Part shown: positions 1 through 64,000 of the stretch, in pieces
Layout: each line of letters opens with the position of its first letter
Position numbering within the stretch: position 1 is the stretch's first letter
IMG/VR virus record: IMGVR_UViG_3300002460_000021
Location: 34,682 to 98,681 of that record
DNA: 64,000 nt
DNA from: a virus
Reading direction: 5' to 3' (one strand)
Made by a program: the position numbers and the translations under genes
Notes under the pieces: generated by a model
What the model saw: the letters and a program-made list of their open reading frames with translations, nothing else
Told to the model about the DNA's origin: nothing
Databases searched by the model: none

Positions 1-634
1 AAGATTCGCTCAGCTTGTTGCTAGTTTTTTTTAATCCGAAGCTGTCTCGTAATCCCTTAGTTTCCCAGCCTTGTTTTAACGTCAAATTAGATAGTTGTGA
101 ATAAAACCACCGTTTACCAATTTGAAGAGGACTAAAACTCTTATTCCAGCGCCGGCCGCCTGTCGTCTTAGCCTTTATATCCTCGACAACAATATGTGAA
201 ACGGGAAACATTTTCTTCAACCAATTAATAATCCTTAACTTCCACTGCCATCGCGCTTTAGTGGATGGCGCCAGGCCGCCTTTCTTACGATTAAATCTTG
301 GCTGACGACAAGGGCACTTTCTATTTCGCCGTGCGCGGCGCATATTACGCCTTGTTTCCATGGCGTCTTTAACCCAGGTCACGGCATCTGCTTGAATATT
401 CAAAAAAGTGTGAGCTTCACTCTTAACAGTAAAGCCTTCTTTTTTACTGCCAGGGTCCACGCCAACTGCAATCGGCTGTTTGTTTTCTTCGGTTTTTATG
501 TTGAGTCGCACACAAAACACCCCTTTCTTCCAAAATGGCGTAGCTTTACCAGATGCAATCCACCTCCGTGCCCGCAACAGCGTTGTTGGCATTAGTGGTT
601 GATTATCCAGATTTAGCACAGGTACATGGAACAT
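1..634 (-). CDS. IscB/IsrB-like RNA-guided nuclease (RRXRR family), C-terminus outside window
   Basis: A 211-codon frame starts at the ATG at 634 and is still open at the left edge. The N-terminus has the PLMP domain (NQPLMPTT near residues 11-18). RuvC-I follows (AVGVDPGSKKEG, Asp60), then an Arg-rich bridge helix (RRNMRRARRNRK, about 95-106) and RuvC-II (HIVVEDIKAKT, Glu151). In the roughly 60 residues after RuvC-II there is no CxxC or HNH segment, so the part seen fits the HNH-less IsrB type better than classical IscB. RuvC-III would lie off the window. OMEGA proteins of this group use an RNA encoded just upstream as guide, and the gap at 635-1021 suits that. It lies just beyond the polymerase gene, in the same direction. 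The family assignment is strong; the subtype is an inference. Confidence 0.85.
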   Translation of the reverse strand, partial: MFHVPVLNLDNQPLMPTTLLRARRWIASGKATPFWKKGVFCVRLNIKTEENKQPIAVGVDPGSKKEGFTVKSEAHTFLNIQADAVTWVKDAMETRRNMRRARRNRKCPCRQPRFNRKKGGLAPSTKARWQWKLRIINWLKKMFPVSHIVVEDIKAKTTGGRRWNKSFSPLQIGKRWFYSQLSNLTLKQGWETKGLRDSFGLKKTSNKLSES

Positions 635-1021
635 AGTAATTAACAAGTTTTACGGTAAGTGGGTGCTTGTTAGACCTCCGATATACATCCCTTCGACACT
701 GGCTAACGTAGAGGATACAGATTAGGGAGGCGTCCGTATCGTACTTATACCTACCACAGTATAGTTAGTTCAGTTGAGGTTCTAGCCTCTTGTCTAATAC
801 ACTGCTTGCGTTGACTCGTTACCTAGTGGTTAGGTGGAGCCAAACCCCGGGGCTTGCCTTGAGGTCAGCGATTTCAATAAAACTTAACCAACCTCGACAA
901 CGACTAGCTTTCGACCAAGTTAAACGACTACTGACAAAAATACAACACCTGATTTTTACATGCGCAGCCCTCCATAAATGAAAACTAAGCTACGTAATTA
1001 TAACACGTTTACAGGCATAGT
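635..1021 (-). ncRNA. Putative omega RNA (HEARO-like leader) of the IscB/IsrB-like gene
   Basis: This 387-nt gap between the polymerase stop and the IscB-like start holds no convincing gene. Read on the minus strand it has several self-complementary segments. ACCTA-ACCAC-TAGGT and GAGG-CTAGAA-CCTC are local hairpins, and AAGCCCCGGGGTTT is nearly palindromic. A GACGCCTCC segment can pair with GGAGGTC further downstream, close to the start codon. IscB/IsrB omega RNAs are known to be encoded directly 5' of the protein, on the same strand, with the guide at the RNA 5' end. Here the 5' end would lie towards 1021. Position and structure support the call, but no covariance test was possible. Confidence 0.55.
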
Positions 1022-4000
1022 TTAGTGGCTAGCAAGCCGCTCAGACAAATCTAATTCACGGCAACGCTCAACCGTTAGTTCTTCGCCCCAGTACTCGTAT
1101 ACGGCGCAGCCAATACCAAGATGATACGGCCCGGTACCAAGCGGGAAGCCGTCTAGGTCGCAAGGAATAACGGGAACTTGTTCAACCATACATAGCGGTA
1201 AAACAACGTCATAGACATATTCAGCCCACTCAATCGGCACCTCCAACATCACCGCGTCGTGAACCTGTAGCACCATGGAGAATTTAACTTCTGGATGCTC
1301 AAATCGATATTGCCGTAAGTTGGCTAGCGCCAGTGCCATAGCATCGGCCACGCCAGACTGTGTACCCATGTTCATACTCTGGCGTTCAAACTCACCTTGT
1401 TTCTGACGATCGTTAGTTTTTGGAAAACGTCGATATCGGCCAAAACAAGTGCAACTCCAACCAGGATTGACGACGCGCCGACGACATTTATCAAAGTACT
1501 TATCGAGATCCGGATACATTTGCGTAAGCGCTGCTATGAGCTCCTGCGCTTGTTGCACCGTAATAGGCGCCTCTTTAGAACGCGCGGTTCGTGCAAGAGC
1601 CTCCGCCCCCTGACCATAAAAGCGACCAAACACTACAGATTTAGCAGCCACGCGGTAGTGCTTCTTACCGATAGAGTCCAGGCCCTTCTTAGTCGGAAGG
1701 CAGCCAAGTTGAAACGCACGTACGGCCAGAGACGAGTGAATATCATAGAAGTCAGGATGATCGTCAGGTAACGTAGAGCGCCGCGCGTGCTCAATTAAAT
1801 TGGCGTCATTTGAAAGCCACGCAGCAACCGCAACCTCAGCTCCAGTATAGTCAGCATCTATAAACACACAGCCAGGACGAGCCTTCAAACAACTGCGAAT
1901 AGAGTGTTTATAAACGCTGCCCAAAATCCTCTGATAATCCGCATCGCGTTGACCAGAGAAATTTTGGCAGTTTGGTTTACTCGATGATACGCGCCCAGTT
2001 TCAACAGGAAAGAAATGCGTACGTACGGCACCATCAGAATCGACGTAGCTCAAGAGCCCCTTTTCATACACGGGTTCGCTGCCCTCGTCATCGTCTGGTT
2101 CCGGACCACGCGGCGGACGCAGCGTAGTTTTAAGAGCATGCGCAACGTATCGCAAATCACGTAAGAGCTTAAGCAACGGCTGACTACTGCTGCCCGCCAA
2201 AATGCTAATAGTTTCTCTGTCAGTGGACGGCAGCTGATTTAAAGGACACGGCTCGTCCGCATATAAATCTTCGTAAGGCACAGCGGCCTTGCCTTTACCA
2301 GACGGCTTAATGGGGGTTAGCCCAAAGTGCTGTACGCCGGCGGGCAACACAGTAATAATTGTACCGTCTTTATTACGTCGACCAACGAAACGGTCGCCGA
2401 ACAAAATAGCGCGGCGATGATAAGTAGACTCTGGATTGAAATCAACCCAGCCCACGGCATTACGGAATTCCGCAAGTTTGGCTGACTTGGACTGTTGGAA
2501 AATGTCGATCAACTGCTCTACTCTGGCACGATCCACTAAAATACCTGTCGTTTCCATCTCAAGAAATGGAAGCGCGGTTTTCTGGGTTCGCCAGAACGCC
2601 TCGCGTGCACAGTTCCCGTATCGATCGCAATCAAGCATGCCGCTCTTATCAGTGCCGTTGCCGTTAAATAACTCAAATAGCCTGAATGAAAGGTCCACGT
2701 CATACACACTGTAAGGCAGCAACAAATCTTCAGGTACATCCCCATAGCCTTCCAGGGCATCTCGCTTCATACCGCGCGACTTACAGTGCTCGTCTAGCCA
2801 CGCATCTAGCAGAAGGTCGTAGCGAGGCGTACCTATAAACTGAGAACCAACTACCTCAAGTTTAAACGGGCCGGTCTCGACCAGAGCATGAGTTGCATAC
2901 AGCGTATCAAAACCACCCTCGGTCCTAGTCTTCTCCCAACCTAGCTTGCCCGGGGGTGGATCGTCGTTGGGCGCATCAAATTGGTCACGAACATCGATGC
3001 CAAGATGAACTAGCCAGGGCAAGTCAGCCTTAAGGTTGTGCCCGATTAAGCGCACGTGCCGGCCGGGCCTGCTGCGCATAACACGCTCTAGCTGCCCGAG
3101 AACCACGCCTAAATCTAACCCAGTATTACGTGCGCCGCCAGTCTCACGCAAAATGATAGCCGCGCCAAACTTAGCCTTGTGGCTAAGCTGAATCGTTCGC
3201 AAGTACCCCTCTTCTGGCCGCTTGCCGTGCCACTCGCAATCTACTGCCAGTGGCGCAATAGGGCCCGGAGCCTCACTTAAAATTTTATCGGCCAGCGCTA
3301 CTAACTCGTCATTAGTACGAACGTACACTCTCTCAAGATTTGCTTCCTCTAATGTACCACAACCCCGGATACACCGAACAAAGAAACGCAGTGCCGCTGT
3401 AAACTGAGGCAATTCGTCAGGGTTGCGAGTCACGTGCGCGGGATGTGTACATCCCATAACTTTAATAGTGTGATCAAAAGAAGATACTTTACCCAAAACG
3501 TTAACGTCGCGCTCTGCTGGCTCGTAGTGAACGCCGTTGCACATTGGAATTGTAAGGTCAACAGTCTGGCCTATTAGATCGCCAATTTTCGCACTGCGGC
3601 CTAACACTGCCTTGGCCGCCTCTGAGCCTAAACACAACAAATAGTCTGGGCGAACTAGTCTAAGTTCCTGATGCAGCAACGGAAGACAATCCTTAACCCA
3701 GCTGGCAGGTAACGCCGACTTGTCCAAATCAATATTAGGAAAGCGTACGGCATTAGCCAAATACCAGGCCTGTGTAGCCTGGTAATCAATACCGAGTTCC
3801 TCCAGCGTATTCCATAGTACGTCACTGGCAGGCCCAACAAAATTAGTACGAGCCCTGACTTCTTCCCGCCCGGGACACTTGCCAAGAATCATGACAGTTG
3901 CACGTGCCGGACCAACGCGATTACGTTCTCGTAGATGCCCAGGAACGAATGATGAAGTATGCGTTGTGAATTGATATTCAACTGGAAGAGAGAAGTTCTC

Positions 4001-4261
4001 GCTGTACAGCGCGGCGTGGTACAGCGCTGTCAGGAACGGCAAGTCACCGACACGCTTAGAAAAAGTAGCCGGCGTAATTTTACACTCCGGGTCGCCGCGG
4101 CGCCGACCCTCCGCTATGAAGTCGGGGCCGGGCGCTGGCATGCCAACAGCGTCTAGCGGATAGACAGGACAACGTTCTTGAATTGTCTCGTACGGCATAC
4201 CGCCCATTAACAATTCAAGATGATACTGTGCATTAGCACTAGGAGACATGGTTGTAGACAA
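1022..4261 (-). CDS. Family A DNA polymerase with N-terminal uracil-DNA-glycosylase-like domain
   Basis: A 1079-residue replicative polymerase. Residues about 120-295 look like a family 4 type uracil-DNA glycosylase, with GKCPGREEVRARTNFVGPAS, LCLGSEAAKAVLG and a THPAHVTRNP motif. A DnaQ-like 3'-5' exonuclease follows (LAVDCEWHG near 341, GHNLKADLPWL, YSVYDVDLSF). The C-terminal half is a PolA palm and fingers: motif A IDADYTGAEVA, motif B RVAAKSVVFGRFYGQG and motif C VLQVHDAVMLEVP. A UDG-like N-terminal domain on a PolA is known in SPO1-like phages. The TTG start at 4261 directly follows the stop of the preceding small gene (TAA then TTG) and has AAAGGAAG about 7 nt upstream. An ATG at 4249 is the alternative. 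No 5'-3' exonuclease domain is visible. Confidence 0.93.
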   Translation of the reverse strand: MSTTMSPSANAQYHLELLMGGMPYETIQERCPVYPLDAVGMPAPGPDFIAEGRRRGDPECKITPATFSKRVGDLPFLTALYHAALYSENFSLPVEYQFTTHTSSFVPGHLRERNRVGPARATVMILGKCPGREEVRARTNFVGPASDVLWNTLEELGIDYQATQAWYLANAVRFPNIDLDKSALPASWVKDCLPLLHQELRLVRPDYLLCLGSEAAKAVLGRSAKIGDLIGQTVDLTIPMCNGVHYEPAERDVNVLGKVSSFDHTIKVMGCTHPAHVTRNPDELPQFTAALRFFVRCIRGCGTLEEANLERVYVRTNDELVALADKILSEAPGPIAPLAVDCEWHGKRPEEGYLRTIQLSHKAKFGAAIILRETGGARNTGLDLGVVLGQLERVMRSRPGRHVRLIGHNLKADLPWLVHLGIDVRDQFDAPNDDPPPGKLGWEKTRTEGGFDTLYATHALVETGPFKLEVVGSQFIGTPRYDLLLDAWLDEHCKSRGMKRDALEGYGDVPEDLLLPYSVYDVDLSFRLFELFNGNGTDKSGMLDCDRYGNCAREAFWRTQKTALPFLEMETTGILVDRARVEQLIDIFQQSKSAKLAEFRNAVGWVDFNPESTYHRRAILFGDRFVGRRNKDGTIITVLPAGVQHFGLTPIKPSGKGKAAVPYEDLYADEPCPLNQLPSTDRETISILAGSSSQPLLKLLRDLRYVAHALKTTLRPPRGPEPDDDEGSEPVYEKGLLSYVDSDGAVRTHFFPVETGRVSSSKPNCQNFSGQRDADYQRILGSVYKHSIRSCLKARPGCVFIDADYTGAEVAVAAWLSNDANLIEHARRSTLPDDHPDFYDIHSSLAVRAFQLGCLPTKKGLDSIGKKHYRVAAKSVVFGRFYGQGAEALARTARSKEAPITVQQAQELIAALTQMYPDLDKYFDKCRRRVVNPGWSCTCFGRYRRFPKTNDRQKQGEFERQSMNMGTQSGVADAMALALANLRQYRFEHPEVKFSMVLQVHDAVMLEVPIEWAEYVYDVVLPLCMVEQVPVIPCDLDGFPLGTGPYHLGIGCAVYEYWGEELTVERCRELDLSERLASH

Positions 4262-4477
4262 TTACCGACTTCCTTTCTCCGCAGACCGGCTAAAACTCCA
4301 CGCGCCATTATGGCTGGGCCGACTGTAGCTCTTATACTTATTCCGATGCCCGCTAACACTATACGTCAATCTGTGCCTACCAGGGAAAGGCGACAGTGCG
4401 CGACAAAAGCTACGATTGTTGTCAGTAAGTATTACGGGATTATGGTCCTTTTCTGAAGATATCCATGGAGCAAACAT
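4262..4477 (-). CDS. Small Ser/Tyr/Arg-rich protein, family member A
   Basis: A 71-residue protein of unknown function. It starts MFAPWIS, exactly like the next gene upstream. The C-terminal half carries TYSVSGHRNKYKSYSR and GAWSFSRSAEKGSR, which recur in members B, D and E. An AGGA ribosome site precedes the ATG at 4477, and its stop abuts the polymerase TTG start, so the two are probably translationally coupled. GAWSFS is encoded with different synonymous codons in the paralogues, which argues for selection on protein sequence. There is no signal peptide, membrane helix or recognised fold. The Arg/Tyr/Ser/Trp make-up suggests nucleic-acid binding or a disordered adhesive protein, as speculation only. 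Confidence 0.7.
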   Translation of the reverse strand: MFAPWISSEKDHNPVILTDNNRSFCRALSPFPGRHRLTYSVSGHRNKYKSYSRPSHNGAWSFSRSAEKGSR

Positions 4478-4479
4478 AT
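4460..4479. repeat. 20-bp direct repeat, copy 1 (N-terminus of member A)
   Basis: TATCCATGGAGCAAACATAT is identical to 4674-4693. Read on the minus strand it covers the start codon and the MFAPWI codons of member A. It marks recent duplication or strong conservation of the first codons. Confidence 0.85.
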
Positions 4480-4487
4480 ATTTATTC

Positions 4488-4691
4488 CTACCAAAAGTTG
4501 CTGCAGCTAAAGCTCCAACATCCCCTTACATCTCCGGAGTAACTTTTGAAAACACGCAATGAATAACTACTATACAGCTTACGATCGCCATCGACTGTGA
4601 CGGTAGAACCGCTCACTCTCGCGACGCCCTGGGCACAGCCAAGCAGCATGTAAGAAAACTCACGCTTATTGAGTATCCATGGAGCAAACAT
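4488..4691 (-). CDS. Small Ser/Tyr/Arg-rich protein, family member B
   Basis: A 67-residue paralogue of member A. I chose the ATG at 4691 because it gives the shared MFAPWI start and has AGAGG about 7 nt upstream; a longer frame begins at 4724. Conserved pieces are ARVSGS, LYSSYSLRVFKSYSGD and GCWSFSC. The stop lies about 10 nt before the start of member A. Function is unknown. It sits between the primase and polymerase genes, so it should be expressed with the replisome. Confidence 0.65.
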   Translation of the reverse strand: MFAPWILNKREFSYMLLGCAQGVARVSGSTVTVDGDRKLYSSYSLRVFKSYSGDVRGCWSFSCSNFW

Positions 4692-4693
4692 AT
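4674..4693. repeat. 20-bp direct repeat, copy 2 (N-terminus of member B)
   Basis: Exact second copy of the sequence at 4460-4479. It overlaps the start codon of member B and touches the stop codon of member C. Confidence 0.85.
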
Positions 4694-4917
4694 TAAGACC
4701 TCTGCCTACTACTAGCAGTTCCAACAGTTAAAGAACGGCTAACACTGTAGCTCTCCCTCCCGACCCTGAGTCCAGCACAGCTCTTAAAACCATAGATTGA
4801 TCTACTAGCAAATGCTCTTGAACAACTAGCAGTCATACTAACTGAGCGCGGGCGACATCGTTCACGTGGCGACACGACAACAAAATAAAGCTTATTTATT
4901 CCGGACAATAATATCAT
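4693..4917 (-). CDS. Small Ser/Arg-rich protein, family member C
   Basis: A frame of up to 74 residues, with a divergent match to the family: PRSVSM, SIYGFKSCAG, GRESYSVSRS and a Ser/Arg tail. Its TAA is followed directly by the ATG of member B. The ATG at 4917 has an AGGGA site at good spacing, but starting there overlaps the primase end by 26 nt. A GTG at 4875 would avoid the overlap but lacks a ribosome site. It is less certain than A and B because fewer family motifs are intact. Confidence 0.5.
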   Translation of the reverse strand: MILLSGINKLYFVVVSPRERCRPRSVSMTASCSRAFASRSIYGFKSCAGLRVGRESYSVSRSLTVGTASSRQRS

Positions 4918-5998
4918 CGGTAGTCCCTAGCTGTGGCAATAGTACATCCTGCTCCATAGCTGCTGCACGTATAAACTCATGTAATGCATCACGAGGGCAA
5001 TCACCGGGATCCAGTCCCTCCGGTAAACGTAATGATAATACGGTAGCGCGCTCACAATCAGTACGTAACTTGACACAAATCTTATTGGCGTCTTCTGCCG
5101 CAGCAGGGTCGTCAGAATCAAGCAACACAATTACTACCTTGTCACCCCAATGCTTGTGAATAAGCCGTATCTGCTGCTCACTAATAGTCTTACCGAGAAG
5201 AGCGACTCCGCACGATCCAAGCCTCCATACGTCACTAGGTCCTTCGGCTATAACTACAAACGGCTGATTCTTAGCCCTATCGTAATTGTATAACACCAGG
5301 CGCTTAGGCAACCCTGGCATCGTTAGATATTTTGGCGAACCTGCGTGTGTAAATTCGCCAACACACCGTGCCTGCCAACCAACCATGATACCGTCCATCA
5401 TTATTGGAATGACGATGCGGCCCTCGACAGCAGGGTAACTGCACGGCTCTACGGCGTAACGGACGCCCCATACGGTATCCAGTTCAACTAAATCAAAACC
5501 ACGATTCTGAATGTACTGCCGCGCAGGATGATCGGCAGACAAAGTTACCAATGACAATAATCGGCCTGGGTGGGGCACCGGATGCAAGCAGCGGCCGTTG
5601 TCTGCAGACACGCGCCCAGGCAATATCTTCATCTCATTACGGCGGTGCTCTGCACTCAACCTGATAAAGACTCTGTCCGCTAACCGGTGTCTATGGTCAT
5701 AATCTTGTAAACAGTCAGAACGAAAACATTTAACCAAGTCAAACAGATCCCGTTGAACGTGCACACTATAGGTGCCGTATAAATGTGAAAAGTATAAGTG
5801 ACCGGAGTGATCGGCACAGTAAGGGCATCTAGTCACATACTGCTCGCCGCGGTGCATCCAACGTAAGTACGGTCGACGTGTATCAAGTGACGTGGCTTCT
5901 GTATAAGAAGCAGCCTCTCCTTTATTGACTACCTTAACAACACCACCCATACGCTCATCTAGCAAACGGTAAAGCTTACTGTTTAAATAGGCGTCCAT
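4892..5998 (-). CDS. DnaG-like DNA primase (zinc finger plus TOPRIM)
   Basis: 368 residues, shorter than bacterial DnaG (about 580), as is usual for phage primases. The N-terminal third has a zinc-binding pattern, CPYC with a later CFRSDC, in the CHC2 manner. The middle matches the primase catalytic core (PARQYIQNRGF; VEGRIVIPIMMDGIMVGWQAR). A TOPRIM domain follows, with VVIAEGPSDVWRLG providing the glutamate and VIVLLDSDDPAAAEDA the acidic pair. It should make RNA primers for the polymerase gene downstream, with the DnaB-like helicase upstream in the same operon. Members D and E separate it from the helicase. Confidence 0.88.
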   Translation of the reverse strand: MDAYLNSKLYRLLDERMGGVVKVVNKGEAASYTEATSLDTRRPYLRWMHRGEQYVTRCPYCADHSGHLYFSHLYGTYSVHVQRDLFDLVKCFRSDCLQDYDHRHRLADRVFIRLSAEHRRNEMKILPGRVSADNGRCLHPVPHPGRLLSLVTLSADHPARQYIQNRGFDLVELDTVWGVRYAVEPCSYPAVEGRIVIPIMMDGIMVGWQARCVGEFTHAGSPKYLTMPGLPKRLVLYNYDRAKNQPFVVIAEGPSDVWRLGSCGVALLGKTISEQQIRLIHKHWGDKVVIVLLDSDDPAAAEDANKICVKLRTDCERATVLSLRLPEGLDPGDCPRDALHEFIRAAAMEQDVLLPQLGTTDDIIVRNK

Positions 5999-6004
5999 TG
6001 TTTG

Positions 6005-6199
6005 TTACCTATTCATACTGGATGAATGGGCCCTACTAAAGCTCCAAGCCCCGGCTACAGTCTGCGCGTAGCTCTTAAAGTTGGCGTCGGACAGACACGC
6101 GTCTGGGCGGCTGCCACTAACGGAGCAGCGGAAAATAGCACCTTTAGGGCTACCAGGATTAAATGTTATTTTTGCGTAACACCACGGGGGTAAAACCAT
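6005..6199 (-). CDS. Small Ser/Tyr/Arg-rich protein, family member D
   Basis: 64 residues starting MVLPPWCYAK, from the ATG at 6199 with a GGAGG ribosome site. A longer frame begins at 6313 but lacks the family start. It contains FRCSVSGS, ANFKSYAQ and GAWSFSRAHSSS. It is a close tandem paralogue of member E (MVLPPWC start, SVSG, KSY, GAWSFS). The stop is 7 nt before the primase ATG. No known domain is visible. Confidence 0.68.
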   Translation of the reverse strand: MVLPPWCYAKITFNPGSPKGAIFRCSVSGSRPDACLSDANFKSYAQTVAGAWSFSRAHSSSMNR

Positions 6200-6218
6200 C
6201 ACACACCCTCCATGTTTA

Positions 6219-6443
6219 TTAGCTACTACGGCTACGCGACATGTACGGCATACTAAAACTCCAAGCTCCGCCTCGATTACGACTATAGCTCTTATACGCG
6301 GCGTGCCTGTCACACCTGCCAGTCGAAGGGAAACCTAAGCTAGCGCCCGAGCGTCCACTAACTGAATAGCGCCGCCGCCCGCGTCTATTGCCGTACTGCG
6401 ACTCAAAATTAATTTTTATGCAACACCACGGCGGTAAAACCAT
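6219..6443 (-). CDS. Small Ser/Tyr/Arg-rich protein, family member E
   Basis: 74 residues starting MVLPPWCCIK. The ATG at 6443 overlaps the helicase stop codon (TGATG) and the helicase end supplies an AGAGGA site, so translation is probably coupled. Motifs in order are RRYSVSGRSG, AYKSYSRNRGGAWSFS and an Arg/Ser tail. The synonymous codon differences from member D in GAWSFS support real coding. Function is unknown. Confidence 0.7.
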   Translation of the reverse strand: MVLPPWCCIKINFESQYGNRRGRRRYSVSGRSGASLGFPSTGRCDRHAAYKSYSRNRGGAWSFSMPYMSRSRSS

Positions 6444-8149
6444 CACACATCCTCTGGGCCTGTGACCCTAGAGCCATCATAGGGACCCTGGGTATTGACG
6501 AAACCGCTAAAGGACGAACCAGGAGTACCAGGAGTCGCCACCTGCACACCAGGCGCGACGATAACGCCCCTGTCGGCCTTGTTAGCAAAGCCACCGCACG
6601 CGCGGCTACTTACAGCGTACGTCTCATTAGCCGGCTTAAAGTGAGCGACCCGGCCATCGAGCACAAATATAGCCGGCTCATTGGAGGCTGCAGCACGTCG
6701 ATGCTTAGTACACTCAATTTGTAACGCAGAAGTCTGTGGGTCTAAGTTACCCATAACAAAAGCGAAGGCCGCGTTATCGGCGAAGTTACGAGCGCCGCGC
6801 ATGCGAGAGTGATGCTGCCTGGCCGTGGGGCCCTTGCGAGTCTCGTCGCCATGTAACTGATGCAGCACCCACACAGAACAATTATAGGGAATGGCTACTT
6901 TACGACGAATGTCGTTAATGTAATTGTTAAGCATTTGCCATTCCTCCATCCTGACCTGAGGATGGGCATTGATATAGTTGGTCACAGCAATGCCGGCGTA
7001 ATCGACAATCACTAGAACCGGACGTCTGCCAAGATGCTGCTCACGTTCTAAATCGACAACGATCTCGTCTATACCGCCGTTACCAACACCTGGGTAAGTC
7101 CCAGAGTAATCCTTAAGCCACAGGTTTTTGTTGTCCAGTCGCTTACGCGCGTTGATGAGACGTTCCCTCTCGCCATGAATGACCTTGCCGCGGCCAATTT
7201 CATGACAGGCAGCGCGTTCGTAATCCTTGTACGAAGTCGGGTCTTCCTGTGTAGACAAAGGCTTATTTAGACGAAACGTGTCATAATCAATCTCGCCAGC
7301 ACGAACCCATACCCTTAGCCGAATATCGGTATCCACGGGAGACTCGTAGCTGTAGTAAAAACAGTGCCCATAGCCTATCGGATGCTCATTAAGCTGGTAC
7401 TGCGCAGACGAAAGTGCCAACTGCACAGCGAACGTGGTTTTGCCTCCGCCGGTAGGACCGCCTAACACGTACACCTCGCCTGGCGCCTGCCCATTGCCCA
7501 TAAGATGATCGATAAAACCCATTCCGGTTGGCCAGATGCCCGTTGGCTTAGTACTAAAATCGTCGTTAGAGGGAAATGGCGTTGTGTCTTCTACGGCGTT
7601 TAATCCGCTAATCGCCATCTGATTAGCCGACAACTGCTGAAAGAACGGAGCCAGGCTGTCAGGGACGCTGTTGCCCCAATTATCGACGAATCGCCGCAAT
7701 TTGCTGTAAACCTTGCGCTCTTCTAGATACTTAGTAAGAAATATCTGTGCCGATACTTCGTCCAACTCGGCCTCAGCAAAATCGCCGGCCCACGCAAAAA
7801 AGCCGTCGCCATCCTTGCCGAATAGAAGAAAGTTGTGCTCATCTAAGACCCGCTCTGGGTCGTCGGCGGCCATCTTCTTGGCCTCTATTTCTAGCAAAGG
7901 CCGAAGTTTGCCATAAGGTTGTGGCAAGTCACGTCCATTGCGTGTCGCCACGGTTAGCGCGGCACGCCACACGACGAGGAAAACCACGTCTTCGATAGAA
8001 TCAATATCCTCTGGCTGCAGCAAATCCCTCGCTCGCATGAACAGCAAGGGACACCGCAGCAGATGGGCCAACAAATACTCTTTTTCGCCGGCGGTAAGGC
8101 GCGAACGCTGCGCTAGCTCAGGCGCTAGCTTGCGCGGATCGTAGGCCAT
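6443..8149 (-). CDS. DnaB-like replicative helicase
   Basis: 568 residues. The first 200 are helical and less conserved. The RecA-like motor has Walker A GGPTGGGKTTF (about 225-240), Walker B RPVLVIVDYAGIAV, and WVLHQLHGDETRKGPTARQ with an Arg-rich segment typical of the DnaB H4 and arginine-finger region. It would unwind DNA ahead of the polymerase and act with the adjacent primase. The ATG at 8149 follows a GGAGATGCCACA ribosome site. The gene lies in a replication operon with the SF2 helicase and SbcCD genes. Confidence 0.85.
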   Translation of the reverse strand: MAYDPRKLAPELAQRSRLTAGEKEYLLAHLLRCPLLFMRARDLLQPEDIDSIEDVVFLVVWRAALTVATRNGRDLPQPYGKLRPLLEIEAKKMAADDPERVLDEHNFLLFGKDGDGFFAWAGDFAEAELDEVSAQIFLTKYLEERKVYSKLRRFVDNWGNSVPDSLAPFFQQLSANQMAISGLNAVEDTTPFPSNDDFSTKPTGIWPTGMGFIDHLMGNGQAPGEVYVLGGPTGGGKTTFAVQLALSSAQYQLNEHPIGYGHCFYYSYESPVDTDIRLRVWVRAGEIDYDTFRLNKPLSTQEDPTSYKDYERAACHEIGRGKVIHGERERLINARKRLDNKNLWLKDYSGTYPGVGNGGIDEIVVDLEREQHLGRRPVLVIVDYAGIAVTNYINAHPQVRMEEWQMLNNYINDIRRKVAIPYNCSVWVLHQLHGDETRKGPTARQHHSRMRGARNFADNAAFAFVMGNLDPQTSALQIECTKHRRAAASNEPAIFVLDGRVAHFKPANETYAVSSRACGGFANKADRGVIVAPGVQVATPGTPGSSFSGFVNTQGPYDGSRVTGPEDV

Positions 8150-8164
8150 TGTGGCATCTCCGTT

Positions 8165-8848
8165 TTATTGTGATTTACGATACTGCGGTGGAAGTTTTTG
8201 CTGTAACTGCACAGGCAAAAACGCGCCGAATATCCTTTCTAGATCATCGGGGTTCAGCATAAATTGACTTAGTGCATCGGGTTCCCAGACATCTGCCAGA
8301 TCACTATGGCCGGTCGCTACAGCCAGACAGTACCTATAAAGCGGCGAGAGGACCGTGAAACCCGAGTCAATAACCAGTCGACACGCCTGATCCTGCTGGT
8401 ACCCGTCTTGAAGAAACCGCCTGAGAGAGTACTCGGCTTCGCGATTTTGTTGCTGAAATTCAAACGTCAGCCTGGTGAAGATCTTGTCTGAATACTCCTT
8501 ATAACGCTGCACCGCCGATGGTGTCAGACACATATTAGGAGTAGGCGCATTACTGAGTCGTCCGTGAAACTGGGAGCGCACAAATTGAACAGGATCCAGG
8601 TGATGCGACAACACAAACTTGGCGATCTTGGGCCAAATAGGCTGTGACCGGCGCCCGGCAGCATCGCGACCGCCGTCCCAGCGCGGCGATGAGCAATACT
8701 GGCTATTTTGGCCCTTAACAGCACGCTGGTGTAATCGCACCGCCTGGATCCATAGTTCTCGTATCTGCTGCCCCAGCCTAGTCTCGAGCTCGACAGCCGA
8801 TATTACTAGGTTTGCAGGCGTACTTTCGTCATGAAATGGAAGAGCCAT
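8165..8848 (-). CDS. Hypothetical protein in the replication operon
   Basis: 227 residues, not recognised. It is soluble, basic in the middle and rich in Gln and aromatic residues near the C-terminus, which ends QKLPPQYRKSQ. It begins 12 nt downstream of a copy of the 14-bp palindrome and is followed at 15 nt by the DnaB-like helicase. A helicase-loader or accessory role would fit the position, but nothing in the sequence proves it. Confidence 0.75.
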   Translation of the reverse strand: MALPFHDESTPANLVISAVELETRLGQQIRELWIQAVRLHQRAVKGQNSQYCSSPRWDGGRDAAGRRSQPIWPKIAKFVLSHHLDPVQFVRSQFHGRLSNAPTPNMCLTPSAVQRYKEYSDKIFTRLTFEFQQQNREAEYSLRRFLQDGYQQDQACRLVIDSGFTVLSPLYRYCLAVATGHSDLADVWEPDALSQFMLNPDDLERIFGAFLPVQLQQKLPPQYRKSQ

Positions 8849-8860
8849 TTGTCCCCCAAC

Positions 8861-8874
8861 AATATCCGGATATT
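8861..8874. promoter_or_regulatory. 14-bp palindrome AATATCCGGATATT, site 1
   Basis: A perfect dyad between the genes ending at 8873 and starting at 8848. It overlaps the upstream TAA stop and lies 12 nt before the downstream ATG. One of nine identical copies in the window; probably a protein-binding operator. Confidence 0.75.
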
Positions 8875-9118
8875 AGTCGGATCCAGTGGACTGCTCTGCT
8901 CCGGTGGTCGGTCGATTACAGTTAACGGCAGCCACGATCTCAGCCACGGATTCGAGCTCGGCGCTAATGCACCAGCTGTTCTTGAGCGCGTCCATAATGA
9001 CACGCAGCATACGTATTGTACCGCGCACAAACAACCAGCACAGCAGCAGCTGCTGGATGAATACGGCAGCAATAAACAGCACAGCCACAAACAGAGGGTC
9101 GCTAAACAAATCGTTCAT
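8873..9118 (-). CDS. Small single-helix membrane protein
   Basis: 81 residues. I chose the ATG at 9118 because AAAGGGAATAAG at the end of the upstream gene gives a good ribosome site. After MNDLFSDP there is a strongly hydrophobic segment (about residues 8-30, including FVAVLFIAAVFIQQLLLCWL). A soluble tail ending TGAEQSTGSD follows. Its TAA is part of palindrome site 1. Function is unknown. Confidence 0.65.
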   Translation of the reverse strand: MNDLFSDPLFVAVLFIAAVFIQQLLLCWLFVRGTIRMLRVIMDALKNSWCISAELESVAEIVAAVNCNRPTTGAEQSTGSD

Positions 9119-9119
9119 C

Positions 9120-10637
9120 TTATTCCCTTTTAATAAAAACAGACCCACCCAGGCGCTTGGGCAGCACATTCTCCCACCCCTGCGCGGCGTAGTTACGGCG
9201 ACGAGCCACAGCACGCCGTCTAAACGTATCGTCAAATTGATCCACGCAATCAATTACAATGCCGACTTCCTTTCCAACGTCATTAATACGACTAACTCGA
9301 CCTGGCAACTGCCCGTCCTGAATTGGTGAAGCCATGCCATCCGCGCGAACAACCACCTGTAACAGAGGAAAATCTACGCCGGTACCCCACACTGAAGTAG
9401 CTATGACCTTAAGCACATCGCCTTTAGCAAACGCCAACCTGAGCGCCTCGCGGCTCTCGGCCGTCATCACTTCCTCGCCAGTACACATTAATCCTTTTTT
9501 GACATAAGCCTCAGCATCGACAGGACTAATGCCGCCAGACGAATAGCACAACTGAAAATCCGGCAGTAGTTTACGTAGATGTAGCGCGTGCTCCACGGTT
9601 TCAACTAGCACCAGCACCTGAATGTCTGGCCCATACGCGCACAACTTTTCAGCTATAACCTCGTTACGAACCTTGTTGCGCCAAATACCGTGGCGCTTGC
9701 GTGTTGTGTCGTTCGTCTTATTTGCTACAGGGTTATCGTCCATTTGTACATCTAGCCACTCAACGCGAATCGGCACAACCAAGCCGCGACGCAGAGCGTC
9801 GCTATAGGGCATATGCCAAATGATAGGACCAAACAGAGATTCTAATTCAGCGTCAGCGCCATCTAGGCGACCCTCGGGGGTAGCAGAGAAGCCGTAATTA
9901 CGGCTACGACGGTAGCGCGCCAAACCGCGAGCATATGTTGGAGCGGCCAGACGATGAATCTCATCGCCAATCAGAATGTCAGCATCTCCATCTGATTTCT
10001 CAAGTGAATCCGCTGAAATAACGGTTACACGCCCCTGGATACACTTAGTTCCATCCAGCTGACCGACGCCAGGAATGTTGCGGGACAGCGTAGCCACAGT
10101 CTTTTCGACTAAGGACAGCCCAGGAACAACAACATGGATATTAGCACGATCGTACAAAGTACAAATCATACGAATCGATTCGCCTTTACCGAATCCGCAC
10201 GGCGCACTAATGATACCACACTCATTGCCCGCTATAGCAACTAGGCAGTCGTCCTGACCCGGCCTAAATTGAAAATTACGTACAACGGCGTCCCAATTTG
10301 TAATAAATCTATCCGGGCGCTCGTGCGGCGCGTCGCAAGACACCAACTCGTACAGCAACTTATTGATTTCCAACACACTACGTACGCGCGGCCACAGACC
10401 CACCCCGAAACAAAGACGACCATACGTGTCATACTGGTAGAGATTGCGAGGGATCACTTCCACTTTAGGCAGCTGCACGCCAGTGACCGGATCACGCCGC
10501 TGGCTACTGTGGCGCCATTTCTTATACAGATAGGTCAACGGAGGTTCAACTAGACGTCTAACAGTTAGAGGCAACGCCTCCGGCTGTCCCGTAGACAACT
10601 CCATTAAATTTCCGGAACGCCTCACTAATAATGACAT
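9120..10637 (-). CDS. Superfamily 2 DNA helicase (UvsW-like)
   Basis: 505 residues with the two RecA-like domains of SF2 helicases. Motif I is unusual, APCGFGKGES, with Glu-Ser where GKT or GKS is normal. Motif II is DEIHRL, motif III FSATPEGRLDG and motif VI QLPGRVSRI. Phage proteins of this type, such as T4 UvsW, remodel forks and recombination intermediates. That suits the neighbouring SbcC and SbcD genes. The ATG at 10637 has an AGGAT site about 5 nt upstream. Confidence 0.82.
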   Translation of the reverse strand: MSLLVRRSGNLMELSTGQPEALPLTVRRLVEPPLTYLYKKWRHSSQRRDPVTGVQLPKVEVIPRNLYQYDTYGRLCFGVGLWPRVRSVLEINKLLYELVSCDAPHERPDRFITNWDAVVRNFQFRPGQDDCLVAIAGNECGIISAPCGFGKGESIRMICTLYDRANIHVVVPGLSLVEKTVATLSRNIPGVGQLDGTKCIQGRVTVISADSLEKSDGDADILIGDEIHRLAAPTYARGLARYRRSRNYGFSATPEGRLDGADAELESLFGPIIWHMPYSDALRRGLVVPIRVEWLDVQMDDNPVANKTNDTTRKRHGIWRNKVRNEVIAEKLCAYGPDIQVLVLVETVEHALHLRKLLPDFQLCYSSGGISPVDAEAYVKKGLMCTGEEVMTAESREALRLAFAKGDVLKVIATSVWGTGVDFPLLQVVVRADGMASPIQDGQLPGRVSRINDVGKEVGIVIDCVDQFDDTFRRRAVARRRNYAAQGWENVLPKRLGGSVFIKRE

Positions 10638-10645
10638 AAAGCATC

Positions 10646-11578
10646 CTAGCTATTCTGATGTAACCTAAATGCAGTTGCTTCGCCGCACGTATCGAAAAAG
10701 TATTCGGGAACAAAATAATTATCGCTTAAAAATCCAGGCAGGATGCCGCGCCACAGGCCGCACAAAAACTGCAAAAACTTACGCCCAGTTCTAAATTCTG
10801 CTACTTCTGGAGTCGGCTGCCGCGCGTAAAACCGCCATAAAAAGCAGCCGGGATCATACTGAAGAGACGCTGCGTTAGGAGGAGCCCCGATGCCCTGCCA
10901 GGCTTCTCGTATCTGTCGACGGCGCCAGCAATACTTTGGGGACGCGCTCCATCCTCGGCGACACAGGCCAAAGAACGCCATAAGTCTGGACGAGCTATCC
11001 GGCTTTGTCGGATCCACAAACCACCGCGGATCTCTCAATAAGCCGATAACTCGCGCGCACGCTAACTCAGAACTTCCACGAATAAACTGTAAAGATTTAA
11101 ACAAAGGATGAGAGACCAGCAATCCTAATAGTTGGCGCCGTTGCGCGAGCGTCGTATCTGAAGCAGCTGTCATTCTATAAGTTAACGCGTCGAGCGCGGT
11201 TAGCGGGCGCCAGCCGCCCTGGCTAGGAACCGTACCCGTCCATTGAGATAACAAGCATAGCGCATAATCGGGATCTACGGCGCACTTAACTGCCGTTGAG
11301 CAAGCTAACGGAGTACACACGAACGCTGATATATCACTATGCTCGGCTAAACTTGAAATAAGTGGTGCGTTTTCCACAGTGCCGGCTAGGTACCACTGGC
11401 GGTCTACGCCACATGGCGGGTCTGCCAAAAATGCGGCGGCTCTTCGACCGGAAGAACGCGTACGGTTATCTGACAGAGAATACCACACGTTGCCATCCAT
11501 AGCCGTATGTATATATTGTCTCTCGCCAGCCACTGGTGTTGCTGTAATCTTAGGAATTGTAATAGCGAGTACTGGCAT
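10646..11578 (-). CDS. Hypothetical protein between SbcC-like and helicase genes
   Basis: 310 residues, not recognised. It has no signal peptide or membrane helix. It contains several Cys and many aromatic residues in the second half (FGLCRRGW, KYCWRRRQIREAW, FLQFLCGLWRG). Gaps of 8 and 12 nt to its neighbours show it is in the same operon as the recombination genes, so a role in DNA metabolism is likely by context only. Confidence 0.7.
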   Translation of the reverse strand: MPVLAITIPKITATPVAGERQYIHTAMDGNVWYSLSDNRTRSSGRRAAAFLADPPCGVDRQWYLAGTVENAPLISSLAEHSDISAFVCTPLACSTAVKCAVDPDYALCLLSQWTGTVPSQGGWRPLTALDALTYRMTAASDTTLAQRRQLLGLLVSHPLFKSLQFIRGSSELACARVIGLLRDPRWFVDPTKPDSSSRLMAFFGLCRRGWSASPKYCWRRRQIREAWQGIGAPPNAASLQYDPGCFLWRFYARQPTPEVAEFRTGRKFLQFLCGLWRGILPGFLSDNYFVPEYFFDTCGEATAFRLHQNS

Positions 11579-11590
11579 AGCGACCTCTAG

Positions 11591-13714
11591 TTATTGTGGC
11601 GGAGATAGCTCGATAACGTGGTCAAATAAAGGTAGAAAACTTCGTTCATGCGTGATCATGACACATTGCAAGCCATGAGATCCTGTCATTGAACGAATCT
11701 GACCAAGTGCGCGGCGTAAACACTCTAGCCGCTCATCGTCTAAACCGGCTGTAGGCTCATCGAGACACAGTATACCCACATCTGTGGCAAACTCGGCGTT
11801 AACGGCCAGGCGCCAAGCTAGTGCAAACACGACCTTTTCACCGCCAGACAGCCTCTCCGCCGGCTGCTCTCGCCCATCGAAAAACTTAGCCCTAAACGTC
11901 AGATGTTCGCCAACTGTGATACGAAAATTAACGCCGAGCTCTTCCAAATTCCTATTAACGCTACCCTCAAGTAACTCAAGACTGCGCTGCGCCTCGCTAG
12001 CAGGTAACGCGTCTCGATGAAAAATTGCACGCAGCTCTTCTAATGATTGACGCCATTCATGACGACTGGCGGCTTGCTTTTGTAACTCTCTTAGATGCAA
12101 ACATGTGGACTCAACCGCAGATAATTCACGCCGCGCCAAGGTCAAGTCTATGCTTAATTTATCTCGCCGTAATTTATGACCGATACTAGCTTGCATCAAA
12201 GCTTGCGCTTCTTCCTCCGTACACGTAACAGACGCCATTTCACTAAACAGCGACGTCTGCTCAGTTTCTAAGCTACCACGCTGCGACTTTAAAATACCTA
12301 GAGTTATAAACAAGTCCCTCTGCTGGACCTCCAATCCGTTGCTGCAAATTTCTAACTTTTTCATCTCCTCGGCGGCAGCGCGCGCGGCAATCAGAAAAGA
12401 CTCCAGACTGGCGGCGTTAGCTGCCGGCTGAGGCCCGATAGACTCCTGTAACATATCCCTTTGAATTTGCAATGCAGCTAATCGTTTTTGATGATCAGCT
12501 CCCCATACTATGTACACCGCGGCTACCTCTCCTTCTTGCCACGACTCTAATTTACGCCGCTGCAACTCAGCCATGCGCTGCAACAGCGTGGCGTGTTGCT
12601 CCTTGTACGCTGAATACTGATCGGCCAACTGGTCAGTGGCAGTACCACATGTAGGACATGCGGAAACGCCTGTGCTGATATCGAACGTTGTCAAAAATGA
12701 ATTAACGTGCGCTAGTTTTTCAGCCGTCTGTGCCCACTGCTGCACATCAGCAGCCGTCCACGGTACTTCTTTAGGCAGCAGCGGGGGAATTTCGTTTTGA
12801 ATTAAATCCAGCTGGTTCAGCACGCCTTGAAGTCTGACTTCTAGTGCCGCGCGCTCCCTAAGTGCCCGTAGATCTGACTGCGCCTCCGCTATTTTCTCTG
12901 CGGGATACAGCTGTTTCAAATTATCTAGTGACGCATACGTCGACAACAGGTCTTCCTCTAATTCAGATAGCGCGATAGTTAGTTGCGTGTGTCGTTCAGC
13001 TATATTCAACAACTCATTATCAATCTGACGCAGCCGCGATTGGCTAACTAGATACTTTCTTAACGAAGCTGTGGTGTCTTCGTCGATATCTGGAAGTACC
13101 GCCAGGGCCTCAGTTAACCGCAGAACCTCCGCATTAAGCCGCAGGCGCTTGGCTTCCCATTCAGCGACATCGGCTACTTCTTGCTCCGGCAGCCGTGTTA
13201 AGCGCTCGCCCAGTGCTTGCCATATAGTCTCAACGCGATCTAGCCGGAACAGTCGCTGAATAGCCTTGGCACGAATTGTGGGCGTCTCATCTAAAAAGGA
13301 GGCTATCTGGTTTTGGTCAACGAATAAATAATCGCCAACAACCTTAAGAGGCAGATTAAACCACTGGGCCAATCTCTCGCTGACTTCATCTTCACGAGTA
13401 TACGTGACGCCGCCAACGACTAAAGAACGATTAGCTGGCCTCATACCGCGAGTAACAATCGCCTGCTGCCCCTGATGCTCGATAGTGACACGTATATATG
13501 ATTTGTCCTTCGCACCGGCAAATTGAAATATGTTATCTGTTTTGATGCCGGCAAATCGCGAGAAGTCGTTTGTTAGGCAGGCATGTACGGCACGCATAAG
13601 CGTCGATTTTCCACTGGCGTTGGCCCCGCATATGCCGGTTAACCCGCGGTGAAAGTTCACAGACAGATCTCTAAGCTGTCCAAAATTTTTAAGCTCGGCG
13701 CTAATTAAATGCAT
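11591..13714 (-). CDS. SbcC/Rad50-type ATPase (phage gp46-like)
   Basis: 707 residues from the ATG at 13714, giving MHLISAELKNFGQLRDL, the usual Rad50 start; a longer frame to 13798 reads through the palindrome and is not family-like. Walker A is GANASGKSTLM. Long heptad-rich coiled coils flank a zinc hook, SACPTCGT. The C-terminal lobe has the signature LSGGEKVVFALAW and Walker B ILCLDEPTAGLDDE. With the SbcD-like nuclease it should process DNA ends for recombination-dependent replication. Palindrome site 2 covers the place where a ribosome site would be, only 3 nt before the ATG. Confidence 0.9.
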   Translation of the reverse strand: MHLISAELKNFGQLRDLSVNFHRGLTGICGANASGKSTLMRAVHACLTNDFSRFAGIKTDNIFQFAGAKDKSYIRVTIEHQGQQAIVTRGMRPANRSLVVGGVTYTREDEVSERLAQWFNLPLKVVGDYLFVDQNQIASFLDETPTIRAKAIQRLFRLDRVETIWQALGERLTRLPEQEVADVAEWEAKRLRLNAEVLRLTEALAVLPDIDEDTTASLRKYLVSQSRLRQIDNELLNIAERHTQLTIALSELEEDLLSTYASLDNLKQLYPAEKIAEAQSDLRALRERAALEVRLQGVLNQLDLIQNEIPPLLPKEVPWTAADVQQWAQTAEKLAHVNSFLTTFDISTGVSACPTCGTATDQLADQYSAYKEQHATLLQRMAELQRRKLESWQEGEVAAVYIVWGADHQKRLAALQIQRDMLQESIGPQPAANAASLESFLIAARAAAEEMKKLEICSNGLEVQQRDLFITLGILKSQRGSLETEQTSLFSEMASVTCTEEEAQALMQASIGHKLRRDKLSIDLTLARRELSAVESTCLHLRELQKQAASRHEWRQSLEELRAIFHRDALPASEAQRSLELLEGSVNRNLEELGVNFRITVGEHLTFRAKFFDGREQPAERLSGGEKVVFALAWRLAVNAEFATDVGILCLDEPTAGLDDERLECLRRALGQIRSMTGSHGLQCVMITHERSFLPLFDHVIELSPPQ

Positions 13715-13717
13715 GTC

Positions 13718-13731
13718 AATATCCGGATATT
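13718..13731. promoter_or_regulatory. 14-bp palindrome, site 2 (18-bp dyad TCAATATCCGGATATTGA)
   Basis: The dyad extends to 18 bp and ends about 3 nt from the SbcC-like start codon, where a Shine-Dalgarno sequence is expected. A bound protein, or the RNA form of the site, could affect translation as well as transcription. Confidence 0.75.
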
Positions 13732-13790
13732 GAGAAAAGATGAGCCTGGCAGCAAGCCACCAGGCGCATCCGCACGGACCACCATAGCGT

Positions 13791-14162
13791 CTAAACACTG
13801 TGAATTAACGTGCGCAGCACAACCGAAGTGTGCGCTTCTTTCTCGCCGACAAGCTCGAGGTTGTCGGCATCTCGAATGGACGTGTAATCCGCATTAACCC
13901 AGGCAACTAGTGCCTGCCGCGGGGAATACTTGGTGGGATCCATCCAGCCTTCAATACGCCCAACCTGGCCCGTTTCCTTGCAACGCACGAACTTGGCATC
14001 CGCCAGTTCGGAAGGAATGTTCGTGAGAATCTGCTCCACACGCGTCTCCCTGACAGGAGTGACTTTAGACTTACGCCGCTTAGTTACCACGCCGGCAACT
14101 TTTCTTTTTCGCGGCGCCGTCTTGGCAGTAACCGTAGCTACAGCGGATGTCTTCTTAGCCAT
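13791..14162 (-). CDS. Small basic hypothetical protein
   Basis: 123 residues from the ATG at 14162, which follows AAAGGCGATTAGC and lies 1 nt after the SbcD stop. The first 45 residues are Lys/Arg/Ala-rich and look disordered (APRKRKVAGVVTKRRKSK). A compact part then follows, with CKETGQVGRIEGWMDP and a Val/Leu-rich end. The basic tail suggests DNA or RNA binding. It sits between sbcD and sbcC, so a nuclease accessory role is possible. Confidence 0.7.
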   Translation of the reverse strand: MAKKTSAVATVTAKTAPRKRKVAGVVTKRRKSKVTPVRETRVEQILTNIPSELADAKFVRCKETGQVGRIEGWMDPTKYSPRQALVAWVNADYTSIRDADNLELVGEKEAHTSVVLRTLIHSV

Positions 14163-14163
14163 G

Positions 14164-15282
14164 CTAATCGCCTTTCTGCGCAATAAATTCTTTTTCTAAT
14201 TTCAAGATTTCCTCTGCCGGGTCAGCGCAAGCCAGCAGCCGCCTAGCCCGCTGATGTGTCGGAGAGCCGACAACACACCTATTATCCAGGCTACCCTCTA
14301 GCCCACGTTTAATAGGCCGCAACTCGCTCTCGTCGGCTGTAACTGAAAACGACACCGGCTTCACAACCAGCGGCTGCAAAAAGACGTGACCCCTATCACC
14401 AATGCGCGATGTTAGTATTTTGTAAACATCGGTGATTTGAGGATGATACAATACATGCACAATGGGTCGTGCAATGGAATCCGGCACGCCCTTCTGGTAC
14501 CGGATGCTTTCCATCTCCTCTGCCAACCAGCGCTCAAGCTCATCAGCAGTCTCTAATCGTACACGATATACACGTCGGCAAGGCAGTGACAATGAGCAGT
14601 ACGTCAGGTCATCATAGAGCAAAAATATCTTCTTGTCCTCGGGCTCGTCGATGGCTTGCATGCACGTAGACCCAGGAGAAAGTACTGTCAGAGGCTGTCC
14701 GTCCTTACCCTCGCCCACCCACGACAAATGCTTGTGGTAATCACCAGTCAGCACACAACGTACATGTGGCACGTCCATAAACGACGCCTGACCTATCTTC
14801 GCTCCCATAAACTCGGTCCAGACCTGATGCGTCATTAACAAATCAGCGCTAGACGGGACAGCCGTGAACTCTGCTACAGCTTGCTCGGCTTTGAGAATAT
14901 CGAGACCGTACGCTTTGATGGGCCCAACACTAAAAGATTTCTGATGCACGTAACGGACATATGGACTGAGCAACAGCCACGGCTGCCGCGACCACTCATG
15001 TTGACCCTGGATAACATATGTAATTATGCCATCTTGGCCCGCTTTATTTAGCGCTGCGATGACACTAGTGACCACGGCCGAAGCGGGGTACGGACGGTCA
15101 ATAAGATCGCCAGCGCCCAGCACTGTAGTCACATTGTACTGACGTGCCAGATCGTAGATTGCGCCAAGTGCTACGAATGCGTCATCGCGTAAAGTGGGGT
15201 GTCTCTGCCACGCCATTTCGGCGGCGTGCCAATCACTTGTACCGAGTGCAATAGGCTTAGAGCTTGTTTTGACAGTCGCCAT
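14164..15282 (-). CDS. SbcD/Mre11-type nuclease (phage gp47-like)
   Basis: 372 residues from the ATG at 15282, which has AAAGGCTGTG before it. It is a calcineurin-like phosphoesterase: GTSDWHAAE near residue 17, GAGDLIDRP, IQGQHEW (Gln in place of the usual Asn of GNHE) and LTGDYHKH. These provide most of the two-metal ligands. It is the partner of the SbcC-like ATPase two genes downstream, together cutting DNA ends and hairpins. The start overlaps the hldE end by 26 nt. Confidence 0.85.
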   Translation of the reverse strand: MATVKTSSKPIALGTSDWHAAEMAWQRHPTLRDDAFVALGAIYDLARQYNVTTVLGAGDLIDRPYPASAVVTSVIAALNKAGQDGIITYVIQGQHEWSRQPWLLLSPYVRYVHQKSFSVGPIKAYGLDILKAEQAVAEFTAVPSSADLLMTHQVWTEFMGAKIGQASFMDVPHVRCVLTGDYHKHLSWVGEGKDGQPLTVLSPGSTCMQAIDEPEDKKIFLLYDDLTYCSLSLPCRRVYRVRLETADELERWLAEEMESIRYQKGVPDSIARPIVHVLYHPQITDVYKILTSRIGDRGHVFLQPLVVKPVSFSVTADESELRPIKRGLEGSLDNRCVVGSPTHQRARRLLACADPAEEILKLEKEFIAQKGD

Positions 15283-16747
15283 CACAGCCTTTCTGCAGTT
15301 GCTCGGAATTGACAACACGCTCAATTACCTGCGTGGTACTCCAGCGCGGCAGCATTGGTGCCTGTACCGTACGGCCGCCCCAACTCTCAACCAATTCACT
15401 GCCAGGTATTTGATCTAGATTGTACTCGGATCCCTTGACCAGTACCTCGGGGCGCACCTGGTTAATTAAAGCCCTGGGATCCGTGCCATCGAACATAGTG
15501 ACGGCGTCTACTGTCTCCAGGTAAGTTAGTGCGTTCAAACGCGCCTCTTGCGGGCATATAGGCCTGTATGGACCTTTAAGTGCCTGGACAGCAGCATCTG
15601 TATTAATAGCGACTATAAGCGCATCGCCGCACGACCGCGCATGCGATAGCAGATGATAATGACCCAGGTGTAACAAGTCGTAGCAACCGTTAGTGAACAC
15701 TATACGATGACCGGCACGCCGCTGTGCTGTGCACCAGGCCTCGATGGCAAAAGAGTCACGCAAGATTTTAGAAGAAGGACAGCGCCCACCACAATCCAGC
15801 GCGGCGTCTACCTCAGCACGTAACACACGAACAGTACCAGGGCGACTGACTGATAAGCCTGCCGCGCAAGCGGCGCGCCTTAGTGCGTCGTCAATGGATA
15901 GCCCTTCGCCAAGTGCCACAGCTAGCGCGGCAATAACTACATCGCCAGCGCCAACTACATCGAATACCTGTTGAGGATGCCACGCCGGAACGTGTTTAAC
16001 GCCGGCAGCGGTGCACCAGCTCATCCCTGACGAGCCGCGTTTAAGAAGAACAGCTCTCGCCATGGGGGCAATTTCGTCAAACAGTACCTGCCCCATGGCT
16101 GCCGCATCGGCATCTATAACAGGCCCTACCGGCAACGGTTTGCCGGCCGCCGCGCAGGCTTCCATTAAGTTGGGGGTCAAAATATCCACGGCGCCATATC
16201 GTTTAAAATCTAGCCCCTTAGGATCCGCCAACACCAACTTAACGTTGTCGTGGGCCCAGTGCAGTATCTCCGCTATAACGGCGGGAGTTAGCATACCCTT
16301 GTTATAATCAGACAATACTAGTACATCTACCGGACTACTGGCGGCTAGCAGTTTAATGATTGCCTCGTGCGCATCCTTGGCCGCTGGAGGTGACTCGTAG
16401 TCATACCTGGCCAGGAAGTGACGATCGGCGAATAGCCTGGTTTTAACTGTTGTCGCCATATCAGACGACTGTACGAAGTGATAATGAATACCCGCCTCTT
16501 CTACCGCTTTACGCAAACGTCTTGAATTAGAATCAATACCGACCATTCCACCCAAGTGGACAATGCCCCCGAGCGTAGCCACATTAGCGGCTACGTTAGC
16601 GGCGCCGCCAGGAACTAAACTTTCTATGGGGTTACGCACAACAGGCACGGGGTGCTCCGGCGCTAGCCGCTGCGCGGATCCAACCAGCGTATGATCCAGC
16701 ATGACATCGCCAATAACCAACACGCGCGCCTGAGGAATAGTATTCAT
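15257..16747 (-). CDS. hldE: Bifunctional heptose 7-phosphate kinase/heptose 1-phosphate adenylyltransferase
   Basis: 496 residues, close to bacterial HldE (about 477). Residues 1-320 are a PfkB/ribokinase-type kinase (VLVIGDVMLDHTL at the start, the catalytic loop VVGAGDVVIAAL). Residues about 350-480 are a cytidylyltransferase-like domain (FTNGCYDLLHLGHYHLL). The two steps turn D-glycero-D-manno-heptose 7-phosphate into the bisphosphate and later ADP-heptose; the phosphatase step would come from the host. It lies in a replication operon, far from LPS genes. Two GT9 genes at 41484 and 48431 could use the ADP-heptose. Confidence 0.9.
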   Translation of the reverse strand: MNTIPQARVLVIGDVMLDHTLVGSAQRLAPEHPVPVVRNPIESLVPGGAANVAANVATLGGIVHLGGMVGIDSNSRRLRKAVEEAGIHYHFVQSSDMATTVKTRLFADRHFLARYDYESPPAAKDAHEAIIKLLAASSPVDVLVLSDYNKGMLTPAVIAEILHWAHDNVKLVLADPKGLDFKRYGAVDILTPNLMEACAAAGKPLPVGPVIDADAAAMGQVLFDEIAPMARAVLLKRGSSGMSWCTAAGVKHVPAWHPQQVFDVVGAGDVVIAALAVALGEGLSIDDALRRAACAAGLSVSRPGTVRVLRAEVDAALDCGGRCPSSKILRDSFAIEAWCTAQRRAGHRIVFTNGCYDLLHLGHYHLLSHARSCGDALIVAINTDAAVQALKGPYRPICPQEARLNALTYLETVDAVTMFDGTDPRALINQVRPEVLVKGSEYNLDQIPGSELVESWGGRTVQAPMLPRWSTTQVIERVVNSEQLQKGCDGDCQNKL

Positions 16748-16956
16748 GGTTTCTCGCGCTTGTCCTCTTCTACGTTTTTATTTTGCGTGGCGTAGAATTC
16801 CGCCGACTGCCGCGCAGACCGAGCGCCTGCGTCATAGATATACAGCACTACTAACCACAAGCAACCAGCGAGTATTCCTAGCCATAACACAATCTCTACC
16901 GTACAAAACACTATCCACAGCGTCATAATAAAAACTTCGTTGTAGGCTGTTAGCAT
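16744..16956 (-). CDS. Small single-helix membrane protein
   Basis: 70 residues, or 60 if the ATG at 16926 is used. A long hydrophobic segment (IVFCTVEIVLWLGILAGCLW) spans the membrane, and a polar, Lys/Glu-rich tail follows (NKNVEEDKREKP). It overlaps the hldE start by 4 nt (ATGA type), so the two are probably co-translated. Function is unknown. Confidence 0.65.
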   Translation of the reverse strand: MLTAYNEVFIMTLWIVFCTVEIVLWLGILAGCLWLVVLYIYDAGARSARQSAEFYATQNKNVEEDKREKP

Positions 16957-16994
16957 TACGTGTTTCCAATCTGTTTAACCGATCAATTCAACTA

Positions 16995-17028
16995 ACCTCT
17001 AGCTAATATCCGGATATTAGCTAGAGGT
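16995..17028. promoter_or_regulatory. 34-bp perfect palindrome containing site 3
   Basis: The core AATATCCGGATATT (17005-17018) is extended by perfect symmetry to 34 bp, from ACCTCTAGC to GCTAGAGGT. The TAG stop of the zinc-ribbon gene lies inside the right arm. In RNA it could form a 15-bp stem with a CCGG loop, so it may act as both operator and terminator. Confidence 0.8.
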
Positions 17029-17227
17029 CAGTTAAACGAGGAGGTGGCGGTAAGTGGTCCTCGCCTTCCGTTCGAACCTTAACAATCCGAGGTGCGTATA
17101 CCTCTAGGTTTTGTTGGTTACACTTTAAACATAATCTATTGGTAACCCGGTTTTCGGAATAAAACCTCGCAGCGCACTTCAAGCAGTAGCGGTAACCGCC
17201 AAGCTTGGGTTGCTTCTTGCTACCCAT
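17021..17227 (-). CDS. Small zinc-ribbon protein
   Basis: 68 residues from the ATG at 17227 (MGSKKQPKLGGYR). It has a four-cysteine zinc ribbon, YCLKCAARF then LCLKCNQQ, with a basic N-terminus and a proline-rich end (LPPPPRLTDL). The stop codon is in the 34-bp palindrome. The start is 19 nt after the tnpB stop, so an RNA reading out of the tnpB right end would enter this gene. A nucleic-acid-binding role is plausible. Confidence 0.65.
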   Translation of the reverse strand: MGSKKQPKLGGYRYCLKCAARFYSENRVTNRLCLKCNQQNLEVYAPRIVKVRTEGEDHLPPPPRLTDL

Positions 17228-17246
17228 GGTCGTCGCGTCCTGCTCT

Positions 17247-18401
17247 CTAAAGTGTGCCCACAAGTGAGCACGGTTTAGTTCCTGCTTCAACGATGCCCGT
17301 TGACATCTCCACAGGCGTTACTTCGCCGAAAGCCTCGGCTAGACTTCGTAAGTTTAATGCGGCGTTTAGATCACGATCGATTCGCAAACCGCACTCACAT
17401 ACGAAGATTCGTTCACCAAGCGACAACTTGTCCTTAATGAGTCCGCAAGATGAACAAGTCTTGCTAGACGGAAAGAAACGGTCAGCCACGACAATCTGCG
17501 TCCCGTATTGCTCAGCCTTATAGGTGAGTAAGGAACGGAACTTTCCGAAACTGGCATCGCTGATCGATTGTGCAAGCTGGTGGTTATGCACCATCCCACG
17601 CACGTTTAAATCTTCGATTACTACCGCCCGGTTTTGGCGGCAGAGACGCGTTGTCAGTTTGTGATGATTGTCGTGACGGATGTTTCCAATGCGCTGATAG
17701 ATGCGAGCAACCACCTTGCGTTGTTTGTTGCGATTACCTGACCCCTTGACGCGGCGGTGTAGTTTTCTGTTGGCTCGACGCAGTCGCCGCTGCGCCTTGC
17801 GAAGCGGTCTCGTGTTTTCTATCTTCTCTCCAGTGGACAGCGTAGCCAGCATAGCGATACCCAGATCAACGCCAACGATCCCATTATCTGTGCGTGGCGT
17901 CTTAATATCGCCAATATCGACTGAAATGCAGACGTACCATTCACCACAATCCTCAACGACACGGGCCGAATTGATCTTGCCAGCGAAGCACAGAGCTTCG
18001 CGCATTTTAACCTTGCCAATTCTAGGCAGACGAATCATTTTGTCGCTTAGGGAGAACTTATCATTAGCAACATAAAACGAACGACGTGTCTTGTTTCTAC
18101 TCTTGAAAACTGGCTTTCGTCCTCGTCCGGCGAAGAAGTTACCGAAGGCTGTTTGCAGATCGGAGAATGGTTGGGAGTGGCAGTCGCGATGGACTTCACG
18201 TATCCACGGGAATGTTTCTGGATAAAGGGCGTTGAATTGGGTTTTCAATTTATTGGCGTTTGTCTTCTTGCCTATTTCATAACGCCTGTTCAACTCAGCG
18301 AGTGCCCAGTTGAAAACGAAACGATGCGTACCGGAAGCGTGGACGAAATATTTGCGTTGCCGACAAGTTGGATCAAGTCTTATCTTGTGCGTCCGTTGCA
18401 T
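17247..18401 (-). CDS. tnpB: TnpB RNA-guided nuclease of an IS200/IS605-type element
   Basis: 384 residues from the ATG at 18401, giving the usual MQRTHKIRLDPT start; the frame runs on upstream to 18524 without family similarity. The RuvC residues are present: GVDLGI (Asp179), VVIEDLNVRGM (Glu263) and LRIDRDLNAALN (Asp342/344). The zinc site is also present (CSSCG at 316-319 and CECG at 335-338), so the enzyme looks intact. No tnpA is nearby, so this is a solo TnpB. These proteins use a 3' right-end RNA to guide DNA cleavage and help keep the element in place. Confidence 0.92.
   Translation of the reverse strand: MQRTHKIRLDPTCRQRKYFVHASGTHRFVFNWALAELNRRYEIGKKTNANKLKTQFNALYPETFPWIREVHRDCHSQPFSDLQTAFGNFFAGRGRKPVFKSRNKTRRSFYVANDKFSLSDKMIRLPRIGKVKMREALCFAGKINSARVVEDCGEWYVCISVDIGDIKTPRTDNGIVGVDLGIAMLATLSTGEKIENTRPLRKAQRRLRRANRKLHRRVKGSGNRNKQRKVVARIYQRIGNIRHDNHHKLTTRLCRQNRAVVIEDLNVRGMVHNHQLAQSISDASFGKFRSLLTYKAEQYGTQIVVADRFFPSSKTCSSCGLIKDKLSLGERIFVCECGLRIDRDLNAALNLRSLAEAFGEVTPVEMSTGIVEAGTKPCSLVGTL
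17254..17271 (-). ncRNA. Right-end hairpin, probable 3' part of the TnpB guide RNA (reRNA)
   Basis: On the minus strand GTGCTC-ACTTGT-GGGCAC folds with one wobble pair and overlaps the last tnpB codons. In IS605-type elements the reRNA covers the tnpB 3' end and finishes with a guide copied from flanking DNA. Here that guide would begin just beyond the tnpB stop, towards 17228. The exact end is not proven. Confidence 0.4.
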
Positions 18402-18516
18402 TCGGGGCTTCCTTGAACTAGCCGCTCCTAGCGGTCCCAGCGTTGTAGTGTCTTGACGCCACGCCCGATCTTTTGGCTGCTTCGCCAATCGATGGATGTT
18501 TAGATATCGACACACT

Positions 18517-18534
18517 GTATGCACATGTGCGTAC
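18517..18534. repeat. Imperfect palindrome, candidate left end of the TnpB element
   Basis: GTATGCACATGTGCGTAC is an 18-bp palindrome with one mismatch, about 115 nt upstream of tnpB. IS200/IS605 elements end in subterminal hairpins, so it may be the left end. No second copy was found to confirm it. Confidence 0.35.
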
Positions 18535-18631
18535 TAAATCAATATCTAGCTATGCCTCCTTGACGCCGCTTCATCGTTTTAATAACAGTCAGACAGAGTA
18601 CATTACTTAATTAAATTGAACAAGCATAGAA

Positions 18632-19378
18632 TTAAAGCGGCGTATTTTTAAATACTTCCATTGCCTGAGCCACAGCTTCAGACGCCGCCTGGCACGTTCG
18701 CCTACAGCGCGTGTCGCCCAAAATGTTGTCGTTATTAATTCGAGTAGTGGCGGCCTGCTCGGCAAATTTAACTCGCATGAGCTCATCAGCAGGAAGGTTA
18801 TCGCGCAAGTTAGCTTTAGCCGGCAACTGCCGCGCACTTTTAACTGTCTTGGCGTTACCGCCAAGAATAGGATAGTAAATAGCGTTAGTGCAGCCGGCAT
18901 AATCAGTCACTTCGTGTTCAGACAATGTCGATGTTAGCGTCTTACGTTCGACAATACCTTCCTCGCGACTCTCGATCCACTCGCCACTCTTGCCCAAGGC
19001 CTCGTACTTCTTGCGTCGCCTAGCGTCGTACACACCGGTCTTTCGGATGGCGGGAAGCACCTCGCCGGCAACCCAGTCCATAAATGCCGCGGCCTCTGGC
19101 TTACGAGAACGGAAAGTCAGCCTATAGACAGCGGCCTCGCGGATAATGACAACATCCTGCTGCTGGAAGCCAAGACTGCCGTGCTGGTTACTTAGGGGGG
19201 TAAGGAGTTTCCTCACCCCCCTCCAATCTGCCGGAATACCAGCCAGTGTCTTGCTGTTCCAGGTAAGCTCCAGAGCGGCGCAGACGTCCCTAGCTACAAA
19301 CCAGGGCTCGTTGTTAATCATAACGGGTGGGCGGATTTCATGGCCATTAAATTTCAGTGCCTGCATAGCTGTTGCCAT
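18632..19378 (-). CDS. Bro-N domain protein (phage antirepressor type)
   Basis: 248 residues. The first 115 are a Bro-N domain (WFVARDVCAALEL, WRGVRKLLTPL, VVIIREAAVYRLTFRSRKPEA, FMDWVAGEVLPAIRKTGVY). The remainder is helical and matches no KilA-C or ANT domain that I know. Bro-N proteins are DNA-binding and often act as antirepressors. A smaller Bro-N protein is encoded just upstream, suggesting duplication. The start at 19378 has AAAGGG about 8 nt upstream. Confidence 0.82.
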   Translation of the reverse strand: MATAMQALKFNGHEIRPPVMINNEPWFVARDVCAALELTWNSKTLAGIPADWRGVRKLLTPLSNQHGSLGFQQQDVVIIREAAVYRLTFRSRKPEAAAFMDWVAGEVLPAIRKTGVYDARRRKKYEALGKSGEWIESREEGIVERKTLTSTLSEHEVTDYAGCTNAIYYPILGGNAKTVKSARQLPAKANLRDNLPADELMRVKFAEQAATTRINNDNILGDTRCRRTCQAASEAVAQAMEVFKNTPL

Positions 19379-19462
19379 TGGTGTTATGCCCTTTATCTAA
19401 GTTATTTAAATTGTTGAGTGGTGCAAACTAACTCTCAGACCACCACATTTAGAGTTACGTCT

Positions 19463-19483
19463 TAGTATGTTGCGCTGTAACAT
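19463..19483. terminator. Small hairpin between the two Bro-N genes
   Basis: GTATGTT-GCGCTGT-AACATAC is a 7-bp perfect inverted repeat in a 149-nt gap. It may be a weak terminator or a regulator site; no T-tract follows. Confidence 0.3.
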
Positions 19484-19527
19484 ACCACGCCAAGCCGGTT
19501 TAATACCGTGTGAGTTCACTCTTCATA

Positions 19528-19866
19528 TCACTTACAATCCTTTATAATCCAGTCCACGAGCATTTCAGCCTCCGGCGTATCGGCGCTGAAGATCAGCTTA
19601 TAGACCGCCACCTTGTTAATCAAAATAGTATCCTGTGCATACGCTCGCTCAGTCACATCTTCACCGGGGCATGGAAACAGAGTACAGAATTTACGTACAC
19701 TGCGCCAACCCTCGCTAATACATGCGTTATCTAAAGATTCAATTCCTCTGTACTCGATACCAAGTATCTCGTAAATATCCTCGGCGGCAAACCACGGCGT
19801 ACTATCGATCATATAACGACGCACCGCGCTACACTTAAACTCTAATACGTCCGGCGCACGCTTCAC
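19528..19866 (-). CDS. Short Bro-N domain protein
   Basis: 112 residues, little more than a Bro-N domain: WFAAEDIYEILGI, GWRSVRKFCTL, TILINKVAVYKLIFSADTPEAEMLVDWI. The GTG start at 19866 has AAAGGA at good spacing. It ends right after the domain (IIKDCK) and so lacks an effector half. It could be a truncated paralogue of the next gene or a stand-alone regulator. Confidence 0.75.
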   Translation of the reverse strand: MKRAPDVLEFKCSAVRRYMIDSTPWFAAEDIYEILGIEYRGIESLDNACISEGWRSVRKFCTLFPCPGEDVTERAYAQDTILINKVAVYKLIFSADTPEAEMLVDWIIKDCK

Positions 19867-19924
19867 GCTACCAGTCCTTTCTAAATCGACTCAACCCAAT
19901 TGTCAGATTACTAACTATACGCCT

Positions 19925-20263
19925 CTAGTCAAGTCTCCCATCATCCTCCCAGGCGCGAATAGCGTTGTCCTGCCACCCGATATCAGTGACCGTGGTGTCA
20001 CAAAAACCGGCAGCCATAATCTCCCCTATAGACGCACGTGTATGGCAGATGTGTCTTCCAGCGTCGTAAACTTCTCCACAGGAAGAACATACATAAATTG
20101 AATGGCTGGGAGGTTCGTCATCAGTCGTGTCTATCTCAACGTACATTGTCATCTTTGCATAACTACGTTTACTGGTACGCAACACGGCTCGCTTCCTGCG
20201 CTCAAGCTCTTCAGGCGGTAAAGGGATGTGCGTATTTTTATATGGGTAATCCGAGCCACTCAT
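19925..20263 (-). CDS. Small zinc-binding hypothetical protein
   Basis: 112 residues. A CxxC...CxxxxH-like pattern (YVCSSCGEVYDAGRHICH) in the middle suggests a single zinc site. The N-terminus is basic and has no signal peptide. It overlaps the HNH gene upstream by 26 nt. Function is unknown. Confidence 0.65.
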   Translation of the reverse strand: MSGSDYPYKNTHIPLPPEELERRKRAVLRTSKRSYAKMTMYVEIDTTDDEPPSHSIYVCSSCGEVYDAGRHICHTRASIGEIMAAGFCDTTVTDIGWQDNAIRAWEDDGRLD

Positions 20264-20645
20264 AATTAATCATTCCTATTAAATGTGGGCCGGGCGAGAA
20301 AGAAACCCAGTAAGCACGATGGCCGCAGCTCGAGCAATAATGGTGCCCTATTTGCCATAACGTCGTAACGGCGGAAACCGGGCTAATCTTATGGCAATTA
20401 CACAGCGGGCAGACTAAATCGCGCTCACACTGCCGCGCACGCTTCTGGTTACAGGCGTAACAAGCTAGCACGGCACTGCGCCACTGGCCGCCTCTAGATA
20501 AAGGCGGCTCGTGATCAATGGTTGCCGAGCTGAAAGTCAAATCACAGCCGCACCAATAACACGGCACGACTTTAACCGCGCCAAATGTCTTAAACCAAAT
20601 ACCGTTCTTTAATCCTCGGCGTCTTTTACAAGATGGTCTAGGCAT
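20238..20645 (-). CDS. HNH endonuclease-like protein with zinc ribbon
   Basis: 135 residues. CYWCGCDLTF, TIDHEPPLSRGG and LACYACNQKRA match the HNH fold: two CxxC zinc pairs around a DHxxP core (the H of IDHEP) and an Asn. A second Cys cluster (LVCPLCNCHKI, YCSSCGHRAYW) follows, like a zinc ribbon. It may be a homing or packaging-type nuclease. The start has GAGGA about 8 nt upstream. Confidence 0.7.
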   Translation of the reverse strand: MPRPSCKRRRGLKNGIWFKTFGAVKVVPCYWCGCDLTFSSATIDHEPPLSRGGQWRSAVLACYACNQKRARQCERDLVCPLCNCHKISPVSAVTTLWQIGHHYCSSCGHRAYWVSFSPGPHLIGMINYEWLGLPI

Positions 20646-20660
20646 GACACAATCCTCAAA

Positions 20661-21494
20661 TCATACGTCGTCAAGAGCGTAGCGCGGCAATGAGCGCATA
20701 AGACCGTAAGTAGCCGAGGCGCGTATTCCCTGCCGCGCCTTGACGAGTCTCATAAATTTAGACGGCCTACAAGTCATTAGATGCCGCGGATACCTCATAA
20801 CACGCCCAACAAACCACGCCAGTTTCCACGGACAAAACTCAATATCCGGATATTCCCTGGTTATGAATACATCACCAAACCAGTGTGGTAGTTTTACGTC
20901 GCGGCCTAGCAGCATAAGGCCCACGCGCCTTACCGACCATGCGCTCTTATTAACTGGCTCAGCAACTAGCTGCAAATAGCCGGCAGCCGGTTGCAGCGCA
21001 GATGTGCGACAGTGCCACCTTTTTCTATCAGATTTAAGCATTTGCTTCAATGAAAGCCGCGCGTTACAGACGGAATCATGCAGCGAAGTCCTAAACCCAT
21101 ACAGCGTCAATGGTTCTATGGAAGTAGCGTCTGACAATATATTAGAAAATCCACGGTAAACACGAACGACTTCCCGCCCATAACACCACGGACACACCGT
21201 AGTCTGATGACACCATCTCTTGTGGTGAGTCGATACGAGACCAATTGGGTTGCAGTAAGAGCAAGGATAGACGCCAAGTTTCCCAGTAATGGCCTGCCAC
21301 TCCGAGTCGTATAACGTTGAAATACGCGTGCGCCACATTTTATGGACAATTCCCGTTAGTCGTTCGTGCTCGTGCCGCGCAGCCGGATCACTAGGCCACG
21401 GCACTTTTCCAGCCAGTGGCAGCAAGACCGCAAATCTGGCAGCCATGATCTCAGGCGTACAGAACAATCGGTTGATGATCAGGGGCTTAGACAT
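20661..21494 (-). CDS. Hypothetical protein with Cys/His cluster
   Basis: 277 residues, not recognised. The middle has a metal-site-like pattern, CSYCNPIG with STHHKRW, then VCPWCYGRE. The C-terminal half is basic and aromatic. Palindrome site 4 lies inside the gene, where it encodes EYPDIEF. The start at 21494 has a GAGGAA ribosome site. Confidence 0.65.
   Translation of the reverse strand: MSKPLIINRLFCTPEIMAARFAVLLPLAGKVPWPSDPAARHEHERLTGIVHKMWRTRISTLYDSEWQAITGKLGVYPCSYCNPIGLVSTHHKRWCHQTTVCPWCYGREVVRVYRGFSNILSDATSIEPLTLYGFRTSLHDSVCNARLSLKQMLKSDRKRWHCRTSALQPAAGYLQLVAEPVNKSAWSVRRVGLMLLGRDVKLPHWFGDVFITREYPDIEFCPWKLAWFVGRVMRYPRHLMTCRPSKFMRLVKARQGIRASATYGLMRSLPRYALDDV
20841..20854. promoter_or_regulatory. 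14-bp palindrome, site 4 (inside a gene)
   Basis: Perfect core with no extended symmetry, within the gene at 20661-21494. It reads as codons for Tyr-Pro-Asp-Ile. It may be a true operator within a gene or a chance codon match; the small expected frequency of a 14-mer favours function. Confidence 0.5.
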
Positions 21495-22389
21495 GACAAA
21501 TTCCTCGGGGCTAACGCAATAATAGCCGGCATAAGCAGAAAATCAAGCAAAACTTGGTGACCGTACTGCTAGATTACCTAAACTACCCAAACTACCTAAG
21601 CACAACTCTAGGTAATCTGGGTAAGATGGAAACTAGTGAAATATCAAAGACAAAGCGGATACGGTCGGTTTTTATTGGCGTAGGCGGCGAAGCCTCCAAA
21701 AGTGCAAATCTGCTGTAAAAATAGGCAAATACTGCGTATGTATAGTTTTGTATATTTTCAAAATTTTAGTGCTCATTTTTAGCAAAAAAGCCGACGTAAC
21801 ACATCTGACGATTGTTTCCATACGTCCTACCAAAAGCGCTCAAAATTAGGCCCAAAATCAAGAATAGTCACTTTCTGCCATAACAATATAGTCATACACA
21901 AGTTATGGCAAAACATCGAGTAGCATACTTGAGATGTAGCTATTGATGTAACTCCTTATTAAATAAGTAGTTATATAAACCGACCAAATTGTACTAGCAG
22001 TTATTACCTAACTATAATTCTATATAGTTTGCGGTGCGCCGGAAGACGCGCACCTGAAGGCAAACTATATAGAATTATCCCTACGGGCATCTTCAGTTCG
22101 TTAGTCCCCTGTCAGTACCCGGCCTAACTTCACTTCGATGCCCGTGCGGGGTGGTAAGATTAAAAACACAAAACACCACTCTCAAAATAACAACGCCAGC
22201 TACCGAATATCGGTAACCGGCGTAATGGCATGTCCTCGTTATTAACACTATCCGTTTATTTAAATCAGGCTCGCTTAAAATAAACTTAAAACTAAAAAGT
22301 GATCTGAGCCTCGTCTATGCTCTTTAGAGGCCGGCTAATGCTAAATGGAGCGTTCGACCAGCAGCTCGTAATGAGAGGTATTATTTAGG
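21495..22389. other. Hairpin-rich AT-rich non-coding region
   Basis: About 0.9 kb with no convincing gene. It holds a series of perfect inverted repeats: AGATTACCTA (21571-21580) with 21609-21618, TGCCATAAC (21876-21884) with 21902-21910, a 65-nt hairpin at 22014-22078, and ACGGGCATC (22083-22091) with 22137-22145. A short hairpin around TACCG-AATAT-CGGTA lies at 22201-22215. There is also a short direct repeat, AAACTACC, near 21580-21597. It could be a replication origin, a group of small RNAs or a control region. I saw no tRNA fold. A 30-codon plus-strand frame at 21627 is too weak to call. Confidence 0.6.
22014..22078. repeat. 65-nt two-part perfect hairpin
   Basis: The outer stem is 19 bp without mismatch (ATAATTCTATATAGTTTGC and its complement). 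The inner stem is 7 bp (GGTGCGC/GCGCACC) with an 8-nt loop CGGAAGAC and a 5-nt bulge TGAAG on the right side. The AT-rich outer and GC-rich inner parts suggest a functional RNA or cruciform. It is the strongest fold of the non-coding region. Confidence 0.85.
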
Positions 22390-22558
22390 TTAGCGCCTAC
22401 AACCGCTCAATCGGGATACTTTTCTAGGTGTTGAGCCACTATTACGTCTCAGTTCAGATATGCTGCAGTAGTGCGGTCGTTGTAAAGCTCTTGAATAGGA
22501 AAACGCTGTAGCCGTAATACTTCCAGCCGCGATACTTGTAGCTCGATAACCAGATCAT
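22390..22558 (-). pseudogene. Probable frameshifted member K of the Ser/Tyr/Arg-rich family
   Basis: From the ATG at 22558 one frame reads SSYKYRGWKYYGYSVF and then loses family character. In the +1 frame after a TTTT run it continues FSYSRALQRPHYCSIS and ends in an Arg/Ser tail, STPRKVSRLSGCRR. Joined, they give a protein of about 56 residues with family composition. This could be decay, a sequencing indel in the T run, or programmed frameshifting. The call rests on composition and position at the end of the F-I array. Confidence 0.4.
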
Positions 22559-22620
22559 AAGCTGCGGTAGGGCCAGCAATATATCGCGGAAATCACAAAT
22601 AAAATTTTAGCACCTGCTTT

Positions 22621-22836
22621 CTACTTTCTACTTAGACCTACGACACGCTTACCGTGGCTAGCGCGCGACCAAGAACGATACCATTTCATCAAGTGGGATT
22701 TTGCCCCAGATAAGGCGCACTGCTTGTGGCTCGTACCACGGCTACAAAAAGAAACGCTGTATTTAAAAGACTGTGGGAGTGGGCCGGATCTAGAAAACGA
22801 AGTCTGTTTATACACTAGTTTATTCAATAGCATCAT
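22621..22836 (-). CDS. Small Ser/Arg/Tyr-rich protein, family member F
   Basis: 71 residues. It contains FKYSVSFCSRG and then MKWYRSWSRASHGKR near the C-terminus. The WYRSW motif is shared with member G. The start overlaps the stop of G (TAATG), which implies coupled translation. No known domain is seen. The N-terminus (MMLLNKLVYKQ) is only weakly hydrophobic. Confidence 0.6.
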   Translation of the reverse strand: MMLLNKLVYKQTSFSRSGPLPQSFKYSVSFCSRGTSHKQCALSGAKSHLMKWYRSWSRASHGKRVVGLSRK

Positions 22837-23045
22837 TAGACTCGTCGGTTGGACGTAGTAGATCTAACAGCGGCACCGCGTCTAGTTTTTGTCCACGACC
22901 TATACCAGTTCGTAGTGCTTGACTGTGCTACGGAGCATTGCCGGGCAAACATTCTGATGGTTCGGCTACCAGAGATAGTAGTATTATGATAACAATATTT
23001 AGATTTAGGCCAGTTATGTGTGTGCACCGCATGAGGTAATAGCAT
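22836..23045 (-). CDS. Small Ser/Arg/Thr-rich protein, family member G
   Basis: 69 residues. The C-terminal NWYRSWTKTRRGAAVRSTTS pairs with KYKPWTKSSYGPAVRSTS in member H, so G and H are clear paralogues. The ATG at 23045 directly follows the H stop, and GGAG lies about 7 nt upstream. Function is unknown. It belongs to an operon of four adjacent family members. Confidence 0.65.
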   Translation of the reverse strand: MLLPHAVHTHNWPKSKYCYHNTTISGSRTIRMFARQCSVAQSSTTNWYRSWTKTRRGAAVRSTTSNRRV

Positions 23046-23273
23046 TTAGCGCTCCAGTCTACACATCCTTATCGAGGTAGATCTAACAGCCGGGCCATAG
23101 CTGGACTTTGTCCATGGCTTATACTTACCCGTAGTCCTAGTACGTGAGATAGATCTTATTCTGCTACCGGGCCTGTCCCAATGTAAGCTATAGGATTCAA
23201 TAGCCACCCGACATACCGACGATGACCGGCAACAAGACCGACGCTCACTGTACAACGAGGTATACATCAGCAT
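23046..23273 (-). CDS. Small Ser/Arg-rich protein, family member H
   Basis: 75 residues starting MLMYTSLYSERRSCC. The C-terminal part has RIRSISRTRTTGKYKPWTK and GPAVRSTS, shared with G. An AGGAG site lies upstream of the ATG at 23273, and palindrome site 5 is 24 nt upstream of the start. It is therefore the first gene of the H-G-F unit. Confidence 0.65.
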   Translation of the reverse strand: MLMYTSLYSERRSCCRSSSVCRVAIESYSLHWDRPGSRIRSISRTRTTGKYKPWTKSSYGPAVRSTSIRMCRLER

Positions 23274-23296
23274 GACTGACCTTTTCTCCTGCAGTC

Positions 23297-23310
23297 AATA
23301 TCCGGATATT
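23297..23310. promoter_or_regulatory. 14-bp palindrome, site 5 (16-bp dyad)
   Basis: CAATATCCGGATATTG lies in the 49-nt gap between members I and H, 24 nt upstream of H. It is well placed to control the H-G-F unit. Confidence 0.75.
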
Positions 23311-23322
23311 GCCACTAGCAGC

Positions 23323-23553
23323 TTACTTTCGCGGGCTTGACTGAGATTTAACGTAACAAGCATTTGCTGCTCTTGAACTTGAATAAGATGCACTTTTAAA
23401 TATGTTAGAACCTGTCACTCTACGTCTCAGGGCAGTAAGGGTAGAGCCATATAATGAACTACTGCGTCCGCTATAAGAGCCTACATACCTCTCTCGGCCA
23501 CAAGATGTAGACCTTCTATTGTCACATAGCAAACTACTTAACAACTTTAACAT
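23323..23553 (-). CDS. Small Ser/Tyr/Arg-rich protein, family member I
   Basis: 76 residues: YVGSYSGRSSSLYGSTL, RRVTGSNIFKSASYSSSRA and KSQSSPRK. Ser makes up about a quarter of the protein. The start is 4 nt after the stop of the hypothetical gene upstream, with an AGAGAAGAG stretch as ribosome site. It shares composition and the [YF]KS-SYS pattern with A-E. Function is unknown. Confidence 0.6.
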   Translation of the reverse strand: MLKLLSSLLCDNRRSTSCGRERYVGSYSGRSSSLYGSTLTALRRRVTGSNIFKSASYSSSRAANACYVKSQSSPRK

Positions 23554-23557
23554 ACTG

Positions 23558-23932
23558 TCACTCTTCTCTTGCCTCTTCTACATTGCCAGATTTCACCGGC
23601 TTGTTGCCGCGCACCAGCCCACTGTCTAGCTGCTTCTTGGGCCCATCGTAATCAAAATGTGTTAGTGTATCTAAACAACACGGTATACCGAGGTCTGTAG
23701 CAAATTTAAGAGCCGCGGCAGCTAACCTAATAGCTGCCGCGGCTCCGTAGATCTCCGCACTTTCACCTTTCCTTAGACTAAGGCACATATCTTGCCAGTA
23801 ACTATTTAAAGTTATCATGGCGTCTCGCGGACAAACGAACTCTACCGGCTCGCCGCTTTGCGTGCGCTGGTAGTCCAGCTGGCTGATGTGCTTGTGCGCG
23901 GTACGTGTAGCGCGAGCTAGGTCTAAGGCCAT
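23558..23932 (-). CDS. Hypothetical soluble protein
   Basis: 124 residues, mainly helical (IYGAAAAIRLAAAALKFATDLG), with a charged C-terminus ending EEAREE. There is no recognised domain. It heads the I-H-G-F group and is followed at 4 nt by member I. Upstream there is a 113-nt gap with a hairpin, so it may be the first gene of that operon. Confidence 0.7.
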   Translation of the reverse strand: MALDLARATRTAHKHISQLDYQRTQSGEPVEFVCPRDAMITLNSYWQDMCLSLRKGESAEIYGAAAAIRLAAAALKFATDLGIPCCLDTLTHFDYDGPKKQLDSGLVRGNKPVKSGNVEEAREE

Positions 23933-23948
23933 AGGATATCATCCTTAA

Positions 23949-23983
23949 CAGAAGAATGTAACGGTGTACGCCATTACTTCTGT
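23949..23983. terminator. Hairpin upstream of the 23558-23932 gene
   Basis: ACAGAAGAATG pairs with CATTACTTCTGT (11 bp with a 1-nt bulge). It lies between two minus-strand genes in a 113-nt gap and could be a terminator for 24046-24324 or a leader structure. Confidence 0.4.
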
Positions 23984-24045
23984 TGTACCTTATATTTACA
24001 ATCAGTCAAGTTAAATTAAGGCCGAGGATGAGTAATTTGCTCAAC

Positions 24046-24324
24046 TTAGTGATGTTGCTTCTGGAATGACATGCCGGTCTTAGGTATGTGCCTGTTTAAC
24101 AATTCACTGACGGCGTCGTTGCCGCCGCGGCTCATGAGGCGTTCTCTGCCGTAGATCTTCCACGGATAGACAGCGTAGGTGTATGTCTTGACTAGCAAGT
24201 CTGTGATGACTATTTCAAAGTCGGTACGGCAGCCGTTGCAGCGACTTGAGCACAAATCTGGTTCGTTTGTCGCGTTAATCTCGAGTGACGCATTACAGAG
24301 CGGACAGTTAAACGCTAGGGTCAT
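24046..24324 (-). CDS. Small zinc-ribbon protein
   Basis: 92 residues. The N-terminal half has two Cys pairs, FNCPLCNASLEI and CSSRCNGCRTDFEI, as in zinc ribbons. The rest (VKTYTYAVYPWKIYGRERL) has no known match. It is separated by 2 nt from the next zinc-binding gene, with which it forms an operon. Function is unknown. Confidence 0.65.
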   Translation of the reverse strand: MTLAFNCPLCNASLEINATNEPDLCSSRCNGCRTDFEIVITDLLVKTYTYAVYPWKIYGRERLMSRGGNDAVSELLNRHIPKTGMSFQKQHH

Positions 24325-24326
24325 TG

Positions 24327-24596
24327 CTACTCCGGTACATCTTCTAGAAGGGGAAAGAAGTACAACTTGCGCAATATTTTACAGATACTCGTCCAGTTGT
24401 GAGGCGCTTCCAGATCATATGTCGGATCTAGTTTATGCGCCTGTTGCTCGTACGCGTACTCGCGGCAATCCTGGCATATCATAGCGGTGCGCTCAGTGTA
24501 CGCAGCGCCTGCGTCGTCTTGTTTAACGCAATAGCGCGTTGGCATGTCCACACCGCAACCAAAGCACGGTTCGTCCGTCCAGGTTATCTGGCTCAC
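24327..24596 (-). CDS. Small zinc-binding protein
   Basis: 89 residues: PCFGCGVDMPTRYC and MICQDCREYAYEQ give a four-Cys zinc site. The start overlaps the end of the upstream gene by 4 nt. There is no known family. It is part of the accessory operon of small genes at 23558-25045. Confidence 0.6.
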   Translation of the reverse strand: MSQITWTDEPCFGCGVDMPTRYCVKQDDAGAAYTERTAMICQDCREYAYEQQAHKLDPTYDLEAPHNWTSICKILRKLYFFPLLEDVPE

Positions 24597-25045
24597 TTCG
24601 GCTTCTTCCTCCTGGCCTTAGCCTCTTCAGCCCGCAGCTGTTCGAGGCTGCGCATACCTTCAGGTATCTTGAAGGATTTAACAATACGCTCTTTCTTGCG
24701 GCGCATCGGCTTGTCACCGGCCTTTACCGCAACCTTAAGCATCCATGGTTCAACAGCGATACACCTCAACCAGTCCTTAATCGTCGGGATGCGTCCGCAG
24801 TCTTCCATGACATGCTGCTCGCCAATAAATCGTACTGGTACGAGCTTGCCGTCAGAATTTTTAATGGTAACTCCAAACACACGTTCGCACTCAAATATAC
24901 CTTCGGCGTGATGACGCATTGCTCGGTGACGTATGTCCGGCATGTGTTCTTTAGAGGCGTCAAACCAGTTATGAACTGGCATATAGTCAGAAACACAACC
25001 GCCCCAGCGCTGAACGGAAGATAGGCTATGATGATACGGATGCAT
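24593..25045 (-). CDS. DUF6915-like hypothetical protein
   Basis: 150 residues. The start MHPYHHSLSSVQRWGG, then HNWFDASKEHMPDIRHRAMRHHAEGIFECERVFG, follows the pattern I associate with the DUF6915 family of phage and bacterial proteins. The C-terminus is Lys/Arg-rich (EEAKARRKKPK). The many conserved His residues suggest metal binding, but no activity is established. Confidence 0.7.
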   Translation of the reverse strand: MHPYHHSLSSVQRWGGCVSDYMPVHNWFDASKEHMPDIRHRAMRHHAEGIFECERVFGVTIKNSDGKLVPVRFIGEQHVMEDCGRIPTIKDWLRCIAVEPWMLKVAVKAGDKPMRRKKERIVKSFKIPEGMRSLEQLRAEEAKARRKKPK

Positions 25046-25056
25046 CTTACTCCTGT

Positions 25057-25755
25057 TTAAAAATAATAGTTTTCGCCTGACGCGGCTGAGCTAATGCAGT
25101 TGGCTTTATGGTTTATTGTTAACTGCGCCGCTTTGTCAGTTAACGAGAGTACAACCTCACCACTACTGCCCTCGCCATCCTGCCACCCGTCAGGCAATAA
25201 CTCGTAAATCAAATTCTCGATTGCTTTGACCAACGTTAAGCACAAGTCTGTAGTTGGCTCAGCGTATATATCTTCGATAGTGCCGTCGTCCCCACAGCCA
25301 TGGTAGGACGCCATTACAGATTCAACTTTTAGCTTTCGCAACTCTGTTAGTGTGTTGTTATAGTTGGCACCATCTAGCGTCGCCTGGTATGTTTCTGCAT
25401 CGTCTTGATCCGTGTAATTCTCGTTATGTGCTAGGCTGGCCGTACGTTCGCTGATATCGAACGTTATGGTGCCAAATCCACCTTCGTTGTTCTCAAAACC
25501 CGCCGGCATTATTTCATAGGCCGCGTTTTCGACGATGTCGTTTATTCTTTTTGGCACGCGCACCGCGGGCTCATACACTACGTCTTCAATACCGCCGGAA
25601 TCGCCGTATCCTTCATACTTAATAATTACATTCGTTACTCCGTGATCTTCTAACCAATTGCACGCAGAACCTAGTTCATTTAGAATCCTATCCCTCTTAA
25701 TAGCCTGATCCTTTAGATACTTGGAGTACCAATCCTCTACAGATGCTTTTGCCAT
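25057..25755 (-). CDS. Tandem-duplicated DUF6878-like protein
   Basis: 232 residues made of two similar halves. GVTNVIIKYEGYGDSGGIED in the first matches KVESVMASYHGCGDDGTIED in the second. INDIVENAAYEIMPAGFENNEGG likewise matches VKAIENLIYELLPDGWQDGEGS. The GxGDSGxIE motif recalls DUF6878. One gene thus encodes two copies of a domain usually seen singly. Function is unknown. A strong hairpin precedes the gene. Confidence 0.7.
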   Translation of the reverse strand: MAKASVEDWYSKYLKDQAIKRDRILNELGSACNWLEDHGVTNVIIKYEGYGDSGGIEDVVYEPAVRVPKRINDIVENAAYEIMPAGFENNEGGFGTITFDISERTASLAHNENYTDQDDAETYQATLDGANYNNTLTELRKLKVESVMASYHGCGDDGTIEDIYAEPTTDLCLTLVKAIENLIYELLPDGWQDGEGSSGEVVLSLTDKAAQLTINHKANCISSAASGENYYF

Positions 25756-25773
25756 TTAGCGCCCCGTTATGAA

Positions 25774-25806
25774 CAGGGCCCGGCGTAGCAGCTACGCCGG
25801 GCCCTG
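25774..25806 (-). terminator. Strong GC-rich hairpin terminator
   Basis: A perfect 15-bp stem, CAGGGCCCGGCGTAG with its complement, and a 3-nt loop, between the genes at 25832 and 25755. On the minus strand only TT follows, so it would be a U-poor terminator or an RNA processing site. Confidence 0.65.
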
Positions 25807-25831
25807 CAACGCCCACCATTAATTCAAAACA

Positions 25832-26056
25832 TTATCCTTGGCTTTCGCGCTGCATCTGCGCCGCGGCGTGCATACGCGACGCCTGCACCCAGTTCCACAG
25901 TTGATCGTACGTGGCGGTGTATTTCTGATGCGATCCCTTGGTCCAGATCTCTAGAACTTTCCCGCCTTCTTTAAGCTTAATCAGCAGGTTCTTGCCGGTA
26001 CGTCCGTCGACCGCCGCCGTTTCACGCGCAACGCTTCTCGTCAATGCCGTAGCCAT
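25832..26056 (-). CDS. Small hypothetical protein
   Basis: 74 residues: RTGKNLLIKLKEGGKVLEIW then KYTATYDQLWNWVQASRMHAAA. It looks like a small alpha/beta protein with no membrane segment. The start overlaps the upstream stop, and a strong hairpin follows the gene, which fits the end of an operon. Not recognised. Confidence 0.65.
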   Translation of the reverse strand: MATALTRSVARETAAVDGRTGKNLLIKLKEGGKVLEIWTKGSHQKYTATYDQLWNWVQASRMHAAAQMQRESQG

Positions 26057-26373
26057 TACCTTTCCTCCGGGCCATACACTTCGTGCTCAAAATCTTTCAA
26101 ACCATACAGGCAAAGCTGAACATTTTGGAAAACGCCCGGGCCGGCGTCCTGTAAGTTCCAGACAACTAGCGAATACGCAGATTTGTTACTATTAAGCGGT
26201 TTGTTCTTCGCCCTAATAAGGGCCTGTCGTACTTTTTCCGGCGTCATGTCATGCTGGGCGTCGCCGCTGAGTCCGCTAATTTTAACAGTGCGTTTTTCCC
26301 AATTAATCTCTAGCAAACCTACAGCACATTCGTCGAGAGCCTTATCAATGCACTGCTGACCTTTACTCATCAT
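26056..26373 (-). CDS. Small hypothetical protein
   Basis: 105 residues with a predicted mixed fold (LLEINWEKRTVKISGLSG, TPEKVRQALIRAK, YSLVVWNLQDAGPG). It overlaps its neighbours by 1 nt on each side, so it is translated in one operon with the GP88-like gene. Not recognised. Confidence 0.65.
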   Translation of the reverse strand: MMSKGQQCIDKALDECAVGLLEINWEKRTVKISGLSGDAQHDMTPEKVRQALIRAKNKPLNSNKSAYSLVVWNLQDAGPGVFQNVQLCLYGLKDFEHEVYGPEER

Positions 26374-27062
26374 TACACCAGGGTTAGAGATAAGCGACGG
26401 CCGGTCTCAAATGTACGCGGCGCTGTAAAACAATACTGACAGCGTGAACATGTGACTTTAGTTTGTCGCGGGATCGCTTGTTCGTACGGACATACCAGGC
26501 TTCCGCCGGGGGTAAACCGCATGGGCGTTGCCTCCTTTTCACGGAAGACAAGATCGACCGGAAAGTCCGGTTGATCTGTGTCGTCAACGCTGAGGTAGGC
26601 TACGCGCACGCGTCTGGCCCGGGGCGGGCGGCCGGTATCGCGATCCGCTGAAAACCAAAGACGCACGTTGGGTTCGCGGCCCAGTTCCCGCAATAGCGGT
26701 AAGAGACCGGGTACGCGGTAGCTTCGAGTATAGGCATAGATAGTCACGTGGGGGCTGGCTCGTGCTATCTGTAGCCACTTCTTGATATATCGTTTGCTGA
26801 AGAAGTCGCCGGCGCAGTGTATCCGCAAGATACGGACACGTCGTTTAGCCAATTCCTGTAACATGCGCGGCACGAACGTACGTTTTCTGGTTCGTTCTAA
26901 GTTACGCTTTTGTTTATCTAGTACCCAGCTGGTTTTAAAGCGACCGCGTAGCGCGTAACAGATACTAGAGCAAAGTGGCGTAGCACCAGGACAAGTATGA
27001 AGGGCTGGGATACTAAAAGACCATATTCTACTACCTAGCTTACTATTCCCTTTTGTCAGCAT
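26373..27062 (-). CDS. GP88-like phage protein
   Basis: 229 residues from the ATG at 27062 (MLTKGNSKLGSRIWSFSIPA), which has AAGGAA about 7 nt upstream. It shows the features of the phage gp88 family: SIPALHTCPGATPLCSSICYALRG at the N-terminus, LRIHCAGDFFSKRYIKKW in the middle and a CPY...CSRCQYC end. The family has Cys clusters and no proven activity. It overlaps the upstream gene by 20 nt. Confidence 0.78.
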   Translation of the reverse strand: MLTKGNSKLGSRIWSFSIPALHTCPGATPLCSSICYALRGRFKTSWVLDKQKRNLERTRKRTFVPRMLQELAKRRVRILRIHCAGDFFSKRYIKKWLQIARASPHVTIYAYTRSYRVPGLLPLLRELGREPNVRLWFSADRDTGRPPRARRVRVAYLSVDDTDQPDFPVDLVFREKEATPMRFTPGGSLVCPYEQAIPRQTKVTCSRCQYCFTAPRTFETGRRLSLTLV

Positions 27063-27240
27063 CGCTAATTCCTTTTCGCGTTTTACTTTCAATTACTGTA
27101 TCGTTGATTGCTAGTGCCGCTAAATTATTTAATTCTGTGTCTGACAATGTTGCCAGATAAGTAGTTACAAGCGTGTGTAACCTGATATGTTCACGTACAT
27201 AATCGTAGGCGCAGCGGTATTTGTAGTGCTGATTATCCAA
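27043..27240 (-). CDS. Small hypothetical protein
   Basis: 65 residues if the TTG at 27240 is used. That start has GAAGGAG about 9 nt upstream and overlaps the stop of the upstream gene by 8 nt. A longer frame starts at 27297. It is helical (YDYVREHIRLHTLVTTYLATL; LNNLAALAINDTVI). The end overlaps the GP88 start. Function is unknown. Confidence 0.55.
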   Translation of the reverse strand: MDNQHYKYRCAYDYVREHIRLHTLVTTYLATLSDTELNNLAALAINDTVIESKTRKGISDADKRE

Positions 27241-27490
27241 CTTTAACCGCTCCTTCTCTGGGTAACACGGAGGCGTGATCCAGGCGCACTGGCTCACAGC
27301 AGTGAAGTAGTTTCACACGATAGTTACCTTCTCGTAGAACAACGCCCCAGGCGTCGGGATGCAGGTTGCCCTGAATGGCCGCACGTACTATCGGACGCAA
27401 GTTCATCTCGTTAGGGTGGCCAGACGGCACGCTGTCTTCAGAGCCAGCGCCGCCAATAATCTCAACGTCTATGGATATTCTAAAAACCAT
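27233..27490 (-). CDS. Small hypothetical protein
   Basis: 85 residues (MVFRISIDVEIIGGAG, VRAAIQGNLHPDAWGVVLREG). It resembles short beta-rich phage proteins. It is in an operon with the genes on both sides. Nothing identifies its role. Confidence 0.6.
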   Translation of the reverse strand: MVFRISIDVEIIGGAGSEDSVPSGHPNEMNLRPIVRAAIQGNLHPDAWGVVLREGNYRVKLLHCCEPVRLDHASVLPREGAVKVG

Positions 27491-27511
27491 GCTATGACCC
27501 CCAGATCAATA

Positions 27512-27784
27512 TTAAACTGGTGTTGTGGGCGTGTTGGTAGTTGCTGGTAGTTTGTCGGCCACGTTAATTAACATTTTACCGATTTGTACAATCACACCAC
27601 GTTGCGCGGCAGGAGACTTCTCCCTGCCGCATATCATGCCGGCAGGGAAGTCATTTTGACCGACCTCCCAGTCAGTCACTAGCACTAAGCTGCGCACTTC
27701 TGGACACGTTTCCATATTGGATAGCGCCCACTCTCTAAAACTATCTAGCAACTTCTCATAGCATACTGGCGCATGTTCGCTCAT
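27512..27784 (-). CDS. Small hypothetical protein
   Basis: 90 residues (YEKLLDSFREWALSNMETCPEVRSLVLVTDWE, QIGKMLINVADKLPATT). It looks soluble and globular. It is separated by 8 nt from the membrane-protein gene downstream of the palindrome. Not recognised. Confidence 0.65.
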   Translation of the reverse strand: MSEHAPVCYEKLLDSFREWALSNMETCPEVRSLVLVTDWEVGQNDFPAGMICGREKSPAAQRGVIVQIGKMLINVADKLPATTNTPTTPV

Positions 27785-27792
27785 TAAGAGGG

Positions 27793-28089
27793 CTACTCCC
27801 TAAGTTTGTGATAAAGCTGCCATCCCGATATCGCTGCGCCGGGTATGTATATAACCCAGCGACTAAGCCAGCTATCGGCAGGAAGCCAGTACATAGGAAC
27901 TTGCCAGAGAATAAACAGCGTAGCGGCAATCCAGAACGACATGCACAACGGGCATGCTAGTAGTTCGACCACCCACGAATCGCTGACCTCCAATCTTGCG
28001 CGGCAGGTCGCGAATAGGCTGCCATGAAACCAGACCATCATCACCCCACACGTGGCGAGCACCCAGAATAACAAATCTAGCGCAATCAT
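27793..28089 (-). CDS. DUF1360-like membrane protein
   Basis: 98 residues from the ATG at 28089 with GAGG upstream; a TTG at 28104 is possible but lies inside the palindrome. The segments MIALDLLFWVLATCGVMMVW and CPLCMSFWIAATLFILWQVP are membrane helices. ELLACPLCMSFW is the motif of the DUF1360 family seen in phages and bacteria. It is the first gene after palindrome site 6. Confidence 0.75.
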   Translation of the reverse strand: MIALDLLFWVLATCGVMMVWFHGSLFATCRARLEVSDSWVVELLACPLCMSFWIAATLFILWQVPMYWLPADSWLSRWVIYIPGAAISGWQLYHKLRE

Positions 28090-28098
28090 AGTGCTAAA

Positions 28099-28120
28099 CC
28101 TCAATATCCGGATATTGAGG
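28099..28120. promoter_or_regulatory. 14-bp palindrome, site 6 (22-bp dyad)
   Basis: The core at 28103-28116 is extended to 22 bp by CCTC and GAGG arms. It lies 14 nt upstream of the DUF1360 start and directly beside a strong hairpin (28116-28147). This terminator-then-palindrome order looks like an operon border. Confidence 0.75.
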
Positions 28121-28147
28121 GGCCGGGTTACGTTACCCGGCCCCTCA
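28116..28147 (-). terminator. Strong hairpin terminator
   Basis: A 13-bp stem, TGAGGGGCCGGGT with its complement, and a 6-nt loop TACGTT. It lies between the small gene ending at 28189 and palindrome site 6. It probably ends the small-gene unit on its right. Confidence 0.7.
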
Positions 28148-28188
28148 GTTCTTACCTCTATAGTTTTATGCTTACGTTTACAGTAAAT

Positions 28189-28335
28189 CTAGGCTCTATT
28201 CACTACGTGCAGTAATGCGACCATGGCAAATATTACCACTATCATTGGCAAGAAGTTACCATAATCAAATATACTGTAAATTGCGCTGCTGAGTATCATT
28301 AAAAATGCGAATACGCTAAACGTACCAGATTCCAT
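28189..28335 (-). CDS. Small membrane protein (48 residues)
   Basis: The ATG at 28335 overlaps the stop of the previous gene (TAATG), with AGGAG 8 nt upstream. The product is strongly hydrophobic with two segments: TFSVFAFLMILSSAIYSIF and FLPMIVVIFAMVALLHVV. It could be a holin-like or structural small membrane protein, but there is no family match. Confidence 0.6.
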   Translation of the reverse strand: MESGTFSVFAFLMILSSAIYSIFDYGNFLPMIVVIFAMVALLHVVNRA

Positions 28336-28445
28336 TACTGGGGCTCCTGGCTGGCCCGCGGCCAAGTCAGGCAGTTTCCGTTCTTGACCGAGGGTTCGGC
28401 AAATATAGGGCCTTGCGGCATTTCACAAGAATCCGTTACACTCAT
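28335..28445 (-). CDS. Very small hypothetical protein (36 residues)
   Basis: A frame from the ATG at 28445, with AAGG about 7 nt upstream, to the TAA overlapping the next start. The product MSVTDSCEMPQGPIF...WPRASQEPQ is soluble and Pro/Cys-containing. Tight overlap with its neighbour supports translation; the sequence itself is not informative. Confidence 0.4.
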   Translation of the reverse strand: MSVTDSCEMPQGPIFAEPSVKNGNCLTWPRASQEPQ

Positions 28446-28480
28446 CCCTAGGCCTTACGGCATGGGAATTACGCTACGTA

Positions 28481-28618
28481 TCACTTCTTGTGGTAGCGCC
28501 AGAGCCACGCGATCGCCGCGAACGGAAGTACGACGATCTCGATGACGATTCCCAATAGCGTGTGCCACAAATCCTCTAGTGGCTGCAGCTCGGGATCGTG
28601 TCTTTGAGAATTGGGCAT
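28481..28618 (-). CDS. Small single-helix membrane protein (45 residues)
   Basis: It starts at 28618, and its ATG shares the bases CATG with the divergent terL ATG. AAGGGAA lies upstream, inside terL. A polar N-terminus (MPNSQRHDPELQPLEDLW) is followed by one hydrophobic helix (LLGIVIEIVVLPFAAIAWLW) and a basic tail (RYHKK). This has the layout of small phage membrane or lysis proteins, but no assignment is possible. Confidence 0.6.
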   Translation of the reverse strand: MPNSQRHDPELQPLEDLWHTLLGIVIEIVVLPFAAIAWLWRYHKK

Positions 28619-30437
28619 GGATGTTTCCCTTAAATCGGCTTTCACTTCTGCAGGATGTAACGATTACACCCAGCTAACTGACATCCAGCGGCTGGAGTTA
28701 TTCCAAAAGCTTGTGGCGCCAGAAAAACTCCCCACCTTAGTGCCCCTACTGCCTTTACTTTTGTCCTTGAAGGGTCGCCCCTATACCCTACAGAATCACT
28801 TTCCCTTTGAATCCTTATTTTCTACACATGTCCCTCATAAACTTGTTATCCGCTCTGGCCGACAAGTAGCGAAGTCTAGCTCGATCGCAGCGCGAGGTGT
28901 AGTCACGTGCGCGGCACGACCTTATTTTAAAATGCTATACCTCACACCGTTACACGAGCAAATCTTGCGATTTTCAAATGACTATATACGACCATTATTA
29001 GAAGATTCTCCTATTCGTCGATTTATGTCGACACGCAATAGCACAGGATCAGTGTTGCGCCGCGCGTTTAGTAATCGTGCTGTTATGTACTTCTCGTACG
29101 CATTTCAATCCGTAGAACGCGTGCGCGGCCTCAGCCTAGATGCCGTTGCGGTGGACGAAGTGCAGGACCTGGATCCTAACCATCTGCCCGTCATTGAAGA
29201 AACCATGTCCGCGTCTGAATACGGGCTATTCCAATATACCGGAACTAGTAAGACCAGGGACGGTACGCTAGAAGGCCTATGGATGAGTTCTAGCCAAGCC
29301 GAGTGGTGTATTCTTTGTCAGGCCTGCAAACATTTAAATGTTCCGTCCATGGAGTACGACCTAGATAAAATGATCGGCGCTTATCGGGATGATATTTCAG
29401 AAGAACGCCCGGGCATCATATGCGCCAAATGCGGCAGATCTATTTTTCCTCGCTCAGGCCGCTGGGTGCACACGTATCCAGAACGAGTAAAGGACTTTGC
29501 TGGTTACCATATACCGCAGATCATTCTGCCGATGCATTACGCCAAGCCTGAGAAGTGGCGCGCCCTACTGGGCAAGCGGCAAGGCGCGGGTAACTTCACA
29601 ACCGCCAAGTTCTATAACGAGGTGCTCGGCGAAGCCTACGATATTGCTACTAAGCTGGTTAATAAATCAGACCTCGAGAAAGCTGGCATACTGCATCAAA
29701 ATGTCGAGGATGTAGCGATTACCAAGATGGATAGGTATAGCCACAAAGTACTAGCCGTAGACTGGGGCGGCGGCGGTGAGACTGGCGTATCCTTAACAGC
29801 AATAGCTGTGTTGGGCGCCAGGCCTGACGGAATTATCGATGTTATCTTTGGTAAACGCTTGTTAACGCCACACGATCATGTGGGTGAGGCCAAAGAAGCG
29901 CTGCGTCTCTATCATCGATTTGGCTGCGACGTGCTCTGCCATGACTTCACTGGCGCTGGCAACCTACGTGAAACATTCCTAATACAGAACGGCCTACCGT
30001 ACGATAGGAGTATTCGTATTACATACACCGGGCTAGTTACTAAAGCCGCTATGTCATATAAGCCAGCAACCGCTAGCAATCCCCGCGACTATTACCTGGT
30101 CGATAAAACGCGCGCGTTACAGTTGACGTGTTACTCTATCAGATTTGGTCGCCTGCTGTTTTTTGCTTACGACTATAAGTCACAAGACGAGCCAGGCCTG
30201 CTGCATGATTTTTTATCATTGATTGAAAACAAGGTCGCCAGGCCATCAGGTTCCGATGTGTACACTATTCAAAGAAGTCCTGCTTATCCCGATGATTTTG
30301 CACAGGCTGTTAACATAGGCTGCTGCACTATCTGGCGCATACTAGACGCGTGGCCCGACTTTGGCGGAATAGAGCTGGCCGCGGCAGACCAGGCAGAGTC
30401 CATGTGTCTTAATCAGGTTGGTTACGAGGATTACTAA
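28617..30437 (+). CDS. terL: Terminase large subunit
   Basis: 606 residues from the ATG at 28617. The ATPase half has VIRSGRQVAKSSSIAA as the adenine/Walker A region and LDAVAVDEVQDL as Walker B with the catalytic Glu. Two CxxC pairs (CILCQACKH, CAKCGRSIF) mark an inserted zinc site, as in GpA-type terminases. The nuclease half starts VLAVDWGGGGETGVS and continues with CHDFTGAGN, giving the RNase H-like acidic residues. It packages DNA into proheads. It is on the plus strand, opposite its neighbours, and its start codon interlocks with that of the minus-strand gene. Confidence 0.88.
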   Translation: MDVSLKSAFTSAGCNDYTQLTDIQRLELFQKLVAPEKLPTLVPLLPLLLSLKGRPYTLQNHFPFESLFSTHVPHKLVIRSGRQVAKSSSIAARGVVTCAARPYFKMLYLTPLHEQILRFSNDYIRPLLEDSPIRRFMSTRNSTGSVLRRAFSNRAVMYFSYAFQSVERVRGLSLDAVAVDEVQDLDPNHLPVIEETMSASEYGLFQYTGTSKTRDGTLEGLWMSSSQAEWCILCQACKHLNVPSMEYDLDKMIGAYRDDISEERPGIICAKCGRSIFPRSGRWVHTYPERVKDFAGYHIPQIILPMHYAKPEKWRALLGKRQGAGNFTTAKFYNEVLGEAYDIATKLVNKSDLEKAGILHQNVEDVAITKMDRYSHKVLAVDWGGGGETGVSLTAIAVLGARPDGIIDVIFGKRLLTPHDHVGEAKEALRLYHRFGCDVLCHDFTGAGNLRETFLIQNGLPYDRSIRITYTGLVTKAAMSYKPATASNPRDYYLVDKTRALQLTCYSIRFGRLLFFAYDYKSQDEPGLLHDFLSLIENKVARPSGSDVYTIQRSPAYPDDFAQAVNIGCCTIWRILDAWPDFGGIELAAADQAESMCLNQVGYEDY

Positions 30438-30440
30438 TTA

Positions 30441-30662
30441 TTACGCACGTTCGCGTCTAGGCGTAGCGCGCCACGATTTAGAAGTACCTGAAATACACTG
30501 AATTTCATTATCGCAACTTCGTCTTACTGTTGAATTACCTGTCCCGCAATAACTGCCGGTAACTTTTGAATGACTGCAGTATGTGTGCTGCCCGGTAGCT
30601 CCGCTTACGCTGACACTAAAGATCGCGCGAAATAATAGTGGCGGTTGACATGTAGGTAGCAA
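30441..30662 (-). CDS. Small Ser/Cys/Arg-rich protein, family member J
   Basis: 73 residues from the TTG at 30662, with AGGAG about 6 nt upstream. SVSVSGATG, GSYCGTGNSTVRRSC and CISGTSKSWRATPRRERA give it the same Ser/Arg/Cys bias and the SVSG motif of members A, D and E. It is tail to tail with terL (3-nt gap) and follows the zinc-finger protein gene by 12 nt, so it belongs to that minus-strand unit. Confidence 0.55.
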   Translation of the reverse strand: MLPTCQPPLLFRAIFSVSVSGATGQHTYCSHSKVTGSYCGTGNSTVRRSCDNEIQCISGTSKSWRATPRRERA

Positions 30663-30674
30663 AGCTACTCCTAG

Positions 30675-32369
30675 TTACAATTTTGAACTGTAGTCTTCGT
30701 TGGCAGTCCTAGTAATCGTATCAAGGCCGTACGATACGGCCTCACTAATACGATCTGGACGTTTCTTCACTCCGCCGTTTTTAGGCGGATTAAACGCCTT
30801 GGCTATATCTAATATATTTCGACCCCAGCCCGGGTGTATACAAAATGGCGGCAATCCGGCCTTTAGCGCTATTTGTTCTACAAACATAAAGAATTTAAAC
30901 GCACTGCTATATTTCGATCGGACAGGCAGATCGAAATGGACCGTCTTGTTCTTATAGATCAGACACCCGGCATACCACGTATTTTCATTCTGGTCGCGGT
31001 ACTCCTCGTTAATTTTAAATGTGTAGTTACATATGCTCGTCCCTTCGCCGTCAATCCATTGGTTATTTCTTTCAACAATGATGTATTGATTGACCTTTAT
31101 CGTGCGCGCCGCCCAGTTATTCTTACCCAGCCGCGTATAGCGCCTACGGCTATGTTCGTGGCAGCTATCTAGAAACTTACCTTTGGCGTACTCCGGCATG
31201 TTCAATGCGCGTAGCAGCCCCTCGGCCTCGCCGTCGCTACACTTTTCCAAGTGCTTGTCCAATGCCTGCGGCCAGGGCAGCGCGCATTTATTAAGTTCGT
31301 GCAGCCAGCTAGAGCACCAGGAGATTTTGTCGTGATCTATTGCGTCGTGGTCGCTGACAGATCCATTAGCGGCTATGGCTTGCCTAAATACTTTGTGCGA
31401 CAGGTCGGCTTCCCAGAACACCCAGTGTTTCTTAGGTAGGTTGTTCCAGACGTGCGGATATCTAGTAGTGTCGTTGTAATAAAGTACAAGCGGGAGATAG
31501 CCGTCATTGTCTCGCAGATAACACGCTTGTAGGCGTAACACCAGCCCTGGATCGGCGAACGCAAATGCGGTGTTACCAAAATCTACATGGGGCGCAATCA
31601 CGGTATCATAAAATGCCAACCCGGCCTCTGTACCTTTCCTGCTGGGTTTAGTTCGCCCAGGCGGCATGTAGCGAAAATCCGCGTAATAAGGGCGTTTATC
31701 CGCCGTGCACCCCAACTGCCAGAATCCAGATATCATTCCAGGCAGACCGTGCGCGGCTAGAAAAAGACTACGGTTTTTTGTGAGTTTGCCGTTGGGTCTC
31801 GATAAGCCATTTGGCCTACCTAATCCCACGTACTTACTCATGGACGCGTACCAGCGTGACTGTACGCCTATTGGTGGCGTTATGTGCAATTGTTCGTTTA
31901 ATTTGTGCCTTTCCAAGCTATCCTGCACATAGCTTTCCTGGGCTGCTTTCCAGAATTTGTGTGTTCTTTCTCGCACGTCCGATATTAAATTTACATACTC
32001 GTCTACAATGTATTGCTGTCTGTCTTCGGCATTAAATAAAGGGACCCCTGCTGCGGATAGCTTACGTATCGTCGTCGGGATGTCTAGTTTCCACATTAGA
32101 CTAGCCAGTTTAATTAGATCGCCGTTAGCGTGACATACGGAGCAATTAAACCACTCCCAGTCGATAACGGGTTCTCTATAAATTGACAGCGCGCCGCCAC
32201 AGAAAGGACATATAATCGTCATAGGCAAGGCCTGGGCTGTCACTGTAATGCCCAGACAGGGTAAAATTGCAGCTGAGCGCGCATGGCGCATCATGGTGAT
32301 TGGTGATGGCGGTTCCTTATAGTGTTTGCGAAATCCACTTTTCCGCGGAGCTGTGTTTATGGCATCCAT
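30675..32369 (-). CDS. Zinc-finger, primase-like hypothetical protein
   Basis: 564 residues. Near residue 50-85 ICPFCGGALSIY and WFNCSVCHANGDLIKLASL form a CHC2-type zinc ribbon like those opening DnaG primases. The middle has no clear TOPRIM signature, and the rest is rich in Trp and Tyr. It could be a diverged primase or transposon-replication type protein. The ATG at 32369 makes its 5' end overlap the divergent plus-strand gene by 11 nt; ATG codons at 32294 or 32222 are alternatives. Confidence 0.6.
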   Translation of the reverse strand: MDAINTAPRKSGFRKHYKEPPSPITMMRHARSAAILPCLGITVTAQALPMTIICPFCGGALSIYREPVIDWEWFNCSVCHANGDLIKLASLMWKLDIPTTIRKLSAAGVPLFNAEDRQQYIVDEYVNLISDVRERTHKFWKAAQESYVQDSLERHKLNEQLHITPPIGVQSRWYASMSKYVGLGRPNGLSRPNGKLTKNRSLFLAAHGLPGMISGFWQLGCTADKRPYYADFRYMPPGRTKPSRKGTEAGLAFYDTVIAPHVDFGNTAFAFADPGLVLRLQACYLRDNDGYLPLVLYYNDTTRYPHVWNNLPKKHWVFWEADLSHKVFRQAIAANGSVSDHDAIDHDKISWCSSWLHELNKCALPWPQALDKHLEKCSDGEAEGLLRALNMPEYAKGKFLDSCHEHSRRRYTRLGKNNWAARTIKVNQYIIVERNNQWIDGEGTSICNYTFKINEEYRDQNENTWYAGCLIYKNKTVHFDLPVRSKYSSAFKFFMFVEQIALKAGLPPFCIHPGWGRNILDIAKAFNPPKNGGVKKRPDRISEAVSYGLDTITRTANEDYSSKL

Positions 32370-33507
32370 GACTTCGTCCTTAGCTGATGATAACGGGCAA
32401 CACCTTTATCGCCTGGCTACTTTATACCCTTTGCCCGAATTTGTCAAAGATGCTTCCAGCAATGAACTCTTTGGCGACAATGAGCTGTCAGAACTTTCCT
32501 GGGGCGACCCTGTTAGAAAGCAACTGCCCGGGCATACCAAGGCGGCTACTTGGTTTAGTTTAGCTAGCTTGTGGCTTGGCGACCTCGACCTGGCGCCCAA
32601 TGAAGTTAGCACGGCAGAAGAACGCTTGCTGAAGCTAGCTGAGTTCCACGGCCTGGACGGGATTGCTAGTCTCAAGGAGCAGCTACGCACCAAACCAGCT
32701 GCAATAGATTACGCGTTGACTGTTACCTATCCGGACGGTACCGTAACACAGCGGTACCCATTACGTAACGAAGAAGAGGTTAAAACAGCCGCCAGTTATT
32801 TAAAGAAATATCGTGACGTGATCCCGTACTCCGAGAAACAGAGTATGGCAGAAGTTATTCTAACCAAGGCGGCATCGTTTAATATGACATGGGAAGTGGA
32901 CCAAGAGATTTTTCTAGAGCAGCAGGCGGGCCGAGGCACATGTGCCGCGGCAGACGCCGCCGCTTTCTTAGAGGACCGCGCCGCTTTCCTGCAACGAAAA
33001 GACGCTGATGTCAGTAAATTACTAAAATCTGCTGCAACTGAGTGCCGTAAGTCTCCGGCCACAGTACGTTCTCCGCTAGCGTTACAAAAATTAGCCACGT
33101 TAGTAGATCGTATGGACAGAGAATTCGGACTAGCCAAAGATTACGACGAAGGCATCACGCGGCCGGAAGAAGTCCTATTTGCGGTAACCACGAAGACAGC
33201 CGCTGTTGTCGAAGCCGAGCACATTCCCACTACGACTGGAAACGTGTACCGCACTAACGATCTAGGCCGGCTCAATCTGTGCGCTGTCCGTGATGTCTTC
33301 GGTAACAGCGGCGCGGCAGCCATTTCTGCTGGAGGTCTTGTTATTTCTCCCGAGAAGGCCGCAGAAGTCCTATCCACATTGCCTAGGTCGGACATGACTC
33401 TTATGGATCGCTTACTAGCCGAGTCTGGCGTATATCCAGTAGCCAAAGAGGCCGGAGCCGGCGGCGGATGGTTAGACAATGCCGCTCTTCGTAAGTTGGC
33501 TAATTAA
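32359..33507 (+). CDS. Hypothetical protein, possible virion or head-associated
   Basis: 382 residues from the ATG at 32359, with GGAG 9 nt upstream; a TTG at 32326 would extend it. It is acidic, helical and Ala-rich (FLEDRAAFLQRKDADVSKLL, LALQKLATLVDRMDREFG). It ends in a Gly-rich stretch, AGAGGGWLDNAALRKL. It lies on the plus strand between terL and the acetyltransferase. A head-assembly role would fit the plus-strand context but is not shown. Confidence 0.6.
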   Translation: MASMTSSLADDNGQHLYRLATLYPLPEFVKDASSNELFGDNELSELSWGDPVRKQLPGHTKAATWFSLASLWLGDLDLAPNEVSTAEERLLKLAEFHGLDGIASLKEQLRTKPAAIDYALTVTYPDGTVTQRYPLRNEEEVKTAASYLKKYRDVIPYSEKQSMAEVILTKAASFNMTWEVDQEIFLEQQAGRGTCAAADAAAFLEDRAAFLQRKDADVSKLLKSAATECRKSPATVRSPLALQKLATLVDRMDREFGLAKDYDEGITRPEEVLFAVTTKTAAVVEAEHIPTTTGNVYRTNDLGRLNLCAVRDVFGNSGAAAISAGGLVISPEKAAEVLSTLPRSDMTLMDRLLAESGVYPVAKEAGAGGGWLDNAALRKLAN

Positions 33508-33530
33508 ATGTAACCTGGAAGGAGTTGAGG

Positions 33531-34046
33531 ATGCAGACGATGGCAACTTCTGCGCACGAATCTGGCAATAAGCCGCCGCCATTATCTATAGCAGTCCGAG
33601 CACTATTAGCGAGAGACGTCGCCTCTGTTTTAAATATTGAGAAACTGAGTTACGCCAATCCGTGGACGGCCGATGATCTAAGACGCGTGTTAAAACGAAA
33701 ACATTGTTCCGCGTTTGTAGCTATCATTAATCAGCAGACTGTCGGCTATGTTGTTCTCGAGGCGCTGCCGCGCACGTTACAGGTTCTCAACATGGCCGTT
33801 CATCCACATGTGCGGCGCCGCGGGATCGGCCGCAAGTTGATCGGCTGGTTAGCCGATCAACTTGGCAGCACCGATCGCCGGCGTATCGTCACTGAAGTGC
33901 GGGAAACCAATCTGGCTATGCAGCTTTTCTTACGTGAGGTTCATTTTAAAGCAGTAGAAGTCTTACCCAAGTATTACGACGATTGTAGTGAAGACGCCTA
34001 CCGCTTCGTATATGACCTTCCCTGCTCTAACAACGCCGCGCCCTGA
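33531..34046 (+). CDS. RimI-like GNAT acetyltransferase
   Basis: 171 residues. AAGGAG lies about 6 nt before the ATG at 33531. It has the GNAT fold: LARDVASVLNIEKLSYANPW at the start, LNMAVHPHVRRRGIGRKLIGWL as the acetyl-CoA binding motif, and a C-terminal VLPKYYDDCSEDAYRFVY as in RimI proteins. It would transfer acetyl groups to protein N-termini or small substrates. A target among virion proteins is possible. It follows the previous gene by 23 nt. Confidence 0.85.
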   Translation: MQTMATSAHESGNKPPPLSIAVRALLARDVASVLNIEKLSYANPWTADDLRRVLKRKHCSAFVAIINQQTVGYVVLEALPRTLQVLNMAVHPHVRRRGIGRKLIGWLADQLGSTDRRRIVTEVRETNLAMQLFLREVHFKAVEVLPKYYDDCSEDAYRFVYDLPCSNNAAP

Positions 34047-34269
34047 CTTTTAACGAAGTAGTCAAGTACACTACAGCGCCACACTTTAGTGGCTTGTCTG
34101 GCGTATACTCCATGCTAGCAACTACCTCATTAGCGGCGTTAACTAGCTCAATACGGCTAGCGTAGCGCGCCGCACCAGTGCGAGTCTTACGAACGGCTAT
34201 GACAGGATTACGCGTACCGTGCCGTCGGTTACTAGCTATCGTGTGCCTATTAACATGTATAACAGCTAT
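34027..34269 (-). CDS. Possible small gene without a canonical start codon
   Basis: A stop-to-stop frame of about 80 codons with protein-like content: NPVIAVRKTRTGAARYAS, IELVNAANEVVASMEY and LKCGAVVYLTTSLKVRA. It has no ATG, GTG or TTG before residue 53. An ATA at 34269 overlaps the upstream stop and has AGGGGG 6 nt before it. Otherwise it begins at an internal ATG (34113) and is 28 residues. It may be an unusual start, a 5'-broken gene or a sequencing error. Confidence 0.35.
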   Translation of the reverse strand: MAVIHVNRHTIASNRRHGTRNPVIAVRKTRTGAARYASRIELVNAANEVVASMEYTPDKPLKCGAVVYLTTSLKVRARRC

Positions 34270-35459
34270 ACGCCACCCCCTAGCTGTGCAACAGTCTCCA
34301 GCATGCCTGGTACACTGTCTGCTTCGATAAGCATATTAACTATCGGGGCTATCGTCTGACGAATAACTTCATCATTAGATGAGCTGTTCCAGGCCTGAGC
34401 ACTATCGAACTCCCCGTCACTAATTAGCACATCTTGGAGAACATCTTGTCTGCGCTGCTTTAGTTCTTCATGAAGCGTACTGTCGAAACTGGTAGAGTCT
34501 ATTAGCTCGCGTTTAAACGCCGTAATGCTGCTTGTTTTCAGTCTGCGGCTGGCCCTTGTCAAGTAGCCCCTGGCAGCTAGCTCTACTAGCATATTGTCAT
34601 TATCGGCCACTGCAATTTGAGACAGAAAGTTTCTAGCGGCATCTGCTAGCCGCCAGCGCGGTTCACATATAGCAGTTATCATGTTTTCCAAGGCCGCCGC
34701 TACCTCTACTAGTCTGGCCTCATCCGCCTCCTCATCTTCGCTGGCAAAACTAGAGCTAGGCATGGCAACGGGCAGGCGGCGCCACGTAAGATGAAATTTC
34801 GATCCAATGCGCCCCCTGCCCGGAACTACATAGCCGGATCCTAAATCCTCTCTTCCAGGGATGAGTTGACGTATTTCTTCAAACGAATCCGGATGTCGCT
34901 CCTTTAGATCATTGAGCATGTTTTCATAGCTGGCTGGTTCGGTAAACTTGTGTATTGCTAGGTTAAAAATGTCTGCTAGCTGCTGTAACTTAGCGCGGCA
35001 CTCAGGCCATTTTTCTTGCAGTATCACACGTACAGCGCGTGCATGTAACGTCTTATCGATAGCTACACGGGCCTTATTCTGCTGCTCAGCAGACAGTGTT
35101 TGATCGTTTTCTTCCTCTTCAGTGGCGCTGGGACGCCTGGAGTAGTGCCCCAGGATTTCCGTTAGTTGCTTACTGATAGCGCTAAATGTTTGCCGCGCGT
35201 CTTTCGGCAATAGATTCCAACGCGGCGCCGACACATCCTCGGTTATAGTTTCTCCGTCTTTAATTACCGACGCGTGTCTAACGTGCGGGCGCCCCGACCA
35301 GTATCCAAAACTATACCGCACTAGTACACACATGCGCTGTGCTGCTTGTACGAACGCCCTGTCCGGCTGATCCAGTAATTTCTCTAGTTCGGTACGCACA
35401 CTGTAAGGAACAATCCTGGGCGCCGCTGTTAAACAAATCACCCTATGGTCATTATTCAT
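34266..35459 (-). CDS. Hypothetical protein, possibly DUF3150-like
   Basis: 397 residues, acidic and helical. It contains YSFGYWSGRPHVRH near the N-terminus, an acidic Glu run (ATEEEENDQ), and VVPGRGRIGSKFHLTWRRLPVA in the middle. In several phages a DUF3150 protein accompanies the MoxR/VWA pair, which here lies about 3 kb away on the same strand. I cannot confirm the family. It overlaps the upstream gene by 8 nt. Confidence 0.55.
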   Translation of the reverse strand: MNNDHRVICLTAAPRIVPYSVRTELEKLLDQPDRAFVQAAQRMCVLVRYSFGYWSGRPHVRHASVIKDGETITEDVSAPRWNLLPKDARQTFSAISKQLTEILGHYSRRPSATEEEENDQTLSAEQQNKARVAIDKTLHARAVRVILQEKWPECRAKLQQLADIFNLAIHKFTEPASYENMLNDLKERHPDSFEEIRQLIPGREDLGSGYVVPGRGRIGSKFHLTWRRLPVAMPSSSFASEDEEADEARLVEVAAALENMITAICEPRWRLADAARNFLSQIAVADNDNMLVELAARGYLTRASRRLKTSSITAFKRELIDSTSFDSTLHEELKQRRQDVLQDVLISDGEFDSAQAWNSSSNDEVIRQTIAPIVNMLIEADSVPGMLETVAQLGGGV

Positions 35460-36393
35460 TAACTGCTCCGGCTATTAAGTTTGGAAGAAGTTGCAACTGC
35501 CATTTATTATTTACTTGTCGCGCTACTCCCATTTGAAGTTTTAAGTGGTCTAGGCTGGAATCCAGCCAATGTGCCACAACAACTACCGCGGTGTTTGTTT
35601 CGAGACTAGCGGCGGCCAGAGTTAAATATTCGTTGTTGTCACCCAGAAGTGCCATATTTCGTAACCAAACATCGACTAGCCAGCGGCACGGAACTATCTC
35701 CAACACGAATTCTAGTGGTGCTTTCCTGTCGTAATAGCTTCGGCGGTATCCTAACGAGCTCCAGTAACTTGAGGCGCTACTCGGCAAACACAACTTAATT
35801 TGAGAGGTTCTTACTTTGTCGTCTGGGTGCTTGCTAATTATATACGTTTTAAATACATGTATTGCGTAGTCTTTTAGTGCGGTCTTCTGCCGAGCCGCCC
35901 TACTAATTTCTTCAGGCGGCGCGCATACGAAGCTAGAACCACCTGCCCCTAGGCCGTGCCTCATACGCAAAAGTTGTACTCTGCTATACGCATGTGTTTG
36001 TTCGTAGCTATCTTGCAACGTAACTGGAACTTGTCGTCTAATAATGGCCACTATCGATGAGCGTCTTTTTCTTCGATAATACGAGCGCTGATCATTGCTT
36101 AGGCGCTTTCTCCAGAACGCCATAAATTTAAAACATTTTGGTAGCGGCGCCCCGGTCAAAGTCGCTAACGCGAGCTCATGCTGTCGTGTAAGTTTACAGT
36201 GACCGGTAATTACTAAATCTTTTCCTATCACGGCAACGCTGTGTATATGGCGCCCGCAATGAATATTAGCTTTAGGCGCAGCGGCCAGTCTCAATTCATG
36301 TCTTTTAAGCGTTCTACGCTGTCTCTTAGATAACCGCGCTATTTTCTTACGCTTAACTTTAGGCACAGCGGTAGCCTCAGTCGTAGTTTCCAC
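35452..36393 (-). CDS. Basic hypothetical protein
   Basis: 313 residues with a Lys/Arg-rich start (KVKRKKIARLSKRQRRTLKR) and more basic patches (SYYRRKRRSSIVAIIRR). The C-terminal half is hydrophobic-alternating (LNSLAAASLETNTAVVVVAHW-like), as in a folded domain. The basic N-terminus suggests nucleic-acid binding. It is in an operon with the gene at 34266. Not recognised. Confidence 0.6.
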   Translation of the reverse strand: METTTEATAVPKVKRKKIARLSKRQRRTLKRHELRLAAAPKANIHCGRHIHSVAVIGKDLVITGHCKLTRQHELALATLTGAPLPKCFKFMAFWRKRLSNDQRSYYRRKRRSSIVAIIRRQVPVTLQDSYEQTHAYSRVQLLRMRHGLGAGGSSFVCAPPEEISRAARQKTALKDYAIHVFKTYIISKHPDDKVRTSQIKLCLPSSASSYWSSLGYRRSYYDRKAPLEFVLEIVPCRWLVDVWLRNMALLGDNNEYLTLAAASLETNTAVVVVAHWLDSSLDHLKLQMGVARQVNNKWQLQLLPNLIAGAVNE

Positions 36394-36423
36394 GACATTC
36401 CTCCGAACATACTAGGTTATTTG

Positions 36424-37107
36424 TTAGCCTGGAAGTGAGTGCAACAGTCGCTGCGCGAGCTTCTTGGTGCTACCTTCACGCAACGGTAGTGCTACAAGCT
36501 GATCAATGAGTTGTCTTAATCGTTTTCGTACGGTGTTGTTGATGTCGTCTGTCTTGCTCTTCTCGGCGCCCCATATTGCAGAAAACATCTCAGGATCATC
36601 CGAGTAGTCAGACGACACATTACTAATGATTGCCTGATCGTGAATGGCCATTTTCAGAATATCTGGCGGGGACATGATACCTTCGTTACGCAGCAGTGCT
36701 CCAAGGTAAGCGCGTATGTCATCGCTAAACGGTGTCTCGTCGTTAGGATCCGGTGGCGATAGAAGTAGGGCTTCCGTTATACCCCACGCTGCGTCGGTGG
36801 CACTCGCTGGAATGAACCAGCCAACAGGCGCTGAATTGCCGGCTAGCACGACGCACAAGTCATTAAACATGGATAGATCACGATAGAAATCATCGGTTGT
36901 GACCAGGTGTATTCCGGCCATAAGTCTATCGAGATTATGCGTAGGAAGTGCCGCGCCCGACTCATCGCGTATCTCGTGGATCAAGGTCTCTGGCGCCCAG
37001 GTAAATGCCTCGGGGCCAAAACGATCCATAGCCATGACTACTAGCGTTGTAGCCATGGCATCCTGGTCCTTCCAGTAATCCGCTTCACGCCGATGCAGTG
37101 GTTTCAA
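36424..37107 (-). CDS. Hypothetical protein
   Basis: 227 residues, acidic. It contains RFGPEAFTWAPETLIHEIRDE, AVPVGWFIPASATDAAWG-like and FSDDIRAYLGALLRNEGIMSPPDI. It overlaps the upstream gene by 23 nt. There is no known domain, and its place in a block of structural-type genes is the only hint. Confidence 0.65.
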   Translation of the reverse strand: MKPLHRREADYWKDQDAMATTLVVMAMDRFGPEAFTWAPETLIHEIRDESGAALPTHNLDRLMAGIHLVTTDDFYRDLSMFNDLCVVLAGNSAPVGWFIPASATDAAWGITEALLLSPPDPNDETPFSDDIRAYLGALLRNEGIMSPPDILKMAIHDQAIISNVSSDYSDDPEMFSAIWGAEKSKTDDINNTVRKRLRQLIDQLVALPLREGSTKKLAQRLLHSLPG

Positions 37108-37588
37108 GATAAGCGTCCAAACGTCGTAAGTATAATGTAGCTAGATCATAGCTCACACGCTCAAAGAACCGCAGCTTGGCGCCCGGTACTTTCTCGCCTG
37201 TAGTTATATCTAGCACGTCATTACAGCCTGTCAGGGCGACGTAACGTCGATCAGCAATACCCAGCTGCGCTGTCGGCAGATAACCGGTTACTTCGCGCGG
37301 AGCTCTGCCTTCAAGCGAACGAAACAGTTGATCTCCGTAGGCCAAGATCTCCGTTTCAAACGTCTCCAGTACTATCCAGCGTTGCTCGCTGTCAGTCAGT
37401 GGCGCGCGCTGCAATACGTCCGCAATCCACCACCATAATGCGCGGCCGTGGCTTAACGTCGTAATACTGGCGTCGACGTCTGCTAGGCGAGCTAAATTTC
37501 GCTGCTGTATTGCTGTCAGCGATTCGCACAACGCCGTAACCTTATCGCGTAACAATTCAGCCGGGGAATTGGAGGCAGTCGTACTCAT
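37085..37588 (-). CDS. Hypothetical helical protein
   Basis: 167 residues, mostly helical (ELLRDKVTALCESLTAIQQR, ALWWWIADVLQRAPLTDSEQ). The end (FERVSYDLATLYLRRLDAYL) is also helical. It overlaps both neighbours, by 23 and 32 nt, in an operon of phage hypotheticals. Not recognised. Confidence 0.65.
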   Translation of the reverse strand: MSTTASNSPAELLRDKVTALCESLTAIQQRNLARLADVDASITTLSHGRALWWWIADVLQRAPLTDSEQRWIVLETFETEILAYGDQLFRSLEGRAPREVTGYLPTAQLGIADRRYVALTGCNDVLDITTGEKVPGAKLRFFERVSYDLATLYLRRLDAYLETTASA

Positions 37589-37868
37589 TCCTAAACTTCT
37601 TTTCTGTAGGGCCGTAAATAGCTACACGCTGTTGTAGCGCGCGCATATCTGCAGCGGTTTCAGCCGGTCGGCCGTCCGGCATAGGCTGGTACGGGCCGGA
37701 TTCTTTATTAATGCCGCAATTGGTTAAACCAAGCGCTGCCGCGGCGCGTATGGCCAGGTTGCGGGCTGTGCTGTCTGAAACTTCGTCGTACGAGGTTCCC
37801 TCGATGACAACACGAGCAGTGTGGCTGTTTTCAAGCTTACAAGCGTCCTTGATGATCGTAGCGGGCAT
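37557..37868 (-). CDS. Small hypothetical protein
   Basis: 103 residues from the ATG at 37868, with AAGGA 9 nt upstream; a longer frame to 37916 lacks a ribosome site. It contains HTARVVIEGTSYDEV and ARNLAIRAAAALGLTNC. The overlap with the next gene suggests coupled translation. No function seen. Confidence 0.6.
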   Translation of the reverse strand: MPATIIKDACKLENSHTARVVIEGTSYDEVSDSTARNLAIRAAAALGLTNCGINKESGPYQPMPDGRPAETAADMRALQQRVAIYGPTEKKFRNEYDCLQFPG

Positions 37869-37959
37869 TACAGGGAATCCTTTACCGTTAGAAGAATAGT
37901 TGCCATAACTATCCACCAGAGTAACACATCCATTAAAGAAGTGTCGACGGCACTAGGCA

Positions 37960-38250
37960 CTAGAAAATAACCGACTGTGTCTGACTGCCGACACGGTAAA
38001 TGATACTTACGGTGTCGACACCCAAGATTTGTTTAAACTGGATTTGCGCGGGTGGAGGCAGAGAAGCAATAGTTGTCTTAACTGTATTAAAATCTGGCGA
38101 GTTGGCCCCGCTACAGCCGCAGCCACCTGACTTCGTAGAGGACGTTGCTTGTTTTTTGGCGTGCTCAAGGAAGGGGAACGCGTTGACTAGAGCGGCATTG
38201 GCCAATAGCCCTAGAATCGAGTTATTATCAATAACTAGGACGCGTGCCAT
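37960..38250 (-). CDS. Small hypothetical protein with Cys-Gly-Cys motif
   Basis: 96 residues. A hydrophobic N-terminal segment (VLVIDNNSILGLLANAALVNAFPF) could be a membrane helix or helical hairpin. A Ser/Lys/Gly linker with GGCGCSG follows, then a folded end (PPPAQIQFKQILGVDTVSIIY). It is 1 nt from the upstream gene. Role unknown. Confidence 0.6.
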   Translation of the reverse strand: MARVLVIDNNSILGLLANAALVNAFPFLEHAKKQATSSTKSGGCGCSGANSPDFNTVKTTIASLPPPAQIQFKQILGVDTVSIIYRVGSQTQSVIF

Positions 38251-38251
38251 A

Positions 38252-38650
38252 TTACGGGGGTGCGCCTATCCACACATTTGTTGCGACGACAAGAACGTCT
38301 TGTGCGTCCAAGTTATTTTTAAGCACGCCTACGTCTGACACAATCCCATTCCAGACCTCTAAAGCCAGCGCCTCGGTGTTTTTCGTTATATCAAGTGCTG
38401 CTAGCCGAAACGCCCCCGCCGGGTCTCCGGACGGGGGATCGTTAATAGGTAAAGTAGTGAGGTCGCTTGGAGTGCATACCCCCTGGTATAAGTTACTGTT
38501 TGTTATAGGCTGACGCACCATCTTAAAAACCTCATTGGCCATCAAGTTACCTTGTGCAGCTACAACAGTAAACCTGAAGCCGGTTGAGGCCGCTAATGGC
38601 ACGGTCCCTTGCGGCGTGTACGTCAAATAAATTCGCCTAGTCGAAGCCAT
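38252..38650 (-). CDS. Hypothetical structural-type protein with sequestered ribosome site
   Basis: 132 residues, beta-rich (RRIYLTYTPQGTVPLAASTGFRFTVV) and ending VVATNVWIGAPP, as many small phage structural proteins. Its Shine-Dalgarno GGAGGG lies in the 3' arm of a 20-bp hairpin (38653-38694) that ends 2 nt before the ATG. Translation should therefore be blocked unless the hairpin is opened. Function is unknown. Confidence 0.65.
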   Translation of the reverse strand: MASTRRIYLTYTPQGTVPLAASTGFRFTVVAAQGNLMANEVFKMVRQPITNSNLYQGVCTPSDLTTLPINDPPSGDPAGAFRLAALDITKNTEALALEVWNGIVSDVGVLKNNLDAQDVLVVATNVWIGAPP

Positions 38651-38652
38651 AA

Positions 38653-38694
38653 CAGGCCCTCCAATAGATTAATGTTAATCTATTGGAGGGCCTG
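38653..38694 (-). promoter_or_regulatory. 20-bp hairpin hiding a ribosome binding site
   Basis: CAGGCCCTCCAATAGATTAA pairs perfectly with its complement over a 2-nt turn. On the minus strand the 3' arm carries GGAGGG, which pairs with CCCTCC in the 5' arm, and the next ATG follows after TT. It may also end the upstream transcript. Confidence 0.7.
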
Positions 38695-38710
38695 CGACTA
38701 TTCTAGATTA

Positions 38711-40108
38711 CTAGTCCTCGGTGTCCTCCCATGCCTCGATAGAATGGATATACGCCGGGGGACGCGGAGCTTCCTTAACCACCAGAACAGCGATTACCTT
38801 AACCCCCATAGGTGGTTCGTCGTGCCAGGGGGTGTAGCCGTCAGTGAACACGATAACTATACGAGGTCGCGGTCGACGCTCGAGGGCCTTGTCGACACCG
38901 ATCCGCATATCGGTGCCTCCGCCGCCGCTCAATTTAAAGTTACGAATGTCCGTCACGGCCTTAACTTCGTGAACCGCGGCATCCACCGCGATAAACGTGA
39001 TAGCGCTGCCAGCGCAGGCTCTCAGAACCCCCTGGCCTTCTTCCAGGCACTTACGCAGCTGATTGTCGCCCATAGAGCCCGACGTATCGATCACGCCTAC
39101 CAGGTACGGAATCGGACGGCTCCAGCTAGGTAGCAAGATATCGCCGGCGCTTCTGCGGGAAAAGCGCCGCCAGTCAGTGTCGTCAATACCGGCCGCCCAT
39201 GCCATGGCGCGCTTGGTGGCTACTGCCAATTCCCGCTGCCATGGAATGCGCGGCGGTTTCAACATACGTTTGGAGTCACGAACCATCCACTCCGGCATGT
39301 TGCCGCGCGTTCGTGAATGCTCGACGATCTCGCGAGCTACGCGTTTGCGCAGCATGTCCATTTCGGCCTCGGAAAGCCCGTCTGGCTTTGAGCTGTCGGC
39401 GGGGTTGGGAGACCCGTCCTCCCAATCATGATGTCCTGCCGCGCAAGAACCGCAGTGGCCCTTGCCGATGTGCGGATTGGCAGCGTTATCGGAACTACCA
39501 CTGCCGTCCTGGTTTCCCTGCGGTTGGTTTTGCGACTGCCCCTTACCGCCACCGTTTTGTTGAGGCTGGCCCTTAGAGGATCCGCTGCACGTGATAGTGA
39601 TGCTTACCTTGATTGCGTGTTTATCGATCAGATCCCAGTATTCCTCGGCGGCCAGCCCGTCCGGCCAGTTGTGCTGTTTTGGCAGCAGCCAGTCGTCGCC
39701 CATCGCCATTTCCGGTGGCTTCTGTGAAAACGCGTATCCGTTTTGAGCTTGCGACGTTCTTTCTTGAATCATCTTGTTGGCGTCTTCCAGCATAAGCTGA
39801 ATAGCGCTATTATTGGCGAAGTCCATGGCCATGTTAGCCAGGAACATATCCTTACCCAGTAACCGGTCGTGATGCTTGCACCAGAGATGCATAAGCTCAT
39901 GTAGAATCGCCGTGGCAATCTTGCCGACGGACCATTTTTCCACTTCCTCGATGTCGACGTACCAGCGGGCCCACCGGTCAACGGCCATGGTTCTGATTCC
40001 TGGTCTGCTGACCGGGACCAGGGCTAAATTAATAGCCTTGAAATACGGACACGCCATATTTAGTAACGCGCGTCCGGCCTGAATCGTGTCCGGCAAAATA
40101 ATAGCCAT
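38711..40108 (-). CDS. VWA-domain metallopeptidase-like protein (DUF2201 type)
   Basis: 465 residues from the ATG at 40108, with GGAG 7 nt upstream. The N-terminal part has a zinc-peptidase-like HELMHLWCKHHDR. A Gly/Gln/Asn-rich linker follows. The C-terminal von Willebrand A domain has GVIDTSGSMGDNQ (MIDAS) and IVFTDGYTP. Proteins of this type pair with MoxR ATPases and act as chaperone-like or assembly factors. The MoxR gene is directly upstream, separated by a hairpin. Confidence 0.85.
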   Translation of the reverse strand: MAIILPDTIQAGRALLNMACPYFKAINLALVPVSRPGIRTMAVDRWARWYVDIEEVEKWSVGKIATAILHELMHLWCKHHDRLLGKDMFLANMAMDFANNSAIQLMLEDANKMIQERTSQAQNGYAFSQKPPEMAMGDDWLLPKQHNWPDGLAAEEYWDLIDKHAIKVSITITCSGSSKGQPQQNGGGKGQSQNQPQGNQDGSGSSDNAANPHIGKGHCGSCAAGHHDWEDGSPNPADSSKPDGLSEAEMDMLRKRVAREIVEHSRTRGNMPEWMVRDSKRMLKPPRIPWQRELAVATKRAMAWAAGIDDTDWRRFSRRSAGDILLPSWSRPIPYLVGVIDTSGSMGDNQLRKCLEEGQGVLRACAGSAITFIAVDAAVHEVKAVTDIRNFKLSGGGGTDMRIGVDKALERRPRPRIVIVFTDGYTPWHDEPPMGVKVIAVLVVKEAPRPPAYIHSIEAWEDTED

Positions 40109-40124
40109 AATTGTCTCCGACAAA

Positions 40125-40149
40125 GGTCCGGGGCGTAGTGCCCCGGACC
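40125..40149 (-). terminator. Hairpin between MoxR and VWA genes
   Basis: GGTCCGGGGC-GTAGT-GCCCCGGACC is a 10-bp perfect stem followed on the minus strand by TTTG. It could be an attenuator that lowers VWA expression relative to MoxR. Confidence 0.6.
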
Positions 40150-40161
40150 CTGGTTATTGGT

Positions 40162-41388
40162 TTACTTCGTCAGTTTGCCCACCAGACCCATCTGCTCGAG
40201 AATTGGCAAGTATGGCTGAATTTGCTGCACGGGCAGCGGCAGTTTGCCCTGAATCTTGACTCCCTTAGCTGCGACACACAGATCCTTGGCAGAAATCAGG
40301 CCGACGTCCTTAGCACCTTGGTCGGCTACCGAGTGTAGAATATCCCATCCAGCAATCCAGCGCTCCGGCGTCAGATTGTTGGTAACGACCGCGGTGACGC
40401 TCATGATGAGCGTATAGGCGATATCGCCGCGGCTCGGCATCTTAAAGCTGAACGAGCCTTTCTTTTTCCGCTGCCGAATGGCGTCGGCAACGATATCCTC
40501 CGGGTCGGGCAAGTCCATGGTGCGCGCCCAGTTAATGAACTCATCCGTCGGACCCTCGCCGACATCGCCCGCGATTAGCTTCGCGGCATCCACCAGGGGC
40601 TTTCCCTGGTAAAACATGTCACCCACGGCGCGACTGGCATTTTCCCAAGTTCGACACGAAGGCCACGCGTTGCCTTGCTTCGCTTGCTCCTTTGGAAACT
40701 GGAGCAGCATGTTCGGCTTGTGGTGTATGAAGCCGGAAACCATGGCGCGGGCGCGAGCCCAGTGGTTTTCGGGGACAACGGTCGAAGGCATCAAATCGAA
40801 ACCAACGCTGGGCGGATCGCCCCAGTAGGTGGTGAAGCCCTCGGCCCACTCGATCGCAAAAGCATGCAGGCCAGAGTCCCCTCCCTCTGGGTGGTGATAA
40901 TGCCGGAAACGGTTGGCCATCGGCGGCGTGAGGTCCTGACTGTCCGCGCCCATCTCAACCGGATTGCCGGCGGCAACCACGGCCACGCGCTTCGGGTCCA
41001 GCTGCAAATCGCCGAAACACAGCTGATGGATGGCGCGCAAACAGGCGGCCTGGACAGAGGGACGGGAATTCGGCAACTCGTCGAAAAAGATCGCGCCGCC
41101 CTTCTTGTAGATCTGTACGATGAAATCGCGCGGCGCAAACACGATAAACGGCAGTTCTCGTTTGGTGCCGTCCGTTTCTTCGATAACCATGGTCGTGCGC
41201 GACTGAACCGGGAACCCGTTGACGTCGGTTTGTTCGGAGATGGACGCCAGCAGCGTGTGCTGCGGAACGTTGTGGCTCTTGAAGAGGGACTCGACCTGCT
41301 TGGTCTTGCCAGTTCCTGGAGGGCCCCAGATCATGGACGGTACGCCCTGCGCCACGCACCTCGTAATGAAGTCTTTCAGACGGCTCAT
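40162..41388 (-). CDS. MoxR-type AAA ATPase
   Basis: 408 residues from the ATG at 41388, with AAAGGTGG about 6 nt upstream. Walker A is GPPGTGKTKQVESL and Walker B is GAIFFDELPNSRPS; sensor and Arg residues follow (AAGNPVEMGADSQ, LTPPMANRFRHY). MoxR ATPases work with VWA proteins such as the one encoded next, remodelling target complexes. Several large phages carry this pair; the target is not known. Confidence 0.88.
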   Translation of the reverse strand: MSRLKDFITRCVAQGVPSMIWGPPGTGKTKQVESLFKSHNVPQHTLLASISEQTDVNGFPVQSRTTMVIEETDGTKRELPFIVFAPRDFIVQIYKKGGAIFFDELPNSRPSVQAACLRAIHQLCFGDLQLDPKRVAVVAAGNPVEMGADSQDLTPPMANRFRHYHHPEGGDSGLHAFAIEWAEGFTTYWGDPPSVGFDLMPSTVVPENHWARARAMVSGFIHHKPNMLLQFPKEQAKQGNAWPSCRTWENASRAVGDMFYQGKPLVDAAKLIAGDVGEGPTDEFINWARTMDLPDPEDIVADAIRQRKKKGSFSFKMPSRGDIAYTLIMSVTAVVTNNLTPERWIAGWDILHSVADQGAKDVGLISAKDLCVAAKGVKIQGKLPLPVQQIQPYLPILEQMGLVGKLTK

Positions 41389-41483
41389 ACTTACCACCTT
41401 TCATTCTCTACTTATCCTACGTTCAAACACAAAATCTAGAACAAGGAATTATGCCAGGATTTACTTACAAATTTAGGATGATT

Positions 41484-42452
41484 CTAGCGAGATAGGACTG
41501 CTGCGGCTACTAGAATTGGATCTATTTTTGATAGGCATTCTGGAAGGTGGCTGCCATCAAGAAGTTGCAGCGGACGACGGCAAAGAAAGCCGTCTGGAAA
41601 TGTACTGTCGTTGTGAGGTGGGACAACAGAACAACTCCAGCAGCCGCCAGTTTGACAGCAGTCGAGTTGCCCTATTGTATGAAAGAAATGATGAGGCGTT
41701 ATTAGGTGCGCGGCATTAGGTAGCGCTGTGTTGTCTCTGGTAAAGGCGGTCCACCACCATGATTCTCTGCCGCCTGCCACCACTACACACGGCTTAGAAA
41801 ATGCCGCGGCAATCAGCATGGGCAGGCTAACGCCACATAATACGCCTTCTGCATGGTATATGAGGCGTATTAATTCACGTAGCGTAGTTTGGCCGGTGCG
41901 ATCGACTACATTGAGTAATTTATGATGTGTATGCTGAAATCTAGCATCGCCGCGGCAGCCTGCTTGTACCCAGTTAGTGCCGCGGGTATGTGTGTAATCA
42001 ATTACAGACTGAAATCCTGCCTTTGACCAAATTTTAGTTGCGGCGTCGGGCTTACCGCCAGCAACTACGACCCAGTAAGGCTCTTGGTAATAACTGGAGT
42101 GCTGTTCGCTTTGAGATAGATGTAAATCAGGATACGGGTCAGTTAATGTGACTTTTATACCTGTCTGCCGCGTTAGGTCTCGATGAAACGAATCTAGAAA
42201 ATGAAGACGCGCTCCGTTTTTAAACACGTCATCTATGTCAGTACGGTAATTTAATCGAATTTTTCTTACTGCGTCGCCTGGGCCGAGGTGAATTAAATAG
42301 GGATTATACTTTGCTATTTCCCCACCACCTGTTGCCTCTAACCCCACCTCAATATCCGGATATTGACGATGAAGATCGCGCACTAACGCCGTAACCGCTA
42401 CGGTATCTCCTGCGGCCATGGGGACTTGCAGAAGTATACGCTCAGAAGCCAC
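41484..42452 (-). CDS. GT9 glycosyltransferase (heptosyltransferase-like), copy 1
   Basis: 322 residues from the GTG at 42452. GT-B fold of family 9: LLQVPMAAGDTVAVTALVRD at the start, WVVVAGGKPDAATKIWSKAG, RLIYHAEGVLCGVSLPMLIAAA and KPCVVVAGGRESWWW. The end is Cys-rich: LDCCQTGGCWSC, FLCRRP and LPECLSKI. This spacing recalls the iron-finger cysteines of TibC/AAH-type O-heptosyltransferases. With hldE in the same genome it may use ADP-heptose. It lies beside the tail-fibre genes. Palindrome site 7 is inside the gene. Confidence 0.8.
   Translation of the reverse strand: MASERILLQVPMAAGDTVAVTALVRDLHRQYPDIEVGLEATGGGEIAKYNPYLIHLGPGDAVRKIRLNYRTDIDDVFKNGARLHFLDSFHRDLTRQTGIKVTLTDPYPDLHLSQSEQHSSYYQEPYWVVVAGGKPDAATKIWSKAGFQSVIDYTHTRGTNWVQAGCRGDARFQHTHHKLLNVVDRTGQTTLRELIRLIYHAEGVLCGVSLPMLIAAAFSKPCVVVAGGRESWWWTAFTRDNTALPNAAHLITPHHFFHTIGQLDCCQTGGCWSCSVVPPHNDSTFPDGFLCRRPLQLLDGSHLPECLSKIDPILVAAAVLSR
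42351..42364. promoter_or_regulatory. 14-bp palindrome, site 7 (18-bp dyad, inside GT9 gene)
   Basis: Core extended to 18 bp (TCAATATCCGGATATTGA), about 90 nt after the GT9 start. It encodes QYPDIE. This could be an operator inside the gene. Confidence 0.5.
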
Positions 42453-42477
42453 AGGCTACTCCGACAATCCAAACACG

Positions 42478-42987
42478 TCACGCGCCCCACCCGAACACGC
42501 ACCCGTTCACGGCGTATGCACAATATGTCGGCCAAAAAATCCCCGGCCCCTGAATCGAATTCGGCCAATATAATAGATCGAATTTTAAATCAGGCGACAG
42601 GCTTACACAAATCTCGTCAGTCGTCCGCACGCCCCCGCCCTCGTTCGTGCAGCACAATTGTGTATGCATGTCGTAAAAAACGCCGCGGGCCGGATCAAAA
42701 ATCGAGCCGGTAAATCCGTGTCTACGCACGCCAACAAACATATCACCGATTTCAAGCTTGGTTCCATGTGTATGCACCAGCCAGAGCGTGAGCCACGCTA
42801 CCTTAGCGTCGGATGGTAAGAAATCTGAACAATCGATTACATTCCAAACACCGGCAAGATTAGTCTTCCAGCCAGCTGGAATTGGAGTTACGCCTTGGCT
42901 GAATCTGATCGGGTTAAACTGCCGCGGATTATCACGAGCTATTCCCCAGCGAGTAACCTCTGTCCAGCGAGATGGGTCGTACGGCAT
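42478..42987 (-). CDS. Hypothetical tail-associated protein
   Basis: 169 residues from the ATG at 42987 (MPYDPSRWTEVTRWG), with GGAGGATAGTGTT before it. It is rich in aromatic residues and Gly, with VAWLTLWLVHTHGTKLEIG and FTGSIFDPARGVFYDMHTQL. The composition is that of a beta-rich structural protein. It is 4 nt after the gene upstream and lies in the tail-fibre cluster. Confidence 0.65.
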   Translation of the reverse strand: MPYDPSRWTEVTRWGIARDNPRQFNPIRFSQGVTPIPAGWKTNLAGVWNVIDCSDFLPSDAKVAWLTLWLVHTHGTKLEIGDMFVGVRRHGFTGSIFDPARGVFYDMHTQLCCTNEGGGVRTTDEICVSLSPDLKFDLLYWPNSIQGPGIFWPTYCAYAVNGCVFGWGA

Positions 42988-42991
42988 AACA

Positions 42992-43348
42992 CTATCCTCC
43001 AACCGCCTGGATGCGAGCCTGCGCATCGCGCACCAGCTGTACTGCCCATGTTGGCGGTTGTGCGTTATCAAGCCGTGCTGCCAAAATGGCGTTGTGAGCA
43101 GCCAGGAGTTTAACAGGAATCGACACGCCGTCGAGTTTGTCGCCGAGTGTCGGCGTACCATCGTGGTTGGCGATAATTGATTGCACTACGGCGTCGTCAG
43201 CTGAATCGTCTGTGACTACTTCGCCAGCGGCTGTAAATCCCGGGCTACCGCCGTTACAGCGAAATGTCACAACGCCGATTCCGACAGACAAGAGGGCTTT
43301 GCCCAAGGTGTCGGGGTTGAATCGTTTATCAATTAAATAAGTTTTCAT
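42992..43348 (-). CDS. Hypothetical tail-fibre-associated protein
   Basis: 118 residues. It contains LLSVGIGVVTFRCNGGSPGFTAAGEVV and a helical end, AVQLVRDAQARIQAVGG. It is directly downstream of a long tail-fibre gene, so it may be a fibre chaperone or minor fibre protein. No domain match. Confidence 0.6.
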   Translation of the reverse strand: MKTYLIDKRFNPDTLGKALLSVGIGVVTFRCNGGSPGFTAAGEVVTDDSADDAVVQSIIANHDGTPTLGDKLDGVSIPVKLLAAHNAILAARLDNAQPPTWAVQLVRDAQARIQAVGG

Positions 43349-43359
43349 GCCTTCATCAC

Positions 43360-45072
43360 TTATGCTTTCACCATTGCTGACATATAAGTTGTAAATGGGT
43401 CGTAAGTCGAGCCAACTGATCCGCGACTAAAATCCGGCTGGAAACTTAGCGTTCCGGCACCTGTCCTAAACATCATATAAAGCGTATGCTTACCTTCCGC
43501 AAACATTTTTGCTGGATCTCCGCTTATCAGTTCTACGGCTTGGTTGGATGAGGCTTGATACTGGACTGCTCCTACCAACAGGTTAGCTGTAGTATCAGCA
43601 GATACACCATTAAACGCGGTAGTTACCGTAGCGTTGTAACCAAAAGCCTGGAAAAGATAACTGATACTGTCTTCGCTATTACTAATGAAATTCAATTTAT
43701 TATTAGTGCCCGCATTACATTCTACATAAGTAGTGCTTGTCGTGGTATAAGTCGTGGGACTATTGTTATCGTTGTAGGCCGGACAGGTGAATAAAGGAGA
43801 ATCAATCCTGTTATAGTAATTGATTACATAACGGTTTATTAAAGAGTCTTCTGTCATTGTCGTCGAGACGGTGTAAATCCAGCCAATAAATCGCCTTGTC
43901 GTCACACCGTTTTTGACACGGACGCCGTTCTGGACCACATATGCCGTCGTGGACACATCAAGTGTCAGGGTACCGTTACTGGAATAAATATATACGTAGT
44001 ATAGCGTAGCACTTGAAAGACCCAGGCCGGACAGATCAATCGTTACATCTGCCAGCAGTTTGTGCGGCTGCCACGACGTGCCATCGAAAAGCGACACGTT
44101 GTTGCCGCGGCAGGGCGTGGCAACTAGGGTGCTGTGCTGAATTCCAGACGGGTCCAGATAGGTCGTGATCGAGGCCGTAAGATTGACAGCGCCGGTATCG
44201 GCGATGGCTCCTGCAGCGGTAGTGTGCAGGGAGATGGTGGTGCTCGATCTGTTCCTGGCATAGTACAAGGTATCCTGTGTTAAGCCGCCACCGGTAGCGC
44301 CCGGCGTCACAATAGTCCCCGTGGCCCAGCCATGCGCCGCGGCAAAAGTAATAATATCTGTACCGGTGTCCGTAGAGGACGGCGTTAATTTGACGGAGGG
44401 CCGATAAGCCGGGTCGGACGCCGCTAGAGTCAGCCGTATATTGCAATGATCGACTGTGAGATCGTGATTGACTTGCCTAAAAACCGGAGTAGTCGTATCC
44501 AGGCTGGCTGGTAATATACTGCCGGTCATATGCCAAAGCGTGTCCCCATTAACATCACCGAACGAAACAGGAACGTACATTGGCGTTAGCTGGTACGTCT
44601 CATTAAAATCGTAATCTCTTTGCAATATAAACGGATTAGAGCCATCACCAGTTTGCTTGACAACGTAAATACCATTTTCTGTAGCGGTGGCTTCGTCTTT
44701 AACTAGTATTCTGTCGCCAACAATTGGGCTTCGGCCAGTGTCAATGGCCAGGGCGCCGTTGGCGCTAGCGGTTTTGGTTTGTGCCGCCGAGCTATAGGTG
44801 TTAGCCGCTAAGGCTTTAGCCGTGGCGAACCGGCAGGCCTGCCGTAGTTGCGGCGGCCACCACCTTTGCCCATCGCAAGTCAGCACAACAGATGGAAATT
44901 GACTCAAATCAAATCCATACGCCGCCGCACCACCAATGTTACCTGTAACTATGTAGCTGAATCCTTTTAGACCTTGGTTGGGCCGGGGGATCTTGTCGGC
45001 AGTGCCTGACAGAACGGCCCCCGGGGTTAAGGCGGCTTGTCCAAAGGATTTAAAGCCATCTCCCCAACCCAT
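43360..45072 (-). CDS. Tail fibre protein
   Basis: 570 residues. Residues about 75-215 have the tail-fibre segment seen in many phages: RFATAKALAANTYSSA, then GDRILVKDEATATENGIYVV and DGSNPFILQRDYDFN. The rest is Thr/Ser/Gly-rich beta structure (TYTTTSTTYVECNAG). It probably forms a trimeric fibre for host recognition. It is next to glycosyltransferase genes and may be modified by them. Confidence 0.8.
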   Translation of the reverse strand: MGWGDGFKSFGQAALTPGAVLSGTADKIPRPNQGLKGFSYIVTGNIGGAAAYGFDLSQFPSVVLTCDGQRWWPPQLRQACRFATAKALAANTYSSAAQTKTASANGALAIDTGRSPIVGDRILVKDEATATENGIYVVKQTGDGSNPFILQRDYDFNETYQLTPMYVPVSFGDVNGDTLWHMTGSILPASLDTTTPVFRQVNHDLTVDHCNIRLTLAASDPAYRPSVKLTPSSTDTGTDIITFAAAHGWATGTIVTPGATGGGLTQDTLYYARNRSSTTISLHTTAAGAIADTGAVNLTASITTYLDPSGIQHSTLVATPCRGNNVSLFDGTSWQPHKLLADVTIDLSGLGLSSATLYYVYIYSSNGTLTLDVSTTAYVVQNGVRVKNGVTTRRFIGWIYTVSTTMTEDSLINRYVINYYNRIDSPLFTCPAYNDNNSPTTYTTTSTTYVECNAGTNNKLNFISNSEDSISYLFQAFGYNATVTTAFNGVSADTTANLLVGAVQYQASSNQAVELISGDPAKMFAEGKHTLYMMFRTGAGTLSFQPDFSRGSVGSTYDPFTTYMSAMVKA

Positions 45073-45473
45073 TAGTAATTTCCTCCGAAGGCAAACAGAT
45101 TGAAGGTTTCACTGACATGCGTGCTGCCCCAGACACTATCCGTGGCATCTGTTAAAACTAACGGCCTAGTAGGAATCCAGTCGTAGGTGAATACAGTCAC
45201 CGTAGTGCCTGGTGTTATGGCTGGCACCAGGATTTCCGCTAGTAGTCGTTTAGTTGAACCGCTGTCAGTACTAACAAATAATCTTACCACACCAGCGGTT
45301 GTAGTTCCTGTAGCTACTACTCTAACCATGTCGATAATTGTACCGTTGGTGCCGCCAGTAATAAGAGACACATAGGCACCAGTAGCACCATCACGATTAG
45401 TGTTAGCAGTAGTAACCTGGCAGTAGCTTAGCGCGCTGGACAGAACGAAGATTGGTGTCGTATTTGCAGCCAT
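45072..45473 (-). CDS. Small tail-type structural protein
   Basis: 133 residues, beta-rich and Thr-rich: YCQVTTANTNRDGATGAYVS, GTTTAGVVRLFVSTDSGST and WIPTRPLVLTDATDSVWG. Such proteins accompany phage fibres. The stop overlaps the start of the fibre gene by 1 nt. The gene at 51675 encodes a protein of similar length and style. Confidence 0.65.
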   Translation of the reverse strand: MAANTTPIFVLSSALSYCQVTTANTNRDGATGAYVSLITGGTNGTIIDMVRVVATGTTTAGVVRLFVSTDSGSTKRLLAEILVPAITPGTTVTVFTYDWIPTRPLVLTDATDSVWGSTHVSETFNLFAFGGNY

Positions 45474-45481
45474 GATTTCCT

Positions 45482-46513
45482 CTATGCGTATATGTGAGCA
45501 GAAACCCAGTTATCCACTGCCGATGCCGCGCTGGCAGCTATTGCAACAGATGTTAACGTAACTATTCGTCCTTGACTATCTATAGTTACTGCCGCGACAT
45601 GTGTGCTGTCGCCTACCGGCCCCTGCGCGCCACCGCCAAAATAAGCAACAATGTCTGCCGAGGATTTGGGCAAGAATGCGCGTTGCGCGTTAGATAAACT
45701 GGCGTTTTCAGGCACAACTGTAGGATTGGGGTATGTACCGCTAAGGTCACCACCGGCCGCGCCAGATGGTGCCGCGCCAGTAATCAACACGGACGTCAGT
45801 GTAACTATGCGTCCCTGATCATCTGTAGTTACAGCTGCAACATGTGTGCCGTCGCCTATTGGTCCCTGGGCACCAGAACCGATGTAGGAAGACACTATCT
45901 GGGACTGTGGCGAAAATACTCGTTGTGCTAACGCCAGGCTGGCGTTTTCGGGCACTACTGTTGGATTTGGGTAGGTACCACTTAAATCACCGCCAGCCGC
46001 TCCTCCCGGAGATGTGCCACTGATGGTAGCAGGCGTTAATGAGACTACGCGCCCTTGACTATCAACTGTGACGACTGGCGCTGTAGTCGTACTACCTGTC
46101 GGGCCCGCCGCGCCACTTCCAAAATACGGGACGGCCGGAGCTTGCGGTATAAAAGATCTATGCGCATTAGTTAAATTAGCGTTCTCCGGCACTATTGTAG
46201 GATTAGGATAAGTGCCGCTAAGGTCTCCGCCAGCCAGGCCAAGAAGAGGATGAATACGCGTACCAAACGCAGTCACCGGCAACACTATTTGATCGGAGTC
46301 GCCGCTAGTGGTTGCGGTAGATTCGATCGTAATGCTACCTAACGATCGCGTTATAGTTATGCCGGTTCCAGCGACAACATCATCTGGGCGTATTCCACGT
46401 CTTCCGAATACTTGCGCGGCAATCGCTAACCCGGCCTGATCCTCTACGATGCCGGGATTAGGCAAAGTACCTGTTAGCGCCCCTCCCAGCAGTGTAAATG
46501 GATTAAAGTGCAT
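45482..46513 (-). CDS. Tail protein with GGDLSGTYPNPTV repeats
   Basis: 343 residues with four or more repeats of about 75 residues. Each has GGDLSGTYPNPT[IV]VPENA, then an AQR.F segment and GAQGP[IV]GD.THVAAVT.D.QGR. This repeat is common in phage fibres and in proteins of phage origin. It probably makes a thin fibre shaft. The variable short stretches between repeats may serve receptor binding. Confidence 0.78.
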   Translation of the reverse strand: MHFNPFTLLGGALTGTLPNPGIVEDQAGLAIAAQVFGRRGIRPDDVVAGTGITITRSLGSITIESTATTSGDSDQIVLPVTAFGTRIHPLLGLAGGDLSGTYPNPTIVPENANLTNAHRSFIPQAPAVPYFGSGAAGPTGSTTTAPVVTVDSQGRVVSLTPATISGTSPGGAAGGDLSGTYPNPTVVPENASLALAQRVFSPQSQIVSSYIGSGAQGPIGDGTHVAAVTTDDQGRIVTLTSVLITGAAPSGAAGGDLSGTYPNPTVVPENASLSNAQRAFLPKSSADIVAYFGGGAQGPVGDSTHVAAVTIDSQGRIVTLTSVAIAASAASAVDNWVSAHIYA

Positions 46514-46527
46514 AACCGCGCCTCGGT

Positions 46528-47241
46528 TTAATTAATAGCGTCATTTCGAATATGGAAATTACCCAGGTCTCCGCAACGGCTCATGTGACCATACGCGTAG
46601 CCCGGTGTCGGGAAATACTTGTGTCTAAACTCCTCCCATCTATCATACCCGTGGTATTCTCCCAGTATGAATTTAATCTTATTTCGCAAGGTTGTTTTAC
46701 CCAGTATCGAGTACTCACTCCCTTCGCAGTCCAGTTTAATGCAGTCTATTTGTTCTCTGCCTTCTTTATGCATTATATCTTCTAGCGTTACTTTGGGCAT
46801 ACTACGACAGTCATGCCAGTACTGAGCATCCTTGTGGCCTTCTTTTAAATCTGTTATTGGGACGACGGTCGATCCGCCTGTATTTAAACAGTTAGGGCTA
46901 ACCGAATTTAACAGCCCCAGCTCACCCTCCTCGTAAGTGCACGCCGCACGTATTACTTCAGCGAAGCTGTCCACATTTGCGTGTAATGCGTCTAAATTCT
47001 CAGGACACGCCTCAACGCATACGATCCGCGCTGTAGGATCTTTATCGTGCCACAGTCTAGCAAATGAGCCAATATGGGCGCCTATATCAATAATCAATTC
47101 ATTAGACCGCCGCCGCGGAAACAGCAAATAAGTCTTATACGCATCAGCGTGGTATACTTCATTGATTATACCGATATCCTGACTGCGGTTATTAGCGCGC
47201 ACCCAGAAGCCATTCGCCAATACTAATCCTGCTTTAGTCAT
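46528..47241 (-). CDS. FkbM-family methyltransferase
   Basis: 237 residues. S-adenosylmethionine-binding fold: NELIIDIGAHIGSFARL, IVCVEACPENLDALHAN, and VTLEDIMHKEGREQIDCIKLDCEGSEYSIL, the usual FkbM series. FkbM enzymes mostly O-methylate sugars. With the adjacent glycosyltransferases this suggests a methylated glycan on the virion or on the host surface. It overlaps the next gene by 4 nt (ATGA). Confidence 0.88.
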   Translation of the reverse strand: MTKAGLVLANGFWVRANNRSQDIGIINEVYHADAYKTYLLFPRRRSNELIIDIGAHIGSFARLWHDKDPTARIVCVEACPENLDALHANVDSFAEVIRAACTYEEGELGLLNSVSPNCLNTGGSTVVPITDLKEGHKDAQYWHDCRSMPKVTLEDIMHKEGREQIDCIKLDCEGSEYSILGKTTLRNKIKFILGEYHGYDRWEEFRHKYFPTPGYAYGHMSRCGDLGNFHIRNDAIN

Positions 47242-48428
47242 CTGATATGTCTCATCTCTATGGGCATTCTTTCGTGCCTAAACCAACGCCCGGCCCATGT
47301 TTCTGTATTAACGTGTGTTAGTTTACAAGTCGGTTCGTTGTCCCCCAGCAGTATCAAGAAGGGTTGCCCCGCTATAGTGGCTGTATTCCACGCGCGCTCA
47401 CATGCCGCGGCGCCCTCTCCAACGGTACGGTCACTATTTAACGTCATATCTCTGTTATCGTGGCCCACGCGCGTGTATTTAAAACGACAGTCTTTGACGA
47501 GCTCGTAAGATGGCTTGTCGGGTTCCGCCGACCACCAAATACGACCGCACCAGTTCTCTCGTAGTTGTTTAATAAAATCTCTGCATAGCGGCTCGTGCCA
47601 AAAATCGAAAATGTGTTTATTGGCTCCGGAGTAGTTCCACTTATCCATATTCCTGTGTTGAAAAATCCGGTACCCCTTGAAGTCACGCTGACACATTGTC
47701 GAATCAAGAGAATAAATTGGGTATGGCGGTATTGAGTATGGAGTATCTAGCCTATGAAAAGCTAACTGGAATGTGCACTTATCGCCATGGATATACCGGT
47801 AATAGAAATCCGAGTGTTCATTGTAATGCCTGGCTAACGATAGCGCCTTCCAGCAGCGCTGCTTGTCTGCAATTACTTGCCCGCTCTCTATCTCCGGCTC
47901 ATCGCGGTAGGGTACTTCGCATATTTGCCAGATGGGCCGCTCTACGCCCAGACGCCCATAGTCAGGCCAGAATATGGCGCCATTCGTTTTGTATTCCTGC
48001 GTATCGAACAAATACGACGGATCGGCGGTTGGGATATTGTCCGCGTCTAATAGTAGTACTTCATTAAATCGTGAGTATAGCAACGCGAACGCCTTCAACT
48101 CCCAGCCGTTGAGATTCTTCATCGGATAAGTTTTAGCGATCTGCTGTGCATTTACACACTCTACGTCTAGTTCTTTGACCACTGCGATCGTAGCGGGATC
48201 CATCTCACATTCGTCCAGATACCACAGCTGGATTGGCAGGCTACACTTAAAGTGCCGCAGCATGTTGATACAGACCCAGGCATTAGTGAATAAACGGGCG
48301 CCGCCGCCACAAATCACTATACCGCGACCGTTAAATAGCTGTGTTGGATATGGGTCTGTATTGGCAATAAAGTCGCTAGCCAGCTTTTGGTATTTTTGAA
48401 TAACGTTGTGTGAATGATGCCAGGTCAT
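47238..48428 (-). CDS. Glycosyltransferase (alpha-mannosyltransferase-like, GT71-type)
   Basis: 396 residues. RGIVICGGGARLFTNAWVCI, LPIQLWYLDECEMDP, and FNEVLLLDADNIPTADPSYLF (DxD motif) match the putative mannosyltransferase family related to fungal MNN1. It lies in one operon with FkbM and GT9. The donor sugar cannot be read from sequence. Confidence 0.8.
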   Translation of the reverse strand: MTWHHSHNVIQKYQKLASDFIANTDPYPTQLFNGRGIVICGGGARLFTNAWVCINMLRHFKCSLPIQLWYLDECEMDPATIAVVKELDVECVNAQQIAKTYPMKNLNGWELKAFALLYSRFNEVLLLDADNIPTADPSYLFDTQEYKTNGAIFWPDYGRLGVERPIWQICEVPYRDEPEIESGQVIADKQRCWKALSLARHYNEHSDFYYRYIHGDKCTFQLAFHRLDTPYSIPPYPIYSLDSTMCQRDFKGYRIFQHRNMDKWNYSGANKHIFDFWHEPLCRDFIKQLRENWCGRIWWSAEPDKPSYELVKDCRFKYTRVGHDNRDMTLNSDRTVGEGAAACERAWNTATIAGQPFLILLGDNEPTCKLTHVNTETWAGRWFRHERMPIEMRHIR

Positions 48429-48430
48429 GG

Positions 48431-49360
48431 TTATCGATCCTTATTGCTGTACTTATCCACAGCTGCGGCAACTTCATCTGGTGTGATCATGGTAAGGCAG
48501 CGAGGTGCCCAGTCATTTAGGCCGACAGCCGCCGGTTGATCGCACAGGCTGTTGTCGTGTGCTTCGCCATCATTAAGTTTAACCGTACGTGACTTCCAGC
48601 AGGCCTTATTAAAACAACACTTTAAGGCACCTACCGTATGTAGTGTAGTCTGCTTGGGGTACTGCACCCACGGCACCGGCTCCCTGCCCCCTAGCAGGCA
48701 CACGTAGGGTTTTTCAAATGCCGCGCACAGGTGTTGCAGAAATGTACTGGGGCCCAGGCCGCCCTCCGCATGATACGCTAATCGAATTAGCTCCCGCGGC
48801 GTGGTTTTTCCTATTTGGTTTATCACACCAGTTAAAGGCGCATGCGTGTGACCGGTCTCTCCAATCTGCACAAACAGCACCTTTCCTGCAAGATTGTTGA
48901 CTACTTCTTGGTAATGTGGGTACCACTTAGCCGTAAAGTCTTTTTTGTAACCGGCATTTATAATCCAGTATGGTACTTTCTTGCCTACAATTTCCTGTAT
49001 GCGGCCTTTCCACGCTTTTTCTTGTTGCGATAAATATACATAAGGCCTATTAACCTTAAGCGGTATGCTTTCACTTAACTGCTCGCTTAGAAACTCACAA
49101 TAAGCCTGCATAAAATGCAGCGGGCGCTGGTCGCTCTGATGAATAGCCGGATAATTCATACGGATTATTCGCGCGGTGCCGTCTGGCCTGGGTGTTATTA
49201 ACGGGTTGTGTTCAAAGATTGCTGGTACGGATACATCTACGCTGATTTTAAACTTATTAGGTATAGCTCGATGAAGACTTTCGATAGCCGCAGTCATCAC
49301 GAGGACATCGCCTGGCGATAACTTGTTTTCTAGTACCAGTGCTTGTGTGGCTGTATCCAC
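48431..49360 (-). CDS. GT9 glycosyltransferase (heptosyltransferase-like), copy 2
   Basis: 309 residues from the GTG at 49360, with GGGGTGA upstream. ENKLSPGDVLVMTAAIESLHR at the start, YWIINAGYKKDFTAKWYPHY, LIRLAYHAEGGLGPSTFLQH and KPYVCLLGGREPVPW define family 9. The Cys-rich end (LKCCFNKACWKSR, LCDQP, PRCLTMITPDEV) matches copy 1 and recalls TibC-type enzymes. The next gene downstream is a glycosyltransferase; the genes just upstream encode Ser-rich tail proteins, which are candidate acceptors. Confidence 0.82.
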   Translation of the reverse strand: MDTATQALVLENKLSPGDVLVMTAAIESLHRAIPNKFKISVDVSVPAIFEHNPLITPRPDGTARIIRMNYPAIHQSDQRPLHFMQAYCEFLSEQLSESIPLKVNRPYVYLSQQEKAWKGRIQEIVGKKVPYWIINAGYKKDFTAKWYPHYQEVVNNLAGKVLFVQIGETGHTHAPLTGVINQIGKTTPRELIRLAYHAEGGLGPSTFLQHLCAAFEKPYVCLLGGREPVPWVQYPKQTTLHTVGALKCCFNKACWKSRTVKLNDGEAHDNSLCDQPAAVGLNDWAPRCLTMITPDEVAAAVDKYSNKDR

Positions 49361-49366
49361 GTGTTA

Positions 49367-49933
49367 TCACCCGGGGTATATCACAGCCGGGCCGGTGGAC
49401 GAGCAAGTACCAAAGTTCCATGTCGGATTAGAGAACAGATTAGCGTCATTACAATTTATGTTTATATCCAGAACGGGATCGAATATTAGAATTGCTATTA
49501 TGTCGTTTTCTAGCGCCAGCCGCCATCCGACACCGGCCTGGCAGAAAAAGTGCCAAAATACCGAGCCCTGCTCGGCTCCGACAGCGCATACTTGACTAAA
49601 GTGCGGCCCGCGCCAGCTAGGGTACGGGTCGCCTGGGGTGTACAATAATTCTCTATCTGTTACCACTTGGTTGTTAAGCCCGGAGCACGCTATACAGCCA
49701 GCGCTTGTAAAATCATTGCTAGTCTCAAGTAACCAGACGGCCGGCATAACTATACAGTTAGTGCAGGCGTCGCTTATTGACTCGGTAGCGCCTGACGAGC
49801 TGCTACTAGTGCTTGATGCGCTAGATGACGGACAACAGTTAGTAGGATTAGTTGTGCAACTAACCAGCTGCGCCGCGGCAAGCGCCGGTATGCTAAGAGT
49901 AGCGTATTCCGTAGTAATTCCTATTACGGGCAT
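49367..49933 (-). CDS. Ser-rich tail protein
   Basis: 188 residues from the ATG at 49933, which overlaps the upstream stop (TAATG). An N-terminal module of about 35 residues (EYATLSIPALAAAQLVSC then TNPTNCC) is followed by a Ser linker (SSSASSTSSSSSG) and a Cys-rich, beta-type domain. The same module and linker occur in the next gene upstream. The Ser linker is a plausible O-glycosylation site for the GT9 gene 6 nt downstream. Confidence 0.7.
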   Translation of the reverse strand: MPVIGITTEYATLSIPALAAAQLVSCTTNPTNCCPSSSASSTSSSSSGATESISDACTNCIVMPAVWLLETSNDFTSAGCIACSGLNNQVVTDRELLYTPGDPYPSWRGPHFSQVCAVGAEQGSVFWHFFCQAGVGWRLALENDIIAILIFDPVLDININCNDANLFSNPTWNFGTCSSTGPAVIYPG

Positions 49934-51021
49934 TATGGTCCGCCCCAATACATGCTTAATACCATATCATCGGTTAGTTCGTCACACTTAGTTGTACGTA
50001 TGTTGGTCAGCCACCAACTCTGTTCAAACGGCACTGTTCCACCGCTGACTAGCTCGCCGACGGCTATAGCGCTGACTGGGCTACCTACACCAAATATTCC
50101 TGTTGAGATAAAGGGAGCGCCATCCAGGCTTAGCTTAATAACTGTATGATCTTGGTTTATGACAGCTACGGCTAAATGCCAGCTGTCGGCCGCAACAGTT
50201 GCGGGGAATTCTAAGGCTATGCCGGGATCAATAGTAAACTTTAATTTTTGCGATACTGTGTCGACACGTAAGTCATATGCGCCCGGGGCGGACAAAATAC
50301 CAAACGTGGATGACGTTAAAAACGCCCTTGAGTCGCAACGGAACCAGGCAACGATAGATAGCGCATGACTTGTGAGCGGGCCGGGGCTTAGCTCCCACTC
50401 TGAATTTAACGGACGCGTAAACGGGTGCGTAAATGAATTATCTGGCGGCGGCGTGTAATCGAAACGCGTACCAGAGGCGCCGTCGATAGTGTCTAACGTT
50501 GAAGGATAGAGGGGACCAGGACTTTGCTGTGGTGCGAAGAGCGTCTGATCTATCGGATTATAAGTATAGTCTATTTGGTCGGCGCCCGTGCCGTCGGTCA
50601 TAGTCCAGTATGCGATGTTATATGGTGCACATGGTCCTAGCGGATCCGTTGAACTACTGGACGACGGCGATCCAGCAGCAGAAGACGACGACACAGAGCT
50701 CGCCGATACGGAGCTCGCCGATACGGAGCTTACTGACGAGCTCGATAGGCTAAAGCAATTAGTAGGATTGAGATTACACGCCGCGCCAGACAACGTTGTA
50801 CCGGCCGGGAATCTAAAAGTGGTTATTTCTACAAGATAGCCAGTGACGAGCTGTGACATGCCTCCAGCTGACGATGACGACGACGTACCGCCGCAGCAGC
50901 CGCCAGGGCTGGCGACAGACGAGTAGCCCAGTAAAGCGGCGCCTATTGGTAGGTGTAAATTGGAGATCTCCAGGCTGTGTCCCGAGAGACCTCCGCCGCC
51001 GCCTGAGGAGGAGGATGGCAT
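49933..51021 (-). CDS. Ser-rich tail protein with LamG-like domain
   Basis: 362 residues. Two N-terminal modules (LEISNLHLPIGAALLGYSS and LVEITTFRFPAGTTLSGAA) are each followed by Cys and Ser runs. The second leads to a long Ser/Val/Ala linker around 95-125. Residues about 140-350 look like a concanavalin/LamG fold (SIVAWFRCDSRAFLT, DSWHLAVAVINQDHTVIKLSLDG, WWLTNIRTT). It is likely to bind sugars on the host cell. Confidence 0.75.
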   Translation of the reverse strand: MPSSSSGGGGGLSGHSLEISNLHLPIGAALLGYSSVASPGGCCGGTSSSSSAGGMSQLVTGYLVEITTFRFPAGTTLSGAACNLNPTNCFSLSSSSVSSVSASSVSASSVSSSSAAGSPSSSSSTDPLGPCAPYNIAYWTMTDGTGADQIDYTYNPIDQTLFAPQQSPGPLYPSTLDTIDGASGTRFDYTPPPDNSFTHPFTRPLNSEWELSPGPLTSHALSIVAWFRCDSRAFLTSSTFGILSAPGAYDLRVDTVSQKLKFTIDPGIALEFPATVAADSWHLAVAVINQDHTVIKLSLDGAPFISTGIFGVGSPVSAIAVGELVSGGTVPFEQSWWLTNIRTTKCDELTDDMVLSMYWGGP

Positions 51022-51103
51022 TGTTATTGGCCGGGCCTTGTTGACTATTAGTTGGCTGCAGGCTAAATTACTTAATAATCTACATTGTCTTGGAGCCGCA
51101 CTT

Positions 51104-51622
51104 ATGCACGAAGTATGGTGTCCTATAGTTAATTATGAGAATTCTTACGAAGTTAGTACTTATGGTAGAGTAAGGAGCACTCGTTTCAAAAACGGAAGCT
51201 GGCCCGGGCGGCCACTAAAACAACAACTAAAAATAAACGGATATTTACAAGTATGTTTGTGTAATAATAGTCATCAGCGCCATGTATCTGTGCATAGGCT
51301 TGTTGCTGAAACATTCCTGCCTACCCCGTTAAAAAATAGGGTGGTTGTAAATCATATAGACGGCAATAAAACTAATAATCATGCGTCTAACCTGGAATGG
51401 GTAACCTGCAAAGAAAATTCACAGCATGACATTAGAGTTCTAGGTCATGCGCGTGACGGCGAAAATAGCCCGCTGGCTAAGTTGACTAACCATGAGGTTG
51501 TGAATATACGCAAACTATACGCCTCCGGCAATTTAAGTTATCGTAAACTTTCTTCGCAATTTAATATTTCCAAACCAACTATTAAAGACATTATTAAGCG
51601 ACGAACTTGGCGTCATATTTAA
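51104..51622 (+). CDS. NUMOD4/HNH homing endonuclease
   Basis: 172 residues from the ATG at 51104, with GGAG 9 nt upstream. Order of parts: NUMOD4 (WCPIVNYENSYEVSTYGRVRS), HNH core (HRLVAETFLP, VVNHIDGNKTNNHASNLEWV), and a C-terminal helix-turn-helix that binds DNA (YRKLSSQFNISKPTIKDII). It is free-standing, on the opposite strand to the tail genes around it, and inserted between them. All of this fits a mobile homing gene. Confidence 0.9.
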   Translation: MHEVWCPIVNYENSYEVSTYGRVRSTRFKNGSWPGRPLKQQLKINGYLQVCLCNNSHQRHVSVHRLVAETFLPTPLKNRVVVNHIDGNKTNNHASNLEWVTCKENSQHDIRVLGHARDGENSPLAKLTNHEVVNIRKLYASGNLSYRKLSSQFNISKPTIKDIIKRRTWRHI

Positions 51623-51674
51623 ATTAGCTAACTCAGCTCGCACAGGTAACTACTGTGCCTGTATATAAAACCAA

Positions 51675-52031
51675 CTACGAAATTCTGTTACAAAATCCAA
51701 TAATATTTAGAGCGCTGGCTGTACCGCTAAACGCCTTAACATTCAAAGAATTATTTAGAACCTGCCCGGTAGCGATAGGTATCGGCGGGCTGTTGGGCGG
51801 TATCGACGTAGTTTTACAAAGATGATCGCCCGGGTCCGTGACACCGCCAAATTCAATTACCAACGTTGCCGCAGTTCCGGTAACGTTGGATACCCACAAA
51901 TATATTTCATCAAAGCCTGTGGTGCCGGCTACCGCGGCATGAATTTGTGTCCCGGGTGTGGCAGTAGCTGCTACAGGAATTGGTTTACCGTTAGTGCTTC
52001 CAGAAAGTAAAACGCGCGAATAAGTAGCCAT
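51675..52031 (-). CDS. Small tail-type structural protein
   Basis: 118 residues, beta-rich: YSRVLLSGSTNGKPIPVAA, GFDEIYLWVSNVTGTAATLVIEFGG, IPPNSPPIPIATGQVLNN. It is like the 45072-45473 product in length and style, suggesting a duplicated fibre-associated module. The homing endonuclease lies 52 nt downstream on the other strand. Confidence 0.65.
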   Translation of the reverse strand: MATYSRVLLSGSTNGKPIPVAATATPGTQIHAAVAGTTGFDEIYLWVSNVTGTAATLVIEFGGVTDPGDHLCKTTSIPPNSPPIPIATGQVLNNSLNVKAFSGTASALNIIGFCNRIS

Positions 52032-52046
52032 TCGACCTCCGTGTCG

Positions 52047-52538
52047 TTAAAAGCCAAAGATCATGTTAGCAAGAACATTATTAGCCGTATCGACGTTAAC
52101 AGTAGGATTCGGATATGTGCCGCTCAAATCTCCACCAGCGGCGCCTGTGGGCGTACGTGCGTCAGATAACCTGGCGTCATTTCCAGCGCAAGCTTGCGTG
52201 GATCCCGTGCCTAGTGTACGTATAGAAGGTACCGCTGCTAGCCCGTCATTGTTTGCCGCGGCAATGTGGCTATCTGTAATACTGTTAGCGATGATGATTG
52301 CTGAAATACTAGGTACGGCGTCCAGGTACGTAAAATCGATCGTTGCACTATCTACTAGTATCGTGCCTACGGCATCTTGTGCTTGTTCATCAGTATAAGA
52401 AGCGCCGCCAATTTCATGGTTGATCCCGCCGTAACCAATAAAAAATTGGAACGTATCCGAGGTAACCCCCGGCTCGCCGTCCGCCAACACTGGCAGTCCC
52501 GCGAATGTACCTCGTTTAAATCTAAGGGGATTAGCCAT
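52047..52538 (-). CDS. Tail fibre-type protein with one GGDLSGTYPNPTV motif
   Basis: 163 residues from the ATG at 52538, which overlaps the upstream stop (TAATG). The N-terminus (NPLRFKRGTFAGLPVLADGE) is the common phage fibre attachment motif. A helical/beta stretch and a GGDLSGTYPNPTV repeat follow near the C-terminus. It probably connects a fibre to the baseplate. Confidence 0.7.
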   Translation of the reverse strand: MANPLRFKRGTFAGLPVLADGEPGVTSDTFQFFIGYGGINHEIGGASYTDEQAQDAVGTILVDSATIDFTYLDAVPSISAIIIANSITDSHIAAANNDGLAAVPSIRTLGTGSTQACAGNDARLSDARTPTGAAGGDLSGTYPNPTVNVDTANNVLANMIFGF

Positions 52539-52975
52539 TACCACGTCCCCCCATCAATAGTGTCGCCGGCTAATATGGCAACTACGCCTGTAATAGTTCC
52601 TCCAGATAACCCAAGGACTTGAGTACCCGTAGGCGCAGCGCCTAGAGGCACCGGGGAAGGATCGGTAAACGTTAAACTTGACACCGTGGGATCTGGGTAA
52701 GTGCCGCCAAGGTCTCCTCCAGCAGGGGTGCCCGCCACGATATAGCTATTAGCATCATCAAATATCGGGCAAACATTAGTTACTACACTAATTTCTACGA
52801 ACGCCGCGCTGGCGGCCGATGGTGCCGCGCACGTAGGATATGTCGAAGCTCCAGCTATACTTCCGTCAGTAAGGGCTGGAAGACACGGGCACGGTATGGC
52901 ACCAAGCAGCGGGTCGGCCGATAATGACGACAACGGATCTGTGGTAATATCATCGCTCATAACACTTATCGCCAA
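52538..52975 (-). CDS. Tail protein with GGDLGGTYPDPTV motif
   Basis: 145 residues from the TTG at 52975, or 140 from the ATG at 52960; the TTG has an AAGG site, the ATG has none. Ser/Asp/Pro-rich N-terminus (DPLSSLSADPLLGAIPCPC), then GGDLGGTYPDPTVSSLTF and a Gly-rich end. It forms a group with the next two fibre genes. Confidence 0.62.
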   Translation of the reverse strand: MAISVMSDDITTDPLSSLSADPLLGAIPCPCLPALTDGSIAGASTYPTCAAPSAASAAFVEISVVTNVCPIFDDANSYIVAGTPAGGDLGGTYPDPTVSSLTFTDPSPVPLGAAPTGTQVLGLSGGTITGVVAILAGDTIDGGTW

Positions 52976-53003
52976 GATACCGCCGCCTTAAGGCGACGAC
53001 TGT

Positions 53004-54383
53004 TTACAGGTCTATCTCGTATACGCCGTATTGCGGAGGAACGATTAACCGCAGCAGGGTTGTTCGTAGCGTCTGATCGAGAGCACTGGTACCGAATGAG
53101 GTTGATTTAAACTTAATGACGATAGCCGCGTTACGCAATACGTTAGAAACTAGGAAGTTGAGTGGATTAATAACAGACGGAAGGCTATTGACGTCCGGGT
53201 CGCCGACTTGTTGTGCTGGTGCACGCAGGTCTAGTAGCTGCGCCAGGGTTCTAGCGCCAGCTGCTGTACCGTTCGTATGTACGGTATCCCAAAACAAAGT
53301 CTCATCGCCAGCGACGCCTCCTAACGAGAATTGTACCTTCGTTCGACTAGCGACAGTCGATACCTGCAGCGCAACATCGGCGTTTGTGAAAGTCAATCCG
53401 CCAACATAGCCGCCATTTAGTTGTGTAACCGGCAATGTCAGGCTAGCTAATGTACCTGCGGACGGTGTTCCAGCGCCTAGGTCTATTATCTTAACGGCGT
53501 CGGTTATTTGCGCCCCCTGGCTAAGAACCTGGCCGACGCTGACTATTACGTTCGCTGCGCTGCCACAGACATAAACATTCTTATCAGTAATAACTAGCTT
53601 ACGATCCGTCTCTGTAGTTACGTCGATTACTGTTTCGGTCGCCGTCAACACTATCGGAGCATCGCAGAACGAGGCTAGTGCACGGTCTAGTTGTAGACGG
53701 CATGTTCCTACTAGCAGAGCATCCCACAGCGCGTTTAAAAGATCCTTGTATTGCTCTGAGGTAGCCAGTTCTACGCCTAAGATGTAGCCAAACTGTTTAA
53801 GCAGGTAGCTACGATCAAAGTCAGCAGCAAAGAACCACAGAGTCAACTCTCGGTCAACAATCCCGCCGGCCGCGTTATAAAACAGCTCCTGATCAAGCCG
53901 CGAATCGGCAAATGGGTTGCTAAGGAAGCGGATACGGCCGCCACCGGTATCAATCATGTAATCGACATCCGTAGCCCACACCAGCGTAGGTGCCACAGCG
54001 TTATTGACAATTAACGGCGCCAGCGTCATATCTGCCGGCAGAGCGTAATCGAATACATGGTTATTGAGCGTGGTGCTGGCAGACGCACCCAGGCCGTCGC
54101 TAGCCTGGTATGTAAGGCGCTCATCTACTAGTAACTCAGACTGTTTAATTGTTAGTGGCTGCCAACGAATACGCTGATATAGCGGGGCTCCTGTCAATCC
54201 TGTCAGCTGATTACATTCTTGCAAGTTATTGCGTGTTTGATACTCTGCTTCTCCTCGAGCCTGTGCATATGTAGCAATTACATCGGCGCCCTCGTACAGC
54301 CCCGACCAGAATGTGCCAATTATATCTAATAGCTGCTGCGGCAGTACGAGTTGTGCCGTCAAGTCGGTTATATCCGTTGCCAT
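53004..54383 (-). CDS. Baseplate or tail-connector protein
   Basis: 459 residues from the ATG at 54383 (MATDITDLTAQLVLPQQLLDIIG). It contains FWSGLYEGADVIATYAQARGEAEY, a Trp/Phe-rich middle, and a beta-rich half ending LRLIVPPQYGVYEIDL. It has the look of large baseplate connectors. Together with the baseplate J-like gene at 60169 it brackets the exported-protein cassette. Confidence 0.6.
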   Translation of the reverse strand: MATDITDLTAQLVLPQQLLDIIGTFWSGLYEGADVIATYAQARGEAEYQTRNNLQECNQLTGLTGAPLYQRIRWQPLTIKQSELLVDERLTYQASDGLGASASTTLNNHVFDYALPADMTLAPLIVNNAVAPTLVWATDVDYMIDTGGGRIRFLSNPFADSRLDQELFYNAAGGIVDRELTLWFFAADFDRSYLLKQFGYILGVELATSEQYKDLLNALWDALLVGTCRLQLDRALASFCDAPIVLTATETVIDVTTETDRKLVITDKNVYVCGSAANVIVSVGQVLSQGAQITDAVKIIDLGAGTPSAGTLASLTLPVTQLNGGYVGGLTFTNADVALQVSTVASRTKVQFSLGGVAGDETLFWDTVHTNGTAAGARTLAQLLDLRAPAQQVGDPDVNSLPSVINPLNFLVSNVLRNAAIVIKFKSTSFGTSALDQTLRTTLLRLIVPPQYGVYEIDL

Positions 54384-54400
54384 TCCGCACCAATTAAAAG

Positions 54401-54439
54401 GGCGTGCGCGGCGGGCCCGTGAACACCGCAGCGCACGCC
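54401..54439 (-). terminator. Hairpin downstream of the exported-protein cassette
   Basis: GGCGTGCGC pairs with GCGCACGCC (9 bp), with a further 4-bp stem inside the loop. It lies between palindrome site 8 and the start of the baseplate gene at 54383. Confidence 0.55.
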
Positions 54440-54446
54440 ACAAGAT

Positions 54447-54460
54447 AATATCCGGATATT
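54447..54460. promoter_or_regulatory. 14-bp palindrome, site 8 (16-bp dyad)
   Basis: TAATATCCGGATATTA, 3 nt after the stop of the last cassette gene and 64 nt upstream of the next start. With site 9 it flanks the whole exported-protein cassette. Confidence 0.75.
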
Positions 54461-54462
54461 AC

Positions 54463-54888
54463 TTAGCGACCGATACGAACACGATCGATACGCGTTGCCC
54501 CGAACAAGCCCTGCCGAATGATTGTTCGTTCACGAACGATGCGCGGGCGCACACCGACCACTACAGCACCAGATCGCACTACGACCGCGGACGACCCAAA
54601 TACACCGAAGCTAGAACGGCTGGAGAAAAACGTAGATGTAAACGGGAAACCCACGACCGCCGGAGTAGATACGACAAATGGTGCCGCCACAACCGCAGGC
54701 GGCGCACTAAAGACCACAGGAGCAGCCACGGATACCGTAGGCACAAATGTTGGAACAGCTACAGCCGCAAAAGAAACGTTCGGGACTGCCACTACGCCAA
54801 CGCTCGAAAACACAACACCACGATTACAGGCCAGGGCGGGCGCTGCTGCGCAAGCCAGGACCAGAAGAACTGCAACAAACCTCTTCAT
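54463..54888 (-). CDS. Exported Val/Ala/Pro-rich protein
   Basis: 141 residues with a clear signal peptide (MKRFVAVLLVLACAAAPALA, then Cys). The mature part is Val/Ala/Pro/Phe-rich (VPTFVPTVSVAAPVVF, SSFGVFGSSAVVVRSG) and ends basic (GATRIDRVRIGR). Such low-complexity exported proteins are common in Planctomycetes. GGAG lies 8 nt before the ATG. It may be an outer-surface or tail-tip protein. Function is unknown. Confidence 0.65.
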   Translation of the reverse strand: MKRFVAVLLVLACAAAPALACNRGVVFSSVGVVAVPNVSFAAVAVPTFVPTVSVAAPVVFSAPPAVVAAPFVVSTPAVVGFPFTSTFFSSRSSFGVFGSSAVVVRSGAVVVGVRPRIVRERTIIRQGLFGATRIDRVRIGR

Positions 54889-54934
54889 GACATCGTCTCC
54901 TCTGAATATTCGACCAATACTCTACACATTTATC

Positions 54935-55525
54935 TTACCGTCTTGTGGACAGTTGAGACAAGATAGCAAGTTCACGCATGGAAACCGCATATACGGAATG
55001 CGTATCGCCCTTGGCAGCTGGCGGCATTTGCGCCGTACGGCTAGTGTCTAGGATCTTATCTACTGTAATGTTAGGCGCATACGCCCCGGCTACGTTAAAC
55101 AAAGAGACCCCGCCTTTGCCGGCTCCTGTGTGACACGTACTGCAGCGATTACGCAGCACGGAAATGGCCGTAAAGGTTTCAGGCGACTGAATAGACAGAG
55201 ATGGCAGCGCCTCTACTACAGCCGGCGGGCCGTCACCATCTGTTTGCTCTCTGATAATTGCCTCTAGGCGCTCGCGTATTAGCTGGTCAATGCGGCTAGT
55301 TTCTGTTTCTACAGGCGCTGCAGTAGCGACGGCTGCTGGTTGCAGCGCAGGCAGATACGAAAATTGATACGCTGGAACAAGGATAGGCACAGCGACCGGA
55401 ACTACTACATCCGCGACTGCCACTACCTGGTTATGTACGACGTTAGATCGGCACACGCCCGCATTGCTGTTGTCCGGGCAGCACAGGCAAATACAGGCTA
55501 GCGCGGCAATAAATAAGTAACGCAT
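54935..55525 (-). CDS. Exported c-type cytochrome domain protein
   Basis: 196 residues from the ATG at 55525, which has AAAGG at better spacing than the ATG at 55531. A signal peptide with Cys (ALACICLCCPDNSNA) is followed by a Val/Pro-rich stretch. The heme site CSTCH (128-132) continues GAGKGGVSLF, and a MPP motif near 170 probably supplies the axial Met. This is the pattern of planctomycete-type monoheme domains. In a phage genome it is very unusual. It is next to a second CxxCH protein. Confidence 0.8.
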   Translation of the reverse strand: MRYLFIAALACICLCCPDNSNAGVCRSNVVHNQVVAVADVVVPVAVPILVPAYQFSYLPALQPAAVATAAPVETETSRIDQLIRERLEAIIREQTDGDGPPAVVEALPSLSIQSPETFTAISVLRNRCSTCHTGAGKGGVSLFNVAGAYAPNITVDKILDTSRTAQMPPAAKGDTHSVYAVSMRELAILSQLSTRR

Positions 55526-55527
55526 GT

Positions 55528-57051
55528 TCATTTACCTTTACTTTGACCAAGCAAGTAAATCATTAAATTAGGGAATGCCGAGCGCTCCCACTGATCACGA
55601 CGTACTAACTGAGGAGGTTGCTGCAAGCGCCCCACAAGGCGCGGATCCAGGTTTACGCCCTTACGCAGGGCCTCATCTATTGTTTTTACATCACAGCCGG
55701 CTTCTTGCGCTATAGTAACCGTGGTCAGTGAGACATCTAAATGTTGGTGAGTATATTCACTCATTGCCGCGCTAAGCTCAGCAGGAGTTAGCCCGCAAGC
55801 GGCCATGACGGCTTTGGCGTAGAATGCTTGGTCGTATGCCACCACTTCTGCTATATCTACGCTAATTTGATCAGTAACACGCCTGTACAGCTTCTCATCA
55901 GCAATAAGCAGGGCCAGCTTATCTCGGCTCATCTCACGGATACTATCTCTAATAGGCCTAAATCCTTTAACCGCGGCATGGCACATCATGCAATTACGTG
56001 CGACCCAGATTTGCTTATCCTTTAATGGTGTTACGTAGTCTTGCGCTATATTAGGATCCGCTACATCAAGTCGCTTGCCCTCCGCGTTAACTACGAAGTA
56101 AGCAGATAAACCATTACGTAAAGTAGCGATAATTTCCTTGGCGTCAGGCTTATCATTAAATAGGTTTAGTAAGACGTCTTTCTCGTCGACCGAGTCTAGG
56201 AAGTCATAAGATGTCCATTTAGAACCCCCAACAACGCCGGACAGCGTAGGCTCGCGTAGCAGGAAGCGGTTGTGGCTAGCTACATCTGAAAGCGTTACCG
56301 CGCCTCTGATTTCTTGTTTCTTACCCTTCGTAGGTTCAGCTAGCGCTAGTATGTCGAAGTCTGCTTCTGTTTTGCCGAGGCCGAGAAAGTCGTAGTACCG
56401 CGGCGCCCAAGTAGCATAAACTATAAACCAGTCAGCTCGTAAAATAGGATTTTTAGTTCTGGTGGCTGTAATAAGCGAGCTTATCGCTTTACCACCATCT
56501 AGGGCCACCCATGGCGCAGAGGCCACTGTTTTTACCCGGCGTCGTCCAGATTCAACCTGTTGAACTTCGTACTGCGGACGTCTAAAGTTGTCGTAGCCGA
56601 CAACAACTTGTTTTTCTTCGTACTCAATCTCGTCTTGCGTAACCGCTGTATGAAAATACGGATCGCCGCGCGGCGTGGGCCCGCTTCCCTTTTCAGCTAG
56701 GTCGTCCCAGCTTTTAGCTGACCACGTGTAATCGCGACAGTCTATCCGCAATAGCCACGGATTGTCTTCTTTTGGCAAAGCTACCGGTATTTTAAGGCTA
56801 CGCTCTCGACTAAGAGAATTAGCAACGAAAGACACTACTGCTGCAAGACGACGGCGTTCGGTAGCACTAGGAATGTGGTACAGCGACAAATATCGTGTGT
56901 ATGGTTGTACGGCTAACGGCACGGCTGCGGAATCTGCAGCCGCGCGTTGTACGCTCGTATACGGCGATTCAATGGCCCCGGCAATTACGGGTTGCGCAAT
57001 TGCCGGGGCAATATAGATCAGCCAGACACAGGCGGCAATAACTAGCCGCAT
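55528..57051 (-). CDS. Exported protein with CxxCH heme-binding motif
   Basis: 507 residues. Signal peptide MRLVIAACVWLIYIAPAIAQ. There is a long globular region without known domain (SYDFLDSVDEKDVLLNLFND and the like). CMMCH at 354-358 comes after DKQIWVARN. A helical C-terminus follows (YHQHLDVSLTTVTIAQEAG-like). AAAGGA precedes the ATG. It resembles exported cytochrome-like proteins of Planctomycetes, and its stop is 3 nt from the next cytochrome start. The redox role is inferred only from the motif. Confidence 0.72.
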   Translation of the reverse strand: MRLVIAACVWLIYIAPAIAQPVIAGAIESPYTSVQRAAADSAAVPLAVQPYTRYLSLYHIPSATERRRLAAVVSFVANSLSRERSLKIPVALPKEDNPWLLRIDCRDYTWSAKSWDDLAEKGSGPTPRGDPYFHTAVTQDEIEYEEKQVVVGYDNFRRPQYEVQQVESGRRRVKTVASAPWVALDGGKAISSLITATRTKNPILRADWFIVYATWAPRYYDFLGLGKTEADFDILALAEPTKGKKQEIRGAVTLSDVASHNRFLLREPTLSGVVGGSKWTSYDFLDSVDEKDVLLNLFNDKPDAKEIIATLRNGLSAYFVVNAEGKRLDVADPNIAQDYVTPLKDKQIWVARNCMMCHAAVKGFRPIRDSIREMSRDKLALLIADEKLYRRVTDQISVDIAEVVAYDQAFYAKAVMAACGLTPAELSAAMSEYTHQHLDVSLTTVTIAQEAGCDVKTIDEALRKGVNLDPRLVGRLQQPPQLVRRDQWERSAFPNLMIYLLGQSKGK

Positions 57052-57066
57052 AGGACGTCCTTTCTA

Positions 57067-57429
57067 CTAGCGGGAAGCAAGGATTTGCGGCAGAATCTTA
57101 AGTAGCGCATTCATAATCTCTGGAGAGTGCTCAATCATCTTACGGATTAGTTGGGCAATAATAGGATGATCGCCGCGACCAACGGCGTACTTAATTTCCG
57201 GGTCTGTTCCGCCATGCAGCAGTAATAGCAGCAGTTTAAACAGGTAGGGTTCAAACATCTTGGCGGCACTAAGTAGCCATTCCTTACTGTAGCCGCGATC
57301 CAGTAGATCTAGTACCAGCTGCAATACCTCTGTGCCGTGTTCTTTGACAAAGTCTCGCGCTATATCGAGATTAAATCCAGCTGTCGACGCGCGATAAATC
57401 ATGTCTTCCATACGAGTCGTTTCTTCCAT
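57067..57429 (-). CDS. Small helical hypothetical protein
   Basis: 120 residues, all-helical, Leu-rich (LQLVLDLLDRGYSKEWLLSA, LFKLLLLLLHGG, MNALLKILPQIL). There is no signal peptide. It sits between the cytochrome gene and the protease gene in the same direction and has AAGGAAG before its ATG. It may be a cytoplasmic or amphipathic accessory to that cassette. Not recognised. Confidence 0.65.
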   Translation of the reverse strand: MEETTRMEDMIYRASTAGFNLDIARDFVKEHGTEVLQLVLDLLDRGYSKEWLLSAAKMFEPYLFKLLLLLLHGGTDPEIKYAVGRGDHPIIAQLIRKMIEHSPEIMNALLKILPQILASR

Positions 57430-57445
57430 GGCTGCACTTCCTTAA

Positions 57446-59350
57446 TTAAGAGACTACTGGAGGATCGGTATGATCCTCATCAGGATTGTCTGCCGCTAAT
57501 TGAATTGCAAACGCGTCAAACGGCATACGCCGTTGCCAGTGTGCTTCCACTAGGCGATAGCGCCCGTTCATTCCGAAGCGTGTTCCCCACGAATTAGGCC
57601 CACCGGGGCACCATTCTTGTCGCCTGGCTGAGTAGTGTAGTTCGTCTTGTGCTAGCGCATGTCCGCCAATGGGCATTTTGGCCACGGGGGCAATACCCTC
57701 GCCATCAAGATCACCGAAGTCACGATCGACTAGAATACCGGACACTACAAGAAATCCGAGTGTAAGCGCTGTACACAATTCATCAAAGCTATTCAGTTTA
57801 TAGGCCTCGGCAATGACATTCTTCTTTGCTTCTACAAATGCCTCCTTGGGGAACTGATTTCGAAACATTGCGCCGCGCGGCATAACTCGTTCGGGGGCAA
57901 TCCCATAGGTCTTGAGGGCAACCAGGGCGTCTGAGATAACGGCGCCTTCGTCGCGGCCGCCGTTGATCAGGCCGTAAACAAAGTGTGCGGACAGGTCTTC
58001 CAGAGGCTGCCCGGAAATAACGCGTGCTTTGGCGGCTGCAGAAGCCGAAGCCTGACCTGTGCAGTTATGGACACCGATACTTTCTGCTACATAACTATTA
58101 TCTCCAGCAACCTCAAAATTATACACTGGACCAGAAAATTTAACTGCCTCTATTTTATGTACTTTCCGCCAAACATGTTTAGTATCCTGTGTAGCATAAC
58201 GATTACATTCCGATGCACACGTAACATAATCTAAATCCCAGCGCGGTTGCCTGTACTTTACACCGTGGCTTGGTCTTTGTTGCGAATAACGAATGGTCGG
58301 TTGTTTTCCAGTCGCGTTGGCTATGTCAAACATCGATAATGTTAAGTCGTGGGATATGCTTACACCGTTGGTAGTGTTACGCCTAGTGAAGCCATCTCCG
58401 TCCAACCAACCTTGTAGTATTGCGGCCATAAAGTCGGCGGGCCCGGATGTTATGTCTGGATGTAATTTTTTATTCCCGGCACCGTTGGAGCACAGCGCCT
58501 CGAATAGCAAAGCCCACGTTTTGCCGAAAATTATTACGTTAATTGAGTTATTGGGACGCCGCTGTACACTGGCTTCCAAGCCCCACTCTTCGCGTAAAAG
58601 TTCAACCAGCTCTGCTACGAGCGTATGTTCCTCTGTAATATTAAAAGTCCAAAGTACACTTGAACCGCTCGTACAGCCTTCGGCAAGAAATAATCCAAAA
58701 ATTCGCCCAGCGCCCTTAGTTAAATGTATAATGTCAGGTATGTGTATAATTATGTGAGTTTTAGCAGCACGGCCGCAAACCCCGGCGAATTTCTTGGCCT
58801 TTCGCTTACGTACTAGACTCCTATGTAATACAACGTGATCTCCTGTTTGTAAAATATTATTTGTACACGGTAAAAATTTCGGTAGCGCTACGGTATCGTT
58901 TTCTTGAAGATCTCTTACCGCAACATATCCTCGTTTGGTAAGTATCGGGTGTTCCGCTGTAGCAGCCAGATGGCGGTGCCCCCACAGCTGTAAACGCAGC
59001 AATTCTTTTGGTTCAGTCCGCACTGTTAAATTAACTACAGTTCCTATATTGCCTTCGGCTGTTAATACGCGATCCAGCAAACAAATTTTCTCTATTGGTC
59101 TTTGGCTGCCGTCCGCCATTCGAATACGAGTACCCGCGGGGAAGCAGCTGCTTTCGGACCCCTGGTCTCTAATTGCGACGCCGCCGTCCATCTTCATCTC
59201 TTGCCACTTAGCGCGCGGCAGGACCGCTTTAGCATCTGCCCAGGCCGGCAGCGCACAATTAAGATGTGGCGGCAGACAGGCTAACGCCCGGTATTCGCCC
59301 GCTTGTTCAATTACCGGAATTCCGGCGTCGTTGTAGATAATCTCACTCAT
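57446..59350 (-). CDS. Papain-like (C1) cysteine protease containing an intein
   Basis: 634 residues before splicing. The extein has 68 residues ending IRDQGSESS and 205 residues beginning CTGQASASAAA. Joined they give the papain active site: the Gln of DQG, the catalytic Cys430, the His in IGGHALA and the Asn in GGPNSWGTRFG. There is no clear signal peptide. The spliced protein is about 273 residues. Phage-encoded papain-like proteases are rare; this one lies in the cytochrome cassette within the tail module, so a role in entry or virion maturation is possible. Without splicing it should be inactive. Confidence 0.85.
   Translation of the reverse strand: MSEIIYNDAGIPVIEQAGEYRALACLPPHLNCALPAWADAKAVLPRAKWQEMKMDGGVAIRDQGSESSCFPAGTRIRMADGSQRPIEKICLLDRVLTAEGNIGTVVNLTVRTEPKELLRLQLWGHRHLAATAEHPILTKRGYVAVRDLQENDTVALPKFLPCTNNILQTGDHVVLHRSLVRKRKAKKFAGVCGRAAKTHIIIHIPDIIHLTKGAGRIFGLFLAEGCTSGSSVLWTFNITEEHTLVAELVELLREEWGLEASVQRRPNNSINVIIFGKTWALLFEALCSNGAGNKKLHPDITSGPADFMAAILQGWLDGDGFTRRNTTNGVSISHDLTLSMFDIANATGKQPTIRYSQQRPSHGVKYRQPRWDLDYVTCASECNRYATQDTKHVWRKVHKIEAVKFSGPVYNFEVAGDNSYVAESIGVHNCTGQASASAAAKARVISGQPLEDLSAHFVYGLINGGRDEGAVISDALVALKTYGIAPERVMPRGAMFRNQFPKEAFVEAKKNVIAEAYKLNSFDELCTALTLGFLVVSGILVDRDFGDLDGEGIAPVAKMPIGGHALAQDELHYSARRQEWCPGGPNSWGTRFGMNGRYRLVEAHWQRRMPFDAFAIQLAADNPDEDHTDPPVVS
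58064..59146 (-). mobile_element. Intein with LAGLIDADG endonuclease, at the catalytic cysteine
   Basis: Residues 69-429 (361 residues). The N-terminal Hint block begins CFPAGTRIRMADGSQRPI. Block B includes TAEHPILTKRG. LAGLIDADG-like motifs are GRIFGLFLAEGCT and LQGWLDGDGF. The C-terminal block is SGPVYNFEVAGDNSYVAE and ends GVHN before the +1 Cys. The +1 residue is the catalytic cysteine of the protease. All splicing residues appear present. Confidence 0.88.
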
Positions 59351-59351
59351 A

Positions 59352-60092
59352 TTAATTGCCCCTCAGTATCTTTACTCGCGCGATTATGTCCGCCTCGGCA
59401 GTTGGCAGCGGCACAGCAACCAGTACCTTGCCGCCATTGTTCTGGATAATTAAAGCGGGGACGCTACCAATCTGCTGTAAGACAGGCGAAAAATTCTTAC
59501 GTTCTAGCGCCGGATCCCTGACGCTGTAAATTCGTGGGATAGCGTTTAGGTCGGCTAGAGCTTTGCGTAACGTAGTAGATACTAGCAGCTTACCCAGCTC
59601 GGGTGTGCGTTTTTGTGGGTCTTCTACTATAGTTACATGTAATTGATCGCTAGCGGGTGTTGGAGTTGGAGTAGGTTCAGGCGTAGGGCCTGGTGTTGGC
59701 GAGGGCCTGGGGTCGGGCGGAGTCACAATAACCTCCGTGCGTGCGGCAGGCGTCAATTTTCCATTAACAACGCCGACGCAAAATATCATGACAGTGGCTT
59801 CGGTGGGCGGAACGCTAACAATTAATTCCTTGGTTGTCGTATTCTCTTGATATTTTAGCTTGGGATGAGTGCCAATAACAATCCAACGTACATCTCCTGT
59901 GCACTTGGCTGTTACTAGTACGAAGCCTTCGTCATACGCCACCTTCTGTGGCGCGCTAATTTCTAGGCCTTCGACTTTAAATTCGGCGGCAGCTGCCGCC
60001 GGTGCAGGTGCCTTGTCTTTCTCTTTGTCCGCGCCGAATGCGGTAGTGAGAAACATCCCTGCTACAATCAGGGCATACAATATCCTTGTCAT
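59352..60092 (-). CDS. Exported protein with Pro-rich linker and thioredoxin-like end
   Basis: 246 residues from the ATG at 60092, with AAGGAG 6 nt upstream. Signal peptide (TRILYALIVAGMFLTTAFGA), then an Ala/Lys spacer and an Ig-like beta domain (KVAYDEGFVLVTAKCTG...WIVIGTH). A Pro/Thr linker follows (PTPGPTPEPTPTPTPA). The last 80 residues (IPRIYSVRDPALERKN, SVPALIIQNNGGKVLVAVPL) look like a thioredoxin fold without CxxC. It is the first gene of the cassette, one nucleotide before the protease gene. Confidence 0.68.
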   Translation of the reverse strand: MTRILYALIVAGMFLTTAFGADKEKDKAPAPAAAAAEFKVEGLEISAPQKVAYDEGFVLVTAKCTGDVRWIVIGTHPKLKYQENTTTKELIVSVPPTEATVMIFCVGVVNGKLTPAARTEVIVTPPDPRPSPTPGPTPEPTPTPTPASDQLHVTIVEDPQKRTPELGKLLVSTTLRKALADLNAIPRIYSVRDPALERKNFSPVLQQIGSVPALIIQNNGGKVLVAVPLPTAEADIIARVKILRGN

Positions 60093-60156
60093 ATACGGCT
60101 CCTTCATGAAATCTAGTACGAAACATTACCATTGGTAAGCGCCGGCTGTCCACAGC

Positions 60157-60170
60157 AATATCCGGATATT
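60157..60170. promoter_or_regulatory. 14-bp palindrome, site 9
   Basis: Perfect core, overlapping the TAA stop of the baseplate J-like gene and 65 nt upstream of the first cassette gene (60092). With site 8 it flanks the cassette. Confidence 0.75.
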
Positions 60171-61821
60171 AGGCTACTGTTATTGTCACGTCGCTAGCGC
60201 GGCAAAAGAAGCCCACGGTGTTGGCAGTGACTAAATTAGCAGCGTCTGTACCAACATCTAGCGTAGTGCTTGTAGCCGATAAATTTATATCCGTATTATC
60301 TGCCCGATGCACGCGTCCGGCCAGAGTTGAGGTGGTAATGGTGTTACCTGCGGGTAATAACGCCTGTATCGCCGCGGTGGCAACTGCAACCGCCGCCTTG
60401 CCAGTGAAGCCAATATTATTAATGGCGTCGGCGGCCGCTTGTTTTAGCGGACCAGTAACTAGAGCGGCCGTTCCCGAAGATTGTGTAATTGTTACCGCCG
60501 CCGTTACAAAGCAGGGCACCGGGGCGCGTACGAGCGCATCCCCAGCCAAGCTGCGATTGTTGGAGTTTGACAATGCGTCTTGTAACGCGGTTACGCCGGG
60601 CAAAACTCTAACAAACACGCTATAAGCTTTAGTGGATACGTTTACAGTCAACCCGGATATCGAAGTGTCTGTATCCGTAAATTGCACTGTAGATGTTTCA
60701 TACCTGCTATAAGCAGCTTCTGTAGCTGCAGTTATGTCTGGTAGGAAGATAGTGCTATCAGTGGTTCCTACCGAAATATCGTATCCACGTGTTTCCTGGT
60801 TTATGGTGTAGCCAGCTAGCGCAGTATTGTTGTCGTTGGCCGGGAGTAGTATTTTCTCAATCTCATAGAACCCCGGGGCGTCGTCACGAGTAATCGTAAA
60901 TTGCCACTTACCCTGGCCTCCGGCCGTACTAATCAAAGTAGCTGTTTTAGTTAATTTAACTGACTGCCATAGCGCTTGCGTACGTACCCACACATCTATA
61001 CGGCCTGGGAGCGTAACTGGAAGAATACTGTGGTTACGGCGCTGCTCAGCGTCACCAAAGCCGGTTACAGAGGATGCCAGTATGTTGGCAAATCCTGTCT
61101 GCGCGCGTATTAGCCCATCTACGCCTGTTCGGTTAGCTAGCGATCGCGAAGTCCAGCTACTCTGCTGCCGCGCTAGCAGCTGAGCGTTTGTTTCCGCATC
61201 AGTGCCGCCGGTAAAGTCAGTTGCTACATATGTCGATGAAAGACCTGAGATTGTCGGTGTTGCAGTTAACGCAGCCAGCCGCGGCAAGTTGCCAGCGGTG
61301 CCCACGGCAGTGTCTGTTACGGAGACTGTAAATACGAATGTACCGTTGCCCACGGCAGATATTAGGCGATCAGTAGTTGCTACCACGTTTACTGAAGAAG
61401 TTCGTCCTGTAAATGCAGAGAGTGTCTTATACGTTCTGCCGGCGCCGTCGGTGAAAGTCTGTCCCAGAGGAATTGTTACAGTCACCAGCGAGGTTAGTAC
61501 GATAGCTACAGTACCAGTAGCAGAGGTTCCTGAAGACGGGGTGATACGATAATTTGACATTAACCTGGCGACGGTATCAGCATCCGCCAATGTTGGATCG
61601 GCTGTAATTTCTCGCAAACTATTGGACCGGCGAATACGGTCTATATTATCCTGGTTCACTGCCGCCATGGCGGACGAAAGCACAAGCACTAGATCGTGGA
61701 CCGCGCCGCGTTTAAAGTCGGCTGTCGGGTAGGCCGCCTGCAGCATTGACTTAACTAGCTGCAGGTTAGCGTCAAATGTAGCTTGGTCAAGCTCATCAAT
61801 AGAGGTAACTGTAAGCCCCAT
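60169..61821 (-). CDS. Baseplate J-like protein
   Basis: 550 residues. The start (VTSIDELDQATFDANLQLVKSM), VTIPLGQTFTDGAGRTYKTL and FTGGTDAETNAQLLARQQSSWTS match the baseplate J/gp47 family. The rest is Thr/Ser/Ala-rich beta structure. It forms part of the contractile-tail baseplate. It is followed by palindrome site 9. The stop codon is in that site. Confidence 0.85.
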   Translation of the reverse strand: MGLTVTSIDELDQATFDANLQLVKSMLQAAYPTADFKRGAVHDLVLVLSSAMAAVNQDNIDRIRRSNSLREITADPTLADADTVARLMSNYRITPSSGTSATGTVAIVLTSLVTVTIPLGQTFTDGAGRTYKTLSAFTGRTSSVNVVATTDRLISAVGNGTFVFTVSVTDTAVGTAGNLPRLAALTATPTISGLSSTYVATDFTGGTDAETNAQLLARQQSSWTSRSLANRTGVDGLIRAQTGFANILASSVTGFGDAEQRRNHSILPVTLPGRIDVWVRTQALWQSVKLTKTATLISTAGGQGKWQFTITRDDAPGFYEIEKILLPANDNNTALAGYTINQETRGYDISVGTTDSTIFLPDITAATEAAYSRYETSTVQFTDTDTSISGLTVNVSTKAYSVFVRVLPGVTALQDALSNSNNRSLAGDALVRAPVPCFVTAAVTITQSSGTAALVTGPLKQAAADAINNIGFTGKAAVAVATAAIQALLPAGNTITTSTLAGRVHRADNTDINLSATSTTLDVGTDAANLVTANTVGFFCRASDVTITVA

Positions 61822-61832
61822 ATATAGCTCCG

Positions 61833-62297
61833 TTAAGCCACAAAACGACGTCCGGGCGCGGATGGATCGATAACCAGCGGTAGATTAATTAACCCCGAAT
61901 CCCCGGCCTTGTTTTTAATTAAAATGGTCAGTTGCAATAGCCCCGGTGCCACCACTACTTTTTGTATGCCGGCACCTCCAAAACGTTCAGAGTCCGGGTC
62001 TGCGACTGTCTCTTCAGCTGATAGACTACCAGCTAGTTGATTTAAAGCTTGATTGAAGGATACAAAGGCATCAAATTCTGACAACACCTGACCGGGCGCC
62101 AAACTGTCTATAAAGCTAGTGCCGCGCTGGGGCAGGAACGGCAATGAGCCAGTGCTGGTTAGCAGTTCCAAAAGAACTCGCTGGGCCAGTTTTTCCGCTC
62201 CTGTTATTGTACGCCCACTAGGAGAGTCCGCACTGACTATTGTCTGCGTTACGGCGGTAGCGGATGTTTGAAAAAGGGCTAGATCATATGTAGCCAT
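61833..62297 (-). CDS. Baseplate wedge-type protein (gp25/GpW-like)
   Basis: 154 residues: TGAEKLAQRVLLELLTSTGSLPFLPQRGTSF has the pattern of gp25-like baseplate proteins. SFNQALNQLAG and a beta-rich end, LQLTILIKNKAGDSGLI, follow. It is located just upstream of the J-like gene, as usual. The start overlaps the upstream gene stop (TAATG). Confidence 0.7.
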   Translation of the reverse strand: MATYDLALFQTSATAVTQTIVSADSPSGRTITGAEKLAQRVLLELLTSTGSLPFLPQRGTSFIDSLAPGQVLSEFDAFVSFNQALNQLAGSLSAEETVADPDSERFGGAGIQKVVVAPGLLQLTILIKNKAGDSGLINLPLVIDPSAPGRRFVA

Positions 62298-62779
62298 TAG
62301 GCCTCCGCAGATATAGCGGGCCCAGAATACCCGCTTGCTAGCGTATTTAGCAGATAATCTTTAACTGCGGCAAACACACTGAATTCTCCGCCATGACCAC
62401 GTCGGCGGCCGGCTGCGTGGTAATTACACCGTACTGAGGAAGCGTGCCGCGCACGAAAGGCGCGCTCCATGGCGGCAATATAGTCTAATTGGACTTTAGA
62501 CACATAACGATCGGCCAGTCTGCCACCAGCGACAGTGCCGGCCGTTTCCACCGCTTCGGCGTACGCGGCGTTAAATTCATCGCGGCAGAATGCGTCTCCT
62601 ATGCCCGAGATGTTGAATAGATCTCCATTCCATGTTTCCAGAGATGGCATCATCCATAGACGCTGTACACTGGGCGCTACGCCACTGACGAGTACGCTTT
62701 CGCCTGTAGTAAGCGCAGTGCTCTGGAGCTCAGTAAATTGCCTGTCTAGGCAAGTATTTCCAACCTCTGCGATTGGCAT
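62297..62779 (-). CDS. Hypothetical baseplate-associated protein
   Basis: 160 residues. LFNISGIGDAFCRDEFNAAYAEAVETAG and QLDYIAAMERAFRARHASSV are helical; RCNYHAAGRRRGHGG is a basic loop. It is between the sigma-like gene and the gp25-like gene, overlapping both. Not recognised. Confidence 0.62.
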   Translation of the reverse strand: MPIAEVGNTCLDRQFTELQSTALTTGESVLVSGVAPSVQRLWMMPSLETWNGDLFNISGIGDAFCRDEFNAAYAEAVETAGTVAGGRLADRYVSKVQLDYIAAMERAFRARHASSVRCNYHAAGRRRGHGGEFSVFAAVKDYLLNTLASGYSGPAISAEA

Positions 62780-63531
62780 TAGTAGATCCCTGCTGACGGC
62801 GCCATTTCAATTTTTTCTTGAATTTTAGCTTTGCGCTGGCTGACGGCACCAGGCGATAACCGTAACTTGGCCGCGAGTTCTTGGTTAGATAGAATAGGAC
62901 GGCCGTGCAGCCCGGCGGTATGCTCCAAAATAGACTGCGATATTGGGTCGAGGTCGGCGTGTACAAACTTTAGCCAGGCTTCCTGTGTAGCTGCCTTCAT
63001 GGGCGAGATAACCCCAGGCGCTGTAACGTGTGTTCCCTCTTCATCGTGGCGAATTTGAGAACCCTCTGCGTAGGATGGGCGCAATCCTCGTGCGTAGCTT
63101 ATGCGCTTTAACGAGAGCCCGGTATGATCGGCCAATTCTGCGTCGGATGGCTCTCGCCCCAGCGTGTCACGTAGCGTTGCCTCGCCGCCATGCAGGTGGC
63201 CCAGGTCCAAAAGAAGTTGTTCTGGTATGTGCACAGCCTGTAACTCTTTTGTGGCCACGCGACGCAACGACTGTAACTGAGTAAGTAGATGAGTTCGTAT
63301 CTTAGAACGATTAGGATCGTAGTTCTGCAGCGCGGACAAGGTTAATTGCTTGGCCTTACCAACTAGAGTAGGGCTAGCTGCGGAACCGCCGCCATAACTC
63401 CTTATAGCTTCTGTTATTACAGGCTGAACAGTCTTTAACAGTTGACCAGACGTTTCCGGATTAGGGGATTTGCGCCAAGCCGTGTAATGGTCGGCGAACT
63501 CTGGTTCGAGGTAGTTTTTATTCGGCAACAT
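62779..63531 (-). CDS. Sigma-70-like transcription factor
   Basis: 250 residues from the ATG at 63531, with AAGGAGG at ideal spacing; a longer start at 63564 lacks one. The order is an N-terminal helical part (YDPNRSKIRTHLLTQLQSLRR, like region 2/3), then LRDTLGREPSDAELADHTGLSLKRI (region 3 helix-turn-helix). The end (LSNQELAAKLRLSPGAVSQRKAKIQEKI) is region 4 type. It could direct RNA polymerase to phage late promoters. It sits at the end of the tail block. Confidence 0.8.
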   Translation of the reverse strand: MLPNKNYLEPEFADHYTAWRKSPNPETSGQLLKTVQPVITEAIRSYGGGSAASPTLVGKAKQLTLSALQNYDPNRSKIRTHLLTQLQSLRRVATKELQAVHIPEQLLLDLGHLHGGEATLRDTLGREPSDAELADHTGLSLKRISYARGLRPSYAEGSQIRHDEEGTHVTAPGVISPMKAATQEAWLKFVHADLDPISQSILEHTAGLHGRPILSNQELAAKLRLSPGAVSQRKAKIQEKIEMAPSAGIY

Positions 63532-63557
63532 CGCGGCCTCCTTGCCATTACTTGATT

Positions 63558-64000
63558 CTAACACATTTTTGATAGTGCCGAAATAACACTGCGGGTCGTC
63601 AAATCGTCAGATACCATAAGACCGATAGTTGAAGCCCACTGTGCTATTGTATCACGATATTCATTTAAACCGCCCGTATTATAAATTACCGTGTCGCAGC
63701 TAGCCCTAGTGTACGTTACCGTGGGATCCTCGGCATTACCAGGGCGGCAGACCCATATAATATGATCTAGCAAGTGTTCCGCGCGCGCGGCTTCCAATTC
63801 GCACTTATCACGAATTCCAACAACTATCTCACCCAGCGCCAACGATTCTCTAATAAGCCTAGCGGGATCGTTTTTACGGTACTCGTCTAGGTACTGCTTC
63901 CACAGCATCCTATGCTGATGGCGACGCTCCCAGGCCAGCATCTGACAAATTCCTAGACGCTGAGACATATACGGCAGGCCGGCCCAGCTGAGCGAGCCGG
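63558..64000 (-). CDS. Nucleoside-monophosphate-kinase-like protein, N-terminus outside window
   Basis: The frame is open to the right edge, so the protein is incomplete here; an ATG at 63968 is internal. VVGIRDKCELEAARAEHLLDHIIWVCRPG and SCDTVIYNTGGLNEYRDTIAQW resemble the C-terminal half of phage deoxynucleoside monophosphate kinases. The P-loop would lie off the window. A role in supplying nucleotides is inferred. Confidence 0.55.
   Translation of the reverse strand, partial: GSLSWAGLPYMSQRLGICQMLAWERRHQHRMLWKQYLDEYRKNDPARLIRESLALGEIVVGIRDKCELEAARAEHLLDHIIWVCRPGNAEDPTVTYTRASCDTVIYNTGGLNEYRDTIAQWASTIGLMVSDDLTTRSVISALSKMC

Follow-up and report, generated by a model that had tools for sequence, protein, structure and literature searches.

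A probable accessory late-gene cassette encoding exported heme-motif proteins and an intein-containing papain-like protease in a phage genome

Six genes inserted between two late genes of the virus record analyzed here are, on balance, best explained as a late-gene cassette that is accessory, passes horizontally among jumbo and huge phages and is not part of the tail. We are quite confident that the cassette represents exported accessory cargo, and we regard a specific role in the redox chemistry of the host envelope as doubtful. The analysis covered a stretch of 64,000 nucleotides, hereafter the window, that corresponds to positions 34682-98681 of a 98,681-bp virus record (G000:C1:34682-98681), the record itself being probably a fragment.

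The region 54463-60107 is filled by six minus-strand ORFs, which we call g1 to g6 in the order of transcription. Their predicted products are an exported protein with an Ig-like domain and a thioredoxin-fold domain that lacks active-site cysteines (g1, 59352..60107, 251 aa), a papain-like cysteine protease whose sequence contains an intein (g2, 57446..59350, 634 aa, or 273 aa once spliced), a small helical protein without a signal peptide (g3, 57067..57429, 120 aa), an exported protein with one CxxCH motif, a RADWF signature and a fold that has no solved relatives (g4, 55528..57051, 507 aa), an exported protein assigned from its sequence as a mono-heme cytochrome c (g5, 54935..55531, 198 aa), and an exported low-complexity protein rich in V, A and P (g6, 54463..54888, 141 aa). 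Signal peptides were scored with a simple hydropathy heuristic, by which g1, g4, g5 and g6 have signal-peptide-like N-termini that are kept in their homologues, and by which g2, the g2 homologues and g3 have none. The CxxCH motifs begin at C354 of g4 and C130 of g5; the sole further CxxCH among window ORFs of at least 100 aa, in 30675-32369, belongs to a protein that lacks a signal peptide; we take this motif for a primase-like zinc finger. The six genes, the four signal peptides, the two heme motifs and the papain-like protease reported in the initial annotation of this region are thus all present.

Upstream of the cassette is a baseplate J protein gene (J, 60169..61821, minus strand), which matches Pfam PF04865 (Baseplate_J) at 1.5e-10 and phrog_6 at 3e-18. 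The downstream flanking gene (I, 53004..54443, minus strand) matches no Pfam or PHROG family and is gpI-like by position only. Both flanks had been described as baseplate genes; family matches bear this out for J, and for the other flank what can be said is that it follows J in 17/17 relatives.

To compare the J/I junction we used the J relatives found in 17 contigs by a viral scan with a two-sequence alignment. The gene order sigma-lys-W-J-I, in which sigma denotes the window gene at 62779-63564 and lys the one at 62297-62779 (the latter named by no family), is kept in the 17 related contigs, with the exceptions that lys is undetected in L065 and L067 and that the L053 contig ends before I. 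The junction is empty in 10/17 (L051, L052, L055, L059, L060 and L063-L067), has short gaps in L057 and L061, holds other genes in L056 and L062, and holds versions of the cassette in 3/17 (L053, which is the same as L026, L054 and L058), in addition to the window. The cassette is therefore not conserved in all related phages as a structural tail gene would be, and this pattern of presence and absence upholds the earlier suggestion that it is cargo (a moron). In the J tree the cassette carriers stand apart and require at least two changes, a number as low being obtained in 7/500 shuffles. In the g4 tree a common clade of all four copies from the tail site was rejected (AU p=0.00015), and the window g4 joined the huge-phage clade with support of 90/87. 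We read these results as pointing to at least two separate arrivals at the J/I slot, with caution on account of long branches, of which the J tree has three and the g4 tree one and which carry part of the tree signal.

By tblastn and profile searches the complete set of six, with its order unchanged, was located in LR756511.1 (595 kb), L009/L022, L019 and L020/L021, and g2 to g6 in L018, whose contig ends inside g2. Reduced forms were also found: g1-g4-g5 in L006, with another exported protein where g6 is expected, g1-g4-g5-g6 in L007, and g4-g5 alone in L023, L024 and L008. As several cassettes do without g1, the protease or g5, no single mechanism can require every part. The cassette is located among virion genes in further lineages as well, with a portal and a tail fibre in L025 and the major head protein in L023, and in L020 a head-tail adaptor is about 4 kb away. 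A search of the phage collection gave no homologue of J, and annotated phages likewise yielded no direct relatives of J. The cassette proteins tested had no match in PADLOC, and we rejected a listed defence system as an identity for the cassette.

A recent transfer was likewise rejected on composition, the GC content of the cassette being 0.504 vs 0.503 for the phage. As the composition matches the phage and the closest cassette relatives are less than 45% identical, we take the cassette to be old and not recent. The palindrome AATATCCGGATATT occurs at 60157..60170, upstream of g1, and at 54447..54460, upstream of the gpI-like gene. The initial annotation had located these two sites correctly and had taken them to bracket the cassette exactly; we rejected them as cassette borders, since there are 16 copies over the 98.7-kb record and none in the other related loci searched. 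In the window, 11 sites with at most 2 mismatches were found vs 0.17 expected, and several copies, read by eye, are shortly before the start codons of minus-strand genes. The palindromes are probably phage-specific regulatory sites, and the two beside the cassette look like marks of gene starts, not insertion ends.

The cytochrome assignment is convincing for g5, which we predict to be a mono-heme cytochrome c that binds heme. The heme-motif residues C130, C133 and H134 and the axial M169 are invariant in a set of 9 sequences, as is the Pro that follows M169, and the four ligand residues are also invariant in a set of 12. This ligand set is that of a class I type cytochrome c, and an export signal is present by the hydropathy heuristic. 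The match of g5 to Pfam Cytochrome_CBB3 (E=0.0014) scores 19.3 vs 27 bits, below the cut-off, and the g5 of some phages has a weak match to PSCyt1, a cytochrome family of planctomycetes. In g4, C354, C357 and H358 together with RADWF are invariant in 19 phage and bacterial sequences. The AF2 model of g4 has a pLDDT of 82.5, with the CxxCH in a lower-confidence part, and since neither PDB nor BFVD gave a match to it at E<=0.001 we have not filed g4 in a known cytochrome family; it is a candidate heme protein by its motif. Bacterial proteins combine the g4 domain with cytochrome domains (PSCyt1 or others) or with WD40, FGE-sulfatase or DUF4384 domains. Of the two cytochromes proposed earlier, both predicted from sequence, g5 is thus well supported by its ligands, and g4 retains the motif without a known fold. 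Family matches to g6 are found at the same place in L005, L009 and L018-L020, and low-complexity exported proteins occupy the g6 place in L054 and L058.

The AF2 model of g1 (pLDDT 78.5) matched Ig domains and the PDI domains 4gwr, 4nwy and 1x5d in a Foldseek search of PDB, with E from 2e-3 to 3e-3 and a probability of 1.00. The only cysteines of the protein are C69 and C110; neither falls within the thioredoxin-fold part (residues 156-249), which contains no CxxC active site. The thioredoxin-like fold noted initially is accordingly seen in the model but its active-site motif is absent, and a thiol-redox role for g1 is unlikely for this reason. Homologues of g1 occur in huge phages. For g3, which has no Pfam or PHROG match and no clear transmembrane segment, homologues occupy the same place in L005, L009, L018, L019 and L020.

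The papain residues Gln, Cys, His and Asn are conserved in g2, in order. The window g2, split by its intein, has no Pfam Peptidase_C1 match; its intein-free homologues match this family in L053 (1.3e-7) and L020 (3.8e-4), at 32.3 and 21.0 bits, respectively, vs a cut-off of 20.7. The intein (58064..59146, minus strand), which had been overlooked in the first reading and which explains the g2 length of 634 aa, consists of 361 residues from CFPAGT through HN and carries LAGLIDADG motifs. The g2 protein matches Pfam Intein_splicing (5.8e-10, 39.6 bits vs a cut-off of 35.8) and TIGR01443 (intein_Cterm, 22.0 bits vs a cut-off of 15.6), as well as Hint families and LAGLIDADG_3, and from the splicing-domain profile and the terminal motifs the intein is predicted to be self-splicing. 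Removal of the intein joins DQGSESS to CTGQAS, and the joined sequence can be aligned with DQGMTSSCVGHG from the protease of the huge phage, which has no intein; the insertion therefore directly precedes the catalytic cysteine, which doubles as the +1 splicing residue. We infer from this double use that the protease would be inactive until the intein splices out. None of the g2 homologues compared has an intein, at this site or otherwise.

The type of peptidase found near g4 differs between lineages. Papain-like proteases are near g4 in the window, L053 (C1) and the huge phages, and by eye in L008; matrixins in L054 (M10, 2.3e-33, with a peptidoglycan-binding domain) and L023 (M10, 6.7e-16); and a subtilase in L027 (S8, 4.3e-53). 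In L056 a papain-like protein was identified by eye although g4 is absent, and the cassette of L058 includes no peptidase. Because the peptidase type is replaceable while g4 persists, we take proteolysis to be part of the job of the cassette, with the caution that this pattern was spotted after the fact and has no background rate behind it.

Cellular relatives of g4 are commonest in Planctomycetota, with g4 present in 8/294 Planctomycetota, 2/299 Pseudomonadota and 2/199 Acidobacteriota genomes, each count including one seed genome. A g1 profile gave 0 matches in the 294 Planctomycetota genomes, in a search without a positive control. Together with the weak PSCyt1 match of g5 in some phages, the g4 counts make the planctomycete-type host proposed initially suggestive only.

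If the cassette functions as we envisage, it would be transcribed late with the tail genes, judging from its position, and g1, g4, g5 and g6 would be exported by means of their predicted signal peptides. The heme motifs suggest that, outside the inner membrane, g5 and probably also g4 would receive heme from the host cytochrome c maturation machinery; g5 could then carry electrons as the small member of a pair in which g4 is the larger heme protein. The g2 protein would stay in the cytoplasm or travel with the virion, its activity presumably awaiting splicing. The action in the periplasm suggested in the initial annotation thus fits the four proteins whose predicted signal peptides are kept in homologues, and not g2 or g3. 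Jointly, the cassette proteins may alter the host envelope in late infection; the properties most likely to be affected are its electron transfer and its protein composition. We put forward only tentatively that this is a previously undescribed envelope-acting module of jumbo and huge phages, composed of the exported heme-motif protein g4, whose predicted fold has no match in PDB or BFVD, the cytochrome c g5, the low-complexity g6 and an interchangeable protease, that is exchanged between unrelated phage lineages and seizes periplasmic electron transfer or dismantles the envelope late in infection, with a protease that in the present phage would depend on splicing.

Three other explanations appear improbable to us. 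The six genes could be virion or tail machinery, with g2 and g3 in the particle and the exported proteins on the cell surface aiding entry or adsorption, which would agree with the placement of the cassette among virion structural genes in several lineages and with the lack of signal peptides on g2 and g3. However, in ten relatives I comes directly after J with no gene in between, so that the tail does not need the cassette, and the conserved signal peptides would take g1, g4, g5 and g6 out of the compartment in which virions assemble; we give this explanation little credence. Equally unlikely in our judgment is an aid to lysis, or to breaching a protein-rich wall such as that of Planctomycetes, in which envelope protein is digested by the protease and the membrane permeabilized by g3, after preparation of the periplasm by the exported proteins. 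The recurrence of three unrelated protease families near g4, including the L054 enzyme with its peptidoglycan-binding domain, the late position, the distribution of cellular g4 relatives and the g3-like helical proteins read by eye nearby would all suit such an aid, but g2 lacks a signal peptide, a clear transmembrane segment is absent from g3, and cytochromes have no obvious place in lysis.

Also of low probability is a moron for stable carriage, whose cytochromes would, for as long as the phage persists, aid the respiration of the host or keep out superinfecting phages. Exported accessory genes of variable presence are what such a moron would have, and a cytochrome c is plausible as a host-fitness gene; yet no lysogeny genes were noticed, the same-strand placement inside late genes argues against constitutive expression, and no separate promoter stands out, a promoter consensus scan giving 10 matches vs 9.4 expected in the stretch scanned, which is not above chance. 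If the exchanged late-gene cassette that we favor is correct, a defined set of genes, in which exported c-type cytochromes accompany a protease, is carried and passed around by giant phages from several lineages, a way of acting on the bacterial envelope of which no description was found in the literature searched. That search found nothing on point for phage-encoded cytochromes or planctomycete phages, and cytochromes go unmentioned in the main text of the paper on huge phages. In g4 the set would include a heme-motif family shared with planctomycete genomes, with a predicted fold that has no solved relative, and in g2 a papain-like protease kept incomplete at its catalytic cysteine by an intein, which makes splice-controlled proteolysis directly testable.

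The cassette can be compared with several known systems. The g2 protein has the four ordered residues of the papain family (Peptidase_C1) and differs from it in having no signal peptide and in the intein preceding its catalytic Cys. This intein resembles other LAGLIDADG inteins insofar as it has Hint and endonuclease motifs and a His-Asn/Cys splice junction, the difference being that its host protein is a papain-like protease; no earlier papain-type intein host was found in the literature searched. Like Cytochrome_CBB3 and PSCyt1 (Planctomycete cytochrome C) proteins, g5 has a CxxCH, an axial Met and a signal peptide, although the score of the window g5 is sub-threshold, and the cytochrome, which is fused with g4 in one protein in some bacteria (L015, L011), is separate from it in phages. 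The cassette of LR756511.1, an uncultured and unannotated huge phage, has the six genes in the same order at 481-486 kb with about 23-41% identity gene by gene, but its protease has no intein and the cassette is elsewhere in the genome. As with phage morons and other late-gene cargo, some phages have the cassette at a junction of two conserved late genes and others lack it there, and it differs from such cargo in not being compositionally foreign.

A sigma-70 region 3-like protein is encoded upstream of the baseplate genes (window 62779-63564), and a protein of this kind is found in that position in all 17 of the related phages. The 14-bp palindrome that lies near both ends of the cassette has 16 sites over the whole record, several of which are immediately upstream of start codons. 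This palindrome is phage-specific, and a phage regulator may use its copies as operators. A perfect 34-bp palindrome with a AATATCCGGATATT core is present at window 16995-17028, near the 3' side of a gene encoding a TnpB-like IS605 OrfB protein (window 17247-18524).

Peptidase-like genes other than that of the cassette occupy the J/I junction, where the cassette lies, and the W/J junction one gene before it in the relatives L062 (11643-13841), L063 (6173-9988) and L052 (9337-9999). They encode HExxH proteins, recognized by eye, and a papain-like protease.

The window also encodes an HldE-like fusion of PfkB and cytidylyltransferase, two glycosyltransferase family 9 proteins, a mannosyltransferase and an FkbM methyltransferase (together window 15257-16747, 41484-42452, 46528-48428 and 48431-49360). 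By eye, a similar HldE-like protein adjoins the cassette in L006 and L007, two of the contigs carrying reduced forms of it. Inspection by eye of these two contigs, which are closely related to each other, further revealed an apparent intein in the ThyX-like protein of L007 (15476-17455) that seems to be absent from that of L006 (15225-16100). A single 1079-aa protein (window 1022-4261) combines uracil-DNA glycosylase, 3'-5' exonuclease and DNA polymerase A domains.
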